DNA of 64,000 bases from Arenicola marina (Eukaryota; Annelida; Polychaeta; Arenicolidae): assembly GCA_964019135.1 (NCBI GenBank), contig OZ025248.1, forward strand, positions 68,702,119-68,766,118, read 5' to 3'. This document shows positions 1-64,000 of the stretch, one piece after another (positions within the stretch are counted from its first letter, which is position 1; each line of letters begins with the position of its first letter). Made by a program: the position numbers and the translations under genes. The notes beneath the pieces are model-generated. The model was not told the DNA's origin and did no database searches. It saw only the letters and a list, made by a program, of their open reading frames with translations.

Positions 1-1455
1 CCTGTACAGCCTCCGCGAGACTTCCAACCCTCCTGTACAGCCTCCGCGAGACTTCCAATCCTCCTGTACAGCCTCCGCGGGACTTCCAATTCTCCTGTAC
101 AGCCTCCGCGGGACTTCCAATTCTCCTGTACAGCCTCCGCGGGACTTCCAATCCTCTTGTACAGCCTCCGCGAGACTTCCAATTCTCCTGTACAGCCTCC
201 GCGGGACTTCCAATTCTCCTGTACAGCCTCCGCGGGACTTCCAATTCTCCTGTACAGCCTCCGCGGGACTTCCAATCCTCCTGTACAGCCTCCGCGGGAC
301 TTCCAATTCTCCTGTACAGCCTCCGCGAGACTTCCAATCCTCCTGTACAGCCTCCGCGAGACTTCCAATCCTCCTGTACAGCCTCCGCGGGACTTCCAAT
401 TCTCAGCCTCCGCGAGACTTCCAATCTCTTGAACAGCCTCCGCGAGACTTCCAATCCTCCTGTACAGCCTCCGCGAGACCTCCAATCCTCTTGTACAGCC
501 TCCGCGAGACTCCAATCCTCTTGTACGGCCTCCGCGAGACTTCCAATCCCCCTGTACAGCCTCCGCGAGAATTCCAATCCTCCTGTACAGCCACCGCGAG
601 ACTTCCAATCCTCCTGTACAGCCTCCGCGAGACTTCCAATCCTCCTGTACAGCCTCCGCGAGACTTCCAATCCTCCTGTACAGCCTCCGCGAGACTTCCA
701 ATCCTCCTGTACAGCCTCCGCGAGACTTCCAATCCTCCCGTACAGCCTCCGTAAGACTTCCAATCCTCTTTTACAGCCTCCGCGAGACTCCAATCCTCTT
801 GTACGGACTCCGGAAGACTTCCAATCCTCTTGTACAACCTCCGTAAGACTTCCAATCCCCCTGTACAGCCTCCGTAAGACTTCCAATCCTCCCGTACAGC
901 CTCCGTAAGACTTCCAATCCTCTTTTACAGCCTCCGCGAGACTCCAATCCTCTTGTACGGACTCCGGAAGACTTCCAATCCTCTTGTACAACCTCCGTAA
1001 GACTTCCAATCCCCCTGTACAGCCTCCGTAAGACTTCCACTCCTCCTGTACAGCCTCCGTAAGACTTCCAATCCTCATGAACAGCCTCCGTAAGACTTCC
1101 AATCCTCCCGTACTGCCTCCGTAATACTTCCAATCCTCATGTGCAGCCTCCATAAGACTTCCAATTCTCCTGCAGCCTCCATAAGACTTCCAATCCTCCT
1201 GCAGCTTCCGTAAGGCTTCCAATCCTCTTGTACAGCCTCCGTAAGGCTTCCAATCCTCTTGTACAGCCTCCGTAAGACTTACAATCCTCCTGTGCAGCCT
1301 CCATAAGACTTCCAATCATCCTCTGCAGCCTCCACAAGACTTCCAATCCTCCTGTACAGCCTCCATAAGACTTCCAATCCTCTTGTACAGCCTCCATAAG
1401 ACTTCCAATCCTCCTGCAGCCTACATAAGCCTTCCAATCCTCTTTTGCTGCCTCC
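1..1455. repeat. 31-bp minisatellite, about 47 copies, cut by the window edge
   Basis: A 31-bp unit containing TGTACAGCCTCCGCGAGACT repeats head to tail from base 1. Early copies are GC-rich (CCGCGAGAC); later copies drift to CCGTAAGAC and CCATAAGAC. The unit length is not a multiple of three, so long open frames on both strands are repeat artefacts. The array lies 3' of the SZT2-like gene and its left end is outside the window. Confidence 0.95.
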
Positions 1456-2753
1456 GTAGGAATTCCAACCCTCCAGTTTTATTTCGTCTGCCCCCTCCCC
1501 AAGGCAGAATGCTGACATAACGAATACGTTGATGGATTCCAGGGGTTCTGGAGATCGTTTCACCAAGAGTTACTCGTAACCCTAACTTTTTAGATACTAA
1601 TTGAACGACTGAGCCAAAATTTACGAGCAGTCGAAATAAGCGCCATACAGAGATTATTGGTGCGAAGCCAATTTGTATTCCTGTCAATGTTATTCAAGTT
1701 AACGTTTGCAACATATTTATGATAAATTCGACATTGTTCGTTACTCTTCGGCTCGGCAATACAATGTGGAAATTTTACGAGCAAACGTTAGATCAGCTGG
1801 GGCCGTATTCACAATCCCCTCGTAAGTTACGCACGGAAAGAGCATTTTTATCTTAGCCCCACCAGCTCGTTGTGGTGGTGCTCATGATTAAGAACTCTTT
1901 TTCAACATAATTTTAGCCCTTTCTTAATTCAGAAAATCCACTTCTTGGGTGACCACTTATGTATTTTGAACCCGATAATCGCTAGACAACTTTTCCATTT
2001 AGCGCTAAATCTAGTGGCGTAGCCTAAGTGGCGATTATGAATACGGCTCCAGGGGTCTACAAAACGTCGGTAGCAGAAGAAAGGAACGTAATAAAGGTGT
2101 CGATTACAGCACTGGAACATAATGGAAACAAGTTACAACCTTGCAACACGGACCCTGGACGCAGCGATCTATTGGCAGTATCACTGTAGCAATAGGAACC
2201 ACTGAAATAAAGCGACATGTACAGTTTATATAGCACTCCACACATTAATTCGTTGGAGTCCCTTGGAAGACGCGAGTGCGGAGCGCTTGGTGCGGGTCTC
2301 AGGGGGAAACAGTGCTTCGATTAAAAACAAGTCAACAGATCTATAGGAAATGTACGTTTTATTAAAAAAGAAAAAGCAATATAAACTAGATTTAGTTTTG
2401 TGTACATAACATGTACACAAATCACTTTTATATACAGCCCATTGTCTTATTTATATGATACATACGGGATCTACAGTTATTGGCTATAAATATATATATA
2501 TATAGCGAACGTGGCACAAGGATTTGCAGATCTTTCTTGGTTTTCACAGCTTAAATGTTATCGCATTTTAATATTGAAACTAACCGAAAAGCCAACCAGG
2601 TTTGTGAGTAACTTCCTTACGGGTGTAATCTGTTCGGAGCGACTGTCACGGTGCACACGGGGTATTCGAATACCGTACGCTACACCCAAGACTGTAGGTG
2701 TGTATATAATAAATACATTATGTACTATACAATAAATAACATCAGGTGAGGCG
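1456..2753. other. AT-rich intergenic or 3' flanking sequence
   Basis: No coding exon, RNA gene or clear transposon end was recognised. A short (TA)n run lies near 2,488-2,506. Confidence 0.5.
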
Positions 2754-3119
2754 CTAATATATAGCCCAGGTAAAGAGACCATCCCTCATCGTCAGTTCTC
2801 TCACAGACTCCTTGCCCAGGTTGAGGGTCACAACCGAGGGTGGTGTCCATGGTAAGGCCGCCGCAGCCCCCTCCCCCTCGCTGGGGGGTGGTGTCTTGCT
2901 CTGGGTGGCCCCCTCCGGCGCCTGGGTCCAGTTGAAGGGGGTGCTGGGTTCGTGAACGCTGCAGGTGAGGGTGAGGTCTGGCTGGGTGCGGTGGAGGAGG
3001 GCGACGAGGCGGGAGTAGGCGGAGGGCAGGATGGGGCCAGTGACCTCCAGGCTGTACCCGGGGGTGGCGCCGGCCTGGGAGGCGGCTGCCGAGTGCTTCA
3101 CCACCCCCTGCTGGCGCAC
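2754..3119 (-). CDS. Terminal exon j, possible 3' end of the SZT2-like gene
   Basis: Acceptor CCGCTAG|GTGCGC follows an A-rich plus-strand run (a T-tract on the coding strand), and the exon is open for 121 codons to TAG at 2,754. The peptide has [20 protein letters not shown] and a Pro/Ser-rich part. It joins exon i in phase 0. Confidence 0.45.
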   Translation of the reverse strand: MRQQGVVKHSAAASQAGATPGYSLEVTGPILPSAYSRLVALLHRTQPDLTLTCSVHEPSTPFNWTQAPEGATQSKTPPPSEGEGAAAALPWTPPSVVTLNLGKESVRELTMRDGLFTWAIY

Positions 3120-6100
3120 CTAGCGGCCGAGGGCAGAAAAAAAAAAAAATTTCTCCAGTAAAAATAATGCTAGGTTTGTACTTTATACGATCAATAACAG
3201 TTTGTATTTTAGAGTAATAATAATATATTTTGTACTTAAAAGCATCAATAACAATTTGTATTTTATAGCAATAATAACATATTTTGTACTTAAAAGCATC
3301 AATAACAATTTGTATTTTATAGCAATAATAACATATTTTGTACTCCAAGCATCCAATATGACAAAAGGAAGAGCCATAGTACCTTGAGTGACCGCAGGGT
3401 GGCACCCTGGAATGCCGTGGGTGCCAGGAGAGTGGGCGGTATCCCCGCCTGGACCCCAGTGTTGGCTAGACAACTGCGACAGTTGAGCAGGTAGTTGAAT
3501 AGTGCCTGGGTGTGCGCACCTTGGACTCGAACCACAGACTCCGCCTTGTTGTCTATAAGACGGGTCGAGTCCCTCTGACTTTTATACAAGGTCAAGGTCA
3601 AGACGAGAATTACACCCATAACATCACAGAACATTCATTAGTCAAATCCAACATGCATCAAATACAAATAGGTTATCGTTATCATGACATTATCGTGTCA
3701 TTTAATTTCATTTAACGGTATTTATATATTTTGTAATTGAGAATCGCTCTGGCACACGAGACTAACCCAATTAAAAAGAATTTGAAAGAAGGTGTGAAAA
3801 TCGTGATTTCGCCACCGGGAATCGAACCCAGAATGGCCGGCTCCGCGCGCCGCCGGCAGACCGTTACCCCGGGGTTGTCAAGGATACACTTTGACCTTGT
3901 TGGGGTCAAGCGAGCGGAACTGACGGCGATCCAAGCCGAGCGTCTCCAGCCACGACCCCGCCCCGTCATCACCGTCATCGACGTCACTGTCTACGTCACT
4001 CTTGACGTCACCAGGCCTCTCACTCTCGGGCGTCTCGTTGTCTGTCACACCAGCGACCCTAGCGGCAACAGCGGAGAATGGGAGACTGAGACAAGGAAGC
4101 CAACGAGGCAGGAATGAGAATCAGTAATTAATGTCACCGCCTGAAAAGAATCATTTACAAAACTTGGATGAGGATAATCCTATGATAAATTGACGCTAAT
4201 TATCACCACGCGTGACGCTACTCGTTCAAGCCGGGTCTAATTATCACCACGCGTGATGATACTCGTTCAATCCGGGTCTAATTATCACCACGCGTGATGA
4301 TACTCGTTCAAGCCGGGTCTAATTATCACCACGCGTGACGCTACTCGTTCAAGCCGGGTCTAACTATCACCACGCGTGACGCTACTCGTTCAAGCCGGGT
4401 CTAATTATCACCACGCGTGACGCTACTCGTTCAAGTCGGGTCTAATTATCACCACGCGTGACGCTACTCGTTCAAGCCGGGTCTAATTATCACCACGCGT
4501 GACGCTACTCGTTCAAGTCGGGTCTAATTATCACCACGCGTGACGCTACTCGTTCAAGTCGGGTCTAATTATCACCACGCGCGACGCTACTCGTTCAAGC
4601 CGGGTCTAATTATCACCACGCGTGACGCTACTCGTTCAAGTCGGGTCTAATTATCACCACGCGTGACGCTACTCGTTCAAGCCGGGTCTAATTATCACCA
4701 CGCGTGACGCTACTCGTTCAAGTCGGGTCTAATTATCACCACGCGTGACGCTACTCGTTCAAGCCGGGTCTAATTATCACCACGCGTGACGCTACTCGTT
4801 CAAGCCGGGTCTAATTATCACCACGCGTGACGCTACTCGTTCAAGTCGGGTCTAATTATCACCACGCGTGACGCTACTCGTTCAAGTCGGGTCTAATTAT
4901 CACCACGCGTGACGCTACTCGTTCAAGCCGGGTCTAATTATCACCACGCGTGACGCTACTCGTTCAAGCCGGGTCTAATTATCACCACGCGTGACGCTAC
5001 TCGTTCAAGTCGGGTCTAATTATCACCACGCGTGACGCTACTCGTTCAAGTCGGGTCTAATTATCACCACGCGCGACGCTACTCGTTCAAGCCGGGTCTA
5101 ATTATCACCACGCGTGACGCTACTCGTTCAAGTCGGGTCTAATTATCACCACGCGTGACGCTACTCGTTCAAGCCGGGTCTAATTATCACCACGCGTGAC
5201 GCTACTCGTTCAAGTCGGGTCTAATTATCACCACGCGTGACGCTACTCGTTCAAGTCGGGTCTAATTATCACCACGCGTGACGCTACTCGTTCAAGTCGG
5301 GTCTAATTATCACCACGCGTGACGCTACTCGTTCAAGTCGGGTCTAATTATCACCACGCGCGACGCTACTCGTTCAAGCCGGGTCTAATTATCACCACGC
5401 GTGACGCTACTCGTTCAAGTCGGGTCTAATTATCACCACGCGTGACGCTACTCGTTCAAGCCGGGTCTAATTATCACCACGCGTGACGCTACTCGTTCAA
5501 GCCGGGTCTAATTATCACCACGCGTGACGCTACTCGTTCAAGTCGGGTCTAATTATCACCACGCGTGACGCTACTCGTTCAAGCCGGGTCTAATTATCAC
5601 CACGCGTGACGCTACTCGTTCAAGCCGGGTCTAATTATCACCACGCGTGACGCTACTCGTTCAAGTCGGGTCTAATTATCACCACGCGTGACGCTACTCG
5701 TTCAAGTCGGGTCTAATTATCACCACGCGTGACGCTACTCGTTCAAGTCGGGTCTAATTATCACCACGCGTGACGCTACTCGTTCAAGCCGGGTCTAATT
5801 ATCACCACGCGTGACGCTACTCGTTCAAGTCGGGTCTAATTATCACCACGCGTGACGCTACTCGTTCAAGTCGGGTCTAATTATCACCACGCGCGACGCT
5901 ACTCGTTCAAGCCGGGTCTAATTATCACCACGCGTGACGCTACTCGTTCAAGTCGGGTCTAATTATCACCACGCGTGACGCTACTCGTTCAAGCCGGGTC
6001 TAATTATCACCACGCGTGACGCTACTCGTTCAAGTCGGGTCTAATTATCACCACGCGTGACGCTACTCGTTCAAGCCGGGTCTAATTATCACCACGCGTG

Positions 6101-9100
6101 ACGCTACTCGTTCAAGCCGGGTCTAATTATCACCACGCGTGACGCTACTCGTTCAAGTCGGGTCTAATTATCACCACGCGTGACGCTACTCGTTCAAGTC
6201 GGGTCTAATTATCACCACGCGTGACGCTACTCGTTCAAGCCGGGTCTAATTATCACCACGCGTGACGCTACTCGTTCAAGCCGGGTCTAATTATCACCAC
6301 GCGCGACGCTACTCGTTCAAGCCGGGTCTAATTATCACCACGCGTGACGCTACTCGTTCAAGTCGGGTCTAATTATCACCACGCGTGACGCTACTCGTTC
6401 AAGCCGGGTCTAATTATCACCACGCGTGACGCTACTCGTTCAAGTCGGGTCTAATTATCACCACGCGTGACGCTACTCGTTCAAGTCGGGTCTAATTATC
6501 ACCACGCGTGACGCTACTCGTTCAAGCCGGGTCTAATTATCACCACGCGTGACGCTACTCGTTCAAGCCGGGTCTAATTATCACCACGCGTGACGCTACT
6601 CGTTCAAGCCGGGTCTAATTATCACCACGCGTGACGCTACTCGTTCAAGCCGGGTCTAATTATCACCACGCGCGACGCTACTCGTTCAAGCCGGGTCTAA
6701 TTATCACCACGCGTGACGCAACTCGTTCAAGCCGGGTCTAATTATCACCACGCGCGACGCTACTCGTTCAAGCCGGGTCTAATTATCACCACGCGTGACG
6801 CTACTCGTTCAAGCCGGGTCTAATTATCACCACGCGCGACGCTACTCGTTCAAGCCGGGTCTAATTATCACCACGCGTGACGCTACTCGTTCAAGCCGGG
6901 TCTAATTATCACCACGCGCGACGCTACTCGTTCAAGCCGGGTCTAATTATCACCACGCGTGACGCTACTCGTTCAAGCCGGGTCTAATTATCACCACGCG
7001 TGACGCTACTCGTTCAAGTCGGGTCTAATTATCACCACGCGTGACGCTACTCGTTCAAGCCGGGTCTAATTATCACCACGCGTGACGCTACTCGTTCAAG
7101 TCGGGTCTAATTATCACCACGCGTGACGCTACTCGTTCAAGCCGGGTCTAATTATCACCACGCGTGACGCTACTCGTTCAAGTCGGGTCTAATTATCACC
7201 ACGCGTGACGCTACTCGTTCAAGTCGGGTCTAATTATCACCACGCGTGACGCTACTCGTTCAAGCCGGGTCTAATTATCACCACGCGTGACGCTACTCGT
7301 TCAAGCCGGGTCTAATTATCACCACGCGCGACGCTACTCGTTCAAGCCGGGTCTAATTATCACCACGCGTGACGCTACTCGTTCAAGCCGGGTCTAATTA
7401 TCACCACGCGTGACGCTACTCGTTCAAGCCGGGTCTAATTATCACCACGCGTGACGCTACTCGTTCAAGCCGGGTCTAATTATCACCACGCGTGACGCTA
7501 CTCGTTCAAGTCGGGTCTAATTATCACCACGCGTGACGCTACTCGTTCAAGCCGGGTCTAATTATCACCACGCGCGACGCTACTCGTTCAAGCCGGGTCT
7601 AATTATCACCACGCGTGACGCTACTCGTTCAAGCCGGGTCTAATTATCACCACGCGCGACGCTACTCGTTCAAGCCGGGTCTAATTATCACCACGCGTGA
7701 CGCTACTCGTTCAAGCCGGGTCTAATTATCACCACGCGCGACGCTACTCGTTCAAGCCGGGTCTAATTATCACCACGCGCGACGCTACTCGTTCAAGTCG
7801 GGTCTAATTATCACCACGCGTGACGCTACTCGTTCAAGCCGGGTCTAATTATCACCACGCGCGACGCTACTCGTTCAAGTCGGGTCTAATTATCACCACG
7901 CGTGACGCTACCCGTTCAAGCCGGGTCTAATTATCACCACGCGTGACGCTACTCGTTCAAGTCGGGTCTAATTATCACCACGCGTGACGCTACTCGTTTA
8001 AGTCGGGTCTAATTATCACCACGCGTGACGCTACTCGTTCAAGTCGGGTCTAATTATCACCACGCGCGACGCTACTCGTTCAAGTCGGGTCTAATTATCA
8101 CCACGCGCGACGCTACTCGTTCAAGTCGGGTCTAATTATCACCACGCGCGACGCTACTCGTTCAAGTCGGGTCTAATTATCACCACGCGTGACGCTACTC
8201 GTTCAAGTCGGGTCTAATTATCACCACGCGCGACGCTACTCGTTCAAGTCGGGTCTAATTATCACCACGCGCGACGCTACTCGTTCAAGTCGGGTCTAAT
8301 TATCACCACGCGCGACGCTACTCGTTCAAGTCGGGTCTAATTATCACCACGCGCGACGCTACTCGTTCAAGTCGGGTCTAATTATCACCACGCGTGACGC
8401 TACTCGTTCAAGTCGGGTCTAATTATCACCACGCGTGACGCTACTCGTTCAAGTCGGGTCTAATTATCACCACGCGCGACGCTACTCGTTCAAGTCGGGT
8501 CTAATTATCACCACGCGCGACGCTACTCGTTCAAGTCGGGTCTAATTATCACCACGCGCGACGCTACTCGTTCAAGTCGGGTCTAATTATCACCACGCGT
8601 GACGCTACCCGTTCAAGCCGGGTCTAATTATCACCACGCGTGACGCTACTCGTTCAAGTCGGGTCTAATTATCACCACGCGCGACGCTACTCGTTCAAGT
8701 CGGGTCTAATTATCACCACGCGCGACGCTACTCGTTTTTAAGCCGGGTCTAATTGTCACCACACTTGTTAATAGTATCAGCGTGTCAAGTCTAACCTCTG
8801 TGCATCTCCACTCTCTCCGACTAGTACTCCAGACTGCCGCTGGTCGCCGCCACACGCTGGGGGACTGTGGGTCGTTGGGGAAGTGTCAGGGGTCTGAGCG
8901 TGAGTCCCCTGCCTGGTGCCCTGTGCCTGACCGTTAGTCCCCTGACTGGTGCCCTGTGCCTGACCGTTAGTCCCCTGACTGGTGCCCTGCGTCTGACCGT
9001 CAGACGCTTGACTGGTGCCCTGTGTCTGACCACCTTTTTTCTTGAACAGTGGCATGTCAAATTCGATGCCTGGAAAAAAATCATATATTTAAGTACCCTG

Positions 9101-12100
9101 GAATTGCAAATTCTCCCACACAATCGAATAAAACAAATATATATATATATGAACGTATTGCCAATTTAAATTATCTATTCAATTGCAGAAAACAAGCTTA
9201 GCAAAATATTTCACCTTGATTTTTGACTTTCCTTTCCGAAAGGGTCCTTACCTTCCTTATGCAAAGCCTCTCTGAGGCCGCGAGAGGTGGGCGATAAAAG
9301 GGCGTGCAGCCCCTCATATCTGTCGGCCCCGGGGCCGTAGAAAGCGACGGTGAACTGGTGTCCACACAGGTAGAAGTAGGGACAGGAGCCGGCCCGGAGC
9401 AGGTGGAAGGCCGACGTCAAGCTCTCCGTCCTGTGGCACAAACACGGTCGGTACCGGTGAATAGCTGGCCATCAAAGACCCGGTTCTCAGCCATATAACG
9501 ACCGTGTAGTGGTCCTAATTTATGACGCTCCTTTTTTCTTTCTCAAAAGATAATAAAGTATCTAATGATTGATTGGCTGTATATTCAGGACTTTAACTGA
9601 TTCTGGCCCTATCGCGTCAATGGGAGAAGGAAGGGTAGAGCGGAGCCATGTCCTCGGGGGTAACCCCGTACTCATTGCGAAGAAGGACATGGGATCTTTA
9701 TCCTGCGACCACACAGACATGGCCACAGCGGGGCTCGAACAGCCAATCCATGTGCCGTCAGGCTCTCAGGTAGTGTTTAATAAATCGTGCATCAGTAACA
9801 GGGGAAATAACGAACGACCTGAGTGTGTAAATGTTTAAAAACTGCTTGAGATACATCCATCCACTCACCAGTCGCTGAGCATCGCCTTCTGGACTTCAGG
9901 GTCTTGGAGCACGCCGGTCATCTTTCTGTCAATGAAATAATCACAAAGAAATCATTATAAGTTATGGCATTCATTCAGATAAAAATATGGTAAGCTTTGA
10001 ATGTAATCCATAAGAAACAGCGCGGCGGATAAAAATATGGTAAGCTTTGAATGTAATCCATAAGAGACAGCACCGCAGATAAAACATGGTAAGCTTTGAA
10101 TGTAATCCATAAGAGACAGCACCGCAGATAAAACATGGTAAGCTTTGAATGTAATCTATAAGCGACAGCACCGCAGATAAAACATGGTAAGCTTTGAATG
10201 TAATCTATAAGAGACAGCACCGCAGATAAAACATGATAAGCTTTGAATGTAATCCATAAGAGACAGCACCGCAGATAAAACATGGTAAGCTTTGAATGTA
10301 ATCCATGAGAGACAGCACCGCAGATAAAACATGGTAAGCTTTGAATATAATCCATAAGAGACAGCACCGCAGATAAAACATGGTAAGCTTTGAATGTAAT
10401 CTATAAGAGACAGCACCGCAGATAAAACATGATAAGCTTTGAATGTAATCCATAAGAGACAGCACCGCAGATAAAACATGGTAAGCTTTGAATGTAATCC
10501 ATGAGAGACAGCACCGCAGATAAAACATGGTAAGCTTTGAATGTAATCCATAAGAGACAGCACCGCAGATAAAACATGGTAAGCTTTGAATGTAATCCAT
10601 AAGAGACAGAACCGCGGATAAAACATGGTAAGCTTTGAATGTAATCCATAAGAGACAGCACCGCAGATAAAACATGGTAAGCTTTGAATGTAATCCATAA
10701 GAGACAGCACCGCAGATAAAACATGGTAAGCTTTGAATGTAATCTATAAGAGACAGCACCGCAGATAAAACATGATAAGCTTTGAATGTAATCCATAAGA
10801 GACAGCACCGCAGATAAAACATGGTAAGCTTTGAATGTAATCCATAAAAGACAGCACCGCAGATAAAACATGGTAAGCTTTGAATGTAATCCATAAGAGA
10901 CAGCACCGCAGATAAAACATGGTAAGCTTTGAATGTAATCCATAAGAGACAGAACCGCGGATAAAACATGGTAAGCTTTGAATGTAATCCATAAGAGACA
11001 GCACCGCAGATAAAACATGGTAAGCTTTGAATGTAATCCATAAGAGACAGCACCGCAGATAAAACATGGTAAGCTTTGAATGTAATCCATAAGAGACAGC
11101 ACCGCAGATAAAACATGGTAAGCTTTGAATGTAATCCATAAGAGACAGCACCGCAGATAAAACATGGTAAGCTTTGAATGTAATCCATAAGAGACAGCAC
11201 CGTAGATAAAACATGGTAAGCTTTGAATGTAATCCATAACAGACAGCACCGCAGATAAAACATGGTAAGCTTTGAATGTAATCCATAAGAGACAGCACCG
11301 CAGATAAAACATGGTAAGCTTTGAATGTAATCCATAAGAGACAGCACCGCAGATAAAACATGGTAAGCTTGGAATGTAATCCATAAGAGACAGAACCGCG
11401 GATAAAACATGGTAAGCTTTGAATGTAATCCATAAAAGACAGCACCGCAGATAAAACATGGTAAGCTTTGAATGTAATCCATAAGAGACAGCACCGCAGA
11501 TAAAACATGGTAAGCTTTGAATGTAATCCATAAGAGACAGAACCGCGGATAAAACATGGTAAGTTTTGAATGTAATCCATAAGAGACAGCACCGCAGATA
11601 AAACATGGTAAGCTTTGAATGTAATCCATAAGAGACAGCACCGCAGATAAAACATGGTAAGCTTTGAATGTAATCCGTAAGAGACAGAACCGCGGATAAA
11701 ACATGGTAAGCTTTGAATGTAATCCATAAGAGACAGCACCGCAGATAAAACATGGTAAGCTTTGAATGTAATCCATAAGAGACAGCACCGCAGATAAAAC
11801 ATGGTAAGCTTTGAATGTAATCCATAACAGACAGCACCGCAGATAAAACATGGTAAGCTTTGAGTGTAATCCATAAGAGACAGCACCGCAGATAAAACAT
11901 GGTAAGTATTGAATATAATCCATAAGAGACAGCACCGCAGATAAAACATGGTAAGCTTTGAATGTAATCCATAAGAGACAGCACCGCCGATAATAATATG
12001 GTAAGCTTTGAATGTAATCCATAAGAGACAGCACCGCGGATAAAAACATGGTAAGCTTTAAATGTCATCCATAAGAGACAGCACCGCGGATAAAAACATG

Positions 12101-15100
12101 GTAAGCTTTGAATGTAATCCATAAGAGACAGCACCGCGGATAAATCATGGTAAGCTTTGAATGTAATCCGCGCAGACTTAAAAGCGTGATACAAACTTAA
12201 GGAAACAAAATGAATAGGCAAAGTACCGTTGCTATCTCTGAACCTTGAGTTCGTGACAGTATAGACTGAACCGACAGCGGGGCGTGTGGTAACCCCCCCC
12301 CCCCCCGCCCCCCACCTCCCATCACGGACACCCGGAGCTAGCGGGCGGTGATGCACAGTGAATCACTGACCCAATCTTGTTGTCAGTGGTCATCCTGGGG
12401 AAGAGCTTGAGCCACGGGATGTTAGGATGCCTCCAGAACATACAGCTCTGCTGCAAGGCGCACTTCCTTTCTTCTGCAGTGTCCGCTACCTAAAGACAAC
12501 AGCACACACATATATGTCACCACGTTATCCGGCACAAATGGACAACAAATTCTGAACCTTTCTGTATGCTGGCCCAGCAGGAAGATGAGAGCCGAACTTG
12601 ATGAAGATTGCACATATTCCACAAGGACCAGTTTGTACACATATGATGGATCCCAAAGATCATTCTGTATGTATGGAGGGCCACAAGGACCAGTCTGTAT
12701 GTATGGTGGCCCACAAGGACCAGTCTGTATGTATGGTGGCCCACAAGGACCAGTCTGTATGTATGGTGGCCCACAAGGACCAGTCTGTATGTATGGTGAC
12801 CCAAAAGGACCATTCTGTATGTCTGGTGACCCACAAGGACCAGTCTGTATGTATGGTGGCCCACAAGACCAGTATGTATGCATGGTGGCCCACAAGGACC
12901 ATTCTGTATGTATGGTGGCCCACAAGGACCAGTCTGTATGTATGGTGGCCCACAAGGACCATTCTGTATGTATGGTGGCCAACAAGGACCAGCATGTATG
13001 TATGGTGGCCCACAAGGACGAGTATGTATGTATGGTGGCCCACAAGGACCAGTCTGTATGTATGGTGACCCACAAGGACCAGTATGTATGTATGGTGGCC
13101 CACAAGGACCAGTCTGTATGTATGGTGGCCCACAAGGACCATTCTGTATGTATGGTGACCCACAAGGACCATTCTGTATGTATGGTGGCCCACAAGGACC
13201 ATTCTGTATGTATGGTGACCCACAAGGACCATTCTTCATGTATATTGACCAATAAGGACCATTCTGTATGTATTGTGGCCCACAAGGACCATTCTGTATG
13301 TATGGTGGCCCACAAGGACCATTCTGTATGTATGGTGGCCCACAAGGACCATTCTGTATGTATGGTGGCCCACAAGGACCATTCGGTATGTATGGTGGCC
13401 CACAAGGACCAGTCTGTATGCATGGTGGCCCACAAGGACCATTCTGTACGTATGGTGGCCCACAAGGACCATTCGGTATGTATGGTGGCCCACAAGGACC
13501 AGTCTGTATGCATGGTGGCCCACAAGGACCATTCTGTACGTATGGTGGCCCACAGGGACCAGTCTGTAGCCGTCTGTATGTACGGTGGCCCACAAGGACC
13601 AGTCTGTATCCGTCTGTATGTATGGTGGCCCACAAGGACCATTCAGTATGTATGGTGGCCCACAAGGACCATTTAGTATGTATGGTGGCCCATAAGGACC
13701 ATTCTGTACGAATGGTGGCCCACAAGGACCATTCTGTATGTCTGGTGGCCCACAAGGACCATTCTGTATGCATGGTGGCCCACAAGGACCAGTCTGTATG
13801 CATGGTGACCCAAAAAGACCATTCTATATGTCTGGTGGCCCACAAGGACCAGTCTGTATGTATAGTGGCCCACAAGGACCATTCTTTACGAATGGTGGCC
13901 CACAAGGACCATTCTGTATGTATGGTGGCCCACAAGGACCATTCTGTATGCATGGTGGCCCACAAGGACCATTCTGTATGTATGGTGGCCCACAAGGACC
14001 ATTCTGTATGCATGGTGGCCCACAAGGACCAGTCTGTATGTATGGTGACCCAAAAGTACCATTCTGTATGTCTGGTGGCCCACAAGGACCAGTCTGTATG
14101 TATGGTGGCCCACAAGACCAGTATGTATGCATGGTGGCCCACAAGGACCATTCTGTATGTATGGTGGCCCACAAGGACCAGTCTGTATGTATGGTGGCCC
14201 ACAAGGACCATTCTGTATGTATGGTGGCCAACAAGGACCAGCATGTATGTATGGTGGCCCACAAGGACCAGTATGTATGTTAGGTGGCCCACAAGGACCA
14301 GTCTGTATGTATGGTGACCCACAAGGACCAGTATGTATGTATGGTGGCCCACAAGGACCAGTCTGTATGTATGGTGGCCCACAAGGACCATTCTGTATGT
14401 ATGGTGACCCACAAGGACCATTCTGTATGTATGGTGGCCCACAAGGACCATTCTGTATGTATGGTGACCCACATGGACCATTCTATATGTATGTTGACCA
14501 ATAAGGACCATTCTGTATGTATTGTGGTCCACAGGGACCAGTCTGTATGTATGGTGGCCCAAATAGATCAGTCTGTATGTACAGCGGCCCACAAGGACCA
14601 GTCTGTATGTATGGTGGCCCACAAGGACCAGTATGTATGCATGGTGGCCCACAAGGACCATTCTGTATGTATGGTGGCCCACAAGGACCATTCTGTATGT
14701 ATGGTGGCCCACAAGGACCATTCGGTATGTATGGTGGCCCACAAGGACCAGTCTGTATGTATGGTGGCCCACAAGGACCATTCTGTACGTATGGTGGCCC
14801 ACAAGGACCATTCTGTATGTATGGTGGCCCACAAGGACCATTCTGTATGTATGGTGGCCAACAAGGACCAGCATGTATGTATGGTGGCCCACAAGGACCA
14901 GTATGTATGTTAGGTGGCCCACAAGGACCAGTCTGTATGTATGGTGACCCACAAGGACCAGTATGTATGTATGGTGGCCCACAAGGACCAGTCTGTATGT
15001 ATGGTGGCCCACAAGGACCATTCTGTATGTATGGTGACCCACAAGGACCATTCTGTATGTATGGTGGCCCACAAGGACCATTCTGTATGTATGGTGACCC

Positions 15101-18100
15101 ACATGGACCATTCTATATGTATGTTGACCAATAAGGACCATTCTGTATGTATTGTGGTCCACAGGGACCAGTCTGTATGTATGGTGGCCCAAATAGATCA
15201 GTCTGTATGTACAGCGGCCCACAAGGACCATTCTGTATGTATGGTGGCCCACAAGGACCAGTATGTATGCATGGTGGCCCACAAGGACCATTCTGTATGT
15301 ATGGTGGCCCACAAGGACCATTCTGTATGTATGGTGGCCCACAAGGACCATTCGGTATGTATGGTGGCCCACAAGGACCAGTCTGTATGTATGGTGGCCC
15401 ACAAGGACCATTCTGTACGTATGGTGGCCCACAAGGACCATTCTGTATGTATGGTGGCCCACAAGGACCATTCTGTATGTATGGTGGCCCACAAGGACCA
15501 GTCTGTATGTATGGTGGCCCACAAGGACCATTCTGTATGTATGGTGGCCAACAAGGACCAGTATGTATGTATGGTGGCCCACTAGGACCAGTATGTATGC
15601 ATGGTGGCCCACAAGGACCAGTCTGTATGCATGGTGACCCACAAGGACCAGTCTGTATGTATGGTGGCCCACAAGGACCAGTCTGTATGTATGGTGGCCC
15701 ACAAGGACCAGTATGTATGTATTGTGGCCCACAAGGACCCGTCTGTATGCATGGTGGCCCACAAGGACCATTCTGTATGTATGCTGGCCCACAAGGACCA
15801 TTCTGTATGTATGCTGGCCCACAAGGACCAGTCTGTATGTATGGTGACCCACAAGGACCATTCTGTATGTATGCTGGCCCACAAGGACCATTCTGTATGT
15901 ATTGTGGCCCACAAGGACCAGTCTGTATGTATGGTGGCCCAAAAGGATCAGTCTGTATGTACAGCGGCCCACAAGGACCAGTCTGTATGTATGGTGGCCC
16001 ACAAGGACCAGTATGTATTTATGGTGGCCCACAAGGACCATTCTGTATGTATGGTGGCCCACAAGGACCATTCTGTATGTATGGTGGCCCACAAGGACCA
16101 TTCTGTATGTATGGTGGCCCACAAGGACCATTCTGTATGTATGGTGGCCCACAAGGACCATTCGGTATGTATGGTGGCCCACAAGGACCAGTCTGTATGT
16201 ATGGTGGCCCACAAGGACCATTCTGTACGTATGGTGGCCCACAAGGACCATTCTGTATGTATGGTGGCCCACAAGGACCATTCTGTATGTATGGTGGCCC
16301 ACTAGGTCCCGCCTGGATGTATGGTTGCCCACAAGGACCAGTTTGCAAGTATATGATGGGCCACAAGGACCAGTCTGTATGTATGGTGGCCCACAAGGAC
16401 CAGTCTGTATGTATGGTGGCCCACAAGGACCAGTATGTATGTATTGTGGCCCACAAGGACCCGTCTGTATGCATGGTGACCCACAAGGACCATTCTGTAT
16501 GTATGCTGGCCCACAAGGACCATTCTGTATGTATTGTGGCCCACAAGGACCAGTCTGTATGTATGGTGGCCCAAAAGGATCAGTCTGTATGTACAGCGGC
16601 CCACAAGGACCAGTCTGTATGTATGGTGGCCCACAAGGACCAGTATGTATTTATGGTGGCCCACAAGGACCATTCTGTATGTATGGTGGCCCACAAGGAC
16701 CATTCTGTATGTATGGTGGCCCACAAGGACCATTCTGTATGTATGGTGGCCCACAAGGACCATTCTGTATGTATGGTGGCCCACAAGGACCATTCGGTAT
16801 GTATGGTGGCCCACAAGGACCAGTCTGTATGTATGGTGGCCCACAAGGACCATTCTGTACGTATGGTGGCCCACAAGGACCATTCTGTATGTATGGTGGC
16901 CCACAAGGACCATTCTGTATGTATGGTGGCCCACTAGGTCCCGCCTGGATGTATGGTTGCCCACAAGGACCAGTTTGCAAGTATATGATGGGCCACAAGG
17001 ACCAGGCTGTATGTATGATGGCCCACAAGGACCATTCTGTATGTATGATGGCCCACAAGGACCATTCTGTATGTATGGTGGCCCACAAGGTCCAGTCTGT
17101 ATGTATGGTGGCCCACAAGGACCATTCTGTATGTATGGTGGCCCACAAGGACCATTCTGTATGTATGGTGGCCCACAAGGACCATTCGGTATGTATGGTG
17201 GCCCACAAGGACCAGTCTGTATGTATGGTGGCCCACAAGGACCATTCTGTACGTATGGTGGCCCTCAAGGACCATTCTGTATGTATGGTGGCCCACAAGG
17301 ACCATTCTTTATATATGGTGGCCCACTAGGTCCCGCCTGGATGTCTGGTGGCACACAAGGACGAGTTTGTACGTATATGATGGGCCACAAGGACCAGTCT
17401 GTATGTATGATGGCCCACAAGGACCATTCTGTATGTATGGTGGCCCACAAGAACCATTCTGCACGTATGGTGGCCCACAAGGACCATTCTGTATGTATGG
17501 TGGCCCACAAGGACCATTCTGTATGTATGGTAGCCCACAAGGACCAGTCTGTATGTATGGTAGCCCACAAGGACCAGTCTGTACCTGCGGTGCCGTCTCT
17601 CCTCGTTCCTGATACTGGTGCGCGAAGAAGCGCCTGAGACCGCTGGCCTCGTCCGCCGCCCTGATGGGGCCAGCCCACGTGAAGGGCGAGGAGGAGACGA
17701 ACCGCAGCTTGGTCTTCAAACTCCAGTCGGCAGGGAACCAGTCGTGCCGCTCGGCGCGCACAGGGGCCTGGCATACAAGCAACGGATTAAACACTGATAC
17801 AAACAACGGTTTAAATACTATGGTACAAACAACGGTTTAAATACTATGGTACAAACAACGGTTTAAATACTATGGTACAAACAACGGTTTAAATACTATG
17901 GTACAAACAAGTTTTAAATACTATGGTACAAACAATGGTTTAAATACTATGGTACAAACAACGGTTTAAATACTATGGTACAAACAACGGTTTAAATACT
18001 ATGGTACAAACAACAGTTTAAATACAATGGTACAAACAAGGGTTTAAATACTATGGTACAAACAAGGGTTTAAATACTATGGTACAAACAAGGGTTTAAA

Positions 18101-19049
18101 TACTATGGTACAAACAACGGTTTAAATACTATGGTACAAACAAGGTTTAAATACTATGGTACAAACAACGGTTTAAATACTATGGTACAAACAACAGTTT
18201 AAATACTATGGTACAAACAATGGTTTAAATACTATGGTACAAACAACGGTTAAATATTATGGTACAAACAACGGTTTAAATACTATGATACAAACAATGG
18301 ATTCAATACTAGGATACAATTTAACAACGAATTAACCTGGTACAGGTAACACGAACCAAAAACCTATCCACCTCGCATGTTGCTTCTCCCTGCCAGTCTT
18401 ACCTCTTGGTCCTCAGTCGTGCTAGGCTGAACATCTGCGTCCATGTATGGCCCCAGACCACCACCTGACAGGCAAGGCTGCTTCTGGTCAAGCTGTGGAA
18501 GTGCATTCTTACCTTGCTCAGACCCCTGCATTAAATACAGGAATAGGTAGATGATTAGACACAAATGGAAGCATGGATAATAACGAAAAAAATGCTATTT
18601 GCCCAGATACCTTTTAGATTTTATTTTAAATTTAAGTACATTTTACAGCTTATGACTATATTATCATTTGCTAAATATCTGTTGGTCATTTACTGTCTAT
18701 TTAACTGTTCACACCTACCTGTATGCCTGATCCTTCACTTAGGATGTCAAAGAGTCTAGGACTATGCTGCTCTGTACTTGTTATCTGGCTGATTTTAGAA
18801 ATGCCACAGTCAAGTTCTTCAGACAGGATTTGCTTCTTGCGTGGTGAGCAACCAAATGGGTTTTTGCGCTTGCTTCTGGATTGTGCTTTTCGTCGATCTT
18901 GAACATTAGTACCAGCTGTAAGACCTGCTGCTGCTAAAGAGGTCTTCACTGATGATGTCCGCTTCCTGGACCGATGAATTTTCATTATGTCTGATGGTTT
19001 CTTCCAACCAGGTGAATACTGAGCCATGGTGGCCTTCCAGCAAATTGTG
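2754..19049 (-). CDS. SZT2: SZT2-like gene (KICSTOR subunit), 3' part, 8-10 exons
   Basis: Minus-strand exons in transcript order: 19,049-18,719; 18,525-18,403; 17,767-17,585; 12,489-12,371; 9,925-9,869; 9,430-9,252; 9,069-8,796; 4,085-3,878 (stop TGA). All have AG acceptors and GT donors, and the phases chain without conflict. The joined peptide contains [12 protein letters not shown] and [19 protein letters not shown], which I associate with the C-terminal part of SZT2. SZT2 is the large scaffold of KICSTOR, which tethers GATOR1 to lysosomes for amino-acid control of mTORC1. Two further exons, 3,574-3,383 and 3,119-2,754, follow on the same strand. They join in phase if a weak donor at 3,896 is used instead of the stop. 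The 5' part of the gene is outside the visible exons. The identification comes from memory of the family; the exon structure is seen directly. Four introns are minisatellite arrays. Confidence 0.55.
3197..3345. repeat. 54-bp repeat, about 2.8 copies, in the intron between exons i and j
   Basis: The AT-rich unit with GTACTTAAAAGCATCAATAA repeats with a period of 54 bp (for example 3,241 and 3,295). The repeat is unrelated to the other arrays. Confidence 0.85.
3383..3574 (-). CDS. Downstream exon i, possible continuation of the SZT2-like gene
   Basis: Exon of 192 bp (64 codons) between AGTCAG and CTCAAG|GTACTA, phase 0/0. The peptide includes [15 protein letters not shown]. Same strand and compatible phase suggest it belongs to the same transcript, but a separate gene cannot be excluded. 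Confidence 0.45.
3805..3890 (-). mobile_element. tRNA-derived SINE-like segment
   Basis: The minus strand shows a perfect B-box core (GGTTCGATTCC) preceded by an A-box-like GGGGTAACGGTCTGCCGGC. It does not fold into a convincing complete tRNA, so it is called a SINE head or tRNA relic. It overlaps the stop codon region of exon h. Confidence 0.4.
3878..4085 (-). CDS. SZT2: SZT2-like exon h with in-frame stop
   Basis: Acceptor TCTCAG|TCTCCC gives the phase needed after exon g. The peptide is acidic ([16 protein letters not shown]), then [18 protein letters not shown], then a TGA stop at 3,878-3,880. An alternative donor AAG|GTCAAA at 3,896 would skip the stop and join phase 0 to the next exon. 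Confidence 0.5.
4197..8762. repeat. 41-bp minisatellite, about 111 copies, filling one intron
   Basis: The unit TAATTATCACCACGCGTGAC plus GCTACTCGTTCAAGCCGGGTC repeats with an exact 41-bp period. Almost all variation is at two sites: CACGCGTG versus CACGCGCG, and AAGCCGGG versus AAGTCGGG. It occupies nearly the whole intron between exons g and h and ends about 30 bp from the exon g donor. Confidence 0.97.
8796..9069 (-). CDS. SZT2: SZT2-like exon g with degenerate [11 protein letters not shown] repeats
   Basis: Exon of 274 bp starting after TTTTTTCCAG. After [11 protein letters not shown] it encodes about four imperfect Gly/Thr/Gln-rich decapeptides (30-bp DNA repeats), i.e. a small coding minisatellite. 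Donor CAGAG|GTTAGA. Confidence 0.6.
9252..9430 (-). CDS. SZT2: SZT2-like exon f
   Basis: Exon of 179 bp with acceptor GCCACAG and donor GGAAG|GTAAGG. It encodes the most recognisable stretch ([20 protein letters not shown], then [14 protein letters not shown]). The split Gly codon joins exactly to exon g (GIEFDM). Confidence 0.65.
9431..9868 (-). mobile_element. Intron with a tRNA-derived SINE-like segment (about 9,600-9,760)
   Basis: The minus strand reads GTTCGAGCCCCGC followed by GGATAAAGATCC, the same arrangement (B box, then GGATAAAGATCC) as at 30,590-30,640. This suggests one SINE family. The rest of the intron shows nothing recognisable. Confidence 0.35.
9869..9925 (-). CDS. SZT2: SZT2-like exon e (57 bp)
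   Basis: Short exon between a GACAG acceptor and a GTGAGT donor, phase 2 in and out, encoding [17 protein letters not shown]. The phase fits both neighbours, which supports it despite its length. Confidence 0.6.
9978..12169. repeat. 49-bp minisatellite, about 45 copies, filling one intron
   Basis: The unit containing ATGGTAAGCTTTGAATGTAA and GAGACAGCACCGC repeats with a period of 49 bp between exons d and e. All three minus-strand frames are open for 400-650 codons because the unit lacks stops; these frames have no independent coding support. Confidence 0.97.
12371..12489 (-). CDS. SZT2: SZT2-like exon d
   Basis: Exon of 119 bp, phase 0 in and phase 2 out, with acceptor CTTTAG|GTAGCG and donor ATTGG|GTCAGT. 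The peptide contains [17 protein letters not shown]. Confidence 0.6.
12619..17584. repeat. 30-bp minisatellite, about 165 copies, filling one intron
   Basis: The unit with TGTATGTATGGTGGCCCACA repeats every 30 bp between exons c and d. The array touches the splice donor of exon c. Blocks recur at about 630 bp (for example the CCAATAAGGACC variant at 14,489 and 15,119) and about 632 bp (15,909 versus 16,541), i.e. higher-order repeats. Because 30 is a multiple of three and the unit has no stop in any frame, long ORFs (up to 1,271 codons) appear in all six frames. Confidence 0.97.
17585..17767 (-). CDS. SZT2: SZT2-like exon c
   Basis: Exon of 183 bp (61 codons, phase 0/0). The peptide includes [18 protein letters not shown] and ASGLRRFF and looks like a folded-domain segment. 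The acceptor (TATGCCAG) lies in the edge of the 26-bp array, and the donor (CCGCAG|GTACAG) is the first base pair of the 30-bp array. Confidence 0.65.
17772..18312. repeat. 26-bp minisatellite, about 21 copies, at an intron 3' end
   Basis: The unit ACGGTTTAAATACTATGGTA plus CAAACA repeats with some 25-bp units. On the coding (minus) strand each unit reads TTGTTTGTACCATAG, and the array runs into the real acceptor of exon c (TTGCTTGTATGCCAG). Confidence 0.95.
18403..18525 (-). CDS. SZT2: SZT2-like exon b
   Basis: Exon of 123 bp (41 codons, phase 0/0) with acceptor TGCAG|GGGTCT and donor AAGAG|GTAAGA. It encodes a Gly/Pro/Gln-rich linker ending PSTTEDQE. Confidence 0.55.
18719..19049 (-). CDS. 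SZT2: SZT2-like exon a (first recognised)
   Basis: Exon of 331 bp, phase 2 in and phase 0 out, with donor CATACAG|GTAGGT. The encoded segment is basic and low-complexity ([12 protein letters not shown], then [12 protein letters not shown]) and probably disordered. A second frame is also open for about 47 codons from the same acceptor, so the start is less certain than the donor. Confidence 0.5.
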
Positions 19050-20440
19050 CTGACCAAAACTATTAGAACATTGACTGATTAGATTTTAACTCTTTACATT
19101 TTATGTCCTATTTCTCAATATAAGACACAATCTGTCACTTTGGCTATTTCATGATCCTCCCAGGAGTGGCACAGGATGAGAACACAATTCATCAGGCTGC
19201 AAAAATAAAGAAAATAGTGTTGTTCAGCCTTACAATGTAACTTGTGGAAGTTTAAGGAATATGAAAATGTATATATAATACATGAAAACATTACAAATAT
19301 GACATCATAATGCAATAAATCTAAGTGATTAATCTTCACACGTTTTTAATTTGCTTACATCTATCCCTCCTCAGGGATGATCATTCCTTTCACCCCTCCA
19401 CAGACATCCCGCACCGCCACTACACTTATCTGAAATTGCCAGCAGGCTGTATTTAAACTGAAACTGTTTTTAATATCAGCCTTGGCCTAAAAAAGGCAGT
19501 TTATGATACATCTAGATATTGCAATACACTTTCTTAATATAAACAGTATATAAAAATGCTTCAAGCCTCCTGACATGTTCTTAATTCTATGTAGTCATAA
19601 TTCTTTTACATATATATATAGATCATATGATGGATTTAGCATTGTTATTTCTCTCTGTGCAAAGCATAGAAAGTAGTAATATGAACAAACTTGTACATAT
19701 CACTCAGTTGACATATAGCTGATATCTTTAAGCATAATCTCATATAAATATTGATATCGGAAAAATGTGACTTTCAGTAATTAAATATTTTTATATTTAC
19801 CAAATAGTGCACCTGCAGATGACAATCTGGCAGTTATCATACGTGGGCCCAGCCACATATGAGCAAATATATTCACTTATAATTATAAAATAGAACTTGT
19901 AAAAGATGAGTAATGTACCTAAGACATATTAACATATAATGTTATGATAATGAGAACCATTCTTATTATTCTAAACCAAAGCAGATAACCAGTGATAAGT
20001 GTACTATTGCGTCGAATGCCAATAATAATGCAGTAATATGCAGCAATAAAATCTACCCTTGGCAGAGAGTGAAATGTGCAGCAGGATTTCTGTTCAGCTA
20101 TGTACTGTCTCAGCAGTAGACAATTCAAAGCAAAGGGCAGGCATAGCCATGGCCTGGGCCCTAGCTCACACATCAGTGGCAGATTTCACGAATGCAGTGT
20201 AGCCAACTACAGGGCTTATAGGCCTAGCCAACTAAATTTAACTGCTAAAGTTACCAAGTAAATGATGGGTGATTTTAGCCAACTAAGCCCACTCAGCAAA
20301 CGCATAGATCTAATGTTTTTTTAATGTTTTAAAATGTTTTTTATTAGATTATAATCATTTTAGAAATGCTATAAAACGTTATAGTGTTTGCTGGGCAGTA
20401 GCCAGCAAAACTAACTTATGTTTGTGAAAACCCTAGGCTT
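19050..20440. other. Non-coding AT-rich stretch, function not recognised
   Basis: No convincing exon. A short minus-strand open stretch near 20,060-20,170 ends at a possible donor but has no recognised similarity and was left uncalled. Confidence 0.4.
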
Positions 20441-20450
20441 CAGCTGATCT

Positions 20451-20505
20451 AGCTTTGACATCAAAACCCATGCATCAAGGTGCATGGGTTTTGATGTCAA
20501 AGCTA
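20451..20505. repeat. 55-bp perfect-stem palindrome between 10-bp direct repeats
   Basis: A 24-bp perfect stem (20,451-20,474 with 20,481-20,504) encloses the 6-nt loop TCAAGG. It is flanked by CAGCTGATCT at 20,441-20,450 and 20,506-20,515. It could be a tiny palindromic insertion with target duplication, a template-switch product, or a hairpin RNA source. Confidence 0.85.
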
Positions 20506-20905
20506 CAGCTGATCTTGACTTCAGATCTAAAATAAAATAAAAAAAATTATAGGGCCTCTGAAGTCAAATTAATTCATTCAAGTGAAGCTTAGTCAGATAA
20601 GATTCAAAATATTTAGTCTTAGATCTTTCTGATTTTACTTGACTAAATCACAATTTGTCACATAAGTTTACAAACTTTTAATGTCCCTTGGAGCATGTGA
20701 ACTGCAAGGCCGATTATCACCGTGACGGATTTTGTACTTCGCGCGTCCGCGCAGACTGGAGAAGAGCTGTCCGCTGACCGACAAGCTGTCCACAGGTTCA
20801 GGCGGAAATGAACTCGGTGACCTCAGTCAGGGAGCCAAGGGACAGCAAAAAGGTCTACGCGCCAAGTTCAAGTCCAGGATACATTAAAAGGACCCAGTAG
20901 CCGCC

Positions 20906-21028
20906 ATGGTCCTCGTTGACATTGCTGCAGAATTTGGCTTTGTAATATTTCTTGTAACGTATTCATGGATAATGGTAAACTGGTTGGCCTTGCAAGTTGT
21001 GAAAGCCAGAAAACGTTTTCATGTTCAG
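20906..21028 (+). CDS. MGST3: MGST3-like isolated first exon (unit A)
   Basis: ATG in a strong Kozak context (GCCGCCATGG) opens 41 codons ending at CAG|GTAAGA. The peptide (EFGFVIFLVTYSW, then ALQVVKARKRFHVQ) matches the N-terminal membrane helix and following basic motif of MGST3, a MAPEG-family membrane enzyme that uses glutathione to conjugate or reduce lipid substrates. It differs clearly from the exon 1 of the two complete genes. No matching exons 2-5 were found before 23,838. It is either an alternative first exon for the next gene, with a compatible phase 0 donor, or a remnant of a lost third gene. Confidence 0.7.
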
Positions 21029-21179
21029 GTAAGATCGAACGACCTTGACCTTTAGGATTGCATTCGCAGTTATGATTCTTTCAGTACGCATATATGTAGC
21101 TCCATCACGTAGCCTTGTTGTTCTCTGCAACAGCGCCACAAGGGGATAGCACAGGCGCAGTAAATCAGTGGAGGAGGCC

Positions 21180-21345
21180 GGGGAGGGGGTGGGGGGGGGG
21201 GGGGGTAGGCGGCCCCTACAACGTATATTAAACACACAAGGTGTCCAACTCCCGCTGGATGTTACACACCAATATAAACCATCCCCATGGCAAAGGAAAA
21301 ACATAGCTTGACGTGCGATATTTTTTGATACCCCCCCCCCCCCAC
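21180..21345. other. Homopolymer G and C tracts
   Basis: A long G tract (about 21,180-21,206) and a C tract (about 21,331-21,344). Low complexity and G-quadruplex capable. Confidence 0.8.
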
Positions 21346-21789
21346 TAGCGCAACCCAACAGTGGGTAGGGCAGATGTGCTTGCATGGTACTGATTATTTT
21401 TCCACGAATTGTCTAAACTCGCTTTATGCCGGGTTTACATGGTACGATCATTCCTTCAATAGTCGTAACAGCGGTCGAAGTATCGGTCTGTCAACAGTTC
21501 ACACGGTCGAACCGCGTACCATGCAACCGATTCAACAATTTTCACTACCGCCGCCTGGCGAACATACCATTAGGGCATCGCGCGTACAATGCGCGTGCAT
21601 ACAAGTCACACATACATTATCATTGTCATAATGCAAACAATAAGGTCAACGGGATCATCTCCACGCTGATTGGTTAACAATTCCTAGATCTTGAAGTTGA
21701 TCGAAACTTTAGAACACTGCGTGGAAAACCGGCCCTCCAATTGCAGAGTTGGTCGAAAACTTGATTTCTTGCAGTGAAATTTACAACGT

Positions 21790-22090
21790 ATCGCATCGTG
21801 TGAACAGGGCATTAAAGGAATTTAGGGATGGGGCATCTACAACTTTGGCTGCCCGCATAGTGTTCCTGGAATCTGTGGCTCTGTGTGCTATGAAGCTGTT
21901 GGTCCTCTTTAGCGTTTTCAGCTTGTACTTTTATGTCCTCTGGTGACAGTGTCCACCTCAACAGGGTAAATGATGTTGGTGTCGTACGTCTTGTGGGTTA
22001 ACTAGTATATATGCTTCGATCATATCTCCCCACATTCTCCAATAAGCCATACTTGGTAGGCTCAGTATATTGAGTCTGTTCATTCGACTG
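21790..22090 (-). pseudogene. LINE (CR1/L2-like) reverse transcriptase C-terminal fragment
   Basis: The minus strand encodes RLNILSLPSMAYWRMWGDMI, then, after frame breaks, TRGHKYKLKTLKR and VVDAPSLNSFNALF. These match the conserved end of non-LTR ORF2 (RL..L.LP....RR.RGDMIE and the later SLNSFK motif). Confidence 0.5.
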
Positions 22091-22169
22091 TTTAGTGGAT
22101 GCGGTGTCGGCGTTCTCTGTGCGCTCGGTCGTTATCTGGCTCGCCAGAGTTGTTCTTTAGAGGCTTCTC

Positions 22170-22560
22170 AGGAACTTGCGATTCCGGCGTTATACCAAGC
22201 ACCATTAGTGGTTTGCACCGTGTAATATATCGATTCCTTCATTGGTGTCGTCACGACGGTTGCCGGCTTTCAGATCAGTTCTTGATGGGATTGCAACATC
22301 ACTGGGTCTCCTGGTTTAAGTTCATGCAGTGCATGCGTCCCTCGATCGTTACTTACTTTTGGGTACGTCATCAATGCCGCAGAATCTCGTTTGTGAACTC
22401 ACAATTTGCCTTATACTTGAATGTCTGCGGTAGAACAGACTTCAAAGGTCTCTCGTACAGCAGTTCAGCTGGTGATTGTAGGTTGCTGGAAATTGGTGTA
22501 GAATGTCAAGAATGCTAATGGTTAGGTTACAGAACTTCTCTAAGCTAGATTGGTAGGTCA
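22170..22560 (-). pseudogene. Ty3/gypsy-like integrase C-terminal fragment
   Basis: The minus strand contains SPAELLYERPLKSVLP and a YTVQTTNGAWYRRNRKFLR-like end. These are typical of the region after the integrase core in gypsy-type polyproteins. Several stops and frame breaks mark it as a dead copy. Confidence 0.5.
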
Positions 22561-23837
22561 TGGTATGATGTTGTGGCCCTGAGGCTAAGAAATGCATGTC
22601 AGTATCATTTGGGGAATTATATCCCACATCGGCAGGTAAAAAGTACGGAAACTTCGTTATTAGTACCACTATGGAGAAGGAAAATATAGTCATGTTATCT
22701 TCTGGGCGTATCATCTTATTACTACTTATTTTTAAATAGTTTATCCTCATTAGGACCCAGTATCTCCTGAGCCTCTCTTAGCTTGATAAACGCTATTTTT
22801 TTCATTTCCATACATACGTTTATTCAATTAGCACAGGTTTGTTGGAACCTGCCTTTCCTACAAATAGCATTTCGAGAAAAAAAAAGTTTCCATTTTTGTC
22901 GAACAAATGCCTCTGCAGCCCCCCCCCCCACCCCCCTTTGAACCATGCAGGCACATTAGTTGGTAAAGGCAAGAACGTCTCTGCAACAGGGTTACCCATT
23001 TGATGTTTGCTTCCCAAATATAGGACAGTCAAGTTTGATCTGCGTGCGAAAATGGAACACATATATACGTCACGCCATGCCTATTGACAGATCCTAGGCG
23101 CCCGTGTGGATATCACTAAGCAAGCACGCGAGTTTTTGTTGGTCAGAATTACGTCAATCATCATGTGACATTTCACATTCACCGGCATTTTTCCTGAGCC
23201 ATGCACCTTATTCACGGAATCGCCATCTTTACGCAAAAACGAGGCTGTGCCTGCAAACACAAACTGCGTGACCCGTTAACGCGTGCACGCTAATTCGCCT
23301 TATGCATATATGTTAGGAATTCCCATGCGAAAATGAGGCTATACCTGCAAGTTTGTGCGCGAACGGCAAGTGCATATGGTGTGTGGCCCTCAGGGGAACT
23401 TGAATATACTGCGTCCGGACCATACTGTACAAGTTCTGCGAGCACCCCCCCCCCCCCCCACCCCCTTCCCAGGACGCAAGGTGTCAGAGAGCAATTTCAA
23501 GTTTATGCATGCCTTGCCAATAACCTGGAAATATGGTATTTATCTGAATAAACTTCAATAAAATTACAAATGTGTCGACGTTGTCTATGTCTGGGCATTA
23601 ATGGGTTAATAGTGTTCAGAGTACATGTACGCGGAACACTGCTGGAACACTGGTTATCGGAGGCTGTTCTGGCAAGCATTGCGATGCAGCAGGGCAAAAG
23701 AATCATTGCCTTTGACATTTGTTTTTCGAGACCTGTGCACTGGTGCACCGCGAACATTTGCTTAGTCACCAGGTCACTGTTGCTTTCCAGGGTGTTCCAG
23801 TTTGTAGGCTCTGTCACCAGAAAAACTAATTGTCAAG

Positions 23838-26703
23838 ATGTCTATCTCTGTGGAATTGCAGCCCGAGTTTGGCTATGTCATATTAGCTTTCATCGCTTCA
23901 TACTTTGTCCTGTTCTGGATGGCATTCCAGGTCGGAATGGCGAGAAAGAAATATGAAGTTGCCGTAAGTATAGTCTATAGGGCTAGGCTGGGCCAGTGTG
24001 GTGGCCGTGACCTCATTCATAAATGCCGCGTTACGTGTAAGCTTAGTGACGTTTCGGCCCATATTTTCTGTCACTTTCCTGCAATCGTTCTAAAAATGAC
24101 TGAGGTGAGTAAGGTGAGGGTTCCTGTAGTTCAACAAATTAAACACGGTCCACTGCCAACATGGATACGTCGCGCACCTACGTTCTCCGTGGCCACACAG
24201 AGTCTAGTGTGGCTGGACTAGGGTAGCCTTGACACATGGCTCTCTTGACCTCGCACCTAAAGGAGACGAGAGAGCTCCGGCCCGCTCCCCAGAGCGGATA
24301 AGCCAGGGAGGGGCATGCAACAGGGCTAGGACTAGGGTTCCTGTAGTCCAGCCACACTAGCCTCCGTGTGCGCGACACGTTGGGAGCGGACCGCGTTTAA
24401 TTTGTTGAACTAGGGTTCCTGCACACAGGTCAGGGAATTTAAAACCTGGTAAATTATGAACAAAAAATCCTTGCACAGAAATTGAAAATCAGGGAATTTC
24501 TGAAGCCTTTAGAACCCATTTTGGTAACTGTTCAATTCCATTTTTTATTAATATCTGGAGGGTAATGAATTTCCTGTCTCATGAGTCATGTAGTTATTAA
24601 TATCCTAATAGACCTATGTTTAATTCATAAAGATTCAGAATAAATGATCTAATACCAGAAGTTATGGGCCTGGGGATTGCCTCAATCGTGGGTTGGGGGG
24701 GGGTGCGAGGGCGGCTACACCCATAAGTCATATAAAGAGCTATCTCTTTTATATGTCTAACATTACTATAAATTTATGAATTGTTTTTGACATTTTTTTT
24801 TCTTGTTTTGCAGTACCCTGCCATGTACAGCGATAAAGATCCCATGTTTAACTGCATCCAAAGAGCACACCAAAATACGTAAGGATTGCCTCAACTGATT
24901 TAAAACTGCATGTGGAGTTGTTTCGCTGAATGCCAAATTTGCATATAAGAACACAAACCTAAGGCCTTAAGGTTCATAACAGACCATAAACACCTACCAT
25001 ATTGCTCACCAATTATCTGCCAATGCACAAAACATTTCAAATTCATGAATTGTCCGCCACAGAAATGAAAACTTGTGCTGATTTGAAACTTCATAAACGT
25101 GTGTACACACATCGTTTACCAGTGCCACCGACAGGGCGCCCCAGCGCTAAATTATATGAGACAATAGAAGCATCCGGAGCGCACTCTTTCTTTGGCGGTG
25201 GCCGTTGACACTGCTTGTGGTCAAAGGTAACATTTCCTGTTTATGTTTATTTGGGTACAGCCATTGCAACGGTCAGCTCCACATGTAGCTTTAAGCATTT
25301 TGTTCCACTGATATATTTGTTCAGTCCTTTTATCTATATATTCTTGGGTGATAGAGAACAAATTATGTTGTGACATATCGTTTTCCTTATTTATATAAAT
25401 TTTTTATGTCTAAATAAGATTACATACTATCTCGGTGGATATTGAAGTACAAAGAGGAATGTTATTTTTATTCTCATTGTGTCATTCTAAAATGTATGAT
25501 CCTTGCATAGTGCATTACACAGTTACAAACACATTACACTGTATGCCGGTTTTGTTCATCAGGCTTGAAGGTTACCCTTCCTTCCTGGTCTTCATGCTGC
25601 TAGGAGGACTGCTCTACCCTGTAAGTAACAGGCAAACTGCTTGAATGACAGCTACATGCTGCGCTGTGGAGCTACCTAGGGTGGGTTAGATTTAGCAAGG
25701 CTGCTTTAGAGGTAAACTAACCATGGTATGTGGGAGGTGGATTGGGGCTTAGTGGATGAGAGGCATGGTAATGGACTTTCTGTTTATTTATGCAAAGGGG
25801 TTGCAGAGATAGGGCCCTTGTCTAAGATGGTGATACTAGGTAAATCATCCAGGGCATAATGTATGTGCTAACAAAGTGCAGCGTCTAACACATTTGAGAC
25901 CATCGATTATTGCTTCTATCATTTGTTGTGTTTCCAGAAAGTGTCTGCCGCCAGTGGTTTCTTGTGGATAGTGAGCCGAGTCGTGTACGCCAAGGGTTAT
26001 TACACAGGGGGTGAGTACAGAGAGCGCCACAACGTTATGTACGCCAAGGGTTATTACACGAGGGGTGAGTACACAGAGCGCCACAACGTTATGTACACCA
26101 AAGATTATTACACGGGGGGTGAGTACAGAGAGCGCCACAACGTTATGTACACCAAAGATTATTACACGGGGGGTGAGTACAGAGAGCGCCAAAACGTTAT
26201 GTACGCCAAGGGTTATTACACGGGGGAGAGTACAAAGAGCGCCACAACGTTATGTGCACCAAGGGTTATTACACGGGGGGTGAGTACAGAGAGCGCCACA
26301 ACGTTATGTACACCAAGGGTTATTACACGGGTGGTGAGTACAGAGAGCGCCACAACGTTATGTACACCAAGGGTTATTACACGGGGGGTGAGTACAGAGA
26401 GCGCCACAACGTTATGTACACCAAGGGTTATTACAAAGGTGCGCAAAGCCCCACTGACGTACATATATTTGAATAAATATTGATCCAAAGATGTGACATT
26501 AGCGATAACGAGAACAAAGAATAATGTAATGATTTATGAGGCAATCATGCAAGCACCTTGTGATTTACATGAAGGATGAATGCAATTGGCCTTGTGTTGC
26601 AGATCCCAAGAAGCGTAACTACGGAGCGTTCGGTTTACTGGGTCTCGTGGTGATGCTCGGGTGTAACGTTTGCACTGCCCTGCAGCTGCTCGGGGTCATG
26701 TAG
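23838..26703 (+). CDS. MGST3: MGST3 gene copy B (5 exons, 140 aa)
   Basis: Exons 23,838-23,963; 24,814-24,878; 25,563-25,620; 25,938-26,010; 26,603-26,703 (TAG), all with GT-AG borders and phases 0, 2, 0, 1. The 140-aa product is a four-helix MAPEG membrane protein. It has GMARKKYEV after helix 1, FNCIQRAHQNTLE (the glutathione-binding R..HxNxxE signature) and YAKGYYTG before the last helix. Animal MGST3 is an ER/outer-mitochondrial enzyme with glutathione transferase and peroxidase activity on lipid hydroperoxides and leukotriene A4. Length is slightly below the human protein (about 150 aa), with a shorter C-terminus. Intron 4 begins with a minisatellite made of exon 4 end plus donor. AATAAA lies at 27,239. 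Confidence 0.88.
24118..24421. mobile_element. MITE with 9-bp target duplication (Mutator-like)
   Basis: Inverted ends TAGTTCAACAAATTAAA (24,127 on) and its complement (to 24,412) are bounded by GGGTTCCTG at 24,118-24,126 and 24,413-24,421. The duplicate MGST3 intron at 51,805 shows the empty site (GAGGGTTCCCGCACAC). An inner inverted pair (CTAGTGTGGCTGGACTA and complement) lies inside. Confidence 0.8.
24225..24335. repeat. Dispersed repeat shared with 61,385-61,482
   Basis: Both places share GGCTCTCTTGACCTCGCACC and CCGCTCCCCAGAGCGGATAA. One copy sits inside the 9-bp-TSD MITE. Confidence 0.75.
25990..26438 (+). repeat. 54-bp splice-donor minisatellite of MGST3 copy B, about 8 units
   Basis: Each unit contains the exon 4 end (GCCAAGGGTTATTACACGGG) followed by a GTGAGTAC donor. 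Consensus donors occur at 26,011, 26,065, 26,119, 26,173, 26,280, 26,334 and 26,388. The first four units are exactly 54 bp, so they stay in the exon 4 frame (YTKGYYTGGEYRERHNVM). Confidence 0.95.
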
Positions 26704-27238
26704 GGCGGCCGCTGAGTGGACGTGACGTCATAAACACCATCACCTTTTCCATGTTAATTTGTGGAGCCGAATTTTTGGCGCCATCATTTAAGATTCATTT
26801 TGTGTGTGTACTTCTAACATTGCTAAACACGACGGCACAAATTGTTGAGGGACTGTGGCAGTCTTGTAATATATAACGTGGGCGCTAGGGACACACGTAC
26901 CGCGAAGTATCATCTAACCATAGATCAGAATTAGAAGAGCGTCCGTCAATATTAGCGTTGAGCACTGTGAAACTGAGAGTTTCTATTTTCTGTTTACCGG
27001 GTCATTATCGCTAATTGTTAGATTCTCTGGTGGATGGGGCATGTAGCCTACTAGAATATATACTATTGACTTTACTTACAGGCGAAGACTGTCATTGACA
27101 ATAATCGTGTTACTATTTTTACATTTACGGGATTAAATCTTGCTATGTCAGTGGTAAACCCATTAGTAGTAAACTAATGACAAACAAGATAAAGTTTTGG
27201 AGTAGTACTTACAGTATTTTGTACGTGCCTGTTTTGTA

Positions 27239-27244
27239 AATAAA
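27239..27244 (+). terminator. Polyadenylation signal of MGST3 copy B
   Basis: AATAAA about 540 bp after the stop. The matching signal in copy C is at 57,904. Confidence 0.5.
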
Positions 27245-27354
27245 TGACATTAACCATCTTAACCAACGCATTGAGTGGTCACAGAACTATGAAGCAACCA
27301 TATGTAGTAATAGGTTTCTTGGGTGACTATTTAGTGATCGTTCAGTTTCTTTAT

Positions 27355-27480
27355 CGGCAAGGGGCCGCCTCGATAGCTGAGTTAGAGCGCTCGCTTTGAG
27401 TGCTGTGGCCACCTAAGAGCCGAAAGCAGCGAACACACGGTCCGTTTTTTTGCATCCGTCTCCGCGTCCGCGTGCGTCGT
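27355..27480 (+). mobile_element. tRNA-derived SINE head (copy 1)
   Basis: An A-box region CCTCGATAGCTGAGTTAGAG followed by non-tRNA sequence (ACACACGGTCCG). The paralogous copy is at 58,073, so the insertion predates the MGST3 duplication. Confidence 0.5.
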
Positions 27481-28289
27481 CCGTCTTTTGCTAACACACG
27501 TGTTCGTCTTTTTGTCCGTCGCCCGGCCCACTTTTCTATGTGGAATCTGTTCTAGGTCCGAGCAGGCTAGTAAGAACATGGATTCTGGCAAAATCAAACT
27601 ACAGAGCGTCATGTCATTATTAGCATCACGGAATATACTGACACTGACTCTATTTGGCAACATTGCAATTATAGCAAAAACGACTTTGGAGGAAATTTAG
27701 CTAATTATTACCTAATTACTTAAAGGGAAATGCCGGGCCCATATCATTTACATTTCCAGTTTACCTATAGGGAATTAACTAAACATTACACACAATTTAA
27801 TTTTTTTAAATCATACATTAGTGAAGTTCCAAGCAGTTTTGCACGACCACCCAACTTGTCATGGGCACCCGCCTCAGCGCGCTGATGATGACGTCACCGG
27901 CGATGAAGCGACCAGTACGACTACTACCAACGGAAGGTACAATATCGAAGCGGTTTAATTAACTTTTTTTTACGCGGAGGGTACTTCCGAATGTTTACAA
28001 TATGGCGAAGCAAGAACAAGCTTCTGGCGAGTCGGACGAATAGAAGGGGCGGGGGCGAGGGGGGTGGGGGGGGGAGTGGAGTGTCCAATTTTGATTTGAC
28101 TTATGGTTCGCTAAGCGGCAGTCGATGGTGTAACTTGATACAACTATTGTCTTAGAAACGTACTGTCACTGAAGGGTGTATGGACAGGACGACCGTGCTA
28201 CCAGAACGGCCGTATGGGTTAGGGTGGGTGGGGTGGTGGGGATGGGTGGAGGGAGGAGAGGTGCGTGAAGCAGGGTCGACTCAAAGCAA

Positions 28290-28480
28290 TTTTTCTCAAA
28301 GTGGTCTGAACATACTCTTGAATTTTTGGTGGGTTTAAAACTCACACGAGAAATCTTGCGTAGCCATTGCCGCAAAAGCTGCTGGTCGCCTAGTGGACAG
28401 CAGTAAAAATGATATCCTGTTTTTGCTGTCCTTTTTTGCACTTGAATTGTTACAGCCAACAGCTGCATTTTGTTCTAAAA
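28290..28480 (-). pseudogene. THAP zinc-finger domain fragment, frameshifted
   Basis: The minus strand has VGCNNSSAKKDSKNRISF in one frame and LLRQWLRKISRVSFKPTKNS, then RVCSDHFEKNCF, in another. Together they cover the C2CH THAP fold (x-C, W, P, C, H, F). The first Cys appears to be replaced and a frameshift separates the halves, so it is not functional as read. THAP domains occur in P-type transposases and in host regulators derived from them. Confidence 0.65.
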
Positions 28481-28865
28481 ACATCGATGTTTCAAGTTTA
28501 GGAGTCAAATTCGCTTATCACTATCCATGAGAGGTGTTAGGTCGACAGCTTGTTCCAAAGACTCACCGCACGCATGTGAACAAAGTTTTGGTTCAGAGGA
28601 AGTAAAGTCGTCAGTGACGTCAACGCCTTGCGTGTGATTGGCTAACTCTGGTCGCGTGTTCAGAACATGTCGACACCCGCCTGATGGGCGAAAATTTGTA
28701 TTTTATACTGTTGATGTGCGATTTTCTCGCTAATACTTTCTTTTTAAACAGAACGATTAACGGCAAATAGATTTTATACCAACAGAGTTTTATTTTTAAA
28801 TCACATTGCAGCCCCCCGGTATTTTCTTTTAACTTAATTATCTCTGAAAACGTATGTCCTCCACC

Positions 28866-29016
28866 AAGTTCTAAATGCCTCTCCATAAGGTACTTTACAG
28901 TTCCGCCACTTCCGGCCTGCGCGCCACCTAGCGACTGATGGCGTAACTACCAGAGGGGAACAAACTGGCTTTGCGCACCGACTCTCAACACACGGCTCGG
29001 CATACCCAGACCGTAT
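28866..29016 (+). repeat. 151-bp duplication, left copy (LINE target-site duplication)
   Basis: Nearly identical to 48,747-48,897 in direct orientation, with two mismatches noticed. LINE sequence begins immediately after this copy and ends immediately before the other. Confidence 0.8.
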
Positions 29017-29934
29017 TGGGACCTCTTCTGTTTCTAGTCTACATTAATGACTTAGCCAACGATCTTGAATGTAATATTAGACTTTTCGCTGATGATACCA
29101 CTATATTTGTTGCCACAGATGATTTATGTGAGGCACACGGTATGTTAATGCGAGACATCAAAAATTGAAGCGTGGGCCAAAAAGTGGTTTTTAGATTTTA
29201 ATGCAACTAAGACTAATGTCATGAACATTACGAATAAGCTCAACCTCGATCCTACGCAACTCAGTATGGGTGGAAATAGTCTTGCAAACGTATCAGAGCA
29301 CAAACACTTGGGTCTTAATATTGACTCCAAGCTTTCTTGGTCCCCGCATATCAATGAAATATACAGCAAATCTATGAGAAGAGTTGATATTCTGTCTAGA
29401 CTCAGTTTCAGACTTAGTCGTGGAACACTTGAAACAATGTATTTTTCTTTCATCAGACCTGTACTCGAATATGCATGTGTTGTGTGGGCCGGGTGTTCTC
29501 AGTATGAGTCTGACAAACTAGAATCGGTACAGATAAGGGCTGGACGCATTGTAAGTGGTGCAATCAAATGCGCAAGCCGCACTCAGGTGTACAAAGAGTT
29601 GGGTTGGGAAACCTTGTCACAAAGGAGGGACAGATTTAAACTCATTCTGTTTCACAAATTTTGTTATAACCAGGCACCTTCCTATGTGTGTAGCTTACTT
29701 CCTATGTCCGTGCTCGACCGCGCACAATATGGTTTACGTAGTGCTAGCCCACTTAATATTACGCAAATAAATACAAGGTAGTCAACATTTTACAAATCAT
29801 TTCTACCTAGCGCAATACGAATGTGGAACGAATTACCAGTCTCTTTACGCAGCTTACACGACCCAAAAGCGTTTAAAGTAGCAATTTTAAATATTCATAA
29901 AACGGTGTCCGGGAATGTAACTGATAACCGCAAA
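29017..29934 (+). pseudogene. 5'-truncated LINE, reverse transcriptase, first part
   Basis: Begins inside the RT domain: GPLLFLVYINDLAND, then the catalytic FADD box (LFADDTTIF), then WAKKWFLDFNATKT, HKHLGLNIDSKLSW, SFIRPVLEYACVVW and WNELPVSLRS. This is a CR1/L2-type non-LTR RT. A frameshift near 29,160 and a TAG at 29,779 make it inactive. The frame is broken at 29,934 by the giant palindromic element and resumes at 48,248. Confidence 0.85.
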
Positions 29935-29942
29935 TTGTATTA
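29935..29942. repeat. 8-bp target-site duplication, left
   Basis: TTGTATTA, identical to 48,240-48,247, inside the LINE codons for Leu-Tyr-Tyr. Confidence 0.9.
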
Positions 29943-30002
29943 GTAGTATAGAGCTGAGCTTTTAGCTACCCCCATGACCCCCTCACCCCCCCCCCCCCCC
30001 GT

Positions 30003-30310
30003 GGTCGCGCTCTAGCGCGACCGAAAATTTTGAAATATCGATTTGAAAATGCCGGTCACGAGTTAATGAGGTCATTAATTTTTGTCAAAAGTCTTTGTTT
30101 CCGTGCTATAGCACGGGGTATAATTAGCATAAATTACGATGTAAATAGCTAATTAAGCTGTCAACAAGGTTATTCATAATTGCTTGAAGTCTTTGTTTCC
30201 GCGTTATAGTACGGGGTATAAATAGTATAAATTAGTATGTAAATAGGTATATTCAACAAGGTTATTAATCATTGTTTGTCTATGTTCTCGTGCTATAGTA
30301 CGAGTGAATG
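30003..30310 (+). promoter_or_regulatory. Subterminal hairpin and three subterminal repeats (left)
   Basis: A hairpin GGTCGCGCT-CT-AGCGCGACC lies at 30,003-30,022. Similar direct repeats at about 30,091, 30,189 and 30,278 each carry a palindrome like CCGTGCTATAGCACGG followed by GGTATAA. The mirror is at 47,872-48,179. Subterminal palindromic repeats are usual transposase-binding sites, but no binder is known here. Confidence 0.6.
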
Positions 30311-30423
30311 AAGTTGGTTGAAGTCTTCAATCTGCGATCAAGTACTATTATGAATAGGTAATAGATAAACAAGTCATTGTGCTTTGATGAAACAGTAAAT
30401 CATTTAATCGCTATAGATATCGG

Positions 30424-30545
30424 TAGCCGACACCGCCATGTTGTGTCGGCTGCCGCCATGTTGTGTCGGCTGCCGCCATGTTGTGTCGGCTGCCGCCATG
30501 TTGTGTCGGCTGCCGCCATGTTGTGTCGGCTGCCGCCATGTTCGG
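30424..30545 (+). repeat. 20-bp tandem repeat with YY1-like motif, left arm
   Basis: About six copies of TGCCGCCATGTTGTGTCGGC. GCCGCCATGTTG matches the YY1/PHO consensus (GCCGCCATNTTG). The mirror array is at 47,637-47,757. Confidence 0.85.
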
Positions 30546-30559
30546 CTGCTATCGGATGT

Positions 30560-30715
30560 GCTCTGATAGGTAAGCTCAAGCGCCCGTGCGTCGTTCGAAC
30601 CCCACATGTACAAAGGTGTGCCAAGGATAAAGATCCTTCTTTTCTTTGCAAAGAATACGCGTTTACTCACGGATACCGGGCTCTTCTCTACGCTGTCCCT
30701 CCCCATTGTCACGAT
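30560..30715 (+). mobile_element. tRNA-derived SINE-like segment in the left arm
   Basis: TAAGCTCAAGCGCCCGTG is followed by the B box GTTCGAACCCC and GGATAAAGATCC. The mirror is at 47,466-47,620. Confidence 0.4.
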
Positions 30716-31423
30716 ATGACCTTCAAAGGTTAAAACGTCATAGGACTTAAACTAGCCAACGAATCAATGTAAACGAATCATGATCTAAAAAACATCTGGA
30801 TATGTTGCAAATAACCTGCTGTCCGTCCTGGTGGTTGATTGCTGGTAAGGCAATGACGGTAGACCCTCTGATGCAGTTACAAATAGGCGGGTGTTTCGGG
30901 AGAAACGCTAGTTCTCTCTACGCTGCATAGCACTTAAAAAGCGGGTACTGACTTATAGCTGCATCATTTTCAAGGTAATCATGGGTTAACCGGGTGTTTT
31001 CTAAAATCAAAAATCCGCTTCGTACAGACTAATATTTTGACTGTCACATGATACCATTTTAAGGAGACAGAAGCATATAAGGCGAGAAAACAGCTGATAT
31101 TAATGCGACCGGCGAAAGTAAGGACTTTCATTACGTAGCGTGAAAGTGGTCATTTTTCCGGTTTGCTGATGTTCCTTAGTGCGGAAATAATGATCGTGCT
31201 GGTGCCTATTTTGCTTAGATATATTAAAAAGCCAATTCAGGAATACGTTTTGTACAGAAAACATGACTTGGTACCAGATGTGTACCGATTATAACTTGTT
31301 ATGAAGCGATGATATGAACCGGTATACACTGTCTTTCCAATACGAGTCTGAGTGCACTCGAGTGACCTTGTTGCGTAGCAACCAGGAATGTCGAAAGGGA
31401 AGCCTAACATACAGGACTGTTAA

Positions 31424-31823
31424 AGTTGCATGTCGAGCTCTTTCCCGCCAAAACTAAAGAGGTCAAAATACTAATAAGAATTAGTCCTAGAATCATTCAA
31501 GACTTTTATTGTCTATACTCCACCCATGCCAGACTGACAAATAGTGTCTCTTAGCCTTGCCCGTGATATCAATTTACCACAAGTTTTCATTTTAGTGGTA
31601 AACGTCATCAGTTTGTGTGCTTCGCGATGCTTTGGTATAAGTAGCAGTACAGCGATCGAGTTCTATGGTGTCCCGGGATAGACACGTTTGCCACACCATA
31701 GCCGCAACGGCGATGTTTATCAGGTTTTTGAATTCATAGAATGAAACAATCGAGTTTTCTCCAAATTTTGATATAAATTTCGCCTGGGCTTAGTTTTGGG
31801 GGGAAAGAACTCGAAATGCAACT
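31424..31823. mobile_element. TTAA-flanked MITE, left outer block
   Basis: The inverted ends AGTTGCATGTCGAGCTCTTT and its near complement are bounded by TTAA on both sides. The inner block lacks it at the same place (GACTGTTAAACTGTTG). TTAA duplications are typical of piggyBac and Kolobok elements. Confidence 0.8.
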
Positions 31824-32544
31824 TTAAACTGTTCTCAATCTAGTGAAATATAAGCTCTGATTCCATTACGTAATGTAATACTTACGGGAAAGTTTATAGA
31901 AACATCTTGTGTGTTTGTTCTGTGAAAAACAATGCCATAAAATCATCATACCCCTGACAAAAGCAACGTTGAAGCCGGGTAGCTGAACCAACTCTATAGG
32001 CATGCATGGTAAACGCATGCGAGAATAGGTTTTCTAACGCGAACACGCAGTGTATATTTTTGAGGATAGATATCGCCTGGGGTATCTGGAACGGTCATTT
32101 TGTTTCAAAACAAGTAAACAACTAACTGTAAACGATCACGTATTGCTGGCGTTGAAGCACTTCGACGTGGCCCTTATTCCCACGGCGTCCATGTCCGATT
32201 GTAAAATGGCTAAATAAAGGTTCACATCGCAACATTAGTGAGATTTCGCATCACTTCAACATAAGGTCAAATTTATATGTGACTGAACCGGTGTCAAACG
32301 GAAGCGATTTGAAATAAAACAAAATCTTGCCAATGAGTACTGAGGTAAGTTGTCATATATAGCTTAGTATGTAGATCAACATGTTAGACTTTGGATGGTA
32401 CGTGCTTGACGGAACGAAATCTGATAGACCATTTGGCTGAATTTTTTAGCTGTAAATTAAGAAACTTTGCCTGTTGCTGAAGTCTTTTTATTTTCTTCTT
32501 GCAAGGCAGCGTTGCACTGGCACCCTGGCCGTACACATGATATC

Positions 32545-33308
32545 TTAACCATTGCTCTGGTGGATACCGTCAATGGAGTCGTAAGACACGTCACCGGTAT
32601 CTCCTGGGCAGAACTGGTCGTCGTTGCTGGAGTCGGCGTCCCTGTTGCCACAGATACCGTTCAGCTGACCGCTGTAGTTGTCGGCGGCGTCCACCGTGAT
32701 CATGTCGTTGACGCCCGTGTTGGCGCCACTTCCGGCCTCCTCGTAGAGGACGGTGAACCAGCAGCCGAGAGAGGGAACCTCGCCCTTCACAGAGAACACG
32801 CCGGCCTCGTCAGTGTCGAGGCAGAAGCTCCAGGCCTCGGGGAAAGGGTCAGACTCGTAGCAGCCTGTGGTGACGGGGGTTGGGTCAGCGTCACGACCCC
32901 GTACCTGCACCTCGCCCTGGGTCAGAGACACCCGGAAGTTCCTCTCGAAATTGGCGTCGTTCTTCTGGTGGATCCCGAATGCCGATCCAGACCATCCGAC
33001 CTGGGGTCCGGCTCCTTCTGGAGCGTCCTCTGTGTCCATTCGCACCTGGAACTTGCACTGGTCGTCATTCACCAGGGACTGGCTGGACAGTACTTGTTGT
33101 TGGTGTCCAACGCGTAGGTTGCGCCGTCATAACTGGTGACTGTGTTGGGGCCGGCCCACCCAGCCGTGCAGGGCAGACACTCACAGGTGACGTCACAGGC
33201 ACAGCTGCACGTGCAGTCGGCAGTTCAATCTCCAGTGACGTCAGAGCTGGTGCACGTGTCGCCGCCGTGGGCGACTAGGAAGAGAGCTGCGAGGATGAAG
33301 ATCTTCAT
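32545..33308 (-). pseudogene. VWD-like secreted protein, outer copy, left arm
   Basis: The signal peptide and VWD-like body align with the intact inner gene. However, GGA is changed to a TGA stop shortly after the signal peptide (GGAGATTGAACT on the coding strand), and a one-base loss (AAGTACTGTCC versus AAGTACCTGTTC) shifts the frame. The downstream 175 codons remain open to the normal stop region. TATATAAG upstream is kept. Confidence 0.75.
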
Positions 33309-33395
33309 CTTTCTGTGAATGTCTCTTCTTGTCCTGCTTAAACCAGGAATGTTCCTAACAGAGGAAAGCTGAACTTATATAGCTACCTCCATAGG

Positions 33396-34574
33396 GGGCG
33401 AATTGCACGATTGACAAACACTCATATCAAAAGAAAACTAGAACGCAAATATATTAAGCTACACGTAATGATATACATAAATATGTACCAGTTTCGTAAT
33501 TATCTCCTATAATATTATTTTGAATTGACGTTCCTGTCAACACGGCAGTCGGCCGCACAGAGAACTGATTTACATAACACGACATCTTCCGCTGCGTTGT
33601 AGCCACACGTGTGCCATTTGCTCAATGATGGATGAGGTTGTGTGCAAACAACCCAAAGGACGAGATACACATGGCGCGACAACAAGTGATCGATTGCAAG
33701 ATGCCGAATAATAAAGTATCTTAAGGTGTGAACGTTCTTGACACCGGCAGCGTAGGCCAAAACTTGTCACACAAATTTGCATTACATAGAGCACCCCGTA
33801 GCGAAGGTCTATTTGATCTCTAGGGACCGCCATTTTCTATATAATATATATATAAACGGCGTACAAATAAGAATACTGACGTTACTCCTTTTTCAATGGT
33901 GTTGCTTGCTGTTCACTCGCATCTGAGGATTTTAATCGCCAGGTGTTGAGGATGGTGTTCGGCTCTCAGTCACGAATGCAATATATCCCCTCGACAGTAG
34001 ATGTCTATGTGCAGCATTAAGCTCAAATGTCAATATTGCAATATCATAATTTCCAAACAGTGCTCATTTATGTAATTCTTCCTGAATTAGACAAACCCTG
34101 TCTCATTTTGATCACTTCCATGCATGCGTTTTGAGTGATTTTATGGAAAAAAATCTGAAATTTGTCAATGAAACACATTCTCCTTAAGCTTTGTTGAAGA
34201 AAGTATGACGCCGAAGTGGAGCAATTTGCGCAACATAGTGCAGGGTCAATATTTGGCATCTTCGTTGGATCGTTTCAATTTCTTGGCACGCCGTGTCAGT
34301 GTGCTCTATTCCGTTGTTGACAAATGACGTGATCCATCAGTGATCGGAAGGATCACTTGTGGATAGTATTAAGTGGGTGAGTTGCGATACACAAATACAG
34401 TGTCGGTTTACACAACTTTGCCAAGGATTGTCAAGAAAACGTCAATATATCTACCCATGATAATTATTGTTTCCCGAAGCGATTGATACATGTGGGTATT
34501 GGCAATTATGAAATCGGTGCGAAATCGTTTCAGACATTTTTTGGCGAATGTGATGTTGACTTCTCGTGTGACAT
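33396..34574. promoter_or_regulatory. 1.2-kb spacer between head-to-head VWD copies, left arm
   Basis: Lies between the TATA regions of the outer (minus) and inner (plus) copies, so it is a shared upstream region. No exon recognised. It includes a TATATATA stretch near 33,842-33,853. The mirror is 43,602-44,780. Confidence 0.5.
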
Positions 34575-34592
34575 GGTTGAAATGCAGGTAGT

Positions 34593-34599
34593 TATATAA
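34593..34599 (+). promoter_or_regulatory. TATA box of the inner VWD gene, left
   Basis: TATATAA about 77 bp before the ATG, conserved in the outer copies (CTATATAAG). The mirror is at 43,578-43,584. Confidence 0.6.
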
Positions 34600-34669
34600 G
34601 TCAATTGCTCGTCTGTTGAGGACACTCCTGATTTGAGCGGGACGAGTAGTGACAGCCAATCACAGAAAG

Positions 34670-35434
34670 ATGAAGCTCTTCATTCTCGCAGCTCTCTTCC
34701 TAGTCGCTCACGGCGGCGACACGTGCACCAGCACTGACGTCACTGGAGATGGAACTGCCGACTGCACGTGCAGCTGTGCCTGTGACGTCACATGTGAGAG
34801 TCTGCCCTGCACGGCTGGATGGGCCGGCCCCAACACAGTCACCAGTTATGACGGCGCAACCTACGCGTTGAACACCAACAACAAGTACCTGTTCAGCCAG
34901 TACCTGGTGAATGACGACCAGTGCAAATTCCAGGTGCGGGTGGACACAGAGGACGCTCCAGATGGATCCGGACCCCAGGTCGGATGGTCCGGAGTGGCCT
35001 TCGGGATCCACCAGAAGAACGACGCCAAGTTCGAGAGGAACTTCCGGGTGTCTCTGACCCAGGGCGAAGTGGAGGTCCGAGGTCGTGGCTATGACCCCAC
35101 CCCCGTCACCACAGGCTGCTTCGAGTCCGACCCTTTCCCCGAGGCATGGAGCTTCTGCGTCGACACTGACGAAGCCGGCGTGTTCTCTATAAAGGGCGAG
35201 GTGCCCTCTCTCGGCTGCTGGTTTACCGTCCTCTACGAGGAGGCCGGAAGTGGCGCCAACACTGGCGCCAACGACAGGATCACGGTGGACGCCAGCGACA
35301 ACTACAGCGGTCAGTTGAAAGGTATCTGTGGCAACAGGGACGCCGACTCCAGCAACGACGACCAGTTCTGCCCAGGAGGTACCGGTGACGTGTCTGACGA
35401 TTGCATCGACGGCGATCACCAGTACAATGGTTAA
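34670..35434 (+). CDS. Secreted VWD-domain-like protein, inner copy, left arm
   Basis: Intronless 254-codon frame from ATGAAGCTC (an upstream in-frame ATG seven codons earlier is less likely, as the signal peptide starts here). Residues 1-16 form a signal peptide (MKLFILAALFLVAHGG). Residues about 17-50 are Cys-rich (CTCSCACDVTCESLPC). The rest resembles a von Willebrand type D domain: GPNTVTSYDGATYAL at the start and LKGICGNRDADSSNDDQF near the end match the DG..Y and GICGN(x)3D(x)3DDF hallmarks. VWD domains occur in secreted multimeric or clotting and mucin-like proteins; a stand-alone short VWD protein of unknown role is the best call. It has its own TATA box and AATAAA (35,496). It is a passenger of the palindromic element. 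Confidence 0.7.
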   Translation: MKLFILAALFLVAHGGDTCTSTDVTGDGTADCTCSCACDVTCESLPCTAGWAGPNTVTSYDGATYALNTNNKYLFSQYLVNDDQCKFQVRVDTEDAPDGSGPQVGWSGVAFGIHQKNDAKFERNFRVSLTQGEVEVRGRGYDPTPVTTGCFESDPFPEAWSFCVDTDEAGVFSIKGEVPSLGCWFTVLYEEAGSGANTGANDRITVDASDNYSGQLKGICGNRDADSSNDDQFCPGGTGDVSDDCIDGDHQYNG

Positions 35435-35495
35435 CTACGATATCATGTTTCTGGTCAGGGTGCCATCGCAACGCTGCCTTGTAAGAAATCGACAA

Positions 35496-35501
35496 AATAA
35501 A
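35496..35501 (+). terminator. Polyadenylation signal of the inner VWD gene, left
   Basis: AATAAA 62 bp after the stop codon; the mirror is TTTATT at 42,675-42,680. Confidence 0.65.
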
Positions 35502-36783
35502 AGATTTTAGCAACAGGTGAAGTTAATTGTTAATTTACAGCAATTTTCAGCCAAATGGTCTGTCAGATTTCGTTTCGTCAAGCACGTAGCATCAAAAGTC
35601 TAACATGTTGACCTACTTATTATGCTATATATGACAATTTAGCTCAGTACTCATTGGCAAGATTTTGTTTCATTTCCAATCATTTTCGTTTGTCACCGAT
35701 TCAGCCGCATGTAGGTTTGACCTTGTGTTGATGTGATGCGAAATCTCACTACTGTTGTGGTATGAACATTTAGCCATTTAGCAATGCTTGACCGTTTACA
35801 GTCAGTCGTTTATTTTTTCCCCGGTGAGATGAAACTGTCCGACTCAAAACAAAATGAGCGTTCCAGATATCCCATGCGACATCTATCGTCAAAAATATAC
35901 ACTGCGGGTTTTGCGTTAGAAAACCGATTCTCGCTGGCATTTACCATGCATGCGTATGGAGTTAGGTACCCGGCTTCAACGTTGCTTTTGTCATGGGTAT
36001 GGTGATTATATGGCATTGTTATTCACAGAACAAACACACAAGACGTGTCTATAAAATTTCCTGTGAGTATTATATTACGTAATGGAATCAGAGCTTATAT
36101 TTCACTAGATTAACAACAGTTTAACAGTCCTATCTGTTAGGGTTCGCTTTCGACATTCCTGGTTGCTACTCAACAAGGTCACTCGAGTGCACTCAGATTC
36201 GTATTGGAATGACAGTGTATACCGGTCCATATCATCGCTTTATAACAAGTTATAATCGGTAATCATCTGGTACCAAGTTATGTATTTTGTACAAAACATA
36301 TTCCTGAATTAGGTTTTTAATATATCTAAGCAAAATAGACAAGAGCACGATCATTATTACCGCACTGCAGAACATCAGCAAACCGGAAAAATGACCGTTT
36401 TCATGCTACGTAGTGAAAGTCATTACTTTCGCCGGTTGACATTAATATCAGCTGTTTTCTCGGCTTATATGCTTCTGTCTTGTCTAGACAAGTCTTGTCT
36501 TCTGTCTATATTTCACAGCCCATGGCGGGAGTTATCTATGACTAATGTGTACCGCGGACATATCATTGAAAAGTGATCTTTGCCATTTTTCACCACACTT
36601 ACACTGTTTTAGTTCTGGTTCTGTCAATTCAATTCAAGTCATTTTCTAATATATGCGTAGAACATCTCAGATTGCAGAGTTATATTCGAAATCTCCTAAC
36701 ATTTACAAATGTGAGATAGAATCCGCCTTTTAACGCAGATTTGGGCTTATTATGGGTTTTTAGTTTACCTCTATCGCTCCTCA

Positions 36784-37689
36784 TTAGTGTATAAAAGGAA
36801 AAACGAAGCAAAGAACACGTGGTTACATAACAGATATGAAACACATATGCCACCTCAAATACTGATAACTGATAATTTATAGCACACTAATAATGCTATA
36901 AGTCACCCATAAAGTGACAAAACCAGAGGACACTAAATGGGTAGGTACTGGCATGATATAAAGTAAATGCAGCAGGTATGAACTAGTTTACTAAAATATA
37001 AATATACAGGTTGATTGCGGCGGGAAGGATATTTTACTCCGTTACATATAATATGTATATATTATATATTTAATGAGTGTAGGGTTACATTGTTACCTTG
37101 TTACGGTATGTGATACATGACAAGATGATACCCAATCCAGAAGTAACTATTGGCTATATCACGGATAAAGCTTGCGTAGTCAGCTTTTGATTATGAGTGT
37201 CATATAAATTAGGAGTACAGCTATCTTCATTGTAATGTTGTGTTGTTTCGACTTTTTATTCCACAATTAGAAAATCAAGTTAAATTTCTTTCTAATACTA
37301 ATGTCGAATAGGAAAGAACAAAATAACGCGTTAGATATATTAAATCATATTAGTAATCAGTCGATTATTTGATTGGAAGACTTTTAAATGCACACAATAA
37401 TTTACTTAGGAATTATATACATTGTTACAAAATCTTCGTGGGATAAGAGCATTACATCGATAGTCTGTGAGCAACGGATTCTCCACCGAGTTTGCGACCG
37501 GGCACATGAGCGATAATAGGGATCTCATGCCGTGTCATTGAACCGCCGTTCCGATTTCCAGGACCAGGTAAGTGATGTTCACTTTCACCATAAATTTTCG
37601 CCGAAGTATAAAACTGTGTTGAAACGCTGAGTAAAATGGTTGTCTTGTCTTTCAACAAGACCGCTACAGGCATGGTTGTCAGTGCTCAG
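36784..37689. other. Centre of the palindrome, AT-rich, nothing recognised
   Basis: No exon or element end seen. An AT-palindromic stretch lies near 37,040-37,070. Confidence 0.4.
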
Positions 37690-37823
37690 TCGGGTCAGAT
37701 GCTGCCTGGGAACACTACACCGGGATGATGCTAGGCCCCGAGATAACAGGGTGTCCAAGAGGCCTGGAGTACCTGACTCAAGTCGACCAGTTGCTATGCA
37801 AGCAAGTTGTTGAGATTCTGGAA
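37690..37823 (+). pseudogene. Phospholipid scramblase-like single exon
   Basis: The plus-strand frame encodes CPRGLEYLTQVDQLLCKQVV followed by EILE, closely resembling the PLSCR segment (PPGLEYLxQIDQLLVHQQVELLE). It ends at a possible donor GAA|GTGGGT. No other scramblase exon was found in the centre, so this is probably a captured gene fragment. Exact exon start is uncertain. Confidence 0.6.
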
Positions 37824-38394
37824 GTGGGTTATGTTATGTTGTGAAGAAAGGTATTTGTTACTCAATGGAGAACTCCATCAGAATCTTAAATAACAAACCA
37901 GCGTAGAAAATATCCAACGGTTAAAATCATGTTAATGTGTTTTTAATCTATGTGAAATGAAGTACTAAAAATGTGTTGATGTTTTGGGAATCAATGTTAA
38001 TATGTGTCTACATTGTCAAATGCGATCTTTGTTTGTTAATTAAGCAATAACAAAACGCTTACTTGCTACTATATACTGTTATTACGTTAGTGGTCGCGAG
38101 GGTAGAGTGAAACAATGCAACGCCATAAAAATTGAAGCTACAAGCTTCAGCCTATTCAGCCATCGTTGGCATAGAATGCAGCAACCGCTTGAAAGTGACG
38201 AACAGCTTGGGCCAACGCATCTTTTACGCAGCGGAAGAGTCGGACTTCTGCAGCCGGCAGTGTTGTGGAGCCGCTAGAGGCTTCGTCATGCAGATTCTCG
38301 GCAATCTTATCGCTAGATCGCAGTGGCATAGTCCACCAGATGGCGCCACAGTGATGCCGGGAACCTCCTTAAATCCGTAAAACAATGCACTTAA

Positions 38395-38526
38395 TATAGA
38401 GATAAATATGTGGCCCAGTAAGATACGATACGATAAGATAAGATAAGATAAAGTTTTATTTAACGTCGGTATGTAAAAGTCAACAATAAAGATTAGCACA
38501 AGCGCTATTGACTGACAATATGCAAT
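38395..38526. repeat. GATAA microsatellite and LINE-like tail
   Basis: GATACGATAAGATAAGATAA followed by AGTTTTATTTAACG, as at the 3' ends of some CR1/L2 elements. Confidence 0.45.
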
Positions 38527-38593
38527 TGTTACGATATGCAAGGGTGCGTTATGATGAACTGTCCGAGATTGTGTAGCACTCGTATCTTTGTTG

Positions 38594-39569
38594 TTGTTGG
38601 TGGTTGCATATTTACTATGGCAACTATCTTTTTACTATCAGGCTTGAGTCCATCCTTTGTGATCACATGGCCGTGAAAAGAAATCTCTGTCTTTTTCAGC
38701 TCAGTTTTCTTATTGTTGAGTCTGATGCCATGCTGTTTACACCTGTCAAGTAATTTCTTTATGTTTTCGTCATGGTCTTTTAGAGCACTATCCATGTCCT
38801 CACCGCTCCCACACACCAAAATGTCATCTGCTATGCAGAAGATCCCAGGGAGGTTTTCTAAGGCCACTTGTAATCTCTTTTGAAAGATCTCGCTGCTTAC
38901 AGCAAGTCCAAATGGTAGTCTCTTCCACCTGTACCTGCCAAAAGGTGTCTGAAATGTCGTCAGATAGCTAGATTCTTCATCAAGAATACAATGCTAGTAT
39001 CCGTTTCTCAGGTCAAAAGTTGAGAAAACTTTAGCTTTCCGAAGCTCGGGTAATATATCATCGAGAACCTTGAGGGGATGTAATTCTCTTCTAAGAGCCT
39101 TATTTAGGTCGTGTGGGTCTATACAGATTCTCAGTTCCCCACTCTTCTTCGTGCCTATCGCCATGCGACTAACCCACTCTGTAGGCTCGTCCACACGGGT
39201 GATCACATCTCTATTTTCTAATTTCTTCAGTGTTTCTTCCAGCTGTTTCTTCAGGCTCACTGGGACACGGGATGAAGAAATGGCAACAGGCTTGACTCCT
39301 TCAGTCACTGAGAGATGCACTGTGCCAGGCAGGGTACCTAATTCTTCAGTGAATACCTCCTCGTTGTCTTTCATAGCTTCCTTCATTCCCTGGATATTCT
39401 CATAGTGTACAGTAATCAAACCCATCTGTTCGCTGGCGCGCTTGCCCAGAAGTGGAACGAAGGGCTGATCCACCACCAGGAACTCTATGTTATATTTTCT
39501 TCGGGTCTTGACGTTGCGAATCACTGTGCGACACTTTCCAATTGGGGTTAATTCAGATGAATTCCACAT
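38594..39569 (-). pseudogene. Partial reverse transcriptase of the LTR element
   Basis: Contains protease end, LRICIDPHDLNKAL and VFSTFDLRNGY (RT fingers and the first catalytic Asp), then a TAG stop near 38,996 and a variant IADD catalytic box around 38,800. The reading is broken and the thumb is followed by the inverted LTR end. Confidence 0.75.
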
Positions 39570-39588
39570 CTTCAGTGAGGTATCACAT

Positions 39589-40578
39589 TTAATAAGCTCG
39601 GCATTTTTTTACCACATGTGCAGGAACTACATTCACACTGGCTCCGCTGTCTACTTGAAAGGATACCGTTGTACCTTCCACCTCCATGTCTGCCATGATG
39701 TCTTTGTTACCTCCTTGTGCACTAATCTTCAGTATCATTTCCACCTCTGAATCATCTGTTTCCTCTTCTCTCAAAGTATGAACTCTTCTTTTGGGTTTTA
39801 TATGACACTTCGACTTGCACTTGACTGCGAAGTGGTTGGTCAATCCACACTTCGAGCACCGTTTTCCATATGCAGGGCATTTTTCTTTACTCCACACATG
39901 TCTCTGTCCACAGAATTTACATTCTTTCAATTGATCGCGACTCATTTCCTTCTTTTTATACTTCTCATCTTGTTTGTGCTTTACCCACTGCACTGTTTCT
40001 TCTCCATCTTCTTTGAAGATATTCATCTGCTTCTTTGACATCTGGTGTGCGACACAAAACTGAATCGCTCTCTCCAGAGTCAATTCATCAGCTTTCAGAA
40101 GTTTCTCTCTTAAATGATCATCAGCACATCCAAATACAATTTGGTCTCTGATAAGTTTCTCTCGCTGACCTTCAAAGTTGCAGTCCTTGGATAGAATCTT
40201 CAGACGAGTGATAAAAGCGTCTAACAGTTCTCCTGGTCTCTGTTTACTTTCATGAAACTTGAACCGGGCTGCAATCTCATTTTTTCGTGGCGTGAAGTAT
40301 GTGTCAAATCTAAGCAATACTGAAGCGAGGACGTTGGCTTGGTTTGGTTGATCCACTTCAGGTATAGGAAACTCAAACGAGTTGTACAGCTCTAGCAAGT
40401 CATCACCACCACAGGTAAGTAAAATAGCCACTTTTTCTTCTTCTGTTTTACCTGCAGCTCCACTGGCTAACAGGTATAAGTTAAACTTCTGTTTAAACAA
40501 TTTCCAGCTATGCTCAGCATCGCCGGTCAGTGACATTTTACCTGGTGGGTTTATGCTAGACTGTGAAAATTGAGCCAT
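39589..40578 (-). pseudogene. gag-protease ORF of the LTR element (329 codons)
   Basis: Open frame with a capsid-like N-terminal part, two zinc-knuckle-like Cys/His clusters (CKFCGQRH... and CSKCGLTNHFAVKC) and the start of an aspartic protease with DSGAS (residues about 309-313). It ends within the protease, so the polyprotein is truncated relative to the family. Confidence 0.75.
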
Positions 40579-40923
40579 CTTCTATCTTCTTTTCTGCTTT
40601 ATTTAACTTCTTTCTTTATCTTCTTTCTCTTCTTTCTTTATCTTCTTTCTCTTCTTTCTTTATCTTCTCTATTCACCTCTCTTCATTCTTCCTGCTAATT
40701 TGACTTTACCACGCTGCCACCATGTTTCAATACGTCGTTTTAATCCGTTTATTGGTCACACGTGCCATCCACTCACCGGCATCTACATTCTACCGTCATG
40801 AACATTCAACAGCAACTTGTCATAACCCTCTGACCCCTGACCCAACCAATCGAAATCAACAAAGATACGAGTGCTACACAATCTCGGACAGTTCATCATA
40901 ACGCACCCTTGCATATCGTAACA

Positions 40924-41392
40924 GAGGGTACCGTAATAACCACTATTTATATGAACTAATTCACCCCACCATATTAACCACTTATTTGTCTACGCCTTGC
41001 AGAACATGATGTTCTTCTCCAAGAAATGAAGGATGGCCCTTCATGCGGCACCCCCAGGTTGAGGAGTCACTGACTAGAGCAGACATCATGATGTGGCTGA
41101 ACCACGGCACCCATCAGACAGGTGTGCAAGAGGCATAACGCTCAGAGGATACAGGTCTTGAAAGAAGAAGACATGAACCAAAATGACGAATGTAGCCTTC
41201 TCATCGAGTATATTTGGGCTCCAAGCTAATGACCGTTTTGGATGTGTTTGAACGAAAGAACCTGACAATGACATATTGTAATAAGGGGAATTGTTAGTTG
41301 TCCTCCTTTACCGGAATATGTGAATATGTGGATAATATTGAGCGCTGTAATAGTTTGTACAGTCGTTAGGAATGGCGTATATATATATCGTT
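40924..41392. other. Centre of the palindrome, right part, nothing recognised
   Basis: No recognised exon or element. A TATATATAT run is near 41,379-41,388. Confidence 0.4.
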
Positions 41393-42741
41393 TGAGGAGC
41401 GATAGAGGTAAACTAAAAACCCATAATAAGCCCAAATCTGCGTTAAAAGGCGGATTCTATCTCACATTTGTAAATGTTAGGAGATTTCGAATATAACTCT
41501 GCAATCTGAGATGTTCTACGCATATATTAGAAAATGACTTGAATTGAATTGACAGAACCAGAACTAAAACAGTGTAAGTGTGGTGAAAAATGGCAAAGAT
41601 CACTTTTCAATGATATGTCCGCGGTACACATTAGTCATAGATAACTCCCGCCATGGGCTGTGAAATATAGACAGAAGACAAGACTTGTCTAGACAAGACA
41701 GAAGCATATAAGCCGAGAAAACAGCTGATATTAATGTCAACCGGCGAAAGTAATGACTTTCACTACGTAGCATGAAAACGGTCATTTTTCCGGTTTGCTG
41801 ATGTTCTGCAGTGCGGAAATAATGATCGTGCTCTTGTCTATTTTGCTTAGATATATTAAAAACCTAATTCAGGAATATGTTTTGTACAAAATACATAACT
41901 TGGTACCAGATGATTACCGATTATAACTTGTTATAAAGCGATGATATGGACCGGTATACACTGTCATTCCAATACGAATCTGAGTGCACTCGAGTGACCT
42001 TGTTGAGTAGCAACCAGGAATGTCGAAAGCGAACCCTAACAGATAGGACTGTTAAACTGTTGTTAATCTAGTGAAATATAAGCTCTGATTCCATTACGTA
42101 ATATAATACTCACAGGAAATTTTATAGACACGTCATGTGTGTTTGTTCTGTGAATAACAATGCCATATAATCACCATACCCATGACAAAAGCAACGTTGA
42201 AGCCGGGTACCTAACTCCATACGCATGCATGGTAAATGCCAGCGAGAATCGGTTTTCTAACGCAAAACCAGCAGTGTATATTTTTGACGATAGATGTCGC
42301 ATGGGATATCTGGAACGCTCATTTTGTTTTGAGTCGGACAGTTTCATCTCACCGGGGAAAAAATAAACGACTGACTGTAAACGGTCAAGCATTGCTAAAT
42401 GGCTAAATGTTCATACCACAACAGTAGTGAGATTTCGCATCACATCAACACAAGGTCAAACCTATATGCGGCTGAATCGGTGACAAACGAAAATGATTGG
42501 AAATGAAACAAAATCTTGCCAATGAGTACTGAGCTAAATTGTCATATATAGCATAATAAGTAGGTCAACATGTTAGACTTTTGATGCTACGTGCTTGACG
42601 AAACGAAATCTGACAGACCATTTGGCTGAAAATTGCTGTAAATTAACAATTAACTTCACCTGTTGCTAAAATCTTTTATTTTGTCGATTTCTTACAAGGC
42701 AGCGTTGCGATGGCACCCTGACCAGAAACATGATATCGTAG

Positions 42742-43506
42742 TTAACCATTGTACTGGTGATCGCCGTCGATGCAATCGTCAGACACGTCACCGGTACCTC
42801 CTGGGCAGAACTGGTCGTCGTTGCTGGAGTCGGCGTCCCTGTTGCCACAGATACCTTTCAACTGACCGCTGTAGTTGTCGCTGGCGTCCACCGTGATCCT
42901 GTCGTTGGCGCCAGTGTTGGCGCCACTTCCGGCCTCCTCGTAGAGGACGGTAAACCAGCAGCCGAGAGAGGGCACCTCGCCCTTTATAGAGAACACGCCG
43001 GCTTCGTCAGTGTCGACGCAGAAGCTCCATGCCTCGGGGAAAGGGTCGGACTCGAAGCAGCCTGTGGTGACGGGGGTGGGGTCATAGCCACGACCTCGGA
43101 CCTCCACTTCGCCCTGGGTCAGAGACACCCGGAAGTTCCTCTCGAACTTGGCGTCGTTCTTCTGGTGGATCCCGAAGGCCACTCCGGACCATCCGACCTG
43201 GGGTCCGGATCCATCTGGAGCGTCCTCTGTGTCCACCCGCACCTGGAATTTGCACTGGTCGTCATTCACCAGGTACTGGCTGAACAGGTACTTGTTGTTG
43301 GTGTTCAACGCGTAGGTTGCGCCGTCATAACTGGTGACTGTGTTGGGGCCGGCCCATCCAGCCGTGCAGGGCAGACTCTCACATGTGACGTCACAGGCAC
43401 AGCTGCACGTGCAGTCGGCAGTTCCATCTCCAGTGACGTCAGTGCTGGTGCACGTGTCGCCGCCGTGAGCGACTAGGAAGAGAGCTGCGAGAATGAAGAG
43501 CTTCAT
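42742..43506 (-). CDS. Secreted VWD-domain-like protein, inner copy, right arm
   Basis: Mirror of the left inner gene with an identical 254-residue translation: signal peptide, Cys-rich segment, then VWD-like body with GICGN near the C-terminus. The shared TATA (43,578-43,584) and polyadenylation signal (42,675-42,680) make it a second potentially active copy. Identity over the whole frame, while the outer pair has begun to diverge, points to arm-to-arm conversion or selection. Confidence 0.7.
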   Translation of the reverse strand: MKLFILAALFLVAHGGDTCTSTDVTGDGTADCTCSCACDVTCESLPCTAGWAGPNTVTSYDGATYALNTNNKYLFSQYLVNDDQCKFQVRVDTEDAPDGSGPQVGWSGVAFGIHQKNDAKFERNFRVSLTQGEVEVRGRGYDPTPVTTGCFESDPFPEAWSFCVDTDEAGVFSIKGEVPSLGCWFTVLYEEAGSGANTGANDRITVDASDNYSGQLKGICGNRDADSSNDDQFCPGGTGDVSDDCIDGDHQYNG

Positions 43507-44873
43507 CTTTCTGTGATTGGCTGTCACTACTCGTCCCGCTCAAATCAGGAGTGTCCTCAACAGACGAGCAATTGACTTATATAACTACCTGCATTTCAAC
43601 CATGTCACACGAGAAGTCAACATCACATTCGCCAAAATGTCTGAAACGATTTCGCACCGATTTCATAATTGCCAATACCCACATGTATCAATCGCTTCGG
43701 GAAACAATAATTATCATGGGTAGATATATTGACGTTTTCTTGACAATCCTTGGCAAAGTTGTGTAAACCGACACTGTATTTGTGTATCGCAACTCACCCA
43801 CTTAATACTATCCACAAGTGATCCTTCCGATCACTGATGGATCACGTCATTTGTCAACAACGGAATAGAGCACACTGACACGGCGTGCCAAGAAATTGAA
43901 ACGATCCAACGAAGATGCCAAATATTGACCCTGCACTATGTTGCACAAATTTATATCTTGCTCCACTTCGGCGTCATACTTTCTTCAACACAGCTTAAGG
44001 AGAATGTGTTTCATTGACAAATTTCAGATTTTTTTCCATAAAATCACTCAAAACGCATGCATGGAAGTGATCAAAATGAGACAGGGTTTGTCTAATTCAG
44101 GAAGAATTACATAAATGAGCACTGTTTGGAAATTATGATATTGCAATATTGACATTTGAGCTTAATGCTGCACATAGACATCTACTGTCGAGGGGATATA
44201 TTGCATTCGTGACTGAGAGCCGAACACCATCCTCAACACCTGGCGATTAAAATCCTCAGATGCGAGTGAACAGCAAGCAACACCATTGAAAAAGGAGTAA
44301 CGTCAGTATTCTTATTTGTACGCCGTTTATATATATATTATATAGAAAATGGCGGTCCCTAGAGATCAAATAGACCTTCGCTACGGGGTGCTCTATGTAA
44401 TGCAAATTTGTGTGACAAGTTTTGGCCTACGCTGCCGGTGTCAAGAACGTTCACACCTTAAGATACTTTATTATTCGGCATCTTGCAATCGATCACTTGT
44501 TGTCGCGCCATGTGTATCTCGTCCTTTGGGTTGTTTGCACACAACCTCATCCATCATTGAGCAAATGGCACACGTGTGGCTACAACGCAGCGGAAGATGT
44601 CGTGTTATGTAAATCAGTTCTCTGTGCGGCCGACTGCCGTGTTGACAGGAACGTCAATTCAAAATAATATTATAGGAGATAATTACGAAACTGGTACATA
44701 TTTATGTATATCATTACGTTTAGCTTAATATATTTGCGTTCTAGTTTTCTTCTGATATGAGTGTTTGTCAATCGTGCAATTCGCCCCCTATGGAGGTAGC
44801 TATATAAGTTAAGCTTTCCTCTGTTAGGAACATTCCTGGTTTAAGCAGGACAAGAAGAGACATTCACAGAAAG

Positions 44874-45637
44874 ATGAAGATCTTCATCCTCGCAGCTCTC
44901 TTCGTAGTCGCCCACGGCGGCGACACGTGCACCAGCTCTGACGTCACTGGAGATTGAACTGCCGACTGCACGTGCAGCTGTGCCTGTGACGTCACCTGTG
45001 AGTGTCTGCCCTGCACGGCTGGGTGGGCCGGCCCCAACACAGTCACCAGTTATGACGGCGCAATCTACGCGTTGGACACCAACAACAAGTACTGTCCAGC
45101 CAGTCCCTGGTGAATGACGACCAGTGCAAGTTCCAGGTGCGAATGGACACAGAGGACGCTCCAGATGAATCCGGACCCCAGGTCGGATGGTCTGGATCGG
45201 CATTCGGGATCCACCAGAAGAACGACGCCAATTTCGAGAGGAACTTCCGGGTGTCTCTGACCCAGGGCGAGGTGCAGGTACGGGGTCGTGACGCTGACCC
45301 AACCCCCGTCACCACAGGCTCCTACGAGTCTGACCCTTTCCCCGAGGCCTGGAGCTTCTGCCTCGACACTGACGAGGCCGGCGTGTTCTCTGTGAAGGGC
45401 GAGGTTCCCTCTCTCGGCTGCTGGTTCACCGTCCTCTACGAGGAGGCCGGAAGTGGCGCCAACACGGGCGTCAACGACATGATCACGGTGGACGCCGCCG
45501 ACAACTACAGCGGTCAGCTGAACGGTATCTGTGGCAACAGGGACGCCGACTCCAGCAACGACGACCAGTTCTGCCCAGGAGATACCGGTGACGTGTCTTA
45601 CGACTCCATTGACGGTATCCACCAGAGCAATGGTTAG
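44874..45637 (+). pseudogene. VWD-like secreted protein, outer copy, right arm
   Basis: Carries the same premature TGA (GGAGATTGAACT) and the same one-base deletion (AAGTACTGTCC) as the left outer copy. The lesions therefore predate duplication of the arms. It is open from 45,110 to TAG at 45,635. Confidence 0.75.
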
Positions 45638-46358
45638 GATATCATGTGTACGGCCAGGGTGCCAGTGCAACGCTGCCTTGCAAGAAGAAAATAAAAAGAC
45701 TTCAGCAACAGGCAAAGTTTCTTAATTTACAGCTAAAAAATTCAGCCAAATGGTCTGTCAGATTTCGTTCCGTCAAGCACGTACCATCCAAAGTCTAACA
45801 TGTTGATCTACATACTAAGCTATATATGACAACTTACCTCAGTACTCATTGGCAAGATTTTGTTTTATTTCAAATCGCTTCCGTTTGACACCGGTTCAGT
45901 CACATATAAATTTGACCTTATGTTGAAGTGATGCGAAATCTCACTAATGTTGCGATGTGAACCTTTATTTAGCCATTTTACAATCGGACATGGACGCCGT
46001 GGGAATAAGGGCCACGTCGAAGTGCTTCAACGCCAGCAATACGTGATCGTTTACAGTTAGTTGTTTACTTGTTTTGAAACAAAATGACCGTTCCAGATAC
46101 CCCAGGCGATATCTATCCTCAAAAATATACACTGCGTGTTCGCGTTAGAAAACCTATTCTCGCATGCGTTTACCATGCATGCCTATAGAGTTGGTTCAGC
46201 TACCCGGCTTCAACGTTGCTTTTGTCAGGGGTATGATGATTTTATGGCATTGTTTTTCACAGAACAAACACACAAGATGTTTCTATAAACTTTCCCGTAA
46301 GTATTACATTACGTAATGGAATCAGAGCTTATATTTCACTAGATTGAGAACAGTTTAA

Positions 46359-46759
46359 AGTTGCATTTCGAGTTCTTTCCCCCCAAAACTAAGCCCAGGC
46401 GAAATTTATATCCAAATTTGCAGAAAACTCGATTGTTTCATTCTATGAATTCAAAAACCTGATAAACATCGCCGTTGCGGCTATGGTGTGGCAAACGTGT
46501 CTATCCCGGGACACCATAGAACTCGATCGCTGTACTGCTACTTATACCAAAGCATCGCGAAGCACACAAACTGATGACGTTTACCACTAAAATGAAAACT
46601 TGTGGTAAATTGATATCACGGGCAAGGCTAAGAGACACTATTTGGCAGTCTGGCATGGGTGGAGTATAGACAATAAAAGTCTTGAATGATTCTAGGACTA
46701 ATTCTTATTAGTATTTTGACCTCTTTAGTTTTGGCGGGAAAGAGCTCGACATGCAACTT
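46359..46759. mobile_element. TTAA-flanked MITE, right outer block
   Basis: Mirror copy of 31,424-31,823 with TTAA at 46,355 and 46,760. It was present before the arms were duplicated. Confidence 0.8.
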
Positions 46760-47636
46760 TAACAGTCCTGTATGTTAGGCTTCCCTTTCGACATTCCTGG
46801 TTGCTACGCAACAAGGTCACTCGAGTGCACTCAGACTCGTATTGGAAAGACAGTGTATACCGGTTCATATCATCGCTTCATAACAAGTTATAATCGGTAC
46901 ACATCTGGTACCAAGTTATGTTTTCTGTACAAAACGTATTCCTGAATTGGCTTTTTAATATATCTAAGCAAAATAGGCACCAGCACGATCATTATTTCCG
47001 CACTAAGGAACATCAGCAAACCGGAAAAATGACCACTTTCACGCTACGTAATGAAAGTCCTTACTTTCGCCGGTCGCATTAATATCAGCTGTTTTCTCGC
47101 CTTATATGCTTCTGTCTCCTTAAAATGGTATCATGTGACAGTCAAAATATTAGTCTGTACGAAGCGGATTTTTGATTTTAGAAAACACCCGGTTAACCCA
47201 TGATTACCTTGAAAATGATGCAGCTATAAGTCAGTACCCGCTTTTTAAGTGCTATGCAGCGTAGAGAGAACTAGCGTTTCTCCCGAAACACCCGCCTATT
47301 TGTAACTGCATCAGAGGGTCTACCGTCATTGCCTTACCAGCAATCAACCACCAGGACGGACAGCAGGTTATTTGCAACATATCCAGACGTTTTTTAGATC
47401 ATGATACGTTTACATTGATTCGTTGGCTAGTTTAAGTCCTATGACGTTTTAACCTTTGAAGGTCATATCGTGACAATGGGGAGGGACAGCGTAGAGAAGA
47501 GCCCGGTATCCGTGAGTAAACGCGTATTCTTTGCAAAGAAAAGAAGGATCCTTATCCTTGGCACACCTTTGTACATGTGGGGTTCGAACGACGCACGGGC
47601 GCTTGAGCTTACCTATCAGAGCACATCCGATAGCAG

Positions 47637-47757
47637 CCGAACATGGCGGCAGCCGACACAACATGGCGGCAGCCGACACAACATGGCGGCAGCCGACACA
47701 ACATGGCGGCAGCCGACACAACATGGCGGCAGCCGACACAACATGGCGGTGTCGGCT
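47637..47757 (-). repeat. 20-bp tandem repeat with YY1-like motif, right arm
   Basis: Reverse complement of the left array, with ACATGGCGGCAGCCGACACA repeated. Confidence 0.85.
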
Positions 47758-48239
47758 ACCGATATCTATAGCGATTAAATGATTTACTGTTTCATCAAAG
47801 CACAATGACTTGTTCATCTATTACCTATTCATAATAGTACTTGATCGCAGATTGAAGACTTCAACCAACTTCATTCACTCGTACTATAGCACGAGAACAT
47901 AGACAAACAATGATTAATAACCTTGTTGAATATACCTATTTACATACTAATTTATACTATTTATACCCCGTACTATAACGCGGAAACAAAGACTTCAAGC
48001 AATTATGAATAACCTTGTTGACAGCTTAATTAGCTATTTACATCGTAATTTATGCTAATTATACCCCGTGCTATAGCACGGAAACAAAGACTTTTGACAA
48101 AAATTAATGACCTCATTAACTCGTGACCGGCATTTTCAAATCGATATTTCAAAATTTTCGGTCGCGCTAGAGCGCGACCACAGGGGGGGGGGGGGGTGAG
48201 GGGGTCATGGGGGTAGCTAAAAGCTCAGCTCTATACTAC

Positions 48240-48247
48240 TTGTATTA
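48240..48247. repeat. 8-bp target-site duplication, right
   Basis: TTGTATTA directly after the right terminus of the palindromic element; the LINE frame continues from it. Confidence 0.9.
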
Positions 48248-48746
48248 CTTTGGAAACAGAAGAGTCAATGTATTGCACGCGCGTATTCGCATGAACTGTA
48301 GCGCACTGAAATCTCACTTGTTTAACATGAATCTTGTAGACAGCCCGAGTTGTCGCTGCGGAGCCGAGAACGAGGACTGCGTTCATTTTTTCTTCGGGTG
48401 CCCACGCTATACGAACTTTAGAGATATTTTATTTCGCAAAATCCATGTTCTATCCTCAGTGTCAATTGGCATCATTCTTTTTGGTAATCCGTCTCTATCA
48501 ATGGACGATAACCGTTGTATATTTCAAGCAGTTCACGACTTCATTGTAGCCTCCAAACGTTTCCCTTAAATATCACGTATCTTAATGTTATGCCTGAATG
48601 TATTAATTATCGAATTTCCACTACATTGTGGTGTACGCAACTGTTATGTATATATGTATGTATGAGCAATTGATTCAAGTTCAGCAAGAGGAATTCACAT
48701 AGACAGTGTGCCTGTTTTCCAATTGCCAATAAAATATGTTTAAACT
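48248..48746 (+). pseudogene. LINE reverse transcriptase, C-terminal part and 3' UTR
   Basis: Continues the LINE frame (YFGNRRVNVLHARIRMNCSA, then a CRCGAENEDCVHFFFGCPRY Cys/His cluster) to TAA near 48,567, followed by AATAAAATATG and the 151-bp duplication. Joined to 29,934 through one copy of TTGTATTA, the frame reads through. Confidence 0.85.
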
Positions 48747-48897
48747 AAGTTCTAAATGCCTCTCCATAAGGTACTTTACAGTTCCGCCACTTCCGGCCTG
48801 TGCGCCACCTAGCGACTGATGGCGTAACTACCAGAGGGGAACAAACTGGCTTTGCGCACCGACTCTCAACACACGGCTCGGCATACCCAAACCGTAT
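48747..48897 (+). repeat. 151-bp duplication, right copy
   Basis: Direct copy of 28,866-29,016 directly after the LINE 3' end (AATAAAATATGTTTAAACT). Confidence 0.8.
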
Positions 48898-49461
48898 GCG
48901 GCTTGTCATCAAGGGCGTATAGGCGTAAAGTGTAACGTTTTGAGACAAAGTATTAGAAATATCATGAACAAGACATTGAAGGGAGAATCTTGATGTGACA
49001 TAACTGCACAAATACTCCATCTTGTGATTACGCAGACGGTCTGATGAGAAACAGTGGCCGTGAATGGGAGCGTCGCGTGTTGCAATGGACGCACAGTGGG
49101 GGTGGGGTGTATTTAGATCTATTGATTTGCTAACATGTACTGCATTAAATAAACCCTCAGGCATCAGACATGACTAAGACATTGAGCTACAAACTGAACT
49201 ATCATTCATTTGACAACATGCTTCATGTATGCAAATGACGCTGCAGGCTGTTCCATTTATTGCACCCCCACCTCAAGTACTCGTATCAGTTTAACACATA
49301 GTAAACGTTTTCGAAGGGGGAGATATAGCACTTGCATGAGCAGCGCTGATCTAGCGGGGGTCTGGGGCCGCCCCCGCCCCGTGACCGCCGGATATATGAT
49401 TGATCGTGCTTGTTCATTAAAATATTGTGACCGGCCATACTCTATATAATCCCCCCCCCCC
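48898..49461. other. Interior of the outer element, non-coding
   Basis: No recognised gene. A C-run lies at about 49,450-49,462. Confidence 0.4.
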
Positions 49462-49813
49462 CAGGGTATTAGCCAGAGACCCGCCTGCCCGCCGGAGGGG
49501 CAGGCAGTTTCAATTTTGGCGGGCCGATTTTGATTTTGGCTGGCACTTAGGTGCTGTTTACTCTCCCAACAAGGGCCCTTTGAACAGGAAGTTTAGAACT
49601 TGAGAAAATCGTACCACTCACAATTTTATATGACATCGAGAAAAAAAATTGTTTGTAGGATTGCGAGCTCAAAATGCGACCTGATGGACTCCTGTGCCCT
49701 GTTCTAATTAGTACACCTTGGTGTATTAATACCTTTGGTGCACAGTGAAGACTTTTTGTTTTTAAAAAGACACATTTTTGGCTGACAAAAAATAATTTCT
49801 GGCTAATACCCTG
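49462..49813. mobile_element. hAT-like MITE
   Basis: Ends CAGGGTATTAGCCAGA and TCTGGCTAATACCCTG are inverted over 352 bp. CAGGG termini suggest hAT. The left flank is a C-run, so an 8-bp duplication cannot be judged. Confidence 0.65.
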
Positions 49814-50640
49814 TCCCCCGCTCTCCCTCCCCAAACTTTGTCGAAGATCTCTGCATCCCATTCAACATCGCCCCCTCCGCTCGAGTCGCCCGCTTTACAA
49901 CACCCTGGATCAGCCCGCGTGGACGGTGAGGAACATGGGAGGCAAAATATGTTGATAATCCGGCGGCAAGGAGGGAAGAGGTGGAGCAGAATGAGTGGAG
50001 GGGATTATTATAAAAATCTGGTTGGGCGGGGGGCCACTGAGTGCCTTGTGATGCCTGAGAGAGCGGACATTTCTCATGAAAAATATATCATATGGACTAT
50101 GGATGAAAACGATACCCTATGTAACAGATATTTCTGACGAAAAAGATGCCCTTTTGAGCGAAAGTTATCGTCCATTTATAGAGCGGGTTTGCCAAGAAAA
50201 GAGAATAAATCGAGCGGTGTCTGCATGGAGCGGCGACGATACAGCCCGTCTGGCAATGGAACACAGATTCCGACAGATTTTGGTTTTTCGAGTGAAAAAT
50301 TGGGGCTTTACTAAACCCAGCATGGTATTAAGTACCCCCCACCCCCCACGGGCCTCCACTGTCCCGTCCTTGCCAGGTTTGGCACTGGTCCTGAAACAAC
50401 TACAAATTTTCGCTTTATGTTACCTGCCGCAGCCCGGACCATCGGCGAACGCAAACCCGCCAAAATGTGACCAAATATACTTAAGTCACAATTTTAATGG
50501 ATTTTATTATCCAAGCTGACAGTCTTGCCATCAATTTTAGATTTATTAATTACATTTTGTAGTAGAAGTGCTAAAAGTAGCAGTTTTCGGCCCAGTGGTT
50601 CGGTGTTTCACCGTGAACACAAGTAAAGTCTGAGAGGCGA
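49814..50640. other. No feature recognised
   Basis: Short open frames only (up to 147 codons at 50,076-50,519), without recognised motifs. Confidence 0.4.
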
Positions 50641-51110
50641 CGCGGGAAGTCAGTTTGTTCCCCTCTGGTAGTTTCCCGTTCATTCGCTAGGTGGCGAAAT
50701 CCAATATGGCGGCGGAACGTGAAAGGGGCTTATACCCAGTTCCCATGTTCTACGCTGGGTTAATTTATAATCTTGGGTGCAAAGTCCAGCAAAGCCATTT
50801 GGATAACCTCACTCCTGTGTAATTGATCGTCCGCCACCATGTCCGCCTGCGTCAAATTCTGTCCCGGACCGAAGTCTACGCAAGCGGAGAAGGACTCGGA
50901 CTCGTGTGTTCGCGCTTTCGGAGGCTGATCTGGCAAGCAGTGCGGTGCAGCAGGGCAAAAGAATCATTGCCTTTGACTTGTTTTTCGAGACCACCTGTGC
51001 ACGGTGACCGTACAGTCAGGCTAGGTGACCGCAGACTTTTGCTTAGTCACTTTTGCTTTCCAGGGTGTTCCAGTTTGTAGGCTCTGTCACCAGGAAAACT
51101 AATTGTCAAG

Positions 51111-54100
51111 ATGTCTATCTCTGTGGGATTGCAGCCCGAGTTTGGCTATGTCATATTAGCTTTCATCGCTTCATACTTTGTCCTGTTCTGGATGGGAATC
51201 AATGTCGGAATGGCGAGAAAGAAACATGAAGTTCCCGTAAGTATAGCGAGTATAGTAGCTATATAGCCTAGGACTAGGCCAGGGTGGTTGGCGGTGACCT
51301 CATAAAAGGCTCATTCATAAATGCCACGTTAAAATTGCATGTGGAGTTGTTTCGCTGTTTTTGAATGCCAAATTTGCATATAAGAACACAAACCTAAGGC
51401 CTTAACTTAAGGTTCATAACAGACAATAAACACCATCGTTCACCAATTATATGCCAATGAGCAAAACATTTCAAATCCTTGAATTGTCCACCACAAAAAT
51501 GAAAACTTGTGCTGATTTGAAACGTCATAAATGTGTGTACACAAGTCGTTTACCGGTGCCACCCCCAGGGGCGCTCAAGCGTTAAATTATATGAGACAAT
51601 AGAAGCGTCCGGAGCGCTACTTTTTTTTGGCGGTGGCCGTTGACACTGCTTGTGGTCAATGGTAACATTTCCTGTTTATGTTTATTTTGGTACAGCCGTT
51701 GCAACGGTCAGCTCCACATGTAACTTTAAGCTGGTATGTTTCAGACCATATTTTCTGTTACTTTGCTGCGATCGTTCTAAAAATGACTGATGTGAGTAGA
51801 GGGTTCCCGCACACTGGTCAGGGAAAATTATGGACAAGAATCCTTAAACAGAAATTGAAAATCAGGAAATTTCATTTCAAGCAAAAATCAGGGAGAAATC
51901 AGAGAATTTCAGTAACTGTTCAATCCCATTTTTCATCAAAGTTACTCATCCAGCAATATTTTTCTGGAAAAATGTAAAAATTATTTTGATTGGAAATGAT
52001 GTACCCCTATATTTTGTACGCCTATTGTATGCAATACAAACCCAGATATGTTGTTGAGTCTCTTTTTTTAGGCCAAAGTAGTGCATCCCATATGAAAAAA
52101 GTGTGGCTTTCTTGTGTACTAGGCCCTATATCATCAAAATATGTACATTGCAGCAGTTTTATACCTTTTATCATGCGATGACAGATTTATTTCTCATGAA
52201 GGTTACATTTATAAAGTCAGACAATATGTTTTAAATGTGTTTCCAAAATATTTTGAAAACTATACTTTAAGTAAAAAATTGCTGCTTAAGCAGCTTTAAT
52301 ATCTGGAAGGTATAGAATTCCCTTTCTCATTGGTCATGCATGTAGTTATTAATATCCTAATATGATTATAATTTATAATGATTCAGCATAAATGATCTTA
52401 TACCAGTAGTTGTGGGCCTGGGGATTGTTTCACTAAGAGTTATAAAGTTGTAACAATATCTTTTACATGCTAATTTAATGACACATCATAATTTGTTACC
52501 AGTAATGGAAAAAAACATTATACTTGCTATTATTGGGGTACAGGTAGCCATCTTTATGTAATATATTTTTTACCAATATTAATCAAAATATATGTTTGCT
52601 ATATATGTATGAGAAATGCATCATTATTTGTATTTGTTCAATAAATGCCATATGCTTTTTGGTTGCCCAGGGAAACTTTAAATGACTCCGGCAAAAAATC
52701 AGGGAATTTGGTTTAGTATTTTCTGTGGGAACCCTGATAACTAAGCCCTAGATATGAAAACCAAGCAAAATACATCTGACCTAATAATAACAGTTAAAGA
52801 TGCTGCTTCCAAAAAATGTGAATATGTAGGATTGTGTGGGAGCTGGGGGAGGGGGGGGGGGGCAACTAACTGAGCTTCAAATAAGTGTAATAAGTGTGGT
52901 GCTGAGCACCACCACAGCTACACATTGTTTCTTTACTACACATTTATTTTATGGTACTGGTTAAAACACTGGGAATAATTCATTTCTAAAATAGGAAATG
53001 GTGAAAGTACATAAGGTGGACTTATCTGAAATTTCTGAAATCCAACATTACTATTCATGACTTGTCTTTGACATTTTTTTTTTCTTTTGCAGTACCCTAC
53101 CATGTACAGCGATAGAGATCCCATGTTTAACTGCATCCAAAGAGCACACCAAAATACGTAAGGATTGCCTCAACTGATTTGAGCATTTTTTTGCACTGAT
53201 ATGTTTGTTCAGTCCTTTTGACTATATTCTTGGGTGATAGTTGCTTTGTGACATATCGTTTTTTCTATTTATATACATTTTTTACATAGATCTACATAAG
53301 TTTACATACAATCTCGGTAGATATTGAAGTACAAAGAAGAATGTTTTTTTATTCCCATTGTGTCATTCTAAAATGTATTATGCTTGCATATTGCATTACA
53401 CAGTTACAAACACATTACGCTGTATGCCGGTATGTGGTTTTATTCATTAGGCTCGAAAGTTACCCTTCCTTCCTGGTCTTCATGCTGCTAGGAGGACTAC
53501 TCTACCCTGTAAGTAACAGGCAAACTGCTTGATTGACAGCTACATGCTGCGCTGTGGAGCTAGCTAGGGTGGGTTAGATTTAGCAAGGCTGCTTTAGAGG
53601 TAAACTAACCATGGTATGTGGCAGGTGGATTGGGGCTTAGTGGATGAGAGGCATGATAATGGACTTCCTGTTTCCTGTCTGAAACGTTTGATAGCTCTAA
53701 AGGGGGCAGTGTATACGGTTCGGCTTTATAGAGTTGCTAGGCAATATTAATGGAAAGAACAAGGCTTCCTCAGTGGGAAATGCTGAAAATATAGCTTTTC
53801 TCAAAGCAATGTTAAGTAAATTTTCAAGAAGACTTTTTATGCTAATTTTGCATTGTCTTTTAAGATAATGCTATCGCATTGTTAGCATATTGGTCTAATC
53901 CGGTACTATTTTGTATATATATATATATTTATTTTGACATAGATATAAATATACTACCGTCATTTACGTACGTTTTGGAATACCAAAAATGTACCTAAGT
54001 TTTGGTACACCCCCAATTCTGGAAAAGATAATTATTTTGGTGGGCTCTATGTTTTCGTACACCACAGATGGTGGGTAATTTTTTGTATCAATGTTTTAGT

Positions 54101-57100
54101 ACACCCTAATTTTTCAGAAATTTATCTATCTTGTTAGGTCACGGCCGTGAAGATATAAGACATATATATAACATTGAAATCTGTCTCAGCTGTTAATTCA
54201 CTACAAAAAGAAAGCAGATTTCATTCCTCTGGCAGTGTCTCGCATTAGTTTGGCTATGAAACACGGAAGCTATGTAAAAGCCCCAAACCTCCTGGTGACT
54301 GATGACACTTGTGCATGTGGAGCCATTTCCTGTTTTCTCTATAAAACATATGTTAATTTAAGCTACCTGTAGCCCGCCCATCTGTCTCCGACCCATACCC
54401 TGGTTATCTGTGACCAATCAGAATGCAGCTATAACAATCGCCTTGTCTGGTACCTGACTGGAACTGCATGAGAGTACTGGCGCCTGCATAGATCTACTTA
54501 ATGAATATGCAGGTGTCGGCCTTCCATTCAGCACCATCGGAACTACGGTCACCGACCATGCAACATCATTCAAGATACTCAAATGGATAACATTGTGAAC
54601 AAGGAATTTCTAGACATATCAAATGTCAGTGGCAACTCACGGGTTTGACCCGCGTACAGTGTATCTGTCTGGGCTGCCTGACTGGCCACCTCTCTCTGCA
54701 CCACCCCACTCGGCCCCCTCCCCACCCACTCTCGTCGTCACCCTCCATTCCTTTCAGCTGGCCAAGCGCCTGTGGTAATGGAAAGGCTAAGTTTGTGACA
54801 CCTCCCCCCTGCCCCTCCTTCTCGACCGATCCCGATCTCGACAGGAAGCAAGAAAGCCATATACTGTGGGCCAGTTGACTGGCTGACCATACAAACCCTA
54901 CCCTACCATGCCCCCGGCACACGCATCCCAATTGTAGTGGCCGCGACTACGGCAGCTCTTGGACTGACTACCCTTACAAACCCCTACCCTTTACTCTCCT
55001 CACCCCCCCCCCCCTTTTTATCAAAGTTTTGGAACAGCTGGAAAATTACTAAAAAAAAATTGACCGTATGTTTTAGTACAACCAGGTTTATAATTATTTT
55101 TCGGGTGTTCCAAAACATACGTAAATGACGTATATATACGGGTCTATATTAAAGTGAGACCATCGATTATTGCATCTATCATTTGTTATGTTTCCAGAAA
55201 CTGTCTGCCGCCAGTGGTTTCTTGTGGATCGTGAGCCGAATCGTGTACGCCAAGGGTTATTACACGGGGGGTGAGTACAGAGAGCGCCACAACGTTAGGT
55301 ACGCCAAGGGTTATTACACGGGGGTGAGTACAGAGAGCGCCACAACGTTATGTACACCAAGGGTTATTACACGGGGGGTGAGTACAGAGAGCGCCACAAC
55401 GTTAGGTACGCCAAGGGTTATTACACGGGGGTGAGTACAGAGAGCGCCACAACGTTATGTACACCAAGGGTTATTACACGGGGGGTGAGTACAGAGAGCG
55501 CCACACGGTATGTACGCCAAGGGTTATCACACGGGGGTGAGTACAGAGAGCGCCACAACGTTATGTACACCAAGGGTTATTACACGGGGGTGAGTACAGA
55601 GAGTGCCACAACGTTATGTACACCAAGGGTTATTACACGGGGGTGAGTACAGAGAGCGCCACAACGTTATGTACACCAAGGGTTATTACACGGGTGGTGA
55701 GTACAGAGAGCGCCACAACGTTATGTACACTAAGGGTTATTACACGGGGGGTGAGTACAGAGAGCGCCACAACGTTATGTACACCAAGGGTTATTACACG
55801 GGGATGAGTACAGAGAGCGCCACAACGTTATGTACACCAAGGGTTATTACACGGGGGTGAGTACAGAGAGCGCCACAACGTTAGGTACACCAAGGGTTAT
55901 TACACGGGGGTGAGTACAGAGAGCGCCACAACGTTAGGTACACCAAGGGTTATTACACGGGGGTGAGTACAGAGAGCGCCACAACGTTATGTACACCAAG
56001 GGTTATTACACGGGTGGTGAGTACAGAGAGCGCCACAACGTTAGGTACGCCAAGGGTTAATCCACGGGGGTGAGTACAGAGAGCGCCACAACGTTAGGTA
56101 CACCAAGGGTTATTACACGGGGGTGAGTACAGAGAGCGCCACAACGTTATGTACACCAAGGGTTATTACACGGGTGGTGAGTACAGAGAGCGCCACAACG
56201 TTATGTACACCAAGGGTTATTACACGGGTGGTGAGTACAGAGAGCGCCACAACGTTATGTACACCAAGGGTTATTACACGGGGATGAGTACAGAGAGCGC
56301 CACAACGTTATGTACACCAAGGGTTATTACACGGGGGTGAGTACAGAGAGCGCCACAACGTTATGTACACCAAGGGTTATTACACGGGGATGAGTACAGA
56401 GAGCGCCACACGGTATGTACACCAAGGGTTATTACAAGGGGGGTGAGTACAGAGAGCGCCACAACGTTAGGTACACCAAGGGTTATTACACGGGGGGGTG
56501 AGTACAGAGAGCGCCACACGGTATGTACACCAAGGGTTATTACACGGGGGGTGAGTACAGAGAGTGCCACAACGTTAGGTACGCCAAGGGTTATTACACG
56601 GGGGGTGAGTACAGAGAGTGCCACAACGTTATGTACACCAAGGGTTATTACACGGGTGGTGAGTACAGAGAGTGCCACAACGTTATGTACACCAAGGGTT
56701 ATTACACGGGGGGTGAGTACAGAGAGTGCCACAACGTTAGGTACGCCAAGGGTTATTACACGGGGGTGAGTACAGAGAGCGCCACAACGTTATGTACACC
56801 AAGGGTTATTACACGGGGGGTGAGTACAGAGAGCGCCACAACGTTATGTACACCAAGGGTTATTACACGGGGGGTGAGTACAGAGAGTGCCACAACGTTA
56901 TGTACACCAAGGGTTATTACACGGGGGGTGAGTACAGAGAGTGCCACAACGTTAGGTACGCCAAGGGTTATTACACGGGGGTGAGTACAGAGAGCGCCAC
57001 AACGTTATGTACACCAAGGGTTATTACACGGGGGGTGAGTACAGAGAGCGCCACAACGTTATGTACACCAAGGGTTATTAAAACGGTCCGCAAAGCACCA

Positions 57101-57345
57101 CTGACGTACATATATTTGAATAAATATCCGTCAAAAGATGTTGTGAAATTAAAGATAACGAGAACAAAGAATAATGTAATGATTTATGATGCAAGCACCT
57201 TGTGATTTACATGAAGGATGAATGCAATTGGCTTTGTGTTGCAGATCCCAAGAAGCGTAACTACGGAGCTTTCGGTTATCTGGGTCTGTTGGTGATGCTC
57301 GGGTGTAACGTGTGCACTGCCCTGCAGCTGCTCGGGGTCCTGTAG
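51111..57345 (+). CDS. MGST3: MGST3 gene copy C (5 exons, 140 aa)
   Basis: Exons 51,111-51,236; 53,093-53,157; 53,451-53,508; 55,198-55,270; 57,245-57,345 (TAG), with the same lengths and phases as copy B. The product is about 93-95% identical by eye (for example ESYPSFL for EGYPSFL, GINVGMARKKHEVP for AFQVGMARKKYEVA) and keeps FNCIQRAHQNTLE. Promoter-side sequence from 50,910 matches copy B from 23,650. Introns are longer because of insertions in introns 1 and 3 and a much larger donor minisatellite (about 34 units) in intron 4. AATAAA lies at 57,904. Confidence 0.88.
53959..55130. mobile_element. Insertion with inverted ends in MGST3-C intron 3
   Basis: CATTTACGTACGTTTTGGAA at the left is matched inverted near 55,103-55,126 (TTCCAAAACATACGTAAATG). 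Copy B intron 3 lacks this block. No ORF of note; the internal sequence is partly low complexity (CCCC runs). Confidence 0.55.
55245..57087 (+). repeat. 53/54-bp splice-donor minisatellite of MGST3 copy C, about 34 units
   Basis: Same unit as in copy B: exon 4 end plus GTGAGTAC donor plus GAGAGCGCCACAACGTTA. Units differ by the number of G before GTGAG (53 versus 54 bp), so the frame is soon lost. GTTATG/GTTAGG and AGAGCGCC/AGAGTGCC variants form blocks. Confidence 0.95.
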
Positions 57346-57903
57346 GGCGGCCGCTGAGTGGACGTGACGTCATAAAACGACCTTTTCCATGTTAATTTGT
57401 GGAGGCGAATTTTTGGCATTTTAGATTCATTTTGTGTGTGTACTTCTAACATTGCTAAAGACGACGGCACAAATTGTTGAGGGACTGTGGCAGTCTTGTA
57501 ATATATAACGTGGGCGCTCGGGACACAGTATAATATAATATAAGTATAATATAATAGTATAATATAACGACTGGTTATAATATAATAAAACCATAGATCA
57601 GAATTAGATCAGAATTAGAAGAGCGTCCGTCAATTAGCGTTGGGCACTGTGTAACTGTGAGAGTTTCTATTTTCTGTTTTCCGGGTCATTATCGCTAATT
57701 GGATGGGGCATGTAGCCTACTAGAATATATACACTTGACTTTACTTACAGGCGAAGACTGTCGTTGACAATAATCGTGTTACTATTTTTACATTTACGGA
57801 ATTGAATCTTGATCTGTCAATGGTAAACCCATTAGTAGTAAACTAAAGACAAACATCATAAAGTTTTAGAGTAGTACTTACAGTATTTTGTACGTGCCTG
57901 TTT

Positions 57904-57909
57904 AATAAA
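57904..57909 (+). terminator. Polyadenylation signal of MGST3 copy C
   Basis: AATAAATAAA about 560 bp after the stop, at the position equivalent to 27,239 in copy B. Confidence 0.5.
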
Positions 57910-58072
57910 TAAATTAAATGAACCATATTTGGTTTGGTTGTATTTATATTGTTTACGCCTGGTACAGGGTTTTTGCGGGAGCATTGAGTGGTCACAGAAC
58001 TATGAAGCAACCATATATTCTAATAAGTTTCTTGGGTTACTATTTAGTGATCGTTCAGTTTCCTTATCGGCA

Positions 58073-58200
58073 AGGGGCCGCCTCGATAGCTCAGTGGGTT
58101 AGAGCGCTCGCTTTCAATGTCCTGGCCACCTGAGAGCCTATAGCAGCGAACACACGGCCCGTTTTTTTTGCATCCGTCTCCGCGTCCGCGTGCGTCGTGC
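58073..58200 (+). mobile_element. tRNA-derived SINE head (copy 2)
   Basis: A clean A-box stretch CCTCGATAGCTCAGTGGGTT then AGAGCGCTCGC, followed by non-tRNA sequence; paralog of 27,355. Confidence 0.55.
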
Positions 58201-58439
58201 GTCGTGCGTTGTCCGTCTTTTGCTAACACACGTGTTCGTCTTCTTTCCGTCGCCCACTTTTCTATGTGGAAGCTTTTGTTCTAGGTTCGTTCAGGCTAGT
58301 AAGAACATGGATTCTGGCAGAATCAAACTACAAAGCGTCATGGCATTATATAGCATCATGGAATATACTGACACTGACTCTATTTGGCAACATTACAATG
58401 ATAACAAAAACGACTTGGAGGAAATTCAGCTAATTATTA

Positions 58440-58690
58440 CCTAATTACTTAACTTAATTATCTCTGAAATCGTATGCCCACCACCAAGTCTCTCCATACC
58501 CAGTTTCCATGTTCTACGCTGGGTTAATTCAAAATCTTTGGTGCAGCAGTCCAGTGCAGCAAGTCCAGCAAAGCCATCTGGATAACCTCACTCCTGCGTA
58601 ATTGATCGTCCGCCACCTTCTCCGCTTGCGTCAAATTCGGTCCGGGACCGGGGTCGACGCAAGCGGAGTACGTAGGACGCGGACTCTTGT
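58440..58690 (+). repeat. Start of a third MGST3 duplication unit, truncated
   Basis: 58,445-58,500 matches 28,835-28,885 (the end of unit B) and 58,500-58,690 matches 50,735-50,905 (the start of unit C: CCATGTTCTACGCTGGGTTAAT, TAATTGATCGTCCGCCACC). No MGST3 exon follows within the window. Confidence 0.7.
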
Positions 58691-59529
58691 GTTTGCGCCA
58701 TTGATTTAGGGGTAGGGGGGGGGGGGGGGGGGTGGGTATTTGCATTCTTCTGGATTGGGCTTTTTGTTTCACCGTGAAATGGGAATGAGGTAAGCTCATT
58801 AGCCGAAAGCCCTGATCGAACATTTTCATTAATCGTGAACTGGGAATTTTAATATTAAATAACTGTGAATGAAAAAATCGTCAATTTAGTATTGTGTATC
58901 CGCCCTTCCATTGCATGCGGAGAGTTCTGCTTTTAATAAATCGTGCCCTGGGAATAAAGAAATTTATTCTTCGTGATCTGGGAACAGGACCCCCCCTCCC
59001 CCCATTATAGTGGATCCTTTAAGACACACGCGGATGCCAAAAAAAAGGACCGTGTGTTCCCAGTGGCGGATCCAGCGGGGGGCTATTGCGGCTATAGCCC
59101 CCCACACCATGGTCAAGCCGCAGAAGTCCCCCCCCCCCCACCACCGACCGGTTTAGCGCCCTAGAATAAAGCAGCCTTTCGCTGTCCACTAGCAGCAACC
59201 TGATGCTAGAGAAGGGCCAGTGACCACCCCTCCCCCTCCGCTTCCGCCGCCTATGCACTGTAATCTCGAAATTCGAGCCTCCCCCCCCCACCACCCCCTA
59301 AAGTCTGGATCGGCCCTTCGCTCCATTATATGTAAAAGCGGAGCTTGCGTAGCTCTGTGATATCTCGGCCCAGGCCCGGTGGATGAAAGACACCAAGCGC
59401 CTCGGGCCAAATGGGAATTTCCCTTTGGCCTAACGTGTAAGGTGTTCGCTCGGGATGCGTATCGCAAGCCGTTTTAATAAAAAATCACCTATTATACAAT
59501 CTTTAATGCAATGCCACATATCCTTATTA

Positions 59530-59655
59530 CAATTTTAGATATCTTTAATTCAATTTTAGATATCTTTAATTCAATTTTAGATATCTTTAATTCAATTTTA
59601 GATATCTTTAATTCAATTTTAGATATCTTTAATTCAATTTTAGATATCTTTAAAT
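59530..59655. repeat. 21-bp tandem repeat, about 6 copies, left part of the transposon
   Basis: The unit TTTAGATATCTTTAATTCAA plus T repeats with a period of 21 bp and a GATATC palindrome in each unit. Confidence 0.9.
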
Positions 59656-59899
59656 AGTTACCACATCTCCATATTTCGTTTATATTTAGATATCTGAAAT
59701 AGTATTCAAGATATCTAAAATTGAATTAAAGATATCTGAAAAGCTGACACTATTTTGCTTATCTTGAAATGAAATTAAGATATCTTGAATACAATTTTAG
59801 ATATCTTAAATACAATTCTAGATATCTACATAGAGGGCGCCACCATGTGTTTCTGTAATTACCGGAAAGAAGAATCCGTCCTTCACCTTCACTCTTATC

Positions 59900-60148
59900 A
59901 TGGCTGCGCCAAGTACGGAGTCTGGAACTGGGGGTGTTTATGATAGTGTTGCGGTCGCTGCAGGAGGCGGAGCGCATTTTAATACATGGAGACACGCAAA
60001 GGGCCCAAGAAGCAGAGCCAGTCGACCAGCGTCACCGCACAGCAGACCTCGTGCCGCAGACATCTTGCCGGAAGTCAATATACCTAAATGTTTTCGGCAT
60101 TTAGCAACTTTATTTGACATCAGTGGCGCCCTCTATTTGGATATCTAA
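59900..60148 (+). CDS. Captured 5' coding exon, unknown (82 codons)
   Basis: ATCATGGCTGCGCC opens a GC-rich frame (MAAPSTESGTGGVYDSVAVA, then an Arg/Ser/Pro-rich part) inside an otherwise AT-rich transposon. It ends where the repeat sequence resumes. It is flanked by inverted TAGAGGGCGCCAC motifs near 59,831 and 60,124. Composition suggests a host first exon carried by the element. Family not recognised. Confidence 0.4.
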   Translation: MAAPSTESGTGGVYDSVAVAAGGGAHFNTWRHAKGPRSRASRPASPHSRPRAADILPEVNIPKCFRHLATLFDISGALYLDI

Positions 60149-60339
60149 AATTGAATTTTAGATATTTAGAATTGCATTTAAGATATCAATAATTCATTTT
60201 AAGATATCAATAATTCCTTTTAAGATATCTTTAAAGGTGGCATTTATAGATATCTTTAAAAGAATTTAAGATATCTGAATTGTTAATTTGGATATGTAGA
60301 AATCCCACCTATTTAAGTTGAGAAAAAATAGATGCGTCA

Positions 60340-60480
60340 CATATCCATAATTGCACATGAGATATCCATAATTGAATTTGACATATCCATAATTGAATTT
60401 GACATATCCATAATTGAATTTGACATATCTATAATTGAATTTGACATATCCATAATTACACTTGACATATCCATAATTGC
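60340..60480. repeat. 21-bp tandem repeat, right part of the transposon
   Basis: CATATCCATAATTGAATTTGA repeats about six times; a diverged relative of the left array. Confidence 0.85.
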
Positions 60481-60910
60481 TTTTAAGGTATCTTAAATTC
60501 AATTATGGATATGTGACTCATGTATTTTTTCTCAACATAAATTGATGAGATTTCTACATATCCACATTAACAATTCAGATTTCTACATATCCACATTAAC
60601 AATTCAGATATCTTAAATTCATTTAAAGATATCTTTAATTATTTAAAGATATCTTAAATTGGTGATTTTTTATTAAAACGGCTTGCGATAGATGCGAAGG
60701 GTCGCCGGTTCGAAACCCGCCTAGAACTTTCTAGGGTAGAACCGGCGTCCATTCGGGCCTGGGACCAGAAATACTACATTTGGTGCCGATGGTGACGAAC
60801 CTGGGTTGTCGGAGCCACCCGGAGCCACATGATAAGGCCAGCGTCCGGGTTACGGCGTGGCGCATGGTGGCGGTTACTGCGAGGTCGCAGTCCATTGGGG
60901 AAAGGGTGGA

Positions 60911-61100
60911 GTGTGATATCTCGGCCCAGGCCCGGTGGATGAAAGACACCAAGCGCCTCGGGCCAAATGGGAATTTCCCTTTGGCCTAACGTGTAAGGTG
61001 TTCGCTCGGGATGCGAAGGGTCGCCGAGTCGAAACCCGCCTAGAACTTTCTAGGGTAGAACCGGCGTCCGTTCGGGCCTGGGACCAGAAATACTACAGAC
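60911..61100 (+). mobile_element. tRNA-derived SINE, uninterrupted copy
   Basis: Contains GCCTAACGTGTAAGGTGTTC, then CGGGATGCGAAGGGTCGCC, then GAGTCGAAACCCGCC (B box with a mutation) and TAGAACTTTCTAGGGTAGAA. It serves as the empty-site control for the transposon at 59,460. Confidence 0.7.
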
Positions 61101-61384
61101 AGTTCCACGATCTTTGCTCAGATATGATATCTGCAAAACGAAAATAAAAATTTCCGTAGCCGGAAGTCATCGTGGTCATGACTCATGTGACATTTGACTT
61201 TTCAACAGACAAGTTGGGAGTCAACACGTTGAACTTGTAACTTATGTTAGAGTAGGCTCTACGCCAGACTACCTGACTACGGTCCAGAAGATAGCAACCG
61301 GCAGTGAGCTGAAATTTAATTCTTTATACACGTTGATTGGGTTCATATGTTTACGTTTGTTCGTGTTACAGGTTAGATAGATCT

Positions 61385-61482
61385 AGCCTTGACACATGAC
61401 ATGGGCCATGGCTCTCTTGACCTCGCACCTCCGGCCCGCTCCCCAGAGCGGATAAGCCAGGGAGGGGCATGCCACAGGGCTA
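61385..61482. repeat. Dispersed repeat, second copy
   Basis: Matches 24,225-24,335, with GGCATGCCACAGGGCTA at the end. Confidence 0.75.
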
Positions 61483-61539
61483 AGATAGATCTACTAAGAT
61501 AGGGGATATAGCACACGCACTCGAATCAGTACGCTCATA

Positions 61540-63045
61540 AAGTCAGTCATAAATGCCGTAGACACACGTTTCGGCCCATATTTTCCGTGAATTTGCCTCG
61601 ACCACTCTCAAAATCACTGACGTGAGAAAGCAACACTAGACCATTTTAATGATACTAAACTTACGTTAGCCCTGAAGAACCCAGGCCTCGCTACCGCTCG
61701 GCCAGGGTCCTGAAGTGCAGCCTTTGAAACCCCTCTACTTTAATCGGACTAGTGTCACTTTGTGGATGAATACCACGTCCAATCTTAATTATATTTGAAT
61801 TCTACATACCTTAAACTATCTATTTACGTATAGTTTATTTCTTTGAAGAACTGTTGATGTCTACAATACTGGCGATATTCCGCATTTCATTCGTAAAATG
61901 CGCGCAGCCATTCGAAGTGACAAGCGGCAAATATATCAACAGATGGCGCTACAGGGCGGAAGCGGCGAATTCCCTGGTTTTACCGGTTTACCTCATACAA
62001 TTATGCTAGGTGTTCGAGCTCGATCCAAGACGTGGTCATGCATCTCCACAATAAAAAAATAAGTGTCTTCTGGATGTGGAAATCGCGACATAATGATGAC
62101 ACTAAGATTGAATGAAGCCTTGCATTATACCATGCAATCTTTGTGTCTTCGTTATATCGCGATTTCCACACACAGATGACACCCATTTTATTTTCTTGTA
62201 GATATGCGCGAAAACGTCTTGGGATCAAGCGCGAGCGCCCAGTAAAATTGTACGAGGTAAACTGGTAAAACCGGAGAATTTGCCGCTTCCGCCCTGTAGC
62301 GGCATCTGTTGACAAAGTTGCCGCTTGTCACTTCGAATGGCTGCGCGCATGTTACGAATGAAATGCGGAATATCGCCGGTATTGTGGACATCAACAGTTC
62401 TTTAAAGAAACAAACTATATGTAAATTGATAGTTTAAGGTATGTAGAATTCAAATATAATAAGGATTGGACGTGGTATTTACCCACAAAGTGACACTAGT
62501 CCCATTACAGTGGAGGGGTTTCAAATCGCTGAGGATTTGCAGGCTGCACTTCAGGACCCTGGCCGAGCGGTAGCGAGGCCTGGGTTTTTCAGGGCTAAAC
62601 TTACGTTTGTGCTGTGATGTTATCCTTTTTTAAGACACAAACAATATTTCTCCATGCTGACACTCCATTGGCAGCAGACGCTTTGTCGCAAATAGACTAA
62701 ATCACAGACAATGAAAGGCTCTATAGTTGCCATGGCATTTTCGTGGCTGGTATAAATATAGAGCATGTATTGTTCAAAGCACGTTCGGCGCCATGGCAAC
62801 CATCATTTTATGACGCGTGTTTTAGTATTTTGGCGACAGAGCATTTTCTCCCAATGGCATGTCAACATGGAGAAATATTCTTTGTGTCATAAAAGAGGAT
62901 AACATCGCAGTACAAACGTAAGTTTAGTATTATTAAAATGGTCTAGTGTTGCTTTCTCATGTCAGTGATTTTGAGTGATCCAGGTAAATTTGCGGAAAAT
63001 ATGGGCTGAAACGTGTGTCTTCGGCATTTATGACTATGACTTTAT
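61540..63045. mobile_element. Inverted-repeat element with a nested second element
   Basis: 61,540-61,666 (CATAAATGCCG, ACACACGTTTCGGCCCATA, GAGAAAGCAACACTAGACC) recurs inverted at 62,917-63,045. The interior 62,606-62,916 is a hairpin of its own (GATGTTATCCT, AATATTTCTCCATG and complements). Part of the outer sequence is also in MGST3 intron 1 at 24,045 and 51,741. Confidence 0.7.
61667..62604. mobile_element. Nested palindromic element with 7-bp target duplication
   Basis: The ends TTAGCCCTGAAGAACCCAGG and CCTGGGTTTTTCAGGGCTAA are inverted, with arms extending about 330 bp. ACTTACG flanks it at 61,660-61,666 and again right after GGGCTAA. No coding capacity. Confidence 0.7.
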
Positions 63046-63129
63046 CTATGTTGGCACAAGTGCCCCCAGGCTAGCCCTGTAACATGCGGCAGTAGGTTTG
63101 TTTTGATTGGAATTTGGTGGACTGATGAA

Positions 63130-63260
63130 TTAGCAAGTAGCGCGTGGGGTCTTCAATCTTTGTGTGTCATAAAAGAGGATAACATTGCAGTACAAACGTA
63201 AGTTTAGTATCATTAAAATGGTCTAGTGTTGCTTTCTCATGTCAGTGATTTTGAGAGTGA
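63130..63260. repeat. Partial second copy of the outer element end
   Basis: 63,160-63,255 repeats 62,882-62,975 in direct orientation (CATAAAAGAGGATAACAT, AAAATGGTCTAGTGTTGCTT). Confidence 0.75.
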
Positions 63261-63704
63261 TCCCACTCTGTGCACCCCTGTCCGAGGCCATGCCTCAGAC
63301 CTAGCATGGCATCATCCTGCTTGACCTCGTGGCCGGGCCCACCCTTTCCACTATGTATAACCAGCCGCTGGGCTATCTAGCTGCCCTTCCCTACTACACC
63401 TGACCCCTGCCAACCAAGCTACGCCACCTATACTCGTAACCCTGGCAGGGCTACCCCTCCCTACTATGCAGACCCCTGCCAACCCTGCGGCCCCTCCCTA
63501 CTGTGCAAGCCTGCTCTGGATACAGCTTGGTTGTTAGCTCTCTACATTTGGGGCAAAAAAATTGAGGTGAAAAAGCCTGCAGGCGAAAAGTCTAGTTATC
63601 AAATTACATTGCTGCAACTAATACTCACTCAAATACACCTCTTAGTCTTAGTCCACTGACAGCATTTACTGGCTAGGCCGCCAGCTCTTATTATATGAAG
63701 CTGT
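63261..63704. other. No feature recognised
   Basis: C-rich, Pro/Thr-codon-like composition with short imperfect CCTCCCTACTA repeats at about 63,390-63,510. No supported ORF. Confidence 0.4.
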
Positions 63705-63863
63705 GTAACATCACAGATCACTCTCCCAGCAGATATAACTTATTTGCTATGGAGTGGAACTATGTCACCAGCAAAGAAGCAGAACCAGCTAATCAACAAT
63801 CTTGGGTATTTCCCTTAATAAGGAATAAGCCACATCTGCCAGGAGAGTGATCTGTGATGTAAC
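63705..63863. mobile_element. Short palindromic MITE
   Basis: GTAACATCACAGATCACTCT at the left and AGAGTGATCTGTGATGTAAC at the right form near-perfect inverted ends of about 28 bp over 159 bp. Confidence 0.65.
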
Positions 63864-64000
63864 TCTGAGGCAACATGCAGAACAGCTTTGAACTATGCTT
63901 TGACCACTTTGGCTGAGCATAGCAGAGCACATTGGATAATAGCAGGATGCCATACCTACTGGGCTATGCATGGTGACATCTTTTGGGTTTGGAACTGGCT

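What the first reader, a model, noticed from the sequence alone, without database searches (positions are those of the whole stretch)
29943..48239. 18.3-kb giant palindromic element inserted in a LINE with an 8-bp duplication
Two inverted arms of about 6.84 kb, exact terminal matches and TTGTATTA on both sides show a mobile insertion rather than a simple inverted duplication. The host LINE frame (ending NRKLYY, continuing FGNRRVN) closes perfectly when the element and one 8-bp copy are removed. Arms this long, with host-like genes inside, are far outside normal DNA transposon architecture. It may be a new foldback-type, cargo-carrying element.
Basis: partly seen in the sequence, partly recalled or inferred. 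Interest (0 to 1): 0.92.

Follow-up and report, generated by a model that had tools for sequence, protein, structure and literature searches.

The report
Palindromic gene-carrying Polinton (Maverick) derivative
A giant mirror-image piece of DNA, ending in the tips of a virus-like jumping element (a Polinton) but carrying copies of a host gene inside, has inserted here, and related mirror-image elements are repeated across the same genome.

Summary
The palindrome is real: element 29942-48240, arms about 6.84 kb with 26 substitutions between them, around a 4.6 kb centre. It is a precise insertion: all 40 scored LINE copies align across the join left by removing it. The 8-bp duplication is a misreading. 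The ends are AGTAGT...ACTACT with a 6-bp duplication (TGTATT), the Polinton/Maverick signature. The outer 481 bp match the ends of resident Polintons that encode PolB, an rve integrase with chromodomain and an ATPase-like protein. Inside 481 bp each arm is host-like DNA with an open VWD gene and a broken VWD copy. The window type is single copy. A second giant-palindrome type (arms about 6.3 kb) was seen at 17 loci; its two inner arms are sisters in 4 of 4 elements tested. Polinton-type pairs and type-B palindromes have nearly equal median lengths (15.76 and 15.78 kb); the window element without its retrotransposon is 15.90 kb. Best reading: non-autonomous Polinton satellites, made palindromic by fold-back of a protein-primed strand, with host-gene capture here, moved by Polinton enzymes. 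Identity is strong; the formation mechanism is inferred. New variant of a known kind.

The parts
29936..29941 (+). left copy of the 6-bp target duplication TGTATT
48241..48246 (+). right copy of the 6-bp target duplication TGTATT
29942..36783 (+). left inverted arm
41393..48240 (-). right inverted arm, mirror of the left
29942..30422 (+). Polinton-derived terminal 481 bp, starts AGTAGT
   Evidence: 480 bases matched in full in 17 of 20 fetched loci at 95.7-99.2%; L014, L025 and L028 match 271, 302 and 399 bases
47760..48240 (-). Polinton-derived terminal 481 bp, ends ACTACT
30433..30542 (+). 20-bp tandem repeat, 5.5 copies, beginning 11 bp inside the Polinton/host boundary (mirror 47640-47749)
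   Evidence: boundary read
31065..33392 (+). first half of an older nested inverted repeat inside the left arm (pairs with 34582-36480, three blocks at 88-91%)
34582..36480 (-). second half of the older nested inverted repeat
31420..31827 (.). 408-bp dispersed repeat inside the nested repeat
   Evidence: 96-97% copies on many contigs
34670..35434 (+). open single-exon gene, 254 aa, hydrophobic start (by eye) and VWD domain; TATATAAG at 34593, AATAAA at 35496
   Evidence: Pfam PF00094 2.8e-07; coordinates
42742..43506 (-). identical VWD gene in the right arm
32548..33311 (-). broken VWD gene copy in the left arm (frame interrupted)
44871..45637 (+). broken VWD gene copy in the right arm (start placed by mirror image; open part 45056-45637)
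36784..41392 (+). non-palindromic centre; outside the retrotransposon no other copy was found
38527..40923 (-). truncated LTR retrotransposon; gag/protease-like ORF (Pfam hits below cut-off), RT-like ORFs by eye; LTR about 40723-40923; best copies elsewhere 98-99%
29149..29781 (+). open stretch of the interrupted host LINE, left side
48247..48569 (+). host LINE frame, right side

Best explanation
It is a non-autonomous Polinton/Maverick derivative. Shown: its ends, its 6-bp duplication and the outer 481 bp of both arms are those of resident Polintons that encode a polymerase, an integrase and an ATPase-like protein, while none of ten tested Polinton ORFs is found in it. Inferred: a protein-primed strand that began at one Polinton tip ran or switched into host DNA with VWD genes. 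Its 3' end then folded back and copied itself to the tip, giving a hairpin with one open end. The next round of replication through the hairpin gave a duplex palindrome with a Polinton tip at both ends and the loop as the unique centre. Polinton enzymes supplied in trans replicated and integrated it. Later snap-back rounds would re-copy one arm from the other, explaining why arms of one element resemble each other most.
For: Ends AGTAGT//ACTACT and exact 6-bp duplications in 6 of 8 elements, as published for vertebrate Mavericks (PMC8097293, passages). Terminal 481 bp shared with Polintons. Core genes in L013/L014: rve 1.1e-12 with Chromo 3e-7, DNA_pol_B_2 1.2e-6, ATPase_2 3e-4 (below cut-off). 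Precise empty site. A 413-bp element with about 44-bp inverted ends and its own duplication ACATCC shows that elements with little more than tips move. Type-B palindromes at 17 loci, so palindromes multiply as such. Inner arms of one element are sisters in 4 of 4 elements (support 95/91, 100/99, 96/90, and one identical pair); 24 sites unite only partner arms and no site unites only same-side arms. Polinton/host boundary with an 8-bp shared word CGCCATGT. Nearly equal lengths: median 15,758 bp in 15 Polinton-type pairs, 15,777 in 11 B palindromes, 15,902 for the window element without retrotransposon.
Against: No donor locus joining arm to centre was found; the nearest host VWD copy is 90% identical. 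Arm sisterhood could come from gene conversion after insertion. One B palindrome, C12:36.09, has two different end types. In the outer 480 bp no partner pairing reaches full support (5 of 8 pair, window 83/87), and at 490-1120 bp one of four B elements and two of three Polintons do not pair. The window type is a single copy, so its own further mobility is not shown. Equal length rests on three structural classes only. Two of eight elements lack a direct duplication; their flanks are inverted.
Confidence: 0.66

Rival explanations
1. A Polinton derivative, but made palindromic by chromosomal repair: a break next to a Polinton tip beside VWD genes folded back or fused with its sister, giving an inverted duplication in the chromosome, which integrase later mobilised. 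Arm similarity is kept by gene conversion between arms.
For: Fold-back repair making inverted duplications is documented in yeast (PMC10622511, passages). The arm holds an older inverted repeat that could promote folding. At C3:19.86 the inverted repeat runs about 1 kb into the flanks, to the edge of what was fetched, so chromosomal inverted duplication may occur at these elements.
Against: Would need at least two independent events (types B and C) that both ended near 16 kb. It does not by itself supply a free tip at both ends.
Confidence: 0.22
2. A new foldback or cut-and-paste DNA transposon with 8-bp duplications (hAT, P or TU-like).
For: Long inverted arms; an exact 8-bp match at this locus and in 3 of 8 elements in all.
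Against: 6-bp duplication exact in 6 of 8; ends and terminal 481 bp belong to Polintons; no transposase found among ten ORFs of the element given to Pfam (five, five; other ORFs not tested).
Confidence: 0.03
3. Assembly artefact: one arm misassembled as an inverted copy.
For: Palindromes are hard to assemble; C3:19.86 has inverted flanks.
Against: Arms differ at 26 sites and by an 8-base gap; the centre is unique; a precise duplication flanks the element; other palindromes at 17 loci, with own flanks where fetched.
Confidence: 0.02

Closest known systems
Polinton/Maverick elements (polintoviruses)
   Same: Ends (AGT)2//(ACT)2, 6-bp duplication, about 16 kb, shared terminal sequence with gene-bearing copies in this genome.
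   Different: Arms 6.3-6.84 kb instead of 46-1,447 bp (intact vertebrate Mavericks, PMC8097293, passages); the window element has none of ten tested Polinton ORFs and carries VWD genes twice.
Adenovirus 12 symmetric recombinant (SYREC); recalled, not found in the held library
   Same: Viral tip on both ends of a palindrome made of host DNA, in a protein-primed linear genome.
   Different: SYREC was virion DNA from cell culture (recalled); this is integrated in an assembled genome.
Foldback-type elements: TU and Foldback (recalled), Galileo (abstract start in listing)
   Same: Long inverted terminal arms with variable centres.
   Different: Other superfamilies and duplication lengths (recalled); no link by sequence was tested.
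Teratorn (PMC6431247, passages)
   Same: Virus-transposon fusion with long inverted repeats.
   Different: piggyBac-like plus herpesvirus, 41-182 kb, 18-bp terminal repeats.

Membership tests
Polinton/Maverick (as non-autonomous derivative) | 6-bp target duplication | tested here: met
   TGTATT at window; exact in 6 of 8 elements, also ACATCC at a 413-bp element
Polinton/Maverick (as non-autonomous derivative) | End motif (AGT)2//(ACT)2 | tested here: met
   motif from PMC8097293
Polinton/Maverick (as non-autonomous derivative) | Terminal sequence shared with gene-bearing family members | tested here: met
   480 bases in full in 17 of 20 loci at 95.7-99.2%; PolB, rve+Chromo, ATPase-like ORFs in L013/L014
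Polinton/Maverick (autonomous) | Own PolB, integrase, ATPase, protease | tested here: not met
   tblastn of ten ORFs from resident Polintons gave no match in the window element at E 1e-3
Polinton/Maverick (resident gene-bearing copies) | Packaging ATPase | tested here: inconclusive
   ATPase_2 3e-4, below its cut-off; no NCBIfam match
Polinton/Maverick (resident gene-bearing copies) | Adenovirus-type protease | tested here: inconclusive
   Peptidase_C5 E 0.0057, below cut-off; PDB match Cysteine protease S273R E 0.023
Polinton/Maverick (resident gene-bearing copies) | Double jelly-roll capsid protein | tested here: inconclusive
   436-aa ORF resembles it by recall only; no Pfam or PDB match; structure tool switched off
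Cut-and-paste foldback element with 8-bp duplication | Exact 8-bp duplication across copies | tested here: not met
   3 of 8
SYREC-type symmetric recombinant | Formed from one viral tip plus host DNA by strand snap-back | not testable with these tools
   Structure fits; the formation step needs replication intermediates or a donor locus

The most novel reading that the evidence does not exclude
Polintons in this animal support a class of satellite genomes that are giant palindromes: any host DNA joined to one viral tip is doubled by snap-back into a symmetric, replicable genome held near 16 kb by capsid packaging. The window copy would then be a packaged gene-transfer particle genome carrying an open secreted VWD gene in two copies.
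Probability: 0.25. Interest if true: 0.87.

Novelty: new variant of a known kind. Interest (0 to 1): 0.64.

Why it matters
It gives a concrete route by which virus-like elements of animals can pick up whole host genes and carry them as symmetric genomes. It shows non-autonomous palindromic Polintons as a multi-copy class. The nearly equal length of Polintons and of palindromes with other contents makes the open question whether Polintons are packaged testable from genome sequence.

Tried and rejected
Rejected: the 8-bp foldback reading, assembly artefact. Looked for and not found: a match of the window centre to eleven held Polinton/type-B loci, a donor locus for the arms above 90%, another copy of the centre outside the retrotransposon; these searches score only the best 40 candidates. 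Led nowhere: PHROGs on four type-B ORFs (only a PC4-like regulator at 2.5e-8), NCBIfam on six Polinton ORFs (IS481, IS3, IS21 and IS630 transposase models below cut-off for the integrase), PDB search with the capsid-like ORF and the VWD protein, phage collection with the integrase, IMG/VR with the capsid-like ORF, Pfam on eight ORFs, five of them from the window centre and inner arm. The outer 480 bp carry too little signal to resolve partner arms. I probed 40 further ends (39 of the 48 unpaired ones and one paired) at 700-849 bp inside the tip: 33 match Polinton or type-B sequence and 7 do not. The seven may be truncated copies, nested insertions or further captures and were not resolved. Paper searches were seen as listings only, often a part of the hits: (15 of 44; 0; 15 of 40; 14 of 15; 10 of 10; 5 of 5; 13 of 13; 12 of 29; 1 of 1), 78 (15 of 27). 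None of the listed titles or abstract beginnings speaks of a palindromic Polinton; unlisted hits and papers outside the library were not seen. Papers read in passages only: PMC4028283, PMC8097293, PMC6431247, PMC10622511. Kapitonov and Jurka 2006 is not held.
Full report
Observation. The window holds an 18,299-bp insertion, 29942-48240, made of two inverted arms (29942-36783 and 41393-48240) around a 4,609-bp centre. The arms align over 6,850 columns at 99.5%, with 26 substitutions (12 transitions, 14 transversions) and 10 gap columns. Removing the element and one duplicate restores a LINE frame. All 40 LINE copies scored out of 139 candidates align across the restored site at 95-99% (38 cover all 300 bases, the other two 7-300 and 1-299). 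This is a precise insertion.

Duplication length. The element itself starts with A and ends with T, so the duplicate is TGTATT. The other elements decide it: for the window and seven other fetched pairs, a 6-bp duplicate next to AGTAGT...ACTACT is exact in 6 of 8 and the 8-bp reading in 3 of 8. The two failures (C3:19.86 and C3:43.85) have inverted flanks, the second within a minisatellite. A 413-bp mini element on C17 also has a 6-bp duplicate, ACATCC.

What family. The outer 480 bases of the left arm match in full in 17 of 20 fetched loci, at 95.7-99.2%; L014, L025 and L028 match only 271 (90%), 302 and 399 bases. Three of the seven fetched pairs (L009/L010, L013/L014, L021/L022) and L025 are gene-bearing. 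Pfam on ORFs of L013/L014 gives DNA_pol_B_2 (1.2e-6), rve integrase (1.1e-12) with a chromodomain (3e-7), ATPase_2 (3e-4, below its cut-off) and Peptidase_C5 (0.0057, below its cut-off). A PC4 protein (2.1e-15) was found in the type-B arm L019, and the same ORF is in L010, L013 and L022. I read these as Polintons/Mavericks. Intact vertebrate Mavericks have (AGT)2//(ACT)2 as the commonest ends, 6-bp duplications, terminal repeats of 46-1,447 bp and a size of 16,862 +/- 1,678 bp (PMC8097293, passages). The window element has none of ten tested Polinton ORFs, so it is non-autonomous.

What it carries. Inside 481 bp the arms leave Polinton sequence. In Polintons the boundary word ATAT is followed at once by CGCCATGT; in the window the same eight bases CGCCATGT follow a little further in, at the start of a 20-bp tandem repeat (repeat), a likely microhomology. 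The rest of the arm is single copy as a whole among the places scored. It contains an older nested inverted repeat (31065-33392 against 34582-36480, three blocks at 88-91%), a 408-bp dispersed repeat, an open 254-aa VWD gene (34670-35434, identical in the other arm) and a broken VWD copy. VWD relatives lie on C8:43.98 (90% at DNA level, itself split between two frames), in a cluster at C8:44.09-44.13 Mb (86-88%) and at C3:22.29 Mb (83-84%); by coordinates none is within 40 kb of any of the 124 listed Polinton ends. Against the C8 copy at 44.10 Mb the open gene has dS 0.236 and dN 0.060 over 250 codons; this shows constraint between them but not on which branch. The centre holds a truncated retrotransposon, 38527-40923, whose best copies elsewhere are 98-99% identical; no other copy of the rest of the centre was found.

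The wider family. Two end patterns give 60 and 64 ends, with none for the backward control. Of these, 76 form 38 convergent pairs under 40 kb and 48 are unpaired. I class the 38 pairs thus: 15 Polinton type with core-gene sequence (13 by integrase; C7:41.39 and C2:1.51 by 250-bp probes); 11 type-B palindromes seen on both sides (C3:19.86, C12:19.34, C3:56.83, C7:36.05 by sequence; C20:29.75, C12:17.43, C3:6.60 by arm hits; C8:36.11, C12:36.09, C7:10.08, C6:41.76 by 250-bp probes); the window; 2 single-arm forms (C7:40.43; C1:63.96); 3 with one B arm among the scored hits (C10:32.26, C10:41.32, C13:20.75); one hybrid with a B arm on one side and PolB on the other (C17:9.64); one with a B arm on one side and unmatched DNA on the other (C5:2.31); the 413-bp element; and 3 unclassed (C14:26.74, C19:29.81, C7:38.65). 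Six further loci show both B arms without a full listed pair of ends (C19:22.41, C11:15.54, C11:22.70, C8:6.24, C6:42.76, C3:60.45), making 17 B palindromes. B arm hits were 40 scored of 184 candidates and integrase hits 40 of 112, so counts are lower bounds. A B arm is about 3.0 kb of the PC4 end of a Polinton (95.8% to L010) plus about 3.2 kb not found in the Polinton stretches held. The centres of L015, L017 and L026, and L023, hold a 72-76-residue piece of integrase.

Length. In 24 of 38 pairs the length is 14.9-16.7 kb. The median is 15,758 bp (range 12,811-28,197) for the 15 Polinton-type pairs and 15,777 bp (14,958-16,361) for the 11 B palindromes; the window element without its retrotransposon is 15,902 bp. 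B copies share length by descent, so this is three structural classes, not many independent cases. A constrained size has been proposed for vertebrate Mavericks (PMC8097293).

Arms evolve together. In nine inner B arms (3.17 kb, four complete elements plus one single arm), 24 sites unite the two arms of one element only, no site unites only same-side arms of different elements, and two sites conflict with element-wise grouping. In a tree the partner arms are sisters in 4 of 4 elements (support 95/91, 100/99 and 96/90; the fourth pair is identical). Nearer the tips the signal is weaker: at 490-1120 bp three of four B elements pair (99/96, 89/93, 100/99), C3:19.86 does not, and of three Polintons one pairs, weakly; in the first 480-500 bp five of eight pair, window included (83/87), none with full support.

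Mechanism. Shown: Polinton tips, precise insertion, symmetry, lack of own core genes, further palindromes as a repeated class. Inferred: symmetric doubling by snap-back of a protein-primed strand from one tip, then replication and integration in trans. This predicts a unique loop at the centre, arms identical at birth, two tips from one, and arms that track each other; the structure and the inner-arm trees fit. It resembles the adenovirus 12 symmetric recombinant, which I recall and could not find in the held papers. The main rival is chromosomal fold-back repair (PMC10622511, passages) followed by mobilisation and gene conversion. No donor locus was found, so the first step stays open.

Verdict. 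A real, precise, mobile giant palindrome; a non-autonomous Polinton derivative with captured host-like genes; a new variant of a known kind. The organism was not identified here.

Noticed in passing
L011/L012, C3:19857563-19875262: The inverted repeat runs about 1 kb beyond the element into both flanks, to the edge of what was fetched, so no direct duplication exists: a chromosomal inverted duplication or a fold-back assembly.
   Followed up: partly
C12:36093945-36109721: A type-B palindrome whose two tips belong to different end types, a sign of recombination between subfamilies.
   Followed up: partly
L039, C17:29090363-29090775: A 413-bp miniature element with Polinton tips and a 6-bp duplication ACATCC.
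   Followed up: yes
C17:9641455-9657226: Hybrid element: type-B arm on one side, Polinton PolB side on the other (two 250-bp probes).
   Followed up: partly
C6:9864140, 9955243, 10035958: Three Polinton ends 81-91 kb apart followed by the same non-Polinton sequence, probably a large segmental repeat.
   Followed up: no
C12:5100301/5100549, C3:43870596/43870962, C4:20045443/20045857: Pairs of ends in the same orientation 248-414 bp apart, as if tips had been duplicated in tandem.
   Followed up: no
L014:5101-5700, also L021 and L025: Polintons here carry an extra ORF of about 200 aa with a hydrophobic start and LRR-like look (by eye; no convincing Pfam match).
   Followed up: partly
window 4196-8762, 9976-12169, 12654-17583: Long tandem arrays with periods 41, 49 and 30 bp.
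   Followed up: no
window 25984-26435 and 55244-57080: The same 53-54-bp tandem repeat unit occurs on both sides of the element.
   Followed up: no
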